37,516 bases of DNA from Nitrososphaerota archaeon (GTDB lineage Archaea; Thermoproteota; Nitrososphaeria; Nitrososphaerales; Gagatemarchaeaceae). A model generated the notes under the pieces. It was not told where the DNA came from. It did not search any database and saw only the letters and a list, made by a program, of their open reading frames with translations. Below, in pieces: positions 1-37,516 of the stretch (position 1 is its first letter; every line of letters starts with the position of its first letter). Where the stretch lies: contig JACQFN010000025.1 of assembly GCA_016200045.1 (NCBI GenBank), positions 1 through 37,516 on the forward strand. Direction: 5' to 3'. The translations under genes and the position numbers were made by a program.

Positions 1-225
1 CCTGATGATGACCTCCCCGTTCCCCTTGAGGAGCCCGAACTCATGGATGGGGGTGACAGTGCTCTTTCCTGTCCCCACGTCTCCTATTATCACGAAATGG
101 TCGGAGAAGTCGATCGAGTCCAGCGTCTTGTAGATGGGAAGTTCCTTCCTCGCCTGTGCGGAGGCTTTCGTGACTGGAACAAGATGGGCGGGGACGACGT
201 CAGGCCCTGTGTCTTCTATGCTCAA
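1..225 (-). CDS. P-loop NTPase, probable DEAH-type helicase (incomplete, N-terminal part only)
   Basis: Only the N-terminal 75 codons are inside the window; the rest lies beyond base 1. The reading frame contains a clear Walker A motif, GDVGTGKST, after a hydrophobic strand (FVIIG), preceded by a segment reading ELPIYKTLDSI. A short hydrophobic strand with the phosphate-binding loop directly after an LPIY-like segment is typical of DEAH/HrpA-like superfamily 2 helicases, where LP.(Y/F) precedes the loop, so this is the favoured reading. The only usable start after the upstream stop is TTG at 225. Another P-loop ATPase type cannot be excluded because the DEAH box and later motifs are outside the window. 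Confidence 0.55.
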   Translation of the reverse strand, partial: MSIEDTGPDVVPAHLVPVTKASAQARKELPIYKTLDSIDFSDHFVIIGDVGTGKSTVTPIHEFGLLKGNGEVIIR

Positions 226-423
226 ATCCTGATGAGCGCCCTCTACTCTGAAGAATCAAACCACCTCGTCTGTGTTCCAGAGCTCTCAACGCAGGATGAG
301 TGATTCCCGGCGGAGGCGCAATAGACTCGATGTGCGGGCAACATTACTTACTCCGGAGTGGTCCGTCCTTGGAATGAATGAAGAGAACAGGTCCGATTAT
401 TAGGCCGAATATCCGAACTTGCC

Positions 424-771
424 CTAACTATCACGCGTCGGCGATTCAACGGAGCCCACTCTTCTCTTATCCAATCTCCTCTTCCTCTTCTCACTTAGCT
501 TCATTTCTTCCCACTCGGCGCGACGAAGCAATCCCTTGTCCTCCAGTGCCTGAGATAGCGCCGCCAACTTGCCGCCGAGGGTGGCTATCTCTGACGCAAG
601 CCTCCTCTGAACGGGAGTCGGTGCGGTAGCAACAACATATCCCTCGTCAATTAGGTAATTGACAATGAGACTCCTGATGACCTCCGAACGAGATCCGCCT
701 AGCTTGCCCTTCAATTCGTTGTCAAGAATCCTCCACACGCCATCGGGCAAAGATACCAGAGTTCTTTTCAT
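424..771 (-). CDS. Ribbon-helix-helix (CopG-like) DNA-binding protein
   Basis: A 115-residue protein. Its N-terminus reads MKRTLVSLPDGVWRIL and is followed by GGSRSEVIRSLIVNYL, the strand-helix-helix pattern of CopG/Arc-type repressors (a basic strand, then a helix with SRSEVIR). The C-terminal half is charged and rich in Lys/Arg/Glu, probably helical (LASEIATLGGKLAALSQALE), and could mediate oligomerisation. The frame extends upstream to 849, but the family begins at the strand Met, so ATG at 771 is preferred. The gene stands alone with no recognisable toxin partner beside it. It is likely a transcriptional regulator; its target is unknown. Confidence 0.65.
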   Translation of the reverse strand: MKRTLVSLPDGVWRILDNELKGKLGGSRSEVIRSLIVNYLIDEGYVVATAPTPVQRRLASEIATLGGKLAALSQALEDKGLLRRAEWEEMKLSEKRKRRLDKRRVGSVESPTRDS

Positions 772-1273
772 TTGCAATTCAACACGGATACCATAACCAT
801 GTTTCCCCCAATTCATTAGGGAAAGTTTCGGCACATAAGATGCTCCCATGTCTCATGGAATGAGCGCCCAGAAAATCAATCCCAACCAAGAAAACCGCTT
901 CTTAGTTCGGTGCCACCCGACTCCCAACGTGTCTATGAGCCGGGAATCGAGCGAAGCTAGAGCATTAGCACGCGCCTCCCAACGAGATTGCCAACCAATC
1001 ACAGTCTCGAACGCGACCTTCGTCGTGTTCGGTGCATCATTCCTAGGGATTTCCACACCTTTCGTTCTGAGGGAGGATTGTAAGGGTCAGCAAAAGGTAG
1101 CTGACCTTTCCCCTTTCATGAGTGTTTCATTCGATTACGTCATAGCACCTTACTCTACGTAATCTTCGATTCGTTGGTAGGATTATGGTAACGGTCTAAG
1201 AAACATCGTAGGGACATGAGTCTCAACGTGGGATGAATATTCCCAGTGAAGGCACAATAAACCCTATGCACAG
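772..1273. other. Gene-free stretch
   Basis: About 500 bases between two minus-strand genes. Both strands contain open frames (848-1162 plus; 853-1056 minus), but neither shows a recognisable motif, a convincing start context or family-like sequence. The only structure seen is a hairpin near 1082-1110, listed separately. Confidence 0.4.
1082..1110 (+). terminator. Hairpin with pyrimidine tail
   Basis: GGTCAGC at 1085-1091 pairs perfectly with GCTGACC at 1100-1106 across an 8-base loop, with one G-T and two A-T pairs extending the stem outward. The stem is followed by TTTCCCCTTTC. It could be a terminator-like structure or an operator. No neighbouring plus-strand gene ends here, so its role is unclear. 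Confidence 0.3.
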
Positions 1274-1456
1274 CTACTTCATTTTCCCTATCCGGAAAAT
1301 CGCCTTTCCACAGATGGCACATGTACCTTTGATTGCGGGCCGACCATTCTTGAGCTTGATTTGTTTAGGATTCTTGATTTCCCGGTTCTTACTCTTCTCA
1401 TAGACACAATAGCCGGTAATATGCGGCTTCGGTCTCGGCTTGTCTCTTGAGAGTTC
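1274..1456 (-). CDS. DUF5679 zinc-ribbon-like small protein
   Basis: A 60-residue protein ending in KNPKQIKLKNGRPAIKGTC, then CGKAIFRIGK, the hallmark of the DUF5679 family found in archaea and some bacteria (a small single zinc ribbon of unknown role). The usual family has two CxxC knuckles. Here the second (CAIC) is intact, but the first reads CVYEKS, so its second cysteine is missing and metal binding may be impaired. ATG at 1456 is preferred over TTG/GTG codons further up because it lies 7 bases after the stop of the upstream membrane gene, with a GGGG stretch at ribosome-binding distance. The two are probably co-transcribed. Confidence 0.75.
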   Translation of the reverse strand, partial: ELSRDKPRPKPHITGYCVYEKSKNREIKNPKQIKLKNGRPAIKGTCAICGKAIFRIGKMK

Positions 1457-1463
1457 CATTGAC

Positions 1464-2024
1464 TTACCCCAGCAACCTGTCCGCATCCGCCAGAACTCTA
1501 TCCATGCCCTCTCTGGTCAAACCGAAATCCTTCAGCGCCTCGCCGAGTCGGTCGCTCCCAATCTCACACAGAAGATCGTCAATCTGCTTCCTCGAGGTCC
1601 TCAAGACCTCGGCCGTCCGTTTCAGGAACAGATTCCCAACGTCGCTTGCTTTGTCCTGGCAAGTCTGAAGGATTTCAACGTGCCGGCTGTACTTCGAGAT
1701 TTCATCCAACAAGATTCCCAAGTATACACCGTAGGCCATTGCCTTCCCTGAGAATCGTCGTCTCAATAGGAACCATGCGACGACAACGCCGACGACCACG
1801 ACAACTGTTGTGACACCCACCTCGAATGACACAGTTGGTAGTTGGATGTATTCGATTACGCCCACAACGCCCGCAAGAGCTCCTATTATCGTGCTCGCCA
1901 AGTCGAACAGACCCTTGCGCTGTGCCTGAATCAGCTCCTCAAGCAATTGATAACTGTAGTAAGAACGGATCGCCGTGTCGTCTATCGCGCTCAAGACGAG
2001 AACGTCAAGCACCCGACTAGACAA
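1464..2024 (-). CDS. Two-helix membrane protein of unknown function
   Basis: A 186-residue protein. The N-terminal ~40 residues are polar. Two hydrophobic segments follow at about 43-60 (STIIGALAGVVGVIEYI) and 68-87 (GVTTVVVVVGVVVAWFLL). After these comes a polar, probably helical cytoplasmic domain of about 90 residues containing a Cys and many charged residues (DEISKYSRHVEILQTCQDKA and beyond). No enzyme motif is visible. It is followed 7 bases later by the DUF5679 gene, suggesting an operon. Function not recognised. Confidence 0.55.
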   Translation of the reverse strand: MSSRVLDVLVLSAIDDTAIRSYYSYQLLEELIQAQRKGLFDLASTIIGALAGVVGVIEYIQLPTVSFEVGVTTVVVVVGVVVAWFLLRRRFSGKAMAYGVYLGILLDEISKYSRHVEILQTCQDKASDVGNLFLKRTAEVLRTSRKQIDDLLCEIGSDRLGEALKDFGLTREGMDRVLADADRLLG

Positions 2025-2071
2025 CTACAGTCGCCTCATTGTCTCCAACGAGGATGAACTACCATCTTCAA

Positions 2072-2473
2072 TCAGTGCTTCGCCTGGCCCCCCGCTGCTT
2101 CAGCGACTCCCTTGAGAGCCAAACCGGCGAAGAACATCTGGGAAACAAACGGAATACTGACCAGCGCGTTCGGACCTAACCCCTGCGCGGCCAGCAGACC
2201 AGCAATCGCGCCGAACGCAAGCCCCGAAACCGACCCAAGATACACTCCGTCCTCCTTCGGCTGAGGGTACGCCACGCTTCCGCCACTCTGGACGATTTCG
2301 TGGAAAAACCCGCCAATGGCAGCTGCACTGATCCCAACGACAAGGACGTTACCTCGGAATACTACAGCAGCACCGAATGTGGCGACCAGCATAGCGAGGG
2401 TGGAAGCCGACTGCCGCGGGTTGCCTCCCCATGTCATCGTCTTGTCCTGGTTCTTTTTCGAGTCAGAATTCAA
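2072..2473 (-). CDS. Small multi-pass membrane protein
   Basis: A 133-residue protein with a basic polar N-terminus (MNSDSKKNQDK) and about four hydrophobic, Ala/Gly-rich segments at roughly 24-38, 44-60, 83-99 and 103-122. The small-residue-rich helices suggest tight packing or oligomerisation. It ends 47 bases upstream of the next minus-strand gene's start and begins only 6 bases after the end of the gene at 2480-2677, so those two are likely one transcript. Family not recognised. Confidence 0.5.
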   Translation of the reverse strand: MNSDSKKNQDKTMTWGGNPRQSASTLAMLVATFGAAVVFRGNVLVVGISAAAIGGFFHEIVQSGGSVAYPQPKEDGVYLGSVSGLAFGAIAGLLAAQGLGPNALVSIPFVSQMFFAGLALKGVAEAAGGQAKH

Positions 2474-2479
2474 GTCAAT

Positions 2480-2677
2480 CTAGCGAGGTCCACTTTGTTT
2501 GTTTCCTCCCCGAGACGATTCCGCGTCCCAGGACGCGCCGTAGTAGGTGCTCAAGCCCGAAAGGACGGTCCCAAGCACAACTAGGGAACCATGAGTGAAG
2601 TCTTGGATGGGATAGTTCGGAAGGGCGAAAGTCGCGGCTCCCAGAAGTGTGAAGAGGACCAGGTGTATGCGTTTCAT
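2480..2677 (-). CDS. Small membrane protein
   Basis: A 65-residue protein: a basic start (MKRIH), a first hydrophobic helix (LVLFTLLGAATFALP), a second (GSLVVLGTVLSGLSTYYGA) and a polar basic tail. The frame is open further upstream, but ATG at 2677 fits the signal-anchor-like N-terminus and lies about 35 bases from the TATA-like box at 2712-2718. ATG at 2698 is an alternative. It is only 6 bases upstream of the next membrane gene. Function unknown. Confidence 0.45.
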   Translation of the reverse strand: MKRIHLVLFTLLGAATFALPNYPIQDFTHGSLVVLGTVLSGLSTYYGASWDAESSRGGNKQSGPR

Positions 2678-2711
2678 CGGCTGTTTTCGCTCTTTCATCA
2701 AAAATGAGAGA

Positions 2712-2718
2712 TTTATTA
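2712..2718. promoter_or_regulatory. TATA-like box between divergent genes
   Basis: The A/T-rich TTTATTA lies 27-33 bases upstream of the plus-strand start at 2745 (consistent with a leaderless message) and about 35-41 bases upstream of the minus-strand start at 2677. It may serve both directions. Assignment is by spacing and composition only. Confidence 0.4.
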
Positions 2719-2744
2719 GGATTCTCCTGAAGTCACGCGCTGGC

Positions 2745-3341
2745 TTGGGAGCGAGACTGGCTGTCACCATCATGCTCGTGGTCCTCGTGAGTTCCGTATC
2801 ACTCTCAGCCACTCGCGGTCCGCTCCGCGGAACGACCACGGCCACCATCGAGATACCTTACACGGAAACTTCCATCTCGACGGCAACCTCGACAGAGTAT
2901 CAAACCGAAAACCTCACCAGCACGACAACACTGGCGGTGCCCTACACTTACGTTTCGACCGTAATCAGCAGCACCACGGCCATCGAGTCCACGACGACAA
3001 CCACCACGACTACCTCGACGCTGACCTACGTTGGCACGAACCTTACGATTGTGCTCAGTCCTTCCAACTACTCACTCTCTTCATACGCGACAGTCTTGGC
3101 ATCTGGCTTTCTTACCAGGTCTGACTACATGTCATCCGGAGGTCAAACCATCAACATCTACAGAAACGGCACACTGATAGGATCAAATTCCACCGGAAGT
3201 TACGGTTACTACGAATTCAGGTTCCTTCCTCCAAATGCGACCGCGACCTACGTCATCCAGGCCAGTTTCACGCAGACGATTGAAAGTCCTTTCGTACTAG
3301 GGTCCAGTCAGAATCAATCGACGCTGCACGTCAATCCTTGA
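2745..3341 (+). CDS. Exported Thr/Ser-rich surface protein with Ig-like C-terminal domain
   Basis: From TTG at 2745 the protein has 198 residues. It starts with a signal peptide or anchor (RLAVTIMLVVLVSSVSLS), then a long Thr/Ser-rich stalk including an eight-Thr run, and a C-terminal beta-rich domain. That domain carries the GQTINIYRNGTLIG and GYYEF elements seen in Ig-like repeats of archaeal surface proteins. Many N-x-S/T sequons indicate likely N-glycosylation outside the cell. The frame is open upstream to 2649, but that part reads basic and non-signal-like, and a TATA-like box sits about 30 bases before 2745. Probably a cell-surface or S-layer-associated protein; binding partner unknown. 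Confidence 0.6.
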   Translation: MGARLAVTIMLVVLVSSVSLSATRGPLRGTTTATIEIPYTETSISTATSTEYQTENLTSTTTLAVPYTYVSTVISSTTAIESTTTTTTTTSTLTYVGTNLTIVLSPSNYSLSSYATVLASGFLTRSDYMSSGGQTINIYRNGTLIGSNSTGSYGYYEFRFLPPNATATYVIQASFTQTIESPFVLGSSQNQSTLHVNP

Positions 3342-3613
3342 CGCGTTGTAATCAGATTCACAGAGGATTATGTCGACTAGCCGGTGCAAGCCGAGAGTTC
3401 TCTCTATTCCCACAATTCAGATGCCACGGACGAAACTGGACAAGAAACACGACCACGTGCGATTGTCCCACCTGATAGGCTGCGCCAGACCGTGCTAGGG
3501 TCTGCTTCTTTCGCAACTAAACTTAACGGAGCAAGCACATTCATGAACTGATTCAAGTAACTTGATGAAAAGGAAGAACTAGCAACCAATCTCAAGCCCT
3601 TTCCCGAGCAAAG

Positions 3614-3745
3614 ATGGAGACGGAACAGCGAATCCGAGTCGCTCTCTTGCTCATCACGGCTTCGGTGGCCCTTGTGAGCACTGTCCTAGCTGCCCATGGG
3701 ATCATCTTTTCGCCGCTCGATGAGATTGGCGGGGTTCCGCACTAG
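3614..3745 (+). CDS. Very small single-pass membrane protein
   Basis: A 43-codon frame from ATG 3614 to TAG 3743-3745: a polar, basic start (METEQRIR), one hydrophobic helix (VALLLITASVALVSTVLAA) and a short tail. The clean topology and the position directly before a minus-strand gene end argue for a real gene. There is no strong ribosome-binding site and no known family. Confidence 0.4.
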   Translation: METEQRIRVALLLITASVALVSTVLAAHGIIFSPLDEIGGVPH

Positions 3746-3759
3746 TCGGAACCCTTTTC

Positions 3760-4890
3760 CTATTTTTCTACTGCGTGTACCGCGTCGAGGGCTTCAGACT
3801 CAACCTTCTTCGGATCGAACGTCCAGGCGCCGTCCTTGAACTGGTCGTAGGGGATCGTAAAGTTCGAGGACTCCGTCGGGTTTAGGTACCCTATCTCAAC
3901 CTTGGAACCCAGGCCCGGAGCAGCTCGGTTCAGAAAGCTGTTTGTGGCTACAAGGTCCGCCAGGGGAATGTTGATGGTCGCGATGTAAGTCCCATCCTTC
4001 AGCACGTCTTCCGCCCACAGAAATGGAATCTTGCTCAAAGCCTTCTGGGTTCGCGCAAACTCGTCGGGCCCAAGGCCGCGGAAGGTCATTCTGGTAAACG
4101 CCACCGAGTGCGCAAGCGTCTTCCCGATGTCCTGCATCCATCTTACCCTGTATTGGGGCACGAGCTTCTGCTTCAGCACATGCGTTCTGTAGTGGTATTC
4201 CAACCTTTTCGAGTGCACTTTGAGTTTCTTTCCCATTTGGACGACGTGCTCCATCGCATCGATTTGAAGCTCCTTCACGATGAGGAGGTCGACATAATCA
4301 AACTTGACCGGCTTGGATCCCCCAACTGGCAAGGGAGAACCTGCCTGTTCATTCAGCCTGTTCCATTCGACTTCCCAGGTGCCTGAGCGGAAATTGAAGA
4401 ACGCAGGGTCCATCTGCCGGTGCCTCTCCGTAGCAATTTCCTCCAGGCGGAACCAAGTCAGCAAGCCCTGCCTCTGAAAATTCCTCAGGGTCGTGAGGTG
4501 CGCCTTTACGACTCCCGGGGGGAGGGTGAAGATTGCGACGTAGTATCCTTGGGGGATTACCTTCGAGAAATGCGTGAGATAGCCTGATCGATTAAGCGCT
4601 CGAAAAAACTTCGGAGCCGAGGATTCATATGCTCTGGAAAATCGAAAGGTGCCCAAGTGCAGCTGCAGCCCCAGTTTTGCGTAGTCGACCTCTGCCTGGA
4701 ACCTGAAGCCAAGTTTCCCGAATCGCTTCTTGACCTTGTACCTCACCGTCTCCTGATGAGCACCTGTCATACGAGAAAGCAAAGCGATGTTTCGCGGGCC
4801 CACGGAGCCGATTGCTCTGACGATCTTGGCCTCAATGTCTTGAGGTTCATTCACGAATTTCTGGGCGAGATTCGTTTTTGGCAATTTCAT
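3760..4890 (-). CDS. Lrp/AsnC-like transcriptional regulator with duplicated winged-helix/sensor units
   Basis: A 376-residue protein with two repeats. Residues about 18-60 form a first helix-turn-helix (NIALLSRMTGAHQETVRYKV), followed by an alpha/beta sensor-like segment. A second helix-turn-helix lies at about 198-245 (DLLIVKELQIDAMEHVVQMG), again followed by a sensor-like segment (GTYIATINIPLADL). Such double-unit regulators are common in Nitrososphaeria and related archaea. The protein is cytoplasmic and DNA-binding; its ligand is not predictable. It is transcribed alone, and an A/T-rich box (CTTAATTA on the minus strand near 4907-4914) sits about 20 bases upstream of the ATG, suggesting a leaderless transcript. 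Confidence 0.7.
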   Translation of the reverse strand: MKLPKTNLAQKFVNEPQDIEAKIVRAIGSVGPRNIALLSRMTGAHQETVRYKVKKRFGKLGFRFQAEVDYAKLGLQLHLGTFRFSRAYESSAPKFFRALNRSGYLTHFSKVIPQGYYVAIFTLPPGVVKAHLTTLRNFQRQGLLTWFRLEEIATERHRQMDPAFFNFRSGTWEVEWNRLNEQAGSPLPVGGSKPVKFDYVDLLIVKELQIDAMEHVVQMGKKLKVHSKRLEYHYRTHVLKQKLVPQYRVRWMQDIGKTLAHSVAFTRMTFRGLGPDEFARTQKALSKIPFLWAEDVLKDGTYIATINIPLADLVATNSFLNRAAPGLGSKVEIGYLNPTESSNFTIPYDQFKDGAWTFDPKKVESEALDAVHAVEK

Positions 4891-5065
4891 GAATCGCCGA
4901 AATCAGGTAATTAAGTTTGTCTTTCATGTTTTCGCAAAAATGGGAATCGGTTGGTCACTCTGGTCGGGACCAGGTCCTCATTCCGCATGATCCCCCTATT
5001 GATCCGGATTGCAATTCGGGATGGATACACCAAATGGGTGAACTCGATCGCTAGACCATATCACT

Positions 5066-5335
5066 TTAGCTGGACACCGGATCCCCACCTGTAACAGATG
5101 CGTCCTTGTCAGGGACTACTCTTCTACTCGCAATCCAAGATCCCACGAGAACGACGCCGAATGCCGCCAATGTGACGAAATTCCAAGAAAGATGATATGC
5201 CAGACATAGGCCAGTACGCCTCTCCAAACAAGTTAGATAGAAATAATACTGGATTACGGGGACCAGTAGCCCCACCAAGAAGGTGGAGATGCCCGACAAG
5301 AGAATTATCCTACCTAGCCATACTTTTCCTCGCAT
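5066..5335 (-). CDS. Small two-helix membrane protein
   Basis: An 89-residue protein with a basic N-terminus (MRGKVWLGR) and two hydrophobic helices, at about 10-30 (IILLSGISTFLVGLLVPVI) and 52-68 (FVTLAAFGVVLVGSWI). Between them is a loop with two cysteines (TCLERRTGLC) that could form an extracytoplasmic disulfide. The tail is acidic and polar. No family recognised. Confidence 0.45.
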   Translation of the reverse strand: MRGKVWLGRIILLSGISTFLVGLLVPVIQYYFYLTCLERRTGLCLAYHLSWNFVTLAAFGVVLVGSWIASRRVVPDKDASVTGGDPVSS

Positions 5336-5448
5336 TTCTCTTACTTAGGAGGAGCCAGTTTCTTAACCTTCTATGCACGGTTTGCACTGTTCAGGGTGTC
5401 AGGTATCACGCGTCGCCGCGAGCCAGTCAAATGGATTTCACATGAAAT

Positions 5449-5494
5449 AGATAAAAAGCTTATGTATTTGCTTACCCCCTCGGAAAGAGGGGTA
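5449..5494 (+). promoter_or_regulatory. Promoter region with an inverted repeat before the exported-protein operon
   Basis: A/T-rich TATA-like sequences (ATAAAAA at 5451-5457 and CTTATGTAT at 5459-5467) are followed by an imperfect inverted repeat at 5473-5494: TACCCC pairs with GGGGTA, an inner TC/GA extends the stem, and one C is bulged. The right arm contains the likely ribosome-binding sequence GAGGGG, 4-5 bases before ATG 5497. It overlaps the expected transcription start, so it could be a DNA operator or an RNA hairpin. Confidence 0.4.
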
Positions 5495-5496
5495 GT

Positions 5497-6165
5497 ATGC
5501 GGGACAGAGAGCGTCCGCGAGCGATTGTCGTTTTCGTCCTGGTTATCATCGCAGGTAGCGGTCTTCTTGCTCTTGCTGCCATTCACGGAATTGACCACCC
5601 CGTGCGGGGGCTCCCCGTCGGTCTCCCGAACCCATCGAACACCTACATCTTTGGAAGTTCTGGTCGAAATTTCACTGGCTGGTTGATGCCAGCGCAAATC
5701 CCGGTTTCGACTTCGTATTCTACCAATCAGAGTCTTAACGGCTTCGTAAGTGCCACTTTGAATGTCTTTCCCTACCACATGCCTCAGAACGGAGACTTGT
5801 ATCTTGGTCTTTATGTGGACGGCAAACTGGCAGCAAACAGTTCGTACGACCTTGGGCAGAGCGTGGCACACCCTGCTGCCATCGTTAATGATTTATTCGT
5901 TGGATCTGGGAGAAGCTTGGCGAGCTTCTCCCCATCATTGGAAGGGTATACCGTGACCCTCTTCTTGCACAGGTCCTTACCCTCTGGGACTCTCATCACA
6001 ATTACGGCGTATGCGTCCGCGCCGATTTGGGCGCAAATTGATTCAGCAAATCCCGGCCTTTCATATTTCGAGTCGACTTCCTCTCCTCTCCCCACTACCA
6101 TAGGACCTTCTCATGCTTTGGCTCCCTACACGTTAAGCATACAGGTGGAATCGAATGCAGGGTAG
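5497..6165 (+). CDS. Membrane-anchored extracytoplasmic protein, unknown function
   Basis: A 222-residue protein. Residues 1-8 are basic and 9-28 form a membrane anchor (AIVVFVLVIIAGSGLLALAA). The rest is a polar, beta-rich extracytoplasmic domain with several N-x-S/T sequons (NFT, NQS, NSS). A GAGGGG ribosome-binding sequence precedes the ATG. The 3' end overlaps the following gene by 11 bases, so the two are almost certainly co-transcribed and translationally coupled. No enzyme motif seen. Confidence 0.6.
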   Translation: MRDRERPRAIVVFVLVIIAGSGLLALAAIHGIDHPVRGLPVGLPNPSNTYIFGSSGRNFTGWLMPAQIPVSTSYSTNQSLNGFVSATLNVFPYHMPQNGDLYLGLYVDGKLAANSSYDLGQSVAHPAAIVNDLFVGSGRSLASFSPSLEGYTVTLFLHRSLPSGTLITITAYASAPIWAQIDSANPGLSYFESTSSPLPTTIGPSHALAPYTLSIQVESNAG

Positions 6166-6985
6166 CGTAATCTGGGCTCCGATTCTTGTGTTGCTTTTCG
6201 TTTCGACATCGCTAGTCATGCCTGCAGTCGCGACGGGGAATGTCGGGAACGACGACGCTGAATTCGGCTTCCCCAGCACCCCATGCCAGAATATCATTGG
6301 GGCAAGCGTGAAAGCTCAGGCCTCGCTTCAATCGAATTTGGTGTATACCTCAGGCGATGGACAAATGAGCCTTCAGTACAATCCAGACCTGGACATCTCG
6401 AAACAGTGCCAGACTGGTCCATGGTACGGGGGCGCAGACTGGTTCCAAACGGGTATCATTGCTAAGAGGAGCACCAACTGTGCTGTACTCACAATTGAAG
6501 TATACAATACATTCTGGGGATCTACCGATTGGAGTTGGTATTCCAATAACGCCAATTGCACAACGGTGAACGCAATGTTCAACAGTGGAGCCTTGTGGTA
6601 CATTTCTGAGCATACAAGCGCGTGTTTGACGAACTGTGGTAGCAGCTTCGAGAAGATTGACTCCGTTAGCTTTGGAGTCGTGGGCGGGTCAGGAGGGGGC
6701 AGCTATTATTACACAGAAAACACTCCCACCAGTTGGTACTGGCTTCGTTCGAACATCTGTTTTTGCGGAGTTACGGACGGCGGGACCATTTACAATCCAA
6801 CGTTTACCACTGCCAGTGGAACGCTGGATTATCAAATTGGGTCGGGCATTTGGTCTGGCTTCGGCATCATCGGACCTCCTATTGATATTGCGACAGCTGA
6901 GAATTCGAATATGCAATATGGCTGTATGTCTCAACCATCTTCAGGCCATCTAACACAAAGTTTCCACCTTACCGGGCACTGCTAG
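6155..6985 (+). CDS. Secreted cysteine-containing protein, unknown function
   Basis: A 276-residue protein with a signal peptide (IWAPILVLLFVSTSLVMPAVA) and a mature part rich in Gly, Ser, Trp and Tyr. About ten cysteines are spread through the mature part, suggesting disulfide bonds outside the cell. Aromatic clusters such as WGSTDWSWYSNN and SYYYTENTPTSWYWLR resemble secreted beta-sandwich or jelly-roll proteins, but no family is assigned. It overlaps the preceding anchored protein by 11 bases; the pair may act together at the cell surface. Confidence 0.6.
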   Translation: MQGSVIWAPILVLLFVSTSLVMPAVATGNVGNDDAEFGFPSTPCQNIIGASVKAQASLQSNLVYTSGDGQMSLQYNPDLDISKQCQTGPWYGGADWFQTGIIAKRSTNCAVLTIEVYNTFWGSTDWSWYSNNANCTTVNAMFNSGALWYISEHTSACLTNCGSSFEKIDSVSFGVVGGSGGGSYYYTENTPTSWYWLRSNICFCGVTDGGTIYNPTFTTASGTLDYQIGSGIWSGFGIIGPPIDIATAENSNMQYGCMSQPSSGHLTQSFHLTGHC

Positions 6986-7148
6986 TTCGGTCTCATGTCG
7001 GACGCCAACAATACGATTTGGCCGGCGGACGCAAATCCTGCTGGGCGTCCCCTTTTCTGCAGAGATAAAACACCCGTCAGTGGCTTCCTTCCAATCGGCG
7101 GTTGGACCGCCCGGTCAGGGACCGGGTAGCCCTCGCGGACTGGAAGCG

Positions 7149-7156
7149 CTTATATC
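7149..7156 (+). promoter_or_regulatory. TATA-like box for the lipase gene
   Basis: CTTATATC lies 42-49 bases upstream of ATG 7198. This predicts a transcript start near 7178 and a leader of about 20 bases carrying the ribosome-binding sequence AAGAGGAAGG. Together these support 7198 rather than TTG 7180 as the start. Confidence 0.5.
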
Positions 7157-7197
7157 AGAAGTGAGGCGGCTGACGACGATTGCAAAGAGGAAGGCGG

Positions 7198-10100
7198 ATG
7201 CGTCTTGAAAAGAGCGCCTTCGTCATCTTCCTGCTGGTCGTTTCCACTTTTCTTCTCGCTTCGCCTTCAACCGGAGGGGGCAGTCAATCGGCACCAGCCC
7301 AACCCAACAAGCGCCTCTGGCTCACCAACACGACCTACTCGAGCGCCTTCATGGTCCCGGGACCTTATCTGGGGAACGCCGGGTACCTTGAAGCACCGCC
7401 CAAGTCTTCGGGGACGACTGTCGCCTGGGAGGGCACGCCGATCTCTCAGAACGGCTATTACGGCAGCACGGTGTTCAGCTTTGCCAAGCTCGACCCGACC
7501 ACCGGCTCCCCCAAAGCCAAGAACATCACCGCGACCCCTGGCTATGAGAACGGCCTCCTCGCGCAGGAGCTGCGGGACTTCTACCAGAACCCGATATTCG
7601 ATGGAGGGTACGTGATCACCGGCCAGACAAGCGCCAGCAACTCGTCGCAGCTTTCACTGTACGCATACAACACCGCCGACGGCACCTCAAGGAGGGCGTC
7701 CCTGGACCGTCTGGGCCGCGCGGAGTTCGGCGGGGTCGAATACGAAACCCCTCTCTCGAGCTCGGGAGGGCAGGTCCTCGGCATCTTCAACAAGGTCGGC
7801 CTCAACCCCACCTACGAGTACGACTCGAATTACAACCTCGTCCCGCAGAGCGTAGATGTCGACTACATCGGGGTCCTTTCCGGCAACACGTTCCAGCAGG
7901 TCTCGCCCGACGACCACTCCGTGATGTCCACCGGCTGCTCATATTACAGCAACGGGCAGCCGCACCCGTATTCGGTCCTCTTCGACCCCACCGTCCCGGA
8001 CTCGGTCGTCGCGGGCGGGAACGGGAGGTACGCCTACGGCCAGGGCGCCTTTTCGCTCGACAGGCTGGGGTCGGGGGACTGCCAGCCGGTCACCTACGGG
8101 ACATCGTACAAGGTGTACCTGAACGACGGGACGGTGGTGCAGGCGTTCAATCCGGCCACGACGAACGAATCGAAGGGATACATGACCTGCATGGACGTGG
8201 GCCCCTGCTTCTCCGGCTTCATAGGGTTCTGGAACAACCTTCTGCTCTATCAGACATGTTACTCGATCGCGTGCTCCACCGGAGGCCCCTTCAACTACAC
8301 GATCTACGACCTGAGGTCCCATTCCGGGACCGCCGTCAACGTCCCCATCGCTCCGGAGTGGATGCAGACCGACGGGAGCGACATGGCATGGACCGGGACC
8401 GACGGGCTGATCTACCTGTATCACCAGTCGACGGGCGTAAGGCGGCTGACGTCCACACCCTTCCCCACCGACCTGGAGTTCTACGCGACGGGCGTAAGAC
8501 TCAGCAACGGGTGGGTCTCTTGGCTGAACTCCACCGGCTTCCTGAACTTCTACGAAATCAGTTCTGGCAAGCTGTCCTTCATCAGTGCGGCGCCTGACGC
8601 GGACCCGAGTTCCTTCGTCTCCTCGAAGGGATTCGTTGAGCCCATGCTCGACTTCGGGAACGCGAGGGAGGCCTGGGTAGTCAACGAGGATGACGGGCAG
8701 GTCCTCTATGTATACAGCCTGAACTCTGCGGCCGGGGTCCAGGCCAAGGTGAGTGTGGACCTGGGTTGGAGCACCATCGTCAACGACCTCGTGGTGTCCG
8801 GAAACTGGATCTACCTGCAGGCAGTCCCCGAAGGGGGGACCGTCAACCAAATCTTCGCCGTCCAACCGCCGGGACTAACCCCAGTGATCCTGATCCCAGG
8901 AATAGCGGCGACGCAGCTGACCTCGGGAAAGAACCAGGTCTGGCTCGGCGCGAAGATACCCTCGTACGCGACCGGCACTTCCAGCGTTGCCAAGGTCGCC
9001 CTCTGCGGATTCAGTTGCGGTGACAGGTACGACCTTCTGCAGAACTCCGTCGGCTCCTCCACTGTGCCGATAGGGGTCGGGAGGATCCTCGACTTCAACC
9101 TACTCAAGGTCCTGTCCGAGACGAACGCCTACGGAGCCCTCGAAGAGAGCCTCGAGAGTCTCGGATACGTCAACGGCAGCACCCTGTTCCTATTCGGATA
9201 TGACTGGAGGCTCGACAACGCCCTTCACTTCCCGGAGCTGGACTCCCTGATATCCAGAGTCCAGGACACCACCGGCTCCCACCAGGTCATCCTGGTGGCT
9301 CACAGCATGGGTGGGGTGATCTCCAGAGGCTATCTTCTCTCCAGCCAGGAACGGGCCCTGAAGGTCCAGGCGCTCATCACAATTGACACCCCTTACTGGG
9401 GGGCGCCGAAAGCCTACTACGCTCTGGTCGACGGGTACGGCTTCGGCAACCCGACCGCCGACCAGGTAACCATGAAGGTAATCGCCCAGAATGCGACCGC
9501 GGCGTACGAACTCACCCCCAGAATTCCCTTCGTGCTGAACCTCACAGCATTCAAGGCCGTCTACCCGTACAACGACCCCTACAAGATAACTTCAGTCTTC
9601 GACATTTGCACATACACCCCCTCCGCGTGCGTCAGCGTCACCAGCTCGCTCTCCGACATCTCCTACAAGGGCTTCGAGGTCACATACTCTTCGGGCACGC
9701 CTGGAACCATACTGCTTGCCCAGGGCCATAATCCGGAAAGGCAGGGGGCTGCGATAGTCTCGATCATCCCGAGCTGGAAGGTGACCTGGAGTCCCAACCG
9801 AAACATCCTCAACACCGCGCTGGCCTACAGCCGCGGATGGGGCAACTTCACCAGTCCAGCGTCTCATCAGGTGCCCACTTACGCTCTAATCGGTGACGGG
9901 TACCAGACGCTCGACGGCTATGTGATGCAGCCCGCTACAGCTGCCCAGATCAGTGCAGGCCAGTACGTAGTGTTCAAGGGGTCCAAGGTAGTCATGGTGC
10001 CCCACTTCTCGGATGGAGACGGAACCGTCCCGCTGAGGAGCGAGGAGCTAAACGCGGAGGGCGTCCACCCCCTCTACTTCAGGTACAGCGGCGGGGACCA

Positions 10101-10878
10101 GACCGCCCACGTGCCCATGGCATTCAACCCGCAGGCGCTCGCCGTAATCACCGGAATCTTCAACGGCGTCGCTCCGTCGAAGCTCTGCCAGAACGGAAAG
10201 CTGTGCACCTCGAACTATACGCCGGGGTCTCTTGGCCAGACGTCGGACAAGGAGTACCTGAAGACTGACTTCACCCTTCATTCGAACGCCGAGCTACTGG
10301 TGGAAGGGGAGAACGGGACGAAGCTCGGCTTAGGCGCGTTTGGAGGGGTTGAGGAGAGCATCCCCACCGGGACCTTCCTGGACGTTGCCGGAATCCAGTA
10401 TGCCTCGATCAGGAACTTCAGCGCTCCGCTCAACGTAATTGTCAACGGCACCGGGGAGGGAGAATTCACCCTTGACGTAAGGTTCTCGGGGATGAAGAAC
10501 CTCACCTTCTCCTACAACCGGGTAGCGGTAATCAATGGCACGGTCACGAGGCTGGCTCTGAGCCCATCGTCTCTCGCCCAGGCGCCTCCTCCGCTGGAGG
10601 TGACCTCGGCCGGAGTCACCATGGTGATCCAGCCCAACAACACTGCCCCAGTTTCCGAGGTACAGAGCACGACAGACACCAGCAAACAAGGCGGCGGAGG
10701 GATTCCCGAGTTTCCCTTGCAGCCGCTCGCCGTAAGCGTCTTCACGGCTCTGACTGTGGCGACCTATCTTCTCACTCGGCGAAATCAGAGGGGAGTTCAG
10801 GTTCTTGATTCAGGACCGGCAGGAGCCCGAATCCAACCTTATCTGACAATCAACCGAGAAACCGGACAAGACCGCTAG
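7198..10878 (+). CDS. Exported LCAT-type lipase/acyltransferase with propeller-like N-domain and PEF-CTERM-like anchor
   Basis: A 1226-residue protein. Order of parts: signal peptide (about 7-22, FVIFLLVVSTFLLAS); about 530 residues of repeated beta-rich sequence (Trp/Tyr/Gly, TolB- or propeller-like); then an alpha/beta-hydrolase domain. In the hydrolase, VILIPGIAATQL provides the oxyanion-hole strand, AHSMGG the nucleophile Ser about 703, DGDGTVP the Asp about 941, and AHVP the His about 971. This is the Ser-Asp-His layout of lecithin:cholesterol acyltransferase/PGAP1-like esterases. A beta-rich domain follows, then IPEFP at about 1169, a hydrophobic helix and Arg-rich end, resembling PEF-CTERM sorting tails handled by archaeosortases. 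It probably acts on lipids or esters outside the cell. Transcribed alone. Confidence 0.8.
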   Translation: MRLEKSAFVIFLLVVSTFLLASPSTGGGSQSAPAQPNKRLWLTNTTYSSAFMVPGPYLGNAGYLEAPPKSSGTTVAWEGTPISQNGYYGSTVFSFAKLDPTTGSPKAKNITATPGYENGLLAQELRDFYQNPIFDGGYVITGQTSASNSSQLSLYAYNTADGTSRRASLDRLGRAEFGGVEYETPLSSSGGQVLGIFNKVGLNPTYEYDSNYNLVPQSVDVDYIGVLSGNTFQQVSPDDHSVMSTGCSYYSNGQPHPYSVLFDPTVPDSVVAGGNGRYAYGQGAFSLDRLGSGDCQPVTYGTSYKVYLNDGTVVQAFNPATTNESKGYMTCMDVGPCFSGFIGFWNNLLLYQTCYSIACSTGGPFNYTIYDLRSHSGTAVNVPIAPEWMQTDGSDMAWTGTDGLIYLYHQSTGVRRLTSTPFPTDLEFYATGVRLSNGWVSWLNSTGFLNFYEISSGKLSFISAAPDADPSSFVSSKGFVEPMLDFGNAREAWVVNEDDGQVLYVYSLNSAAGVQAKVSVDLGWSTIVNDLVVSGNWIYLQAVPEGGTVNQIFAVQPPGLTPVILIPGIAATQLTSGKNQVWLGAKIPSYATGTSSVAKVALCGFSCGDRYDLLQNSVGSSTVPIGVGRILDFNLLKVLSETNAYGALEESLESLGYVNGSTLFLFGYDWRLDNALHFPELDSLISRVQDTTGSHQVILVAHSMGGVISRGYLLSSQERALKVQALITIDTPYWGAPKAYYALVDGYGFGNPTADQVTMKVIAQNATAAYELTPRIPFVLNLTAFKAVYPYNDPYKITSVFDICTYTPSACVSVTSSLSDISYKGFEVTYSSGTPGTILLAQGHNPERQGAAIVSIIPSWKVTWSPNRNILNTALAYSRGWGNFTSPASHQVPTYALIGDGYQTLDGYVMQPATAAQISAGQYVVFKGSKVVMVPHFSDGDGTVPLRSEELNAEGVHPLYFRYSGGDQTAHVPMAFNPQALAVITGIFNGVAPSKLCQNGKLCTSNYTPGSLGQTSDKEYLKTDFTLHSNAELLVEGENGTKLGLGAFGGVEESIPTGTFLDVAGIQYASIRNFSAPLNVIVNGTGEGEFTLDVRFSGMKNLTFSYNRVAVINGTVTRLALSPSSLAQAPPPLEVTSAGVTMVIQPNNTAPVSEVQSTTDTSKQGGGGIPEFPLQPLAVSVFTALTVATYLLTRRNQRGVQVLDSGPAGARIQPYLTINRETGQDR

Positions 10879-10960
10879 CGCAGCTGCAATCGGGGCACTG
10901 ACGGATCTCAATCCTTAATCCTCGTCCACGCCGTTTGACATTTAGTGAAAAGGCGGTCGA

Positions 10961-12898
10961 CTAGGCCGAAGTCTGCGTCTTCGGCATCCGCTCTTCCAGC
11001 CTCTTCCACCTAGGATCAGACCGGTACCTCTCGAACCAGAGGTCGCTCCTCATCATCAGAATCCCCGTGTCCTTCTCCTTCAGGGCCTGGTCGAAGTGAG
11101 CGAATGCTTCGTCGAAGTGCCCCATCGAAATCTCCACGAGTCCCAGCAGGCTTGGGGAGAGGTGTTCTGAGGTCGCCCTCTCTTTGGCGTGGTCGAGGGT
11201 CCTCTGAGCTTCATCGAACCTCCCCACCTCCGCATAGACGGCCGCAAGATTGAGCTCGGAGTTCGTCGACCCGTCGGTTTCGAACGCCATCTTGGCCTCC
11301 CTGACGGCATCCTCCTTATCCCCAAGAAAGACGTGGACTCCGCTCTTCCAGAGCCGCAGGGTCGAAAAGTCGGGATACAGTTCAGTCAGCTTCTGAAGCC
11401 GCCGCTTTGCTTCAGCACCGTCGTTGAGCAGGTAGAAACTGATGGCATATCCCATTCCGATGACGCGGGAGTACGGGTCGATCTCCAGGGCGCGCTCCTC
11501 CACTTCTCGCGCCTCCCTCACCCGTCCGTTGTAGCCGAGCAGCAGGAAATACCAGTGATACGCTGGGGCGTAGTTCGGCCTGAGCTCTATCGCCCGTTTC
11601 AGCTCCCTCTCCGCAGCGGAGAAGTCCCACGCAGTCGACAGGGTCAGGGCCAGGGAGGCATGGGCCTCCGCAAGCGAATCGTCTATCTCGAGGGCTTTGA
11701 GCGCGTTCTTCATGGCCTGCGGCGCGGCTTCTTCCGGGTTCATCCACGTGTAGTCAGCAAGGATGTTGTAGCAGTCAGCCAAGCCCGAATAGGCGAGTGC
11801 GAAGTCGGGGTCGAGGTCGACCGCGCTCCGGAAGTACCTCAGGGCCTTGTTGACGTTGTCCTTCGTCCTTTCGTCAAGATAGAATCTCCCCTTCAGGTAC
11901 AAGGTATGGGCCTCAGGATTCGAGGTCTGCTTCTTTTCTATCAGCGCCTTCTCCTGAGAGGTGAGCCTCACCTTCAGCGCCTCGGCCACCGTGTTCGAAA
12001 TTTCACTCTGGATGGCGAAGACATCCTTCAGCTCCCTTTCGTAGCTCTCCGCCCAAAGATGCTCGCTCGTGTGAGAGTCGATTAACTGTATGGTGACGCG
12101 GATCCTGTTCCCCGCCTTCCTGACGCTCCCTTCGAGGACGGTCCCCACTTCAAGTTCCCTCGCGACCTCGCTGATCTTCTTCTGGCCCCCCTTGTACCCC
12201 ATGACCGACGTCCTCGCTATCACCTTGAGCCCTCCGAGCCTCGACATCGTCGCGATAAGCTCCTCCGTCATCCCGTCGGCGAAGTATTCGTCGTTGGGGT
12301 CGGGGCTGATGTTCGAAAACGGCAGGACGGCTATCCTCCGCTTGTCATGCTGCGCGCCTGCCATCTCCGCGCTCTGCCAGGGGAGGCTCACCTTGAACAC
12401 TTCGACCGGCTCGCCCACGTTCTTGAGCTCCTTCTTTCCGAGACTCACCAGGGGGAATTCGAACTTGTTCCTGATCTGGTCGTACACCTGTTCGCTGACG
12501 CATATCCCGCCCGGCTCGGCGAGCGGCTCGATCCTGGAGGCGACGTTGACTGCGTCCCCATATACGTCGTTCTGACTGTGAATTACGTCTCCAAGGTGGA
12601 CCCCGACACGGATTATCGTCCGCATCTCTTCGGGGTTGGACCCGTTCAGCTCATGCATCGACTGCTGTATCTCGTAGGCGCATCTCACAGCCTCCAGCGC
12701 GCTGGCGAACTCGACCAGGAATGCGTCTCCGATCGTCTTGACCTCCATGCCGCCGTGCCTCCCGAACAGTGGTCTCACTGTCCTCCTGTGCCGCTCGAGA
12801 AGTCGCATTGCGAGGGCCTCATTCCTCTGGGAGAGGGAGGTGTATCCCACGATATCGGTGAACATTATGGCGGCCAGCCTTCGCTCCTCTCGTGACAA
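10961..12898 (-). CDS. Class III adenylate/guanylate cyclase with TolB-like and TPR domains
   Basis: A 645-residue soluble protein. The N-terminal ~175 residues are a class III cyclase homology domain: MFTDIVGYTSLS carries the first metal-binding Asp, KTIGDAFLVEF the substrate region, and YGDAVNVASRIEPLA the Asn/Arg transition-state motif. Residues about 188-310 are a TolB/FlgO-like domain (RIAVLPFSNISPDPNDEYF). From about 330 to the end there are many TPR-type repeats (ALRYFRSAVDLDPDFALAYS, AEAHASLALTL). This architecture is widespread in soil bacteria and occurs in some archaea, so transfer is possible. It likely makes a cyclic nucleotide in response to protein contacts through the TPRs. 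A box TATTAAA (12929-12935) 31-37 bases upstream suggests leaderless transcription. Confidence 0.85.
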   Translation of the reverse strand: MSREERRLAAIMFTDIVGYTSLSQRNEALAMRLLERHRRTVRPLFGRHGGMEVKTIGDAFLVEFASALEAVRCAYEIQQSMHELNGSNPEEMRTIIRVGVHLGDVIHSQNDVYGDAVNVASRIEPLAEPGGICVSEQVYDQIRNKFEFPLVSLGKKELKNVGEPVEVFKVSLPWQSAEMAGAQHDKRRIAVLPFSNISPDPNDEYFADGMTEELIATMSRLGGLKVIARTSVMGYKGGQKKISEVARELEVGTVLEGSVRKAGNRIRVTIQLIDSHTSEHLWAESYERELKDVFAIQSEISNTVAEALKVRLTSQEKALIEKKQTSNPEAHTLYLKGRFYLDERTKDNVNKALRYFRSAVDLDPDFALAYSGLADCYNILADYTWMNPEEAAPQAMKNALKALEIDDSLAEAHASLALTLSTAWDFSAAERELKRAIELRPNYAPAYHWYFLLLGYNGRVREAREVEERALEIDPYSRVIGMGYAISFYLLNDGAEAKRRLQKLTELYPDFSTLRLWKSGVHVFLGDKEDAVREAKMAFETDGSTNSELNLAAVYAEVGRFDEAQRTLDHAKERATSEHLSPSLLGLVEISMGHFDEAFAHFDQALKEKDTGILMMRSDLWFERYRSDPRWKRLEERMPKTQTSA

Positions 12899-13133
12899 AC
12901 GAAACGAGCCAATTCCTCGACCTGTCGGTATTAAATCCGTTCTCGGCCCGAATTGGCATCGAATCAGCTTCTCGGCAGATGAAATGGCCGCCCAGCCTGG
13001 GCCTGAGACGAGGATTGTCGGTCTAGGTATGAGAACCCTCCAACTAGGACCTCCGCTTTCGTGAGTGGCTGTATCGGCTATGCTTCATCGCGCTCCACAA
13101 GATTCTTCTTGGGGCGGCGTTCCGTAAACACAG

Positions 13134-13676
13134 ATGAAGCCCGAGGACATCGATACCTGGAAGCGGGCGCTGACCAGGTCCAGAGAGCAGAAGGATGAAT
13201 TCTACAAGGCGGACCACGACTCCCCGATACCCTCCACCGAACGGGCCTCCTTCATCGGTCTGAAGTATTTCGAGCCCGACCCGGGCTTCGTTTTCGAGGT
13301 CAGGCTCCAGAGGCCCCAAACCACTGAAAGCGTGATCATGGCCACCAGCAAGGGCACCCGCCAGCTCTTCAACAAGGTCGGCTACTTCGAATTCACGGTC
13401 GCCGGCCAGCCCGCCCGCGTCCAGGCCTACCAGTCCGCGGAGAGGGACGACCCGCACCTCTTCGTCCCGTTCAGGGACGCCACGTCGGGGAAGGAAACCT
13501 ACGGCGCCGCCCGCTACATCGACCTCAACGTCGAGCACGACGACGAATACCTGCTCGACTTCAACAACGCCTACAACCCGTACTGCGCATACAGCGACGA
13601 CTACGTCTGTCCTCTCCCGCCGCACGAGAACTGGCTCTCCGTCCCCATCCGGGCGGGCGAAACGAATTTCCACTGA
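13134..13676 (+). CDS. DUF1684 family protein
   Basis: A 180-residue soluble protein that matches DUF1684 through its length. Marks are an N-terminal W-x6-R segment, SPIPSTERASFIGLKYF, GAARYIDLNV, and the strongly conserved DFNNAYNPYCAYSDDYVCP-LPPHEN end followed by VPIRAGE. The biochemical role of the family is not established. The two cysteines near the C-terminus (NPYCAY and YVCPLPP) are the family's conserved pair. Transcribed alone, convergent with coaBC. Confidence 0.85.
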   Translation: MKPEDIDTWKRALTRSREQKDEFYKADHDSPIPSTERASFIGLKYFEPDPGFVFEVRLQRPQTTESVIMATSKGTRQLFNKVGYFEFTVAGQPARVQAYQSAERDDPHLFVPFRDATSGKETYGAARYIDLNVEHDDEYLLDFNNAYNPYCAYSDDYVCPLPPHENWLSVPIRAGETNFH

Positions 13677-13747
13677 CTGGGCTGTCGCTCGAAAGGAGGA
13701 GTACGTTGGAACGGCGAACTTGTTCAAACTGACTCAGCCGACAGACT

Positions 13748-15010
13748 TCATCGTCGGGCTGGTCTCGCCCACTTCAGACCCGCGGCGATCGCATCGAGAA
13801 TCGCACCGGCTATCCTCTCCTTGGGGCGTTCGCTCAGCTCCACCGCCTTCCTTCCCAGAATCACCACGCTGCTAGTATCTTTCCCGATGGTCCTGCCTCC
13901 GCCGACGTCGTTCCCTACGACCAGGTCCGCCCCCACTCTGTCCCTGAACTCCATTGTCTTCGCCACCAGCTCTTTCTTCGAGCCTGTAGTCTCGGCTTTG
14001 AACGCCGCGATGTAGACCTTGGGCCACCTCTTCCTGACTTCCATGATTATCTTAGGCGTCGGCTTGAGCACGAGCGTTATCTCCCCTTCCCTGGTAGGCA
14101 GTTTTCTCTGCCTCCTAGATAGTGGAGCGAAATCCGCGGGGGCTGCGGCAGAAACAAAGACGTCATAGCGGCCGGAACCCAATTCTTCCACCACCGCGTT
14201 CCTCATCTCCTCGGTGGTCCTGACATGCGTGGACCTTATCTGGTCGGGAGGGAAGCGGTCCCCGCCGAATATGTAACAGACCTCGGCCCCCCTCCTCCAG
14301 GCCTCGTTAGCGAGCGACAGTCCCATCTTGCCCGAGCTGAGATTCGTCAGGACCCTTACCGGGTCGATGAACTCCACGGTGGGACCCCCCGTGACCAGCA
14401 CCCTCTTCCCTTTCAGGTCCTGGGGCGTGAACTTTCGGATGACCGAACGCACTATCTCGTCGACGCTCGACATCTTCGCCTTCCCTTCTTCATATCTCGG
14501 CCCGACGATCTCGGCGCCCCTCTGCTTCAGGGTCAGGACGTTGGCTTCCACGGCCGGGTTGCGGTACATCGGTTCGTGAGCAGCCGGACAGATCACCAGC
14601 GGGATCCCTCCCCCGAGGGCCATCGACGCCACGGTCGTGACGGGCGTGTCGTCTATCCCCAGCGCCATCTTGGAGATTGTGTTGGCCGTGCAAGGTGCGA
14701 TTAGCACCAGGTCAGCCTGGCCCTTCCACTGCCCTGCGAGTCTGACGTGCTCCGTCCTTCCGGTCAGCTTCCTCACCACCGGGTTCCCCGTGGCCCATTC
14801 CAGGGTCTCCGGTCTGACGAGCTTCTCCGCGGCTTCGGACATCACGACATTCACTTCGGCGCCGTGGCGCATCAGTTCCCTGACCAGGGACGGTACTTCA
14901 ATCGAGGCGACGCTCCCAGTCACGCAGAGGACCAGTTTCTTTCCCTTGAGCTCGTCGCCCCGGGACGACTTGATGTCCTTCAGCGGGTCACTTTTCTCTG
15001 GCTTTCCCAA
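13748..15010 (-). CDS. coaBC: Phosphopantothenoylcysteine decarboxylase / phosphopantothenate-cysteine ligase
   Basis: A bifunctional enzyme of coenzyme A synthesis: it joins 4'-phosphopantothenate to cysteine and decarboxylates the product. The N-terminal flavoprotein (CoaC) domain shows LVLCVTGSVASIE, a PCTANTISKMALGI segment and CPAAHEPMYRNPAV. The C-terminal CoaB domain shows VTGGPTVEFIDPVRVLTNLSSGKMG and VVGNDVGGG. The frame is open up to TTG 15082, but a TATA-like box at 15036-15043 points to a start near TTG 15010, which also removes an N-terminal tail not expected in archaeal homologs. Divergent from the nitrilase gene. Confidence 0.92.
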   Translation of the reverse strand: MGKPEKSDPLKDIKSSRGDELKGKKLVLCVTGSVASIEVPSLVRELMRHGAEVNVVMSEAAEKLVRPETLEWATGNPVVRKLTGRTEHVRLAGQWKGQADLVLIAPCTANTISKMALGIDDTPVTTVASMALGGGIPLVICPAAHEPMYRNPAVEANVLTLKQRGAEIVGPRYEEGKAKMSSVDEIVRSVIRKFTPQDLKGKRVLVTGGPTVEFIDPVRVLTNLSSGKMGLSLANEAWRRGAEVCYIFGGDRFPPDQIRSTHVRTTEEMRNAVVEELGSGRYDVFVSAAAPADFAPLSRRQRKLPTREGEITLVLKPTPKIIMEVRKRWPKVYIAAFKAETTGSKKELVAKTMEFRDRVGADLVVGNDVGGGRTIGKDTSSVVILGRKAVELSERPKERIAGAILDAIAAGLKWARPARR

Positions 15011-15035
15011 CAACTCCTTCCCCGGAAACGTGGGT

Positions 15036-15043
15036 GATTTAGG
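15036..15043 (-). promoter_or_regulatory. TATA-like box for coaBC
   Basis: CCTAAATC on the minus strand is 26-33 bases upstream of TTG 15010, the spacing expected for a leaderless archaeal transcript. It lies downstream of the alternative start TTG 15082, which it therefore argues against. Confidence 0.4.
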
Positions 15044-15109
15044 AAATGCGTCAACGCTCCCTTCAGAAGGGACAAATAGCAACAGGGAAGGTCATCACGA
15101 AGATCCCAA

Positions 15110-15901
15110 GTGAAGGTAGCGGCCGTCCAGCTGGGCTTACATCCGAACAATCCCGAACGAGCCGTCAGCGAAGCGGAGCTTCAAGTCAGAGATGCCGCCG
15201 CCAGGGGAGCAAGGCTGATCTGCCTTCCCGAACACTGGCTGCTGTCGAAGGTCCTTACCCGCCAGGATACGATAATCAGGCGACTCTCCGGGGTGGCAAG
15301 CGAGCTCGGAGTTTTCCTGAACCTCGGCGCCAACTACGAGAGGCGTGGGAACAAGACGCGGCTCACCAGCCATACTATTTCGCCCGCCGGGGGAATCATC
15401 TCCCGTCAGGACAAGATGCACCTTTACCGAAGGGAAACAAGGGAAGCCCAGCAAGGGTCTCGCCTTGGCCTTGCCGACATCGACGGTTACAAGGTCGGGG
15501 TGTTGGTCTGCCACGACGCCGTCTTTCCGGAGACCGCCAGGACCCTCACACTGATGGGGGCGGAGCTGTTGGTGGTCCCTTCGCTGATCGTTGCGAAAGG
15601 AATGAGGCCCTGGCTGGCGTATCTGCGAGCACGCGCATTCGAAAATCGTGTCCCGATAGTTTCTCCGAACGTCTTCCACCCGCCGAAGTTCCTCGGCGGA
15701 AGCTGCATAATGGACCTAAGGTACGACCGCAGGGAGCGGATAATGCAGTTGGTCGAAAGGAAAGCCGGACCAAGGAGGACTGCTCTGGTCGAATCCTTCG
15801 AACTCGAAGCAAACAGAGCGCCCAGAAAGGAGAGGTTGTGGGAGGTGCTCCGTTCGGATGCGGTCAGGAGGCTCTATTCCGCATTCCGCTCTAAGAGGTA
15901 G
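15110..15901 (+). CDS. Carbon-nitrogen hydrolase (nitrilase superfamily)
   Basis: A 263-residue cytoplasmic amidohydrolase. The catalytic Glu-Lys-Cys triad is visible: E41 in LICLPEHW, K102 in SRQDKMHLY and C134 in GVLVCHDAVFPE. The start is GTG 15110, giving MKVAAVQLGL, the usual first beta strand. The family cleaves non-peptide C-N bonds (amides, carbamoyl groups, nitriles); the substrate is not predictable from the sequence. It is divergent from coaBC across about 100 bases, so shared regulation is possible. Confidence 0.85.
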   Translation: MKVAAVQLGLHPNNPERAVSEAELQVRDAAARGARLICLPEHWLLSKVLTRQDTIIRRLSGVASELGVFLNLGANYERRGNKTRLTSHTISPAGGIISRQDKMHLYRRETREAQQGSRLGLADIDGYKVGVLVCHDAVFPETARTLTLMGAELLVVPSLIVAKGMRPWLAYLRARAFENRVPIVSPNVFHPPKFLGGSCIMDLRYDRRERIMQLVERKAGPRRTALVESFELEANRAPRKERLWEVLRSDAVRRLYSAFRSKR

Positions 15902-15955
15902 GCGGCAGGCCCAGCGAAACGGAAGGAAAGTTGAACTTGCGTCTTGGGTCTGGTG

Positions 15956-16354
15956 CTACGCCGTTCCCATCAATTTGTAAGCAGACCGGTACAGCATTAT
16001 CCCAGCGAAGTCGAGCAGGGCGCTTGTCCCCGAGAACGAACCGTTGGCGAGCCAGGCAACTACTATGATATCGCCGAGGACCGCCAGACCAGAGATCATC
16101 ATCACCAGTTGTCGGGCTATCTTCTTGTTCGTCTTCCCCCAGAACCATAAGACAAGATAGATGAAGGCAAGGAGAATCGCTCCGGCAGAAAGTGCCGTCC
16201 CGGGTCCGTACCCGTAAGCCAGCTGGAAAATCCCTACGAAAAGGAAGAGGACAATGTTGACGACCAGCCAGAAGGTCATGTCGTCGACCTTCGGCCAAAT
16301 CTTCTCCATCGCGTCCATGGGCCCTGCCATGTTGCCGCTAGAGCGGGTTGCCAA
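15956..16354 (-). CDS. Four-helix membrane protein
   Basis: A 132-residue protein with about four hydrophobic helices, at roughly 28-45 (FWLVVNIVLFLFVGIFQL), 54-71 (ALSAGAILLAFIYLVLWF), 80-100 (ARQLVMMISGLAVLGDIIVVA) and 111-125. It starts at TTG 16354 with GAGG at ribosome-binding distance; ATG 16330 is an alternative. A TATA-like box (minus-strand TTAAATA, 16391-16397) lies 37-43 bases upstream. No family motif recognised. Confidence 0.6.
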   Translation of the reverse strand: MATRSSGNMAGPMDAMEKIWPKVDDMTFWLVVNIVLFLFVGIFQLAYGYGPGTALSAGAILLAFIYLVLWFWGKTNKKIARQLVMMISGLAVLGDIIVVAWLANGSFSGTSALLDFAGIMLYRSAYKLMGTA

Positions 16355-16434
16355 TCTGTTCTTCCTCGTTCGACCTGTCGACGACTTTCGTATTTAACGC
16401 TGACACGTGGGCACTCAGGAGCGTCGGCGCCGCG

Positions 16435-17061
16435 TCAATTGCCGTGCGTAGATGTGCCGAACCACGCGTTCTTTCCGGGGTGGGCGTACTTAAGGCCCGG
16501 TGCGAAGACTGCGAAGGACTTCGTTGAGGTCACGTTGAGCTCGTTGCAGGTGAGGCCCGTCGGGAGCACTACCTTCGCCTCATAGTCGTCCCCGGTCACG
16601 GGGTTCCTCATCGGTTCGAGGACGGCAAGGACTCCATCCCCCGCCTTGTACCTGCTGTTGGGACCATCGAAAGCCCATTGGAACTTGACGTACGAGGTGT
16701 CCAGCCACTTGTCGAAGGTCGCCGCGAAGATCGGCCAGGGCTTTCCTCCTGCTTCCCCCTTGACAATTCTCTCAAGTGCCTTCCTTTGCCCTGCGTTCGC
16801 TTTCTCGTCGATGTAGAGCTTGGCGGTCCCGCCCCCTTCGTGTATCGCCCGGGGCCAGGCGCAGACAAGCGCGAAAGCCAACCCGTCAAGATCGACATCG
16901 CCGTAGCTGCCTTCCCTAATCTTCATGGCCCAGCCGCCTTCGCAGAATCCAGTCGTGGGTCGGGCGTCGAAGTTGCAGGGGCACCCCCAGTCGCAATTGC
17001 AGGCTGTGATTATTTCGCACTTGTAGTGCCACTTTGCAGATCCTCCAGCAGTGCGGCCCAT
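16435..17061 (-). CDS. DUF1326 family protein
   Basis: A 208-residue soluble protein matching DUF1326 (COG5588). Near the N-terminus CEIITACNCDWGCPCNFD carries the conserved cluster of four cysteines with C-x-C and C-x-C spacing, a likely metal site. Further marks are CEGGWAMKIREG, LAFALVCAWP and a beta-rich remainder. Members often sit beside DUF2182 membrane proteins, as here, suggesting a metal-linked pair of unknown function. ATG 17061 is preferred over TTG 17073 because a TATA-like box lies 24-31 bases upstream. Confidence 0.85.
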   Translation of the reverse strand: MGRTAGGSAKWHYKCEIITACNCDWGCPCNFDARPTTGFCEGGWAMKIREGSYGDVDLDGLAFALVCAWPRAIHEGGGTAKLYIDEKANAGQRKALERIVKGEAGGKPWPIFAATFDKWLDTSYVKFQWAFDGPNSRYKAGDGVLAVLEPMRNPVTGDDYEAKVVLPTGLTCNELNVTSTKSFAVFAPGLKYAHPGKNAWFGTSTHGN

Positions 17062-17084
17062 GCGAACGCGCAACGCTTTCTCGA

Positions 17085-17092
17085 TTATTTAA
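17085..17092 (-). promoter_or_regulatory. TATA-like box for the DUF1326 gene
   Basis: Minus-strand TTAAATAA sits 24-31 bases before ATG 17061, within the 48-base gap after the DUF2182 stop. This indicates that the DUF1326 gene has its own leaderless promoter although DUF2182 lies directly upstream. Confidence 0.45.
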
Positions 17093-17109
17093 GGGCGGAA
17101 GCCGTCTGA

Positions 17110-17850
17110 TTAGATGAAGCTCAGGCCCGCTATCAACGCCCCCGAGGCCATCATCAATACACCGAGGGCCTTCGAGAAACCGAGGCCGCTGGGAAAGACC
17201 TTCTCCACGAGGATCACCCCGGCGAAAACGACCATCCAGACTAGGCTCATTGAGCCGACAAGGATCAGGATCGCCATGAACACCCAGCAGCAGATGATGC
17301 AGAACCGCGAGTACTCTGCCCCCATGAGAAGTCGGCCCACTACTCCAGTTCGCCAGCTCGTCAAGATGAACGTCATCGGCGAACGGCATTTCATCAGGGC
17401 TTTCTGCTTCAAGGAACTGAACTGGTAGACTCCGGCCAAGATGACTAGGCCGCCACTCGTCACCCCCACCAGACCAGTGACTCCGTTCGACGGAGGGAGG
17501 AACTCCATGACCAAGTTCGAGCCGAGGAATGCGACGACGCCGACGGCCGACCACACTCCAAAATACCCGAGGAGGAACTGTGCGGGGTCGGCGGCTGTCA
17601 AACCGCTCGTCCCGTCGCTCCGTCCGGTCTTCTCCCCTTGGGCCAAGAGAGATACGATCGGGAAGGTGGACGGGAGCATCATGGCAGCCATTCCGGCCGC
17701 CCACGCCCCCATGAAAACGCCTAAGGAAACCAGATTCAGGCTTGCGGTCTGAGTTCCCATCGAAGCGAATACGACGACCAACCAAAGGAAGCCACTCAAA
17801 CCCACTACTATCAGCACGGGAAACGTCTTTCCCGATTTCAATTGTCGCAT
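17110..17850 (-). CDS. DUF2182 predicted metal-binding integral membrane protein
   Basis: About 246 residues with six or so membrane helices. Family marks: MGAWAAGMAAMMLPSTFP (helix with the conserved W..GM.AMM.P), LAGVYQFSSLKQKALMKCRS with P-M following, FCIICCWVFMAILILVGSM with its cysteines, and VILVEKVFPSG. These match DUF2182 (COG5486). The frame is open up to 17925, but the first helix begins just after ATG 17850. With the DUF1326 protein encoded next to it, it probably forms a membrane-bound metal-related unit; no reaction is established. Confidence 0.85.
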   Translation of the reverse strand: MRQLKSGKTFPVLIVVGLSGFLWLVVVFASMGTQTASLNLVSLGVFMGAWAAGMAAMMLPSTFPIVSLLAQGEKTGRSDGTSGLTAADPAQFLLGYFGVWSAVGVVAFLGSNLVMEFLPPSNGVTGLVGVTSGGLVILAGVYQFSSLKQKALMKCRSPMTFILTSWRTGVVGRLLMGAEYSRFCIICCWVFMAILILVGSMSLVWMVVFAGVILVEKVFPSGLGFSKALGVLMMASGALIAGLSFI

Positions 17851-18097
17851 ATCAGTAGTCTGGACGTTGGTAAGCAGGAGCTCCCGAGAGTTCCAATACT
17901 CCCCCGAGATGTTCTTGGAGCGCATTCGACAAGTGCAAGTTCACACACAATCGCCGAAACGACTGATTCTCCTCCAATCTACACAAGGAATCGCCTCTGT
18001 AAGAGACTGCGCATCCGATGGACCCGTAATTGAAGAGCATAAGCTGAACTACGTCCAGGCCAGGGAATCACATCGATGATAGAGCAGGCGCCGATTC

Positions 18098-18556
18098 CTA
18101 AGCTCGAAGGAACCTAATCATGCGCGCCGTCGCATTCCAGCAATCGGGACCAGAGCAACGCGGCTCCTTGTTATCGGGTTTCTTCCCTTCGAGCAATTTG
18201 GACTGCTTGATTGCATCATCAAAATCTAATCTCGACAAGGTTCGTCTGCGGCTGCCGAAAGACAAGATGGCTGAGAGCGCCCCAATTGCGCAGAGCGCCT
18301 CTGAGAATTCACGTGGAGAGATGTTCGAGTCTAGAGTTGTTTCGATGTCACGGATGTGTTCAGATGCGAACTTGACATAGTCGCCGACGGCTCTTTCATA
18401 TCCAGTCGAAGTCGGAAGGTTCATCCTTTTGGCTAGCGAGACAACCTGATCCCTGATTACGCCGAGTTGGTGAGGCCTCAAGAACACTGTTGAACGCCCC
18501 ACATTTCTTTCCCGGTTGGCAATCAAATTCAGTAACTGCGACCGAAACTGGGGCAC
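18098..18556 (-). CDS. Hypothetical protein
   Basis: Up to 152 residues, polar and helical, with no membrane segment. Two cysteines occur near the C-terminus (CSGPDCWNA). No family recognised. The start is uncertain: GTG 18556 overlaps the divergent neighbour and lies too near the TATA-like box at 18562-18569, so TTG 18526 or GTG 18502 may be the true start. The gene has lower GC than the blocks on either side and, with its divergent neighbour, looks like a small insertion. Confidence 0.45.
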   Translation of the reverse strand: MPQFRSQLLNLIANRERNVGRSTVFLRPHQLGVIRDQVVSLAKRMNLPTSTGYERAVGDYVKFASEHIRDIETTLDSNISPREFSEALCAIGALSAILSFGSRRRTLSRLDFDDAIKQSKLLEGKKPDNKEPRCSGPDCWNATARMIRFLRA

Positions 18557-18561
18557 GACCG

Positions 18562-18569
18562 CTTATAAG
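18562..18569. promoter_or_regulatory. Palindromic TATA-like box between divergent genes
   Basis: CTTATAAG reads the same on both strands and lies between the divergent pair, so it could position transcription both ways, near 18595 (plus) and near 18540 (minus). These positions guide the start choices for both genes. Confidence 0.4.
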
Positions 18570-18623
18570 AGTAGCCTTACAAAGAATGCTGCATCACTTT
18601 GGGAGGAACCCGCGAAATCGACC

Positions 18624-19331
18624 TTGGCATCCATTGATGCTGACCAGGCCAGAGAGGTCACTGAAATCCGCAAAAATCTCGAGTGGCTCTCCGACGCATT
18701 ACTTGCCGCTTCTGAGAACGGTCTCTTTCGCTTCAAGGAAGTCGCAATAACGTTCGAGGCGGTACATCATGCCTTGGATAAAGCGAGGAAAGACTTCGAC
18801 AACGGGAAGGGGGATCTAAACGAAACCAAGAAGTCGAATGAAGAGTGTTGGAAGCTGCTTGACGAAGCGCTGAACCAAGCAGGAAACCCCTACCGAAATC
18901 GCTTCATTCATGTCAGGGGGATTGCATTTCTTCTAGCAACAACATTCGTGGCAATTCTGATAGGCCTAGCATGGGCGGGAACATCAACGTGGTTCGACAC
19001 AATTCCTTACTGGGCTTTGTTGATCGGTGGCTTGGGCGGCTGTCTTCGAGGCCTGTGGTGGCTCTTCAAGCATGTAAGCAGGAAGGACTTCCGGAGGTCT
19101 TGGTGGCTTTGGTATGTAATCAGCCCAATCGTGGGCTCCGGGTTAGGAGTCCTTACTTACTTTGCTGTCCTCGCGGCCGTCGCAGCCACGACGACCTCAA
19201 CAACAATCTCCCAAGCAGGACTGACGATGTTCCTCGCTGGATTCGCTGGGTTCAACTGGAACTGGGCGGTCCAATTCTTGGAGAATTTGGCCGGAGCAAA
19301 ATCAACTGCAGTAGCAGGGGTAAGACCATAG
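18624..19331 (+). CDS. Membrane protein with helical cytoplasmic N-domain
   Basis: About 235 residues from TTG 18624. Residues 1-95 are charged and helical, probably a coiled coil (AREVTEIRKNLEWLSDALL, ARKDFDNGKGDLNETKKSN). Four hydrophobic helices follow in the second half, including GIAFLLATTFVAILIGLAWA and VGSGLGVLTYFAVLAAVAA. ATG 18516 would add 36 residues but overlaps the divergent gene and places the TATA-like box inside the coding region. Function unknown; the cytoplasmic-helical plus four-helix layout would suit a stress or defence effector, but this is not shown. Confidence 0.5.
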   Translation: MASIDADQAREVTEIRKNLEWLSDALLAASENGLFRFKEVAITFEAVHHALDKARKDFDNGKGDLNETKKSNEECWKLLDEALNQAGNPYRNRFIHVRGIAFLLATTFVAILIGLAWAGTSTWFDTIPYWALLIGGLGGCLRGLWWLFKHVSRKDFRRSWWLWYVISPIVGSGLGVLTYFAVLAAVAATTTSTTISQAGLTMFLAGFAGFNWNWAVQFLENLAGAKSTAVAGVRP

Positions 19332-19376
19332 GCTCTTTCAGATTCTGAATCACCCAACCTCGACATAGACCAAGGG

Positions 19377-19556
19377 ACGGTCCCGGGAGACCTGAGGACC
19401 TACCCCAACGCGGAAGCGTACTACCTAATCTTCACGACCGCCGCGTTCCTTTCGCTTGCCTCGGTCGTGCTGTCCCTGGCCCTGGCGAGAAGGCGCGGTG
19501 CGATGCCTTCCTTCATGCCTGGCCCGCCTCAGGGTGGACCGACCCCTTCTCAATAG
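19377..19556 (+). pseudogene. C-terminal remnant of a multi-pass membrane protein gene
   Basis: The plus frame reads TVPGDLRTYPNAEAYYLIFT, then a membrane helix (TAAFLSLASVVLSLALA), a basic RRR stop-transfer end and a Pro/Gly-rich tail ending at TAG 19554-19556. It has the high GC of the core genome and a natural C-terminus, but no start. It resembles the last helix and tail of a transporter. Upstream the frame runs only to the stop of the preceding low-GC gene. The simplest reading is a gene whose 5' part was removed when the 17.9-19.35 kb segment arrived. It overlaps the MFS gene end by 44 bases. Confidence 0.45.
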
Positions 19557-20724
19557 CCGCCGGCCCTTCCTCCGCCTGAAGAGGCGTTCCGCCATAAGGA
19601 AGCCTGAGGTGCAGAAGTGCCGAGACGCTTCTGCCTGCCGCAGCTATGACGTACAGGTATGCGAGTGATAGCCAGAGGGGGGTGCTGGTGTTGATGACGG
19701 TCAGCGCGAACCCCGCAGTTAGCGCCCCTGCCATCGTGGTGACCCCGGTGATGAGGTTGAACTCCGCGCTGTACCTCCCCCTCTGTCCAGCCGGCGAAAT
19801 GTCATACAGATACGCGACGAACGCCACGTTCAGCAATGCGTTGGTCAGTCCCGAGAAGACGTTGACCGCGTAGACCTGCCAGGGAGCCGAGAAGAACATG
19901 TACGTCAGCGGGTAGGCGACAAGGCCCATCCTCCCCCAAAAGACCCACCTCTTCCTGTCTCTGTCGACGAGCCTCCCGACGAGCGGCTGGAAGGCGATCG
20001 TAGAAGCGACCGCGATGACCTGGGAAAGGCTGAACTCGAACAGGTCCATCTTCACCACCCTGACCAGGGTGATCGTGAAGAGGGGCCATGCGAACCCCCA
20101 GAACAGCCCGTAGACCCCGCTCACCAGATAGTACATCTTCAGGTGGGAAGACCCGGCCTTCGACATCGTGACCTTCTCGACCAGCTGCTCCTTCTGTCCC
20201 CTGAGGACTGCCGCGGAGACGACGAAGAATATCCCCGACAGGAGGTAGAGCGCCGCGTAGGAAGGATAGTAGGCGGTCAGGACGGTCGTCAGAATGAGGG
20301 CGGCAAGTGCGCCGACGCTCTGAAGCTGGGCGAAGCTGGAGAGGAATGAGCCCTTCTTCGTCTTCTCCGATGCCTCCCCGATCAGGGAAGTCCAACCGGC
20401 GAGATAGAATCCGATCGCCAGCGTGATTGCCGTGAACGTCACTGCCAGGAAGGCAGGGCTCTGCTCGAACGCGTTCCCAATCCATAATGCGCCTGTGACA
20501 AGACTGAACAGAATCGCGATTGCAACTCGTCTCCCTGACCTGTCCGCGATTCTCCCTCCGACGAGCTGGGAGACTGCCGAGGCGAGCGTGCCTATCGCCT
20601 GGACATATCCGATCAGCACGGCCCCGGCGCCCGATGCCGTCACGTTGAATCCGACGAACGGGGCTGCGGTGTTGTTCGCCAGCGAGTTCCACAGCGCGTG
20701 AAGCTTCAGGCGGGCGATTTTCAA
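19513..20724 (-). CDS. Major facilitator superfamily transporter
   Basis: A 403-residue protein with about twelve hydrophobic helices. The MFS loop 2-3 signature is seen as GGRIADRSGRRVAIAILFS, and a related motif in the second half reads VGRLVDRDRKRWVFWGR. The cytoplasmic tail is polar. Proton-driven secondary transport or efflux across the membrane is expected; the substrate is unknown. It starts at TTG 20724, with minus-strand CATAAAAA (20755-20762) 31-38 bases upstream as a TATA-like box. Confidence 0.8.
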   Translation of the reverse strand: MKIARLKLHALWNSLANNTAAPFVGFNVTASGAGAVLIGYVQAIGTLASAVSQLVGGRIADRSGRRVAIAILFSLVTGALWIGNAFEQSPAFLAVTFTAITLAIGFYLAGWTSLIGEASEKTKKGSFLSSFAQLQSVGALAALILTTVLTAYYPSYAALYLLSGIFFVVSAAVLRGQKEQLVEKVTMSKAGSSHLKMYYLVSGVYGLFWGFAWPLFTITLVRVVKMDLFEFSLSQVIAVASTIAFQPLVGRLVDRDRKRWVFWGRMGLVAYPLTYMFFSAPWQVYAVNVFSGLTNALLNVAFVAYLYDISPAGQRGRYSAEFNLITGVTTMAGALTAGFALTVINTSTPLWLSLAYLYVIAAAGRSVSALLHLRLPYGGTPLQAEEGPAAIEKGSVHPEAGQA

Positions 20725-20884
20725 AACCGGGTCAGGACGTCGCCGATTTCTCCCTTTTTATGAAGGATATGCAGTACGAATCGCTCTCATCCGATGCCAT
20801 CACGCCGTTCAATTCGGGCGAACGTTGCACCCCGACCAGTTCAAAACTGCCGTATCATTACCCCATTCCTTCTAACCTCACGCT

Positions 20885-21265
20885 ATGCTCAGTCGAATCA
20901 GGCAGATGGTCGGCCGGACGACGGAAGGCACGGACTGGACGCTCCAGGCAGAGCTCGACGCGCCGGAACCCGAGACGCCTCCGACAGCCCCTTCCCCCAT
21001 CCTTCCGGAGATTCCGAACCAAGCGGAATACGACCCTAATTCAAACACCGACCACTACGCCGACCTGGTCCGCCTTTCCATAGACCAGGGCGGGAAGTTA
21101 GGAAAGCACGAAATCCCAGTCGGGTGGTTGCGGATGACTCTCGCCGGCCTGGAGGGGAGGAGCCTAAGCGTCGAAGAAATGTGGGAGTTCGAGTGCTCCG
21201 ACTCGGAGAACGTCTCGCAAGACGGTCCGAGACTTCCATACGACGAGCTTTTCCCTTCGAACTAG
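20885..21265 (+). CDS. Hypothetical acidic protein
   Basis: A 126-residue soluble protein. The N-terminal third is basic then Pro/Glu-rich and probably disordered (APEPETPPTAPSPILPEIPN). The rest is acidic and helical (LEGRSLSVEEMWEFECSDSE). Codon use is GC-rich like the neighbouring core genes, which supports it as real. No family recognised. It is convergent with the polymerase X-like gene. Confidence 0.5.
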   Translation: MLSRIRQMVGRTTEGTDWTLQAELDAPEPETPPTAPSPILPEIPNQAEYDPNSNTDHYADLVRLSIDQGGKLGKHEIPVGWLRMTLAGLEGRSLSVEEMWEFECSDSENVSQDGPRLPYDELFPSN

Positions 21266-21311
21266 ACCCTCGACTAAATCCGTTTCGCGCCATCCGGCCG
21301 AGGACACTCCT

Positions 21312-21863
21312 TCAGTATTCGAACGGAGACTCGTCCCGGGGCCTCTTGTCCCCCTTCCCCCGCTCCTCCGGGGGCTTGAACTTCCATCCCAACGCTTCCC
21401 CGACTTCTCTCTCCGTCCGCGTCCGGATTAGCCGCTGGGGTTCGTCCCGGGTCCACAGGCCCCTCGAGTTGATGATGAGACCCCGGTCCCTCGCTTTGAT
21501 CGTCATCCCGATTGTGTGACCCTTCGGTCCGGTTGCCCACATCTGCGTCACTCCCCAGGCATCTGCGTCGAGGCAGAGAAACAGGTTGACCTGGACGCCT
21601 CTGTAACGGAAGTTCGAAATGACCTCTCCGAACGTCATCACCTGCCCGCCGATCTCCTTCACCCTGCGCGTGACCTTATCCTTCCAGGCGGTGAAGTCCT
21701 TGCCCCTGGGCATGACCGCAAGATCGATGTCGTGGACCGTGGGCTCCTTCCTCCTGATGCTCCCGGCTAACAGGACTTTGCCGTAGAGGTCTTTCGTCTT
21801 CGCAAGGAAGTCCAGGGCTATTCCCTCTGCCGCCTCCAGTTCCAGGTCTTTCTTGAATGACAT
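21312..21863 (-). CDS. Family X DNA polymerase-like nucleotidyltransferase, short form
   Basis: A 183-residue protein holding essentially only the palm domain of the DNA polymerase beta/X superfamily: AGSIRRKEPTVHDIDLAV gives the GS...DxD motif (Asp45, Asp47), and GVQVNLFLC then WGVTQMWATGP match the third strand and following helix. RDRGLIINSRGLW matches the conserved G..(L/I)N..GL. In typical polymerases the third catalytic residue is Asp (VDL); here it is Asn93. The N-terminal 8-kDa/HhH domains and the PHP domain of bacterial PolX are absent. It starts 8 bases after the ligase stop, so it is probably in one operon with the ligase for end joining or base-excision repair. Confidence 0.75.
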   Translation of the reverse strand: MSFKKDLELEAAEGIALDFLAKTKDLYGKVLLAGSIRRKEPTVHDIDLAVMPRGKDFTAWKDKVTRRVKEIGGQVMTFGEVISNFRYRGVQVNLFLCLDADAWGVTQMWATGPKGHTIGMTIKARDRGLIINSRGLWTRDEPQRLIRTRTEREVGEALGWKFKPPEERGKGDKRPRDESPFEY

Positions 21864-21871
21864 TCAGGGTT

Positions 21872-22705
21872 CTACCCTAGCTGCGAAAGCAGGCATTCGT
21901 CCGGAGTCTTGTCGTGCCGGATGCGGACTATGAAGGGCGCACGGAGCTTCCTGTCCCTGGTCACCTCCTGGAACCTGACCTCGATGACCGAGCCTCTCTT
22001 CACGTGGCGCGGGTCGACCTTCTCCACCATGGAGCCCACGTTCCCGATGTCCACCTGCTGGCCGTTGTCGTCGTAGACCGCAACCGACCATGACCTCGGA
22101 ATCCCGGACCTCTTCATCTCCGTCGTCTCCACGAGACCCGTCACGAAACAGTCGACTGTGTCGAACTTCTTCAACTTCAGCCAGGACTTCGGCTGGGCGT
22201 AGGTCGAATGCGGGTTCTTGACGACGACCCCCTCCCTCCCCTGCTTGACAGCCTCGTCCCTGAGCTTGGTTATTGCCTCGGCCGTCCTCGCCAGCGTGTA
22301 GGGGACCTCGAGCCCCGTCCCCTTCAGGATCTCCCTGAGAATCCTCTTCCTCTCGGTGAGAGGCCTTGGCCTGATGTCCCTGTTGTCCACCTGCAGGACG
22401 TCGAAGAGGAACAGCCCCTTCGCCTCCCGGGCGATGTACTCGCCGTCGAGGATCATCCGATGAGGCGCGTGAAGGAACTCCGGGACCCGCGAGAACACCT
22501 GCGGGGTGCCTTTTGGCGTGTAGATTCCGCCGTGCTTGCTGGAGAGGACGAGCTTGTCTCCGCTCTTGAAAAGGAACACCCTGATCCCGTCCAGCTTCGG
22601 CTCGCAGATGGCGGGGAGCGGGTTGGTAATCAGCCAGGTCCCGAGGTCGACCTTGACGGCCTTCGAATAGTTCTCCTGGACGTAGTTCGGGAGCTGGTCG
22701 CTCAT
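21872..22705 (-). CDS. ATP-dependent DNA ligase, minimal form
   Basis: A 277-residue ligase made of the nucleotidyltransferase and OB domains only. Motif I EPKLDGIR contains the adenylated Lys37. Motif III is LDGEYI, IIIa FLFDVLQ, IV EGVVVKNP and V SWLKLKK. The OB domain ends in APFIVRIRHDKTPDEC, the motif VI region. The N-terminal DNA-binding domain of the replicative archaeal ligase is missing, so this is a repair-type ligase that seals nicks, comparable to LigD-like or minimal ligases. It is followed after 8 bases by the PolX-like gene. GGATG at the start and a tiny upstream frame one base away suggest a three-gene unit. Confidence 0.88.
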   Translation of the reverse strand: MSDQLPNYVQENYSKAVKVDLGTWLITNPLPAICEPKLDGIRVFLFKSGDKLVLSSKHGGIYTPKGTPQVFSRVPEFLHAPHRMILDGEYIAREAKGLFLFDVLQVDNRDIRPRPLTERKRILREILKGTGLEVPYTLARTAEAITKLRDEAVKQGREGVVVKNPHSTYAQPKSWLKLKKFDTVDCFVTGLVETTEMKRSGIPRSWSVAVYDDNGQQVDIGNVGSMVEKVDPRHVKRGSVIEVRFQEVTRDRKLRAPFIVRIRHDKTPDECLLSQLG

Positions 22706-22706
22706 C

Positions 22707-22817
22707 CTACTTCGAGAGAACGACCTTCGGCTTCTTCGCCACTGGGACCGCAGGGAGCCTCGCAGACCCCTTCTCCTCCAGCAAAGCCCACGTGTAGATT
22801 CGGAAAGTAGATGTCAC
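22707..22817 (-). CDS. Small 36-residue frame ahead of the ligase (gene or remnant)
   Basis: From GTG 22817 to TAG 22707-22709, one base before the ligase ATG. It encodes a helix-like YTWALLEEKG and a basic tail ending AKKPKVVLSK. The codons are GC-rich like the ligase, and the tail looks like a genuine C-terminus. It lies exactly where the sequence changes to the lower-GC island, so it may be the truncated end of a larger gene rather than a small complete gene. Confidence 0.35.
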   Translation of the reverse strand: MTSTFRIYTWALLEEKGSARLPAVPVAKKPKVVLSK

Positions 22818-22985
22818 CAAACTATGAACGAATTCGGAGATTTGATGTCCTCAGACTATCCTAACCCTCAAGAACCAACGACATTATACGCCTACTAAGT
22901 GTCCCCATCGAAAAACGAACGCAACCCGAAGACCATGATTAAAGACTGAAAGGGTTATGGTGGAGGATTCTCGACGGAATGTGCA

Positions 22986-23324
22986 ATGGAAGAGTGGAAA
23001 TGGGGCGACATAACTGAACGAGAAGCGCTTGACCAGATTATAGAGATCATGAAAGAGAAATGCAAGTCAAGGCCTGAGGATTTCGTCATACCCGATGACA
23101 TCGAGGGACCGTTGAGAAGCTTCGTGAAACGAAAGAACCCAGACTTTGACGACAAGCATGTCGAGAGAATTACATCGAACATTCGAGGATGGCTGGGCTC
23201 GAGATACACAATGCTTTCAAGAGTCTCATCAGATTATGTGAATGTCGAGACACTGACGAGCTTCATCAGAGACTTCGAACGGAGCAAGACCAAACCCTAT
23301 GGGTACCGTAGAAAGAAGTCCTAA
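22986..23324 (+). CDS. Hypothetical small protein at the island edge
   Basis: A 112-residue soluble protein with acidic and helical regions (EEWKWGDITEREALDQIIEI) and a very basic C-terminus (KTKPYGYRRKKS). A GGTGGAGG ribosome-binding sequence stands about 20 bases before the ATG. No motif was recognised. It is the first gene of the lower-GC accessory island. Confidence 0.45.
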   Translation: MEEWKWGDITEREALDQIIEIMKEKCKSRPEDFVIPDDIEGPLRSFVKRKNPDFDDKHVERITSNIRGWLGSRYTMLSRVSSDYVNVETLTSFIRDFERSKTKPYGYRRKKS

Positions 23325-23678
23325 TGCACAACATACTTCGTTGACCAAAGAATAATAGTCTACAGGCGGTTGACGGGTTGTGCCAGATTCCAAGAGGGGG
23401 AGTTCGGCAAACAGCGGGGTTGTCATGAGAGAAACTCAAGAACGTAAGCACAAACCCCGACGAGATTCTCGAATGTCCACGTTGCCATTCGAAAGTACCT
23501 GGTCCGCTACGAAAAGAGGCATCTTCGAAAAGTACACGGAATACGACTCTAGACGCCCTCTGGTTTCCTTAGGACGGGGCAGGTAGCTAGTCTAGCAAGA
23601 ATCCAGACCAACGACTCAACCTGTAGGGGAATCCAAAGTGGAACTTACGCATACTCTTCGCTCTGAAAACAGACACCG
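23325..23678. other. Gene-poor stretch
   Basis: About 350 bases. A 68-codon plus-strand frame at 23380-23586 is open but very Ser/Arg-rich without a motif, so it is not called. No repeat or promoter stands out. Confidence 0.35.
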
Positions 23679-24473
23679 TCACTTTTGAAGCAAAAGCCGC
23701 ATGGCGGGCAGCACCTTCTCATTCACGTACTGCTTGCCTGCTTCCAGCGTACGTACTCGCTCTCCTTCCCACTCGGGCTCTGACTTCCAATTAAGCCAGA
23801 AGAATTCTCGTTTGGGATACATTTCAGCGAACTTCAACCCTTTCGACGAATGAGAGAAATTGACTCGGTAGGGTAGAAGTGTAATCCTCACCTTCGAGGG
23901 GTCAAGTTCCTCAATCATCTTGATTGTCTCCTTCCATGCCTTTCGAACCTCTTCATTCTTGATTCGTGCCTCGAGTCCTTCAAGGCTGGCAGGTTTCTCT
24001 TCGATTTCCTGCTTACGAGGCAGCTCCAGGTCAAGGAGTTGCACGTGTTTCGACCCGCCTATCTCGTAACACAATGCAATTTGCTTTAGCGTTACCTGAA
24101 TCTCCTCAGATACATACTTGACCACTTTCTTCGTCCTCTCATCAAAACTCTTCGCAATGAGAATGATTCTAGGTGGTTTGTCCTCTATCTCAACGTTCGA
24201 ATACGCCCTGAAGAAACTAAGACCTCGTTCCAGAAGATAATCATAGTATTCCAGCGCCTGAAGGAGTTGGCTGTTATCCTCGCCCAACTTGAGCTCAACG
24301 ACCGTCAGGGTTCCTTCGGAATCAACGCCATCAAGGTCAAGTCTCTTGCCATATGGTTTTGTCCGCCTCTGGCTCTTCAGGATGCGGAAACCATCCTCAA
24401 TTGATGAAGGACTACCAGTGAGAATCGCTTCCAGCTCCGCCTCTGACTCGATATCGCACACTCTGAATGCCAC
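23679..24473 (-). CDS. NucS/EndoMS-like PD-(D/E)XK endonuclease
   Basis: A 264-residue protein. The N-terminal ~130 residues match the nuclease domain of NucS/EndoMS-type enzymes: E26 in SSIEDGFRIL, D46 in GKRLDLDGVD, and E60-x-K62 in TVVELKLGE, followed by QALEYYDYLLERG. This gives the complete Glu-Asp-Glu-Lys active site. The N-terminal DNA-binding domain of true EndoMS is absent, and the C-terminal half (about 140-264) is different and may bind substrate. This suggests a defence or repair nuclease rather than mismatch EndoMS. GTG 24473 follows a TATA-like box (minus-strand CTTATATC, 24499-24506) by 26-33 bases, so the message is probably leaderless. Confidence 0.75.
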   Translation of the reverse strand: MAFRVCDIESEAELEAILTGSPSSIEDGFRILKSQRRTKPYGKRLDLDGVDSEGTLTVVELKLGEDNSQLLQALEYYDYLLERGLSFFRAYSNVEIEDKPPRIILIAKSFDERTKKVVKYVSEEIQVTLKQIALCYEIGGSKHVQLLDLELPRKQEIEEKPASLEGLEARIKNEEVRKAWKETIKMIEELDPSKVRITLLPYRVNFSHSSKGLKFAEMYPKREFFWLNWKSEPEWEGERVRTLEAGKQYVNEKVLPAMRLLLQK

Positions 24474-24561
24474 GAGGGCTACTTTCGTTTGACTTGGAGA
24501 TATAAGGTCGCTCTAAGAGTGACTGGCGGTCAATAAGAATCGACGAACCTGGTAGTCCTAC

Positions 24562-24597
24562 GGGCCCATGGTCTAGGTGCATATCCTTTGGGGATAT
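24562..24597 (+). other. tRNA-like 5' fragment followed by a small hairpin
   Basis: GGGCCCATGGTCTAG at 24562-24576 closely resembles the acceptor strand plus D-arm beginning of many archaeal tRNAs (GGGCCC, a two-base linker, GTCTAG). After this the match stops: ATATCC (24581-24586) and GGATAT (24592-24597) form a 6-bp hairpin, and no T-arm or matching 3' acceptor strand was found nearby. It could be a decayed tRNA or an attachment-site scar. The surrounding 24474-24697 holds no gene. Confidence 0.25.
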
Positions 24598-24697
24598 GGT
24601 ATGGGAATCAATGTCAGTCGTCTTTCTGTCCGGCAAGATTGCTTGGGCAGGAAAAGGGCCGGGGCGTTACGGGGGGGCTCCCCGATGCCGCTGTTAG

Positions 24698-24985
24698 TCA
24701 GTTGTTCGAAGTCAACCTATACCTGAGGAGTTCTTCGTAGACGTGGCTCCGATGTTCGATTGCCCATAGCTCAATCTCCGCAGGATTGTCTACAAACTTG
24801 TAAACTACCCTAAAGTCTCCCGCATGGATAGAATAGAGGTCTTTCAAAGCCGGGTCTTTGAGAGGATAGCCTAGGCGAGGATCTTGGCAAATCTGTTCGA
24901 TTACCTTGCCTACTTCTCTCTTGACCGAGTCTTGGAGCTTACGATAGCGTTGCTCACATCTCTTCGTAAAGAAGACCTTGTACAC
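24698..24985 (-). CDS. RelE/ParE-family toxin
   Basis: A 95-residue toxin. YKVFFTKRCEQRYRKLQDSV and KEVGKVIEQI-like helices are followed by YPLKDPALKDLYSIHAGDFR-VVYKF, the RelE fold's beta-strand arginines, and a C-terminal AIEHRSHVYEEL. Members cut ribosome-bound mRNA (RelE) or inhibit gyrase (ParE). GTG 24985 is chosen because it overlaps the antitoxin stop by one base (TAGTG), giving translational coupling; TTG 25012 would add nine residues. Encoded second, after its probable antitoxin. Confidence 0.8.
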   Translation of the reverse strand: MYKVFFTKRCEQRYRKLQDSVKREVGKVIEQICQDPRLGYPLKDPALKDLYSIHAGDFRVVYKFVDNPAEIELWAIEHRSHVYEELLRYRLTSNN

Positions 24986-25689
24986 TATCGATTGGTCTCG
25001 ACCTTCTCCCAAGGGACCAAGCGTTTTGCTTTCGAGTCTTCCCTGCTGCCGTCAATCTCTTGAAGTAACGCCGCGTCATTGAGAATCGTATTCTCCTCGA
25101 CTTCCGCCAGGTCTATCCCTTTGACTTTCAAGATTCCAGAGAACTCTTGTGTTGAGAGCGACGCAATGGTAGCTGCCTTCACCAAGGAGACCTTTCCCTT
25201 GCGGAAAAGGTTAATTGCGATTTCTAGTCTTCTCGAGTCAACCGCTGCGACCATCTCAGATTTAATGGCACTGTCGGGGTACTCGGTATACACCAGGCCG
25301 AGCAGCTCAAGGTATGATAGGTCGTTAAGCAGGGTTTTCACGTTGCTGACGACTTGACGCTCCCGTGCGTCAGCAGATATCCAAGTCGCTTCCGCCATTT
25401 TTCTTCCTTCGAGCGAAAGCTTAATCGCTCCGTCTACCATTTCCGTGAAACCAGATATGAAAAATTGATCTTGAATCTCCTCGACCACTTCACTGTAACT
25501 TCCCATGATGTAGGGTGCGTAGTCTGCGCTCTCGCCAAGCTCGGGAACGTGTTTGGAGACTACGAAGAGTTCTTTCTGGCACCAAGTTCTTCCAGGTAAG
25601 GGTTGAGCTAACTTCCCCCTTGCGTCTGGGGCGTACAGGAGCATCAAGTAGTACTTCTCGAGCGGTTCCAGCTCTTTTGGAGAGAACAT
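24985..25689 (-). CDS. Composite antitoxin: winged-helix-like domain plus UPF0175 domain
   Basis: A 234-residue protein. Residues about 5-95 (YYLMLLYAPDARG, GRTWCQKELFVVSKHVPELG, YAPYIMGSYSEVVEEI, LSLEGRKMAEA) form a winged-helix-like module seen in archaeal proteins of type II toxin-antitoxin loci. Residues about 150-200 (RRLEIAINLFRKGKVSLVKA, then ATIASLSTQEFSGILKVKGID) match the UPF0175 (COG2886) antitoxin helix-turn-helix. UPF0175 antitoxins are normally about 80-100 residues alone, so this is a longer, fused form. Stop and toxin start overlap by one base. It likely neutralises the RelE protein and represses its own promoter, which may lie at the shared box 25717-25723. Confidence 0.75.
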   Translation of the reverse strand: MFSPKELEPLEKYYLMLLYAPDARGKLAQPLPGRTWCQKELFVVSKHVPELGESADYAPYIMGSYSEVVEEIQDQFFISGFTEMVDGAIKLSLEGRKMAEATWISADARERQVVSNVKTLLNDLSYLELLGLVYTEYPDSAIKSEMVAAVDSRRLEIAINLFRKGKVSLVKAATIASLSTQEFSGILKVKGIDLAEVEENTILNDAALLQEIDGSREDSKAKRLVPWEKVETNR

Positions 25690-25716
25690 ATGAAAGTCTC
25701 AGCCTAACCGCATACG

Positions 25717-25723
25717 CTTAAAT
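25717..25723. promoter_or_regulatory. Shared TATA-like box
   Basis: CTTAAAT (plus) / ATTTAAG (minus) lies 21-27 bases before the plus start at 25744 and 28-34 bases before the minus start at 25689. It can serve both divergent genes with leaderless transcripts. Confidence 0.45.
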
Positions 25724-25743
25724 GCTCACTTCAGCTTCTTTAT

Positions 25744-26916
25744 TTGTGTTTGCCAGGCATCGGTGTAACTATTCGGGCTGAGGACCCCGAATTTCGGTCC
25801 CGAGCGGTTAATGTGAAGGTCAAAGGTAAGGAAGTTGTGACACCTATCAGGTCACTGTGTCTTATTCAGTCCAAGGCGTCTGAAGCCAGAGTTCTCAATT
25901 CGAATGACGGTGTCGTGACCATGATAGAGCTTCCCAGAGAGGTCACGAAGACCAAATTAGAGGAGATGGACGGTGACACCGAAAAGCAGGAAGAGTTCTT
26001 CCGCCAGATTCGATATCGATTCACAGACCGTCACTTGAACGAGGAAATCACAGTCTTCGCTTTAACGTACAACAATCGGCCTTCTCTCGAAGCTAAGAAC
26101 AGATCACCCACCCCAGCCGAGACAGAACTCTTGTGCTCGATTCTAGACCATCCGTATAATGACATCTGGGTGCCTCCCGTGGTCCCCAAGATATCAGGCC
26201 AAGATTACCTGCCATACCTGAAGAGTTTCTATGAACAAGCAAAGACATACTCGAACGTCGCCTCCGCAGGACTGATTCCTCACATAGCGAGGCTTGAACT
26301 CAGGCTCCTAGCAGATTTCTACATCAAAGAGGGAATCAACTACTTTGTCATGGACTTCGACGGAAAGAATCCACTAGACTTGATTGCGAACATCAGCGAA
26401 GTGAACAAGATGATCAGGCACATAGAAAAGGAGTACGGGACGCCGTGTTTTCTACATGCACTGAATGTACCCTTTACGAAATCTCACTGGAAGAATCTCG
26501 TGATTCCTGCGAAGGATATTGTTCTGTTCGAAATGGGGTTCAACTGTTTTGGTTCCTCGCACATCAGACGTCAGCTTCCCAAGGAGTTCTTGGAGAAGAT
26601 TAGTTTGCTGCCTCATCCCCACTATAGGGTTTTCAACAGAAGAGATTACGGGTATTACCGAGACGATGCCCCCGGCCTAAAAGACATGGTGGTCGAGGAA
26701 GGCAAGATGTTCATGTCGCTCGATGAGTTCACAGAGGGTCTTACGTGGACAGAAGTCAAGACGCTTGAGAAATTGTTCAATGTCGAACGGCACTGTCTCG
26801 AGGCCACAGAAATACGCCGAAACCTACTGACTGGACAGAGCCTCATGCAGTATATCAAGGGAAAAGCACTTCTGCCCCCGAAATTTGTTCGCCAAGCCTT
26901 GAGAATGGCCAGATAG
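25744..26916 (+). CDS. Predicted alpha/beta-barrel protein, possibly related to tRNA/DNA-guanine transglycosylases
   Basis: A 390-residue cytoplasmic protein of no confidently recognised family. The first 40 residues (RSRAVNVKVKGKEVVTPIRS) resemble the start of tRNA-guanine transglycosylases, where a strand reading GK.(V/I).TP opens the barrel. Later strand-helix units (YFVMDFDGKNPLDL, PCFLHALNVPF, KDIVLFEMGFNCFGSSH) suit a TIM barrel. The family's zinc site (CxCxxC...H) is not seen. A link to DpdA-type DNA transglycosylases is therefore only a suggestion; an unrelated barrel is possible. It begins at TTG 25744 (TTG 25750 alternative), divergent from the toxin-antitoxin pair, in an island of DNA enzymes. 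Confidence 0.45.
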   Translation: MCLPGIGVTIRAEDPEFRSRAVNVKVKGKEVVTPIRSLCLIQSKASEARVLNSNDGVVTMIELPREVTKTKLEEMDGDTEKQEEFFRQIRYRFTDRHLNEEITVFALTYNNRPSLEAKNRSPTPAETELLCSILDHPYNDIWVPPVVPKISGQDYLPYLKSFYEQAKTYSNVASAGLIPHIARLELRLLADFYIKEGINYFVMDFDGKNPLDLIANISEVNKMIRHIEKEYGTPCFLHALNVPFTKSHWKNLVIPAKDIVLFEMGFNCFGSSHIRRQLPKEFLEKISLLPHPHYRVFNRRDYGYYRDDAPGLKDMVVEEGKMFMSLDEFTEGLTWTEVKTLEKLFNVERHCLEATEIRRNLLTGQSLMQYIKGKALLPPKFVRQALRMAR

Positions 26917-26993
26917 TGGGTCAGTCCCATTCTTAGGTCACAATCAGAATTTTTCAATTCTGCATGAGTAGCGGTGGTCCTGGCGACCGGGAC

Positions 26994-28388
26994 TTATTCC
27001 ATGCTCAGCTGCGGCATCTCGATTGGTTTGTCGACTAAAGAACTGAACATGTCAGCATGTTGCGTATGAATTGGGATGATCTTGCCAGAATTGCTCTCTC
27101 CCATGATTCTGGCTAGGTCGGCCTGAGGAGCATGCCCTGAGGCATGAAAGTGATGGTATCCCATCCGAAAGTGGTCCAGCCACGCCTTCAGTCTCTTCAT
27201 GTCGAATTCCTGCTCTTCATTGATGACCTCCGACGCAGACTTGATGTAGATACTGCCCTCGGTTGGTTTTAAGTCTATCAGCTCCGTAACATCATAGTAG
27301 CCCATTGCCGCAATTATCTCATTCTGATGAGCAGATACGTAGTCAGGCCGGACTGTGTTTTGTCTATTCAAGAACTCTCTCTCCCACCAATAATAGTCTC
27401 TATCAGAGAACGTTCCCGATCCTCGTTTCTCTTCGTAGAGAATCATGCTTTCGTCATCGAGACTTGGAAGGCTTGGAATCAACGTCTTCAACTTCCTAAT
27501 GTAGTATGCATCCTTGAATGCAATCAGTAATCTTCTGCCGGAGTTCTTGGCCAATTCGAGAAATGTCATGAAGCGGGTCGTGTCCTTAAAGGCGAAATCG
27601 GCCATAACTAGACCTCTGGCCTTGGTTATTTCCTGGCCACTCCCGTCTCTGACGTATTGTTCGTTATTCCGGTCTGTCTCATCAATCCTAGTCCCTTCAC
27701 ACAGGAAAATGTCTGGCTTTGCTTGCTTGAGCCTCTCCAGGAATTGCTCGGTGAGGTAACCTTCGGTACCATGCATTCGAAGGTCCCCACTGTAGGCAAT
27801 CGTCTGATCCGAGCCATGAATTAGAAGTGCAGAAGCGCCGGGAACACTATGGTCGACAGGGATCATCTCGATTTCAAGCCCACCTATCTTAAACCTCCCT
27901 TCGACTATCCTGAACTCCCTGGGAATAGGCTTGTCCTTGTAATTCAGAAGAGGCCTTCGTTTGTAGTTAATTATCTCATACTCTAGCCTCCTCGGCGCCG
28001 TCTCGTGAATTGCTTGGAGAATGGAGTGTGTAATCGCATTACAATAGACGGGAATCCTTTCGTCTAGAAAGGAAACATGCGCTGCGTGGTCTAGGTGGGC
28101 GTGAGAAAGTATCACAGCATCTACTTCGACATCTTCGTGCTTTTCCAGCCCGGCAAACTCAAGCAAATCCCTTCTGTAGATACCCTTGATTTTCGGAAGT
28201 AAACCAATCTCAATGAAGTCTGTTATTCCATTTGCGGTGCGTGGCTGAATGAACTCTTCGAAGTATTGTGCATGGACAGCGAAGTTCATCCCGAAATCTA
28301 AGAATATCCGGGCGTCTGCCTTCCTGTCTGTTACTAGGATCTTATTTCCTCCAATCTGATTGACCCCGCCGTAGAATCTGAGGTCCAT
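26994..28388 (-). CDS. Metallo-beta-lactamase-fold nuclease, RNase J-like
   Basis: A 464-residue enzyme. The N-terminus FYGGVNQIGGNKILV and the metal-binding HAHLDH (His96, His98, Asp100, His101) are followed by MIPVDHSVPGA (metal His), AYSGDLRMHG (metal Asp) and, near the end, HASGHAPQADLARIM...IIPIHTQHADMF. This last part is the RMMBL motif of RNase J/CPSF-like beta-CASP nucleases. The central region (about 215-390) occupies the beta-CASP place. The family degrades RNA from the 5' end or cuts RNA/DNA. It is encoded among defence-type genes rather than with translation genes. SD-like GAGGTG precedes the ATG. It is divergent from the resolvase-like pair. Confidence 0.75.
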   Translation of the reverse strand: MDLRFYGGVNQIGGNKILVTDRKADARIFLDFGMNFAVHAQYFEEFIQPRTANGITDFIEIGLLPKIKGIYRRDLLEFAGLEKHEDVEVDAVILSHAHLDHAAHVSFLDERIPVYCNAITHSILQAIHETAPRRLEYEIINYKRRPLLNYKDKPIPREFRIVEGRFKIGGLEIEMIPVDHSVPGASALLIHGSDQTIAYSGDLRMHGTEGYLTEQFLERLKQAKPDIFLCEGTRIDETDRNNEQYVRDGSGQEITKARGLVMADFAFKDTTRFMTFLELAKNSGRRLLIAFKDAYYIRKLKTLIPSLPSLDDESMILYEEKRGSGTFSDRDYYWWEREFLNRQNTVRPDYVSAHQNEIIAAMGYYDVTELIDLKPTEGSIYIKSASEVINEEQEFDMKRLKAWLDHFRMGYHHFHASGHAPQADLARIMGESNSGKIIPIHTQHADMFSSLVDKPIEMPQLSME

Positions 28389-28402
28389 CCAGGCACCTCA
28401 AC

Positions 28403-28410
28403 TATAAATA
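28403..28410 (+). promoter_or_regulatory. TATA box before the resolvase-like gene pair
   Basis: TATAAATA lies 34-41 bases upstream of TTG 28444, predicting a transcript start near 28434 and a short leader. The same 55-base gap also carries the promoter of the divergent MBL gene (minus-strand CTTAATTC near 28413-28420). Confidence 0.5.
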
Positions 28411-28443
28411 TCGAATTAAGGCTTCCATGGTTGGCGAGTTTCC

Positions 28444-28944
28444 TTGGGCAAACCGATTCCGAAGGAAATTCATTCGGTTCTCGGTCAGTTGGCTTCCGAC
28501 AAGAGAATACTCGGCGAATGTCCAACATGTAACGAAAGCCACCCACTATCAGACTGGAGTCTATTCTACAAGGATGATTTCCCCGCAGGCAGTAAGGAGC
28601 TAATCGATGCGATACTCGCCAGGCCAGCAGATGCCAAAGTCGAATATGACAAACTCAGGAAGAAGTTCACGACTCTGGCTGCTCAGCGATCAATAGTGGT
28701 AAATGTCGGTAAGATTGTCGAAGAGATTGCTCCTAGTCTTTCGACTTTCCCCTACAAAGGGGCAGATTGCAGGAGCTTGCTAGACCCTATCGATTACGTT
28801 GTTTTCGAAGGGCTGTCCGAACAGAATAAGGTGACCAACATACATTTCCTAGACGTGAAGACTGGAGCTAGCAAGTTGAATGACCACCAAAAACAGGTGA
28901 AAGATGCGATTGAGAAACAGCATGTCGAATTCGAATTTTATTGA
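28444..28944 (+). CDS. Holliday junction resolvase-like endonuclease (Endonuc_Holl family), active-site intact
   Basis: A 166-residue protein. C26-P-T-C29 near the N-terminus is half of a possible zinc knuckle. The C-terminal part is the nuclease core: IVEEIAPSL, YKGADCRSLLDPIDYVVFEG with Asp117, and IHFLDVKTG with Asp137-x-Lys139. Together these make the PD-(D/E)XK set of the family annotated as endonucleases distantly related to archaeal Holliday junction resolvases. The coiled region between is short. TTG 28444 is the start. The stop is three bases before the next, paralogous gene. Cleavage of branched or foreign DNA is plausible but not shown. Confidence 0.65.
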   Translation: MGKPIPKEIHSVLGQLASDKRILGECPTCNESHPLSDWSLFYKDDFPAGSKELIDAILARPADAKVEYDKLRKKFTTLAAQRSIVVNVGKIVEEIAPSLSTFPYKGADCRSLLDPIDYVVFEGLSEQNKVTNIHFLDVKTGASKLNDHQKQVKDAIEKQHVEFEFY

Positions 28945-28947
28945 GGA

Positions 28948-29472
28948 ATGAGATTGGAGACCTCATTCGACGTCTTCTTCAAGGAGCAAAGGCACATATT
29001 CGGAGTGTGCCCAAACCCTGAATGTAGAGAGGTCTCTCGTCTTGCTGACATCAGGGTATCCTACCGGGCCAAGTACGTCCAGGACTGGTTAGACCGAGTC
29101 GAAGACCAGATGGCCAGTTGGGAGGACAAGCAAGAGGGATTGGAAGAGAAGCAGAAAGAACTGAAAGCGAAGTACATCGAAAAGGCTCGGAAAACGGTTC
29201 TTCCGCAGAAGTTGCGAACAATCTCTTCGCTATTCCAGAAACGTCTGGTGCAGCCTGAGGATATCAAAGTGGTTTCGCACCCCTTGGACTTCATAGCGTT
29301 CGACGGCCTCATCACGAATGAAGACCTTCAGAGGGTCGTCCTTTTGGATAGCGAAAGTAGTAAGAAATTCAGAAGTGGAATCCAGAATAGCATAAGGACG
29401 ACCGTAGAAAATGGGAAGTACGACTGGCACATAGCTAGAGTGGATGAGGAAGGCAAGGTAACCTTGGAGTAA
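28948..29472 (+). CDS. Paralogous resolvase-like protein with degenerate active site
   Basis: A 174-residue protein with the same plan as its upstream neighbour: a CPNPEC (C21, C26) cysteine pair, a longer coiled coil (about 45-85, DKQEGLEEKQKELKAKYIEK), and a core reading SHPLDFIAFDG with Asp114. Where the neighbour has DVKTG this one has DSES (Asp134, Glu136), so the catalytic Lys is lost. It is probably a non-catalytic partner that could heterodimerise with the active paralog. It starts 3 bases after the neighbour's stop, so the two are co-translated. Confidence 0.6.
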   Translation: MRLETSFDVFFKEQRHIFGVCPNPECREVSRLADIRVSYRAKYVQDWLDRVEDQMASWEDKQEGLEEKQKELKAKYIEKARKTVLPQKLRTISSLFQKRLVQPEDIKVVSHPLDFIAFDGLITNEDLQRVVLLDSESSKKFRSGIQNSIRTTVENGKYDWHIARVDEEGKVTLE

Positions 29473-29488
29473 GGAAGGGGGTTTTTCA

Positions 29489-29504
29489 GCACAATGAATT
29501 GTGC
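29489..29504. repeat. Perfect palindrome in an otherwise gene-free gap
   Basis: GCACAAT-GA-ATTGTGC is a 7-bp perfect inverted repeat with a 2-base centre, 17 bases after the resolvase-like pair. With a T-run (GTTTTT, 29481-29486) just before it, it may act as a terminator on the minus strand or as a protein-binding site. The gap 29473-29693 contains an open plus frame (ATG 29538 to 29753) with GC-rich codons but no motif, which runs into the 3' end of the methylase gene; it may be a remnant and is not called. Confidence 0.35.
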
Positions 29505-29693
29505 GGTAGTCCCTGCGCCCGCATCCTCGCTGTAGTCATGGAGATTCCCTGTCCGGCCCGCTCCAAGGACGAGCTGACGTCAAACCACTTCAAGCAGGTA
29601 GAGCCGTATAGGCCATCAGAAGGCCATGCCTCGGTAGTTGCCCCGAAGTGCTTCTATGACCCTATGAGTTCCAAATCCATTCTTGTTAGGCTC

Positions 29694-32600
29694 TTACATA
29701 TTTTCAACCGAACTCTCCCCCTCGTTCTGAGTGCTGGTTCCCATTGTCTTTGACAGAGTGTCAATGGCGGAATAAGCTCCCTTCTGGAAGAGGGTGACCA
29801 TTCGGTGGCGTTCTTCTTGGTTTGAGATTCCAAGTATCTTCAACAGCCCATCGTCTAGTTCTTTCCTGAAACTGCTTGGGTTGGCTAGTTGTTCGACGAG
29901 TGAAGGTACCTCGATCTTGCTCACCTTCTTCCAGAGGTTCTCGATTGCTTCGTTGTCCTCTTTGCTGAGGTTGGAAACATCTGGTACTGGGCATTTGTCC
30001 ATCGCATATTCCTCAAGGTCCATGTACGTTCCTCTGGTGATTCGTGCCCGTCCTAGGTACGAGAGAATGAATGGCGACGAATTGAACCACATGCAAAGCA
30101 GTTTTTCTTGAACCGGATGTGATATTCCAGTGAAATACTTTCCCTTAATGACCACGAAGGCAGGTTTCTCGTGGCGAACACAGATGAGGGTGGTTCCTTT
30201 TGCGGCCCAGTCCACACGCCACATCATTGACAACCTAGAAGAACCACGCAATACCAATTCGTCCCACTCAGACCGGAGCTTTCTCAGGGTCCTATTGCCT
30301 ACTTCCCTGCCGTAGTAGGATAAGACTAGACCGGCAATCTCAGGTGTAATCTTGGTTACGCAGTAATCTGAATAGCCAGTTACGTCAAGTGACTTCAGAT
30401 ACGAAAATCGTCTTATCGCTGGAACCGTTATTGAAGTTGGTATTTCATATTTGGACCCAGAGATTCGATCTTGTGCTGTAACTTTCTTGGAGTCGATATG
30501 GTCGACAAACAACCTGTCAGTCTTTTGACGAAGTGACCTTTCTTTGGTGTTGGATATGACAAGCGCCTTTGGCCCATAACTGGAAAAGTTTCTTCCACTG
30601 AAGACGCACTCAGTTGCTTCGATTCCTGCTTTTGAGGTTAGTTCACCGAAGCCGATGAGAGGGATTGCTGATTTCTTGACAAGTTCTCCGAGCTCAGCAT
30701 TGCCTAGAGCGTAATCTTCGAGGAGACTCAGATATAGTCCTGACAATGTACGGTTGTCAGGTGACAAGTCTTCTTGAGCAAAAGTGCGGCGAATTGAAAA
30801 GCTGTCTTCGCCATCTACCCGGTGCTCGATTTGACCTACCAGTTTGCCTACTTTTTCTTCTGTCCAGCCATCAGGTGGTAATCGAGTTCCAACAATCATG
30901 AATTCATGGCTTGGGACTGGAGTCTCCTTCTTAGCGACCAGTAGACATTCGGTCAGGCTTGTATCTTCGCTGTATGCAGGCCTCCCTAGACCTACAAAAA
31001 TCGCTTCTACCGAATACTGACTCAGAAAATAGTGTATGAATGGATGAAATGACTTTGCTGTGAATGTAGTCAGCGGTAGAACTGCACCAATCCGTCCGCC
31101 GGATTTCAGAAAGGTGTCCGCTAGAAAGAGAAAGAATAGCTGTTGGCTCGGTTTGAAAAAGATTAGAGGCTTGTACTTTGGCCTTCGTGAGAATCTATCG
31201 CTTAACGCATCCCTGTACTTGGGGTCCATGTTATCCCAAGAAGTAAATGGTGGATTCATCATGACAATGTCTACCGCGCTCACGACGAATTGTTTTGCCT
31301 CAGACCGACCCATTCTTACCGTTCTTGTTCTTCTTGGAATCTCTAGGTTCTCGAAATCCGTCTCCAAGGTAGTCTGCTGAAATTCGGAGGGCAAGGCTTC
31401 GCCGGTAGTCGGCACGATCGAGCCAGGGCGAAGAAGGGTGGAGTCAATCGTGCCTATTCTGACGTGTTCTGTTTCCATAAGGGGTTGCTGGATGGCGAGA
31501 TTCACTGCAGCTAGATGTCCGGAAAACGCCATTGCGTCGATTCCGGTGATTTGTTCTTCGACAAATCTCCGGTGAAGTTCGAATTGATTTCCCCGAGCGA
31601 GCGCCAATTTGCGCTTGTAGGACGCAACCAAGAGTGTTCCGCTTCCGCATGCTGGATCCATCACCAAGTCGTCAGCGTCAAGGACGGTACAACCAGCGAG
31701 TAATGCAGCTGCATTCGGGTTTGTAAAGTGTGCACCGAGGGGTTTCCGGATTTCGAGAGGTATCAAGGTTTGGAATACCTGCCCCGCCAGGTCAATCGAC
31801 TTCAGCTTGGGTGACAGGGACATTGTAGCAGTGACAACATCCCTGCAAGCCAGCCTTGACTTTTGACCTTTGAATAGCTGTGAGACCTTTATTCCGTAAA
31901 TAGGCTCGTAGTCTTGCTCTCGCACTTTGTCGAAGTATGTCTGTAATTTTTCAGGCGATCCTGCGTCCACAAGATTGAGACTCGGATACCTTCCGTCGCC
32001 TCTTTTTTGAGATTCACGGGAAAGCAGTGAGTAGAATAGGATTTGGTTGATGAAGAGAAAGGCAGCACCTAGTCTCAGGATTCTAGGCCTTTGTTCCTTG
32101 CGAATTCGAGTCGCTAGCACGGACCTGAAGAAATGATGTCCGCCAAATTCCTTCTCAAGTTCCTGCTGTGGTACGCCTCTCAGAGTGTCTCCCAGGTTTA
32201 GTGCTCCTGCTCTCAAGAGTCTCTTTGCTTCGACTTGCGTCGGTTCCGCCCTTTTCTGAACTTCGTCGAATTCGCCTCGCAGGGCCTTCGAAATGTCCGT
32301 GACCAATTCTTCGAAGGAGTCCAGCATTCTTGGAATCTCGTCATGGAGAGTTGTCCGAGCAAGTATGTGCAGGATGAATTTGCTTTCGCCCTTTCCGGGG
32401 TAGACTACTGCGAAAACTTCGCCCAATTCCTTCCCCGTCAATTCTTCTGTAAGGGCGATTTGCTGGGAATACTCTTGAGCAGTGACTAATGCAGCAATTT
32501 CTTGCCTGAATCCGAGTTTGGCGCTCCCGATGTGTATTGTTCCGTCATAGACGGCGATGTCTGGTTTCTTAATCCTTGGATTGCCGCCTACCGTTAGGTG

Positions 32601-32702
32601 GAATACAGGGCTTGGACCTTCAGCGTTGAACCCTTTCTCGCGCAAGGCAGCAGCAAGGCGTCCCGTCCAAGGGTCTTCAGGTCGGGCGTGTGCACCTGAC
32701 AA
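29694..32702 (-). CDS. DNA N6-adenine methyltransferase with nuclease-like N-terminus (type I/IIG-like)
   Basis: A 1002-residue protein. Residues about 330-490 hold the methyltransferase: GAHFTNPNAAALLAG, motif I DPACGSGTLL (349-358), and motif IV MMNPPF (481-486), the N/D-P-P-Y/F of N6-adenine enzymes. The N-terminal ~65 residues look like a PD-(D/E)XK module (KKPDIAVYDGTIHIGSAKLG, Asp48 and Lys62), but Ser replaces the usual Glu before x-Lys, so cleavage may be lost or the site unusual. Residues about 600-1000 are probably the target-recognition and helical region. No separate restriction or specificity subunit is next to it. It starts at TTG 32702, with a TATA-like box (32740-32747) about 38-45 bases upstream. 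Confidence 0.85.
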   Translation of the reverse strand: MSGAHARPEDPWTGRLAAALREKGFNAEGPSPVFHLTVGGNPRIKKPDIAVYDGTIHIGSAKLGFRQEIAALVTAQEYSQQIALTEELTGKELGEVFAVVYPGKGESKFILHILARTTLHDEIPRMLDSFEELVTDISKALRGEFDEVQKRAEPTQVEAKRLLRAGALNLGDTLRGVPQQELEKEFGGHHFFRSVLATRIRKEQRPRILRLGAAFLFINQILFYSLLSRESQKRGDGRYPSLNLVDAGSPEKLQTYFDKVREQDYEPIYGIKVSQLFKGQKSRLACRDVVTATMSLSPKLKSIDLAGQVFQTLIPLEIRKPLGAHFTNPNAAALLAGCTVLDADDLVMDPACGSGTLLVASYKRKLALARGNQFELHRRFVEEQITGIDAMAFSGHLAAVNLAIQQPLMETEHVRIGTIDSTLLRPGSIVPTTGEALPSEFQQTTLETDFENLEIPRRTRTVRMGRSEAKQFVVSAVDIVMMNPPFTSWDNMDPKYRDALSDRFSRRPKYKPLIFFKPSQQLFFLFLADTFLKSGGRIGAVLPLTTFTAKSFHPFIHYFLSQYSVEAIFVGLGRPAYSEDTSLTECLLVAKKETPVPSHEFMIVGTRLPPDGWTEEKVGKLVGQIEHRVDGEDSFSIRRTFAQEDLSPDNRTLSGLYLSLLEDYALGNAELGELVKKSAIPLIGFGELTSKAGIEATECVFSGRNFSSYGPKALVISNTKERSLRQKTDRLFVDHIDSKKVTAQDRISGSKYEIPTSITVPAIRRFSYLKSLDVTGYSDYCVTKITPEIAGLVLSYYGREVGNRTLRKLRSEWDELVLRGSSRLSMMWRVDWAAKGTTLICVRHEKPAFVVIKGKYFTGISHPVQEKLLCMWFNSSPFILSYLGRARITRGTYMDLEEYAMDKCPVPDVSNLSKEDNEAIENLWKKVSKIEVPSLVEQLANPSSFRKELDDGLLKILGISNQEERHRMVTLFQKGAYSAIDTLSKTMGTSTQNEGESSVENM

Positions 32703-32881
32703 TTCTGGATGATGCGCCGTGTTAGACTACCACAGGGAGGATATAAGCTGGCAAACTTGAAACGCACACCTACTTTGCCTTGTTTGACATCGACAAAGAC
32801 TCGATTAGCATTGGGCCGTTCCCGCATTGCGTCACAACTACCCCAATTGAATACTTGTTACTCGTCCTTCTGAGACCTTGT

Positions 32882-33628
32882 CTAAGGATTCAGGACGAAT
32901 CCCTGCCACACCTTGTCAACTAGATCCTTCGCATAGTCTGGTCTCGTAAGCGTATAGTTGTCTCTAGGCTCGAACAGGAAGCTAATCCAGGTCCCAAGCT
33001 CGTCTCTGAAGTGCCGGGGAAGAAGTCTGCTTACCCTAAGGCCGTCATGTCTAATGTCAGGGAACATTACGAAGGTGACAGAGTTCACCTGCCTGCTCTT
33101 TCGCAGCAACGAAAGCAGGTATGCTCTGCCTACTGCGGATTCAAACTCTGCCGACCAGGTCAGCTCGATAACATGAGAATGCTTGCCAAGCTTGACCAAG
33201 TAATCGACGGCGACCTCACCGAGGGAAGTTTCAAACTTCACACCTCGCTCGGCCTCCGCATTGTTTCCTCTCGCCTTTGCAAAGAGGCTTTGGGTCAGAT
33301 TACTCTTAAGGATGTCCATTGCTACGAGCCCCAGCCTGGGCGCCCTGAAACCAGATCCACGAATTGATTCTAGTGCTTCATTCAATGTTGCCCTGTTCCT
33401 AGGCGAGTAGAATCTCGTGACACCCCTCTTGTCGCTTTGTAGTATTCCGTCCCGCTCAAGGTTGTGGAGACCGTTGGTTACCGTCTGAATTGCCGATTTC
33501 AGACTCTGAGCGGCAGCGCTCGCTTTGAGTTCTTGGATACCCTCGGTGCTGAATAGCATACAGAGTCTAAGGCCAAGCGTGTGCGACTGGAGGTATTCGA
33601 CATAGCTCTGAGCGCTTCTTGGGAGCAT
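32882..33628 (-). CDS. Winged-helix protein with degenerate restriction-nuclease-like C-domain
   Basis: A 248-residue protein. The N-terminal ~80 residues are a winged helix (GLRLCMLFSTEGIQELKASA, AIQTVTNGLHNLERDGIL, GVTRFYSP). The C-terminal part has strand patterns like PD-(D/E)XK nucleases: VAVDYLVKLGKHSHVIELTW with Asp and Glu in place, but Thr where Lys is needed, then AYLLSLLRKS. It is probably an inactive nuclease fold used as a sensor, or an undetected variant. ATG 33628 with CTTATATC (33656-33663) 28-35 bases upstream fits a leaderless transcript. Divergent from hicA; likely a local regulator of the island. Confidence 0.55.
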   Translation of the reverse strand: MLPRSAQSYVEYLQSHTLGLRLCMLFSTEGIQELKASAAAQSLKSAIQTVTNGLHNLERDGILQSDKRGVTRFYSPRNRATLNEALESIRGSGFRAPRLGLVAMDILKSNLTQSLFAKARGNNAEAERGVKFETSLGEVAVDYLVKLGKHSHVIELTWSAEFESAVGRAYLLSLLRKSRQVNSVTFVMFPDIRHDGLRVSRLLPRHFRDELGTWISFLFEPRDNYTLTRPDYAKDLVDKVWQGFVLNP

Positions 33629-33655
33629 TTCCGGCTGTACACTACCAAGGGAAGG

Positions 33656-33678
33656 CTTATATCATAATACTATTAGTA
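33656..33678. promoter_or_regulatory. Divergent promoter with inverted repeat
   Basis: CTTATATC (33656-33663) serves the minus-strand winged-helix gene. TACTA-T-TAGTA (33668-33678) is an 11-base perfect inverted repeat in the A/T-rich gap, within the likely promoter of hicA (start TTG 33707). It is a candidate operator for the winged-helix protein or a HicA-linked regulator. Confidence 0.4.
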
Positions 33679-33706
33679 ATACCGATAGGTAATAACAGGC
33701 GAGAAT

Positions 33707-33928
33707 TTGAAGTATCGTCCTCTTAAGGGAAAGGAAATTTGTAAGGCCCTCCAGAGAAGGTTGGGGTATCGTGTCAGGGCTACGCAGGGAAGCCATGTTC
33801 AACTGGTCGATGAAGACAATCATCAGGTAACCGTGCCAGTGCATGGCGAGGTCAGCCCTCGGACTCTGCTCTCAATCTCCTTTCAAGCCGGGATGACGAA
33901 AGACGACTTTCTGAGGTTATTCGAATGA
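33707..33928 (+). CDS. hicA: HicA-family mRNA interferase toxin (solo)
   Basis: A 73-residue protein matching HicA/YcfA: KGKEICKALQRRLGY, RVRATQGSHVQLVDEDNHQV with the catalytic His in GSHV, TVPVHGEVSPRTLLSIS, and AGMTKDDFLRL. HicA is a double-stranded-RNA-binding-fold ribonuclease that cleaves mRNA. Normally a HicB antitoxin gene follows directly; here none is found on either side before tnsAB, so it is an orphan, or the divergent winged-helix protein substitutes for HicB. The start is TTG 33707. Confidence 0.8.
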   Translation: MKYRPLKGKEICKALQRRLGYRVRATQGSHVQLVDEDNHQVTVPVHGEVSPRTLLSISFQAGMTKDDFLRLFE

Positions 33929-34058
33929 TTGACGGAACCACGCCACCCCACCTCCCCAGGAGGGGTAAAGGGGGTAAAGTATGGCTGCGACTTGAATCGG
34001 TTCTACCTGGACGTACACTCATCCGGTCGCAGCGTAACCCCCAGGCGAGTGGAGCTTC
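33929..34058. repeat. Repeat-bearing gap before tnsAB, candidate transposon-end region
   Basis: This 130-base gap holds a tandem direct repeat GGGGTAAAG at 33962-33970 and 33971-33979, and an inverted repeat GCTGCGAC (33984-33991) / GTCGCAGC (34026-34033) spaced by 34 bases. Just upstream is a small CCTCC-CCA-GGAGG stem. In Tn7 the end carrying several TnsB-binding sites lies immediately before tnsA, so this or the 33629-33706 gap is where the end is expected. A terminal TGT and multiple ~20-bp sites were not convincingly found by eye. Confidence 0.35.
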
Positions 34059-36668
34059 ATGGATATAGTAGACCCAGGCGATAAGGAGGTCGGTGAGACC
34101 GCGGGCGTCAGAAGAGTACGACCGAACAGGATAAGCTGCACTGGCTACTACGTCTCTCGGCATGGCTACAGCATCCCTTACGAGTCTGTTCTGGAGAGGG
34201 ACTTCTTCCTGCTTTGCGATTTCGAACCGCAAATTACGAAGATAACGGCACAACCCTTCAGGATTGGGAAACATACGCCCGATGCCTGCCTTGAGACAAT
34301 GGACGGCAAGCGTATCGTTGTCGATGTGAAGCCGGAAGCGATCCTCATCAGGAAGTGGTCCAAGTACGCTGCTGCGTTCGCATCTACTGCAGAGTACTGC
34401 GAAGGGCAGGGATACTCCTATGCCTTCTTCACAGACGCTCTCAGGACTGATCAAAGACACCGGCTGGCTGTTCTGAAGGAGATACACTACAACGCCCAGT
34501 GCGAGGACAGTCCTGCCCTGGAGGTATCACTCCAATCGGATCTTGAGAACAGAGGTCCAACCACCGTCATGACTCTCTTGGAGAACCTGGATTCGAAGAT
34601 GGACCCGGCCGTGGCAAAGAGGGCCTTATCCAAGCTGATATTCGGCATGTCAGCTGTTGTCCTCGACACCCCCAAGCCCTTTCTAGAGGACGCAGTGGTG
34701 TCTGCAGAGAGAGACGGCGCTAAGGCTCAGAGCATCATCATTCCATATTCTAGGGTGCTCAAACGACTTGAAACCCATCCACTCCGATTCCTTGGAGATT
34801 CGGCCGTCAACTATTACGAGAGAATGCATGAGTTGACGCTCGCAGGCCACCATTATGAGGTCTTGGATAGTTCGGCACCTGAAGATATACTTGTGAGCAG
34901 CAGCGAGAATGGAGAGCGATATCGAGTATGTCTTGACAAGATTCCAGCGGCAGGCGGGAAGCTCAGCACCTTAGCCTTGGAACGACCTGAACTCTTCGAC
35001 CGAATAATGCAGAGGTGGGACGGAATACGAGGCCTAGTAAGCCTCCCCAGAAGAACGAAAGAAGACTTTCGGAAGGTCGCAGGAACACTCGGATTGAGCC
35101 CAAGACAAGTCCGAAGGCTCATCAGGCGGGTCGAGTCCTACGGCCCCGAGGGCCTAGCTCCCTTGGAAGGAAAGGGTGGCAAAGGGGGAATCAGAATCGA
35201 GCGGGATGTCGACGAAATTGTTCGCCGGGTCATTGAGGAGGAATACCTAACCACTAGAAAACCGACTGTGGCACAAATATACAAAGATATTCAATTGAGG
35301 ATAGCTGACGCAAACAGACTCAGACACTCGAATGAGGAGCTCAAGGTTCCTCACATGGACACCATTTACCGAAGAGTGCATGCGATACATCCGCAGACAA
35401 AGGCCGAGAAGCGTGAAGGAATCAAATTCACAAGCGACAGGTTCGGGGTTTACGGAGGGAGATTTCCAGATTCAACCCGCCCACTTCAAACGGTACTAAT
35501 CGATCACACCCCCTTGGACGTCAGGGTTGTGGAGAGCACCACGGGAAGGCCAATTTCGAGGGTCTGGATTACCGCCCTGATAGACGCTTACAGTCGAATG
35601 GTCGGAGGTTTCATGCTGAACCTTACACAACCGAATGCCAACGACGTGGGCCTGGTCATCCTGCAGTGCGCACTATCGAAAGACAACGAGGTCAGGCAGC
35701 ATGAACTCATGGAATGGCCGATCCAGGGGGTCCCCTGGCAACTGCATTTTGACAATGGGAAGGACTTCCGATCCAGGTCGATTGCGGCCGGTTGCGCCGA
35801 GTTCGGCATTAACATAATGCACCGTCCCGTTGGCACCCCACGCTTCGGGGGGTACATCGAGAGATTCTATCGAACTCTTGAACAGGGTTACATCCATGAT
35901 TTTCCAGGGACAACCAAGTCAGATCCAGACGAGCGGGGGATATACGATTCTGACAAGGAAGCTCGTCTTACAATCGACAAATTGGAAGCTCTAGTTTGGA
36001 AGAGCATCGACGAGTACCACATTACCCCGCACAGTGAACTCGGAATGACTCCCCTGCAGAAGTGGAAGGAAGGGGTCAGGTCACACCCGCCAAGGCAACT
36101 CTCTCAGGATCAGACTGAGAGATTCCGCATGGCCTTTCTTCCGATGGAAGAGCGAACAATTCAGAAGGATGGCATTCATTTCGGGGGGTGTGAATATTAT
36201 TCTCCGGACCTCATTTCTCTTTTGTCCACGGGACTTGGAAAGGGTAACGAGAAACGCAAAATCAGACACGACCCGCTCGATGTCCGCTACATCTATGTCT
36301 TCGACAAGAAAGAGTTCAGGTATCACCGCCTGACTTGCGGCGTTCACGAGCGAATCTCCAGGCGAGAATTTCTAAAGGCACGAAAGGAGCGCAGGACGAA
36401 AGCAGGATTTGACCCTTCCGAGGCGAATGTTGTCTCTCAGTACAGGAAACGGGTCGCCGAACTAGAGAAGGACGATCATGTCCAGAGCAAACGAACGCTC
36501 AAGGAGAGGGAGATAATCCGACGAGAGAATTCGAAGGCGGAACGCTTTGCAAAGACAAAGGCCACCACACAGAAGGAAGAGCCGAAGCCGTCTGCTCTGT
36601 CCTACAAACCCAGCTCGATGGAACTCTCTGGAAAGGTCCGCATCAAGAATGACGGGAGGACTGGGTGA
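34059..36668 (+). CDS. tnsAB: TnsA-TnsB fusion transposase of a Tn7-like element
   Basis: An 869-residue protein joining two normally separate Tn7 subunits. Residues 1-150 are the TnsA endonuclease: SVLERDF (Glu46), HTPDACL (Asp75) and VVDVKPE (Lys91), the restriction-like active site that cuts 5' ends. About 150-260 is probably the TnsA C-terminal part. About 325-400 contains helix-turn-helix DNA-binding segments (LGLSPRQVRRLIRRVESYGP). About 470-680 is the RNase H-like transposase with Asp482 (LIDHTP), Asp565 (HFDNGKDF) and Glu601 (GGYIERFYRTLE), a D-D-35-E set. About 700-770 is the Mu-type C-terminal barrel (YYSPDLISLL, RHDPLDVRYIYVFD), followed by a charged tail likely to touch TnsC. The stop overlaps tnsC by one base. 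Confidence 0.9.
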   Translation: MDIVDPGDKEVGETAGVRRVRPNRISCTGYYVSRHGYSIPYESVLERDFFLLCDFEPQITKITAQPFRIGKHTPDACLETMDGKRIVVDVKPEAILIRKWSKYAAAFASTAEYCEGQGYSYAFFTDALRTDQRHRLAVLKEIHYNAQCEDSPALEVSLQSDLENRGPTTVMTLLENLDSKMDPAVAKRALSKLIFGMSAVVLDTPKPFLEDAVVSAERDGAKAQSIIIPYSRVLKRLETHPLRFLGDSAVNYYERMHELTLAGHHYEVLDSSAPEDILVSSSENGERYRVCLDKIPAAGGKLSTLALERPELFDRIMQRWDGIRGLVSLPRRTKEDFRKVAGTLGLSPRQVRRLIRRVESYGPEGLAPLEGKGGKGGIRIERDVDEIVRRVIEEEYLTTRKPTVAQIYKDIQLRIADANRLRHSNEELKVPHMDTIYRRVHAIHPQTKAEKREGIKFTSDRFGVYGGRFPDSTRPLQTVLIDHTPLDVRVVESTTGRPISRVWITALIDAYSRMVGGFMLNLTQPNANDVGLVILQCALSKDNEVRQHELMEWPIQGVPWQLHFDNGKDFRSRSIAAGCAEFGINIMHRPVGTPRFGGYIERFYRTLEQGYIHDFPGTTKSDPDERGIYDSDKEARLTIDKLEALVWKSIDEYHITPHSELGMTPLQKWKEGVRSHPPRQLSQDQTERFRMAFLPMEERTIQKDGIHFGGCEYYSPDLISLLSTGLGKGNEKRKIRHDPLDVRYIYVFDKKEFRYHRLTCGVHERISRREFLKARKERRTKAGFDPSEANVVSQYRKRVAELEKDDHVQSKRTLKEREIIRRENSKAERFAKTKATTQKEEPKPSALSYKPSSMELSGKVRIKNDGRTG

Positions 36669-37516
36669 TGACCAGAGATATGTATCCCCACCTGCTCCCA
36701 GATGTCGTCGAGACACTGAACTGGACGGTCGACAGGAGGATGGAATTCAACAAGAGAGATTGCTTTGTGAGATACCCGGCGGCCGACGAAGTTCTGAGGA
36801 AGCTTGAGGACCTCCGCACCGGGCCGAGAAGGCTGCGACCCCAGAATCTTCTACTGTATGGTTCAGGCGGTAACGGGAAGACAGCGGTCCTTGACGAGTT
36901 CGTTGATATCAGGAAAGATCTGATTCTCACAAGCGAAGCGGGAAATGGCAAAACCGCTCTTGTTCAGGAGTTCGGTGCCCATCACCCCGAAAGAAGTACG
37001 CCAGATATGGAAATCAAGCCGGTGATTAGGACCGAAGTAGTTTCCCCGGGAGAAAGCCGACTCCTTTCTGCAATCCTACAGAGCTTGGGTTACGAAGACT
37101 GGGACAGGGGGAGCAACGATAGCAAGTTCAAGAGGGTTCTGAACGGCCTGGACAAGTGCCGTGTTGAAGTCTTGGCCATCGACGAGTTCCACAACATGCT
37201 GCAGGGTGGAAAGAGAGAGTATGAGTCGCTTCGAGTTATCAAGACCATCTCAAACAAACTCGGGCTTCCAATCGTCCTCAGTGGGACCGAACTCGCTCTC
37301 AGAGTCCTCAGGGATGACCCGCAGCTCCTTACTCGCTTCGACGTTGTCAAGCTTCCACTTTGGGAGGCGAATCAAAATTACATCGACTTCCTCTATTACT
37401 TCGAGTCCACACTATCATTGGCTGAGGCCAGCCACCTTTACAGGGAAGAGAAGGCACAACCAATCCTCGAGCTCTCAAGAAGCCTGAATCCAGAGGGACG
37501 TCAAGGAGTCCTCGCC
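36668..37516 (+). CDS. tnsC: TnsC/TniB AAA+ transposition ATPase (C-terminus outside window)
   Basis: 283 residues are visible, the rest lies beyond the edge. The ATG overlaps the tnsAB stop (TGATG). The sequence matches TniB/TnsC: LRPQNLLLYG-SGGNGKT (Walker A, Lys71), a second SEAGNGKT (Lys95), Walker B VEVLAIDEFHN (Asp172-Glu173), then LPIVLSGTELAL (sensor-like) and RFDVVKLPLW. TnsC polymerises on target DNA and licenses TnsAB to insert. Two complete Walker A motifs 24 residues apart are abnormal for the family (see the repeat entry). A targeting gene (TnsD/TniQ) is expected downstream, outside the window. Confidence 0.85.
   Translation, partial: MTRDMYPHLLPDVVETLNWTVDRRMEFNKRDCFVRYPAADEVLRKLEDLRTGPRRLRPQNLLLYGSGGNGKTAVLDEFVDIRKDLILTSEAGNGKTALVQEFGAHHPERSTPDMEIKPVIRTEVVSPGESRLLSAILQSLGYEDWDRGSNDSKFKRVLNGLDKCRVEVLAIDEFHNMLQGGKREYESLRVIKTISNKLGLPIVLSGTELALRVLRDDPQLLTRFDVVKLPLWEANQNYIDFLYYFESTLSLAEASHLYREEKAQPILELSRSLNPEGRQGVLA
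36848..36991 (+). repeat. Tandem 24-codon duplication carrying two Walker A motifs inside tnsC
   Basis: Codons 36848-36919 (LLLYGSGGNGKTAVLDEF and six more) and 36920-36991 (LILTSEAGNGKTALVQEF and six more) align without gaps, with 10 of 24 residues identical including the whole GNGKT-A core and E-F. The DNA copies have diverged much more, so the duplication is not recent. The first copy continues the upstream family context (RPQN), the second continues the downstream context (HHPE). Confidence 0.6.

Follow-up and report, generated by a model that had tools for sequence, protein, structure and literature searches.

Does a gene for a fused TnsA-TnsB protein at the end of a contig assigned to an archaeon belong to a Tn7-like transposon, and does that transposon truly reside in an archaeal chromosome? 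A survey that delimited 6,549 Tn7-like elements reported no homologues of Tn7-like transposases in archaeal genomes (Benler 2021, PMC8649781). An earlier reading made from the DNA alone (the sequence-only reading) had remarked that archaeal Tn7-like transposons are rarely described. The survey of Faure 2023 spanned 1.6 million genomes of bacteria and archaea, and the part of that paper available to us reports no archaeal Tn7-like element (PMC10293859). No archaeal case appeared in the other literature searched, a scope that mostly excluded subscription journals. The window, the whole stretch of 37,516 nucleotides analysed here, is the entire contig C7 of a 1.54-Mb MAG (25 contigs, 96.9% complete, 2.55% contamination). 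We are highly confident that a complete Tn7-like cut-and-paste transposon, its cut-and-paste activity being inferred, has inserted itself near the end of a host gene in a Nitrososphaerales archaeon, within the 3' end of ku. The element comprises window positions 22793 to 37516 and positions 1 to 1948 of a second contig of the same MAG, C19 (258 kb), which together give 16,672 known bp (∼16.7 kb) plus a gap in tnsC. It holds intact tnsAB and tniQ genes, a tnsC gene in two pieces, and TGT...ACA ends.

The transposition proteins

The tnsAB gene (34059 to 36668, + strand) is an intact open reading frame. The sequence-only reading had seen in its single 869-residue product both the TnsA nuclease residues (Glu46, Asp75, and Lys91) and a TnsB DD(35)E transposase (Asp482, Asp565, and Glu601), and domain matches and alignments agree. 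Residues 20 to 126 match the NCBIfam TnsA family with an E value of 5e-16; the match to the Pfam domain Tn7_TnsA-like_N (residues 68 to 126, E value of 1.5e-4) falls under Pfam's curated cutoff, and the TnsA assignment is backed by the alignment as well. Indeed, E46, D75 (within TPD), and D89-V-K91 line up with the E...TPD...(E)VK columns when 14 homologues of TnsA are aligned. The C-terminal part contains a DDE core and a Mu-transpos_C domain (E value of 9.5e-12). The residues D482, D565, and E601 do not vary across the TnsB alignment, and 35 residues separate D565 from E601. Structure prediction used an alignment without three rows from the plasmid collection. The AlphaFold model of the fusion protein consists of a TnsA module, a disordered linker (∼190 to 251), and a TnsB module. 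Its best fold match in the PDB, aligned over the full length, is a chain of the TnsABCD-DNA transpososome. Two criteria for a Tn7-like element, a TnsA endonuclease with catalytic E/D/K residues and a TnsB DDE transposase with a Mu C-terminal domain, are thus met.

The tnsC gene (36665 to 37516, + strand) encodes a TniB-type AAA+ protein (TnsC/TniB E value of 1e-47) and is cut at its 3' end by the end of the contig. A one-base overlap with tnsAB had been claimed for it. This stands if translation starts at the ATG at 36668 (TGATG) and fails if it starts at the GTG at 36665, where the overlap is 4 bases. The assignment of TnsAB and TnsC is far above chance. Residues ∼60 to 105 of TnsC (window 36840 to 37000) contain two Walker-A-like motifs ∼30 residues apart, GSGGNGKT and SEAGNGKT, an insertion missing in all homologues aligned. 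The DNA copies of the two motifs differ, so this is not a simple assembly duplication. Because of the unusual second motif and a short C terminus, the activity of the TnsC protein is not certain.

A search of the same genome for TniQ gave a sole match, at the very start of C19. There the tniQ gene (C19:57-1559) is intact and encodes 500 amino acids, and the first 48 positions of the contig (C19:1-48) hold the probable last 15 codons and stop codon of tnsC. We joined C7 and C19 by inference, without reads; the gap, which lies inside the 3' part of tnsC, is unsized and possibly zero. The Tn7-like criterion of a TnsC AAA+ protein is met, with a gene complete only across the two contigs, as is that of a TniQ/TnsD target protein. 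A structure model of TniQ matches TniQ/TnsD structures and has helical segments beyond the TniQ core, its C terminus being modelled at low confidence; BLASTP against Tn7 TnsD gave no significant match. Overlapping tniQ by 4 bases is orf98 (C19:1556-1852), encoding 98 amino acids, for which we found no family and no homologue in bacterial loci. It may be an extra transposition factor.

Element ends and the insertion in ku

The G+C content is 0.498 (C7) and 0.499 (C19) in the two parts of the element versus 0.592 and 0.591 in the host DNA. The ends were located by comparing the regions of these GC breaks as inverted repeats, and 19 of 24 positions matched in inverted orientation, with ∼0.04 such matches expected by chance. 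The left end (22793 to 22851, + strand), which reads TGTAGATTCGG..., TGTAGATTCGGAAAGTAGATGTCAC from window position 22793, contains the terminal TGT and two TnsB-site-like repeats of ∼21 bp, at 22797 to 22817 (GATTCGGAAAGTAGATGTCAC) and 22831 to 22851 (AATTCGGAGATTTGATGTCCT), for which there are no binding data; a weaker third repeat may lie at 22885. The right end (C19:1882-1948, - strand) has its terminus at C19:1948, reads TGTGGACTCGGAGAGTTGCTGTCAC inward, and carries three TnsB-site-like repeats ∼20 to 22 bp apart. The matrix for these sites was partly circular, and a genome-wide consensus search served as a check on it: with three or fewer mismatches allowed, the consensus is found three times across the 1.54-Mb genome, each time at an element end. 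An identical 5-bp sequence, CCACG, flanks both ends (left copy, 22788 to 22792; right copy, C19:1949-1953). Two further Tn7-like criteria are met, namely, TGT/ACA termini with inverted TnsB-site repeat arrays, TnsB binding being inferred, and a 5-bp target-site duplication. A candidate end directly upstream of tnsAB (33.6 to 34.1 kb) was rejected since no repeat array is present there, the true left end lying 11 kb further left.

Outside the left end lies the severed 3' end of the host ku gene (22706 to 22787, - strand), encoding the native tail ALLEEKGSARLPAVPVAKKPKVVLSK up to the stop codon, and directly downstream of ku is an ATP-dependent DNA ligase gene (21872 to 22705, - strand). The body of ku (PF02735, E value of 2.7e-7) lies outside the right end, at C19:1949-2710 on the - strand. 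After ku come the ligase and an open reading frame with a DNA polymerase beta thumb domain. In a closed genome of the same genus, G005, an intact ku, the ligase, and the thumb-domain open reading frame are adjacent and 87, 74, and 78% identical, respectively. With the element in place, a short foreign tail replaces the 26 C-terminal residues of Ku. Removal of the element and one CCACG restores an uninterrupted, in-frame Ku that ends in ...LDDAWALLEEKGSARLPAVPVAKKPKVVLSK and its stop codon right before the ligase start. In ten loci from relatives in the genus and family, the two flanks adjoin as an empty site, and in the closest of these they overlap by 3 to 5 bp at the exact insertion point. 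The paired CCACG, the Ku restored in frame, and the ten empty sites show a real transposition into an archaeal chromosome rather than contamination. The broken ku has not decayed further, from which we infer that the insertion is recent.

The sequence-only reading had placed a Tn7-like TnsAB and TnsC in an apparently archaeal genome and had named a bacterial or chimeric contig as the outcome that would refute it. Such a contig end, bacterial in origin and misjoined or misbinned with the archaeon, could be suspected from the 2.55% contamination of the MAG, from the drop in G+C from 0.59 to 0.50 at the element, and from the bacterial origin of the nearest homologues listed. We regard it as very improbable, since two separate contigs hold host DNA up to the element, share the same target-site duplication, and together rebuild a host gene in frame; moreover, the empty sites of relatives lie at exactly the same point, and homologues of some cargo genes occur elsewhere in the genus. 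The contig is archaeal in origin, from the order Nitrososphaerales, and the placement of the element in a truly archaeal genome is upheld. The host DNA at 7 to 22.79 kb of the window matches many genus members at 65 to 83%. A search for 16S in the MAG itself found none; that of same-genus genomes, used in its place, is archaeal. Archaeal AmoA is present in members of three other families of the order and was not found in the three host-genus genomes tested; by this evidence the host belongs to Nitrososphaerales but not to the ammonia oxidisers.

The remainder of the contig has features of its own. A further low-G+C stretch (0.52) at window positions 1 to 7000, possibly a second island, has three larger open reading frames without a Pfam match. 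A 1,232-residue protein with an LCAT-type acyltransferase/lipase domain, to our knowledge unusual among archaea, is encoded at 7180 to 10878. It is followed by an adenylate cyclase-TPR gene (10961 to 12898) with many similar copies in the same genome and the genus (contigs C12, C19, and C21 among them).

The position of the insertion raises the question of how the target was chosen. Homing Tn7-like elements often insert at the 3' end of conserved genes, and this one lies in the 3' end of ku, immediately after the strongly conserved block LWLLMGxSEGILKLDDAW. The TniQ protein is about the size of TnsD (508 amino acids in Tn7) and has the additional helical segments mentioned above. As a refinement of the main reading, a TnsD-like TniQ might recognise an attachment site in the conserved 3' end of the ku coding sequence and guide insertion there. 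We offer this as a tentative idea that is rather unlikely on present evidence: only one insertion is known, and we found no further element inserted at ku; the coding sequence is interrupted, which is not the case for Tn7 at glmS; and the TniQ C terminus is poorly resolved in the model.

Cargo genes

The region between the left end and tnsAB carries genes that, judged by family matches, make up a cargo rich in restriction/nuclease-like and toxin-antitoxin genes. Two open reading frames on the + strand have no family (22986 to 23324, 112 amino acids; 25744 to 26916, 390 amino acids). Between them, all on the - strand, are genes for a nuclease-like protein (23679 to 24473) with a weak NucS C-terminal match and assigned to the PADLOC candidate family PDC-S11, a ParE-like toxin (24698 to 25012; ParE_toxin E value of 2e-9), and a UPF0175-domain protein (24985 to 25689; E value of 2e-10) that is its probable partner antitoxin. 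A metallo-beta-lactamase/beta-CASP-type protein (26994 to 28388, - strand) has a 62% identical homologue in a genus relative. Two adjacent + strand genes of the Endonuc_Holl family (28444 to 28944 and 28948 to 29472), assigned by family matches, are homologous to a pair in a low-G+C (∼0.50) island of the closed genome G005 (C1:1174000-1187000). They are followed by genes for a type IIG restriction-modification-like N6-adenine methyltransferase of 1,002 amino acids (29694 to 32702, - strand), a 248-residue winged-HTH-like protein with a weak match (32882 to 33628, - strand), and a HicA-like protein (33707 to 33928, + strand; HicA E value of 1.1e-12), beside which no HicB match was found among the open reading frames searched. 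Since part of this cargo has homologues in other members of the genus, we infer that the element has probably exchanged cargo within archaea.

Relationship to known elements and proposed mechanism

No other copy of TnsAB was found in 100 relatives, 400 genomes of the order, or 398 genomes of the phylum, sets that overlap; matches below an E value of 1e-3 among the 100 relatives were short matches to other DDE transposases. Elsewhere in the 398 phylum genomes, TniQ gave one weak match with seven stop codons (G272, C18:122529-122843), which may be due to chance or may be what is left of a second, defunct archaeal element. Single-protein scans of genome contigs and viral contigs found no homologues, which only an alignment query reached. 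The best 80 loci listed in GTDB species genomes are bacterial by title, with at best 37% identity over the best segment; as these are the best loci listed only, absence from archaea beyond this phylum is not implied. Among them are Tn7-like/Tn5053-related elements of Pseudomonadota, Campylobacterota, and others that have the same TnsA-TnsB-TniB-TniQ gene set and order and are the closest sequence relatives among the matches listed, at no more than ∼37 to 40% identity. They differ in that TnsA and TnsB are separate in nearly all. In two elements of Holophagae (Acidobacteriota; L044 and L066), TnsA is fused to the N terminus of TnsB, as in the archaeal protein.

The sequence-only reading had proposed a phylogeny of TnsB and TnsC, and would have been refuted by a place inside a well-described bacterial element with near-identical sequence. 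In a quick tree of 41 TnsB cores, including those of Tn7, I-F3, V-K, and Holophaga, the archaeal protein falls outside a 36-member clade of bacterial homologues (SH-aLRT, 95). It has no firm grouping with Tn7, I-F3, or V-K. By the tree and the low identities, the protein does not lie inside a described bacterial element. The fused Holophaga TnsAB is nested elsewhere, which suggests separate TnsA-TnsB fusions; the archaeal fusion probably arose on its own.

Like Tn7 of E. coli (TnsABCDE), the archaeal element has TnsA, TnsB, TnsC, and a TniQ/TnsD-family protein, TGT/ACA ends with ∼20-bp TnsB-site arrays, and a 5-bp target-site duplication, and it sits close to where a conserved gene ends at its 3' side. 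Its two clear left repeats and three closely spaced right repeats recall the 3+4 TnsB sites of the Tn7 ends (PMC8649781). It differs from Tn7 in having TnsA fused to a very divergent TnsB, in its target (ku rather than glmS), and in its archaeal host. Its transposition genes read toward the nearby right end and the cargo lies upstream of tnsAB, whereas in Tn7 tnsA adjoins the right end. No TnsE-family match was found among the element open reading frames searched, and the element does not meet the criterion for canonical Tn7 (TnsE, a close TnsD, and a glmS site). Nor does it meet that for Tn5053/Tn402 (TniA without TnsA, a resolvase, and res-site targeting): TnsA is present, and no resolvase appears among the family matches of its open reading frames.

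It might also be a CRISPR-associated transposon (CAST) that has lost its cas genes, or in which they escaped notice. Among solved structures the TnsBs of I-F3 CASTs (Tn6677 and PseCAST) score highest against the archaeal sequence (E value of ∼1e-42), and in CAST I-B2 and I-D TnsA is likewise fused to the TnsB N terminus (PMC10293859); these CASTs carry a Cascade. The element open reading frames searched, however, gave no cas match in Pfam, NCBIfam, or PADLOC, no 16-mer is repeated inside the element, and its TnsB stands apart from I-F3 and V-K in the tree. Extension to the right, which had been proposed as a check for TniQ/TnsD, cas genes, or a CRISPR array, led on C19 to tniQ and the right end and to no cas genes or array. 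The CAST criterion of cas effector genes plus a CRISPR array is not met in the open reading frames searched, within the known sequence, and we consider a CAST origin still more improbable than contamination.

This leaves a Tn7-like transposon, and its mode of action can be proposed by analogy. In Tn7 and CAST biochemistry, the two ends are brought together by TnsB, which joins their 3' strands to the target, while cutting of the 5' strands is done by TnsA; TnsC forms a bridge to the target, and TniQ selects it. By extension, the archaeal TnsB would bind the end repeats and cut and join the 3' strands, and the fused TnsA would cut the 5' strands for a clean exit of the element, the fusion fixing a 1:1 nuclease ratio in one chain. 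The AAA+ TnsC would connect the transposase with the target, which the 500-residue TniQ/TnsD-like protein would choose, and the element would take its cargo along as a mobile defence island. The anatomy of the element, the 5-bp target-site duplication, and the clean empty sites are traces such a mechanism would leave; the steps themselves are inferred. Still more doubtful than the homing itself is, taken as a whole, the proposal that this is the first delimited archaeal Tn7-like transposon, that its TnsB belongs to a deep lineage in which a separate TnsA-TnsB fusion arose, that its TniQ homes to a protein-guided attachment site at the 3' end of ku, and that orf98 may be an extra factor.

The ends, the target-site duplication, and the empty sites show that Tn7 machinery functions, or did so until recently, on the archaeal side of the domain border as well. 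For an assay, the element supplies defined ends together with TnsAB, TnsC, and TniQ. It is also a possible genetic tool for Nitrososphaerales and a means by which archaeal defence genes could be moved. If homing to ku proves true, an archaeal repair gene would serve as a protein-guided attachment site.
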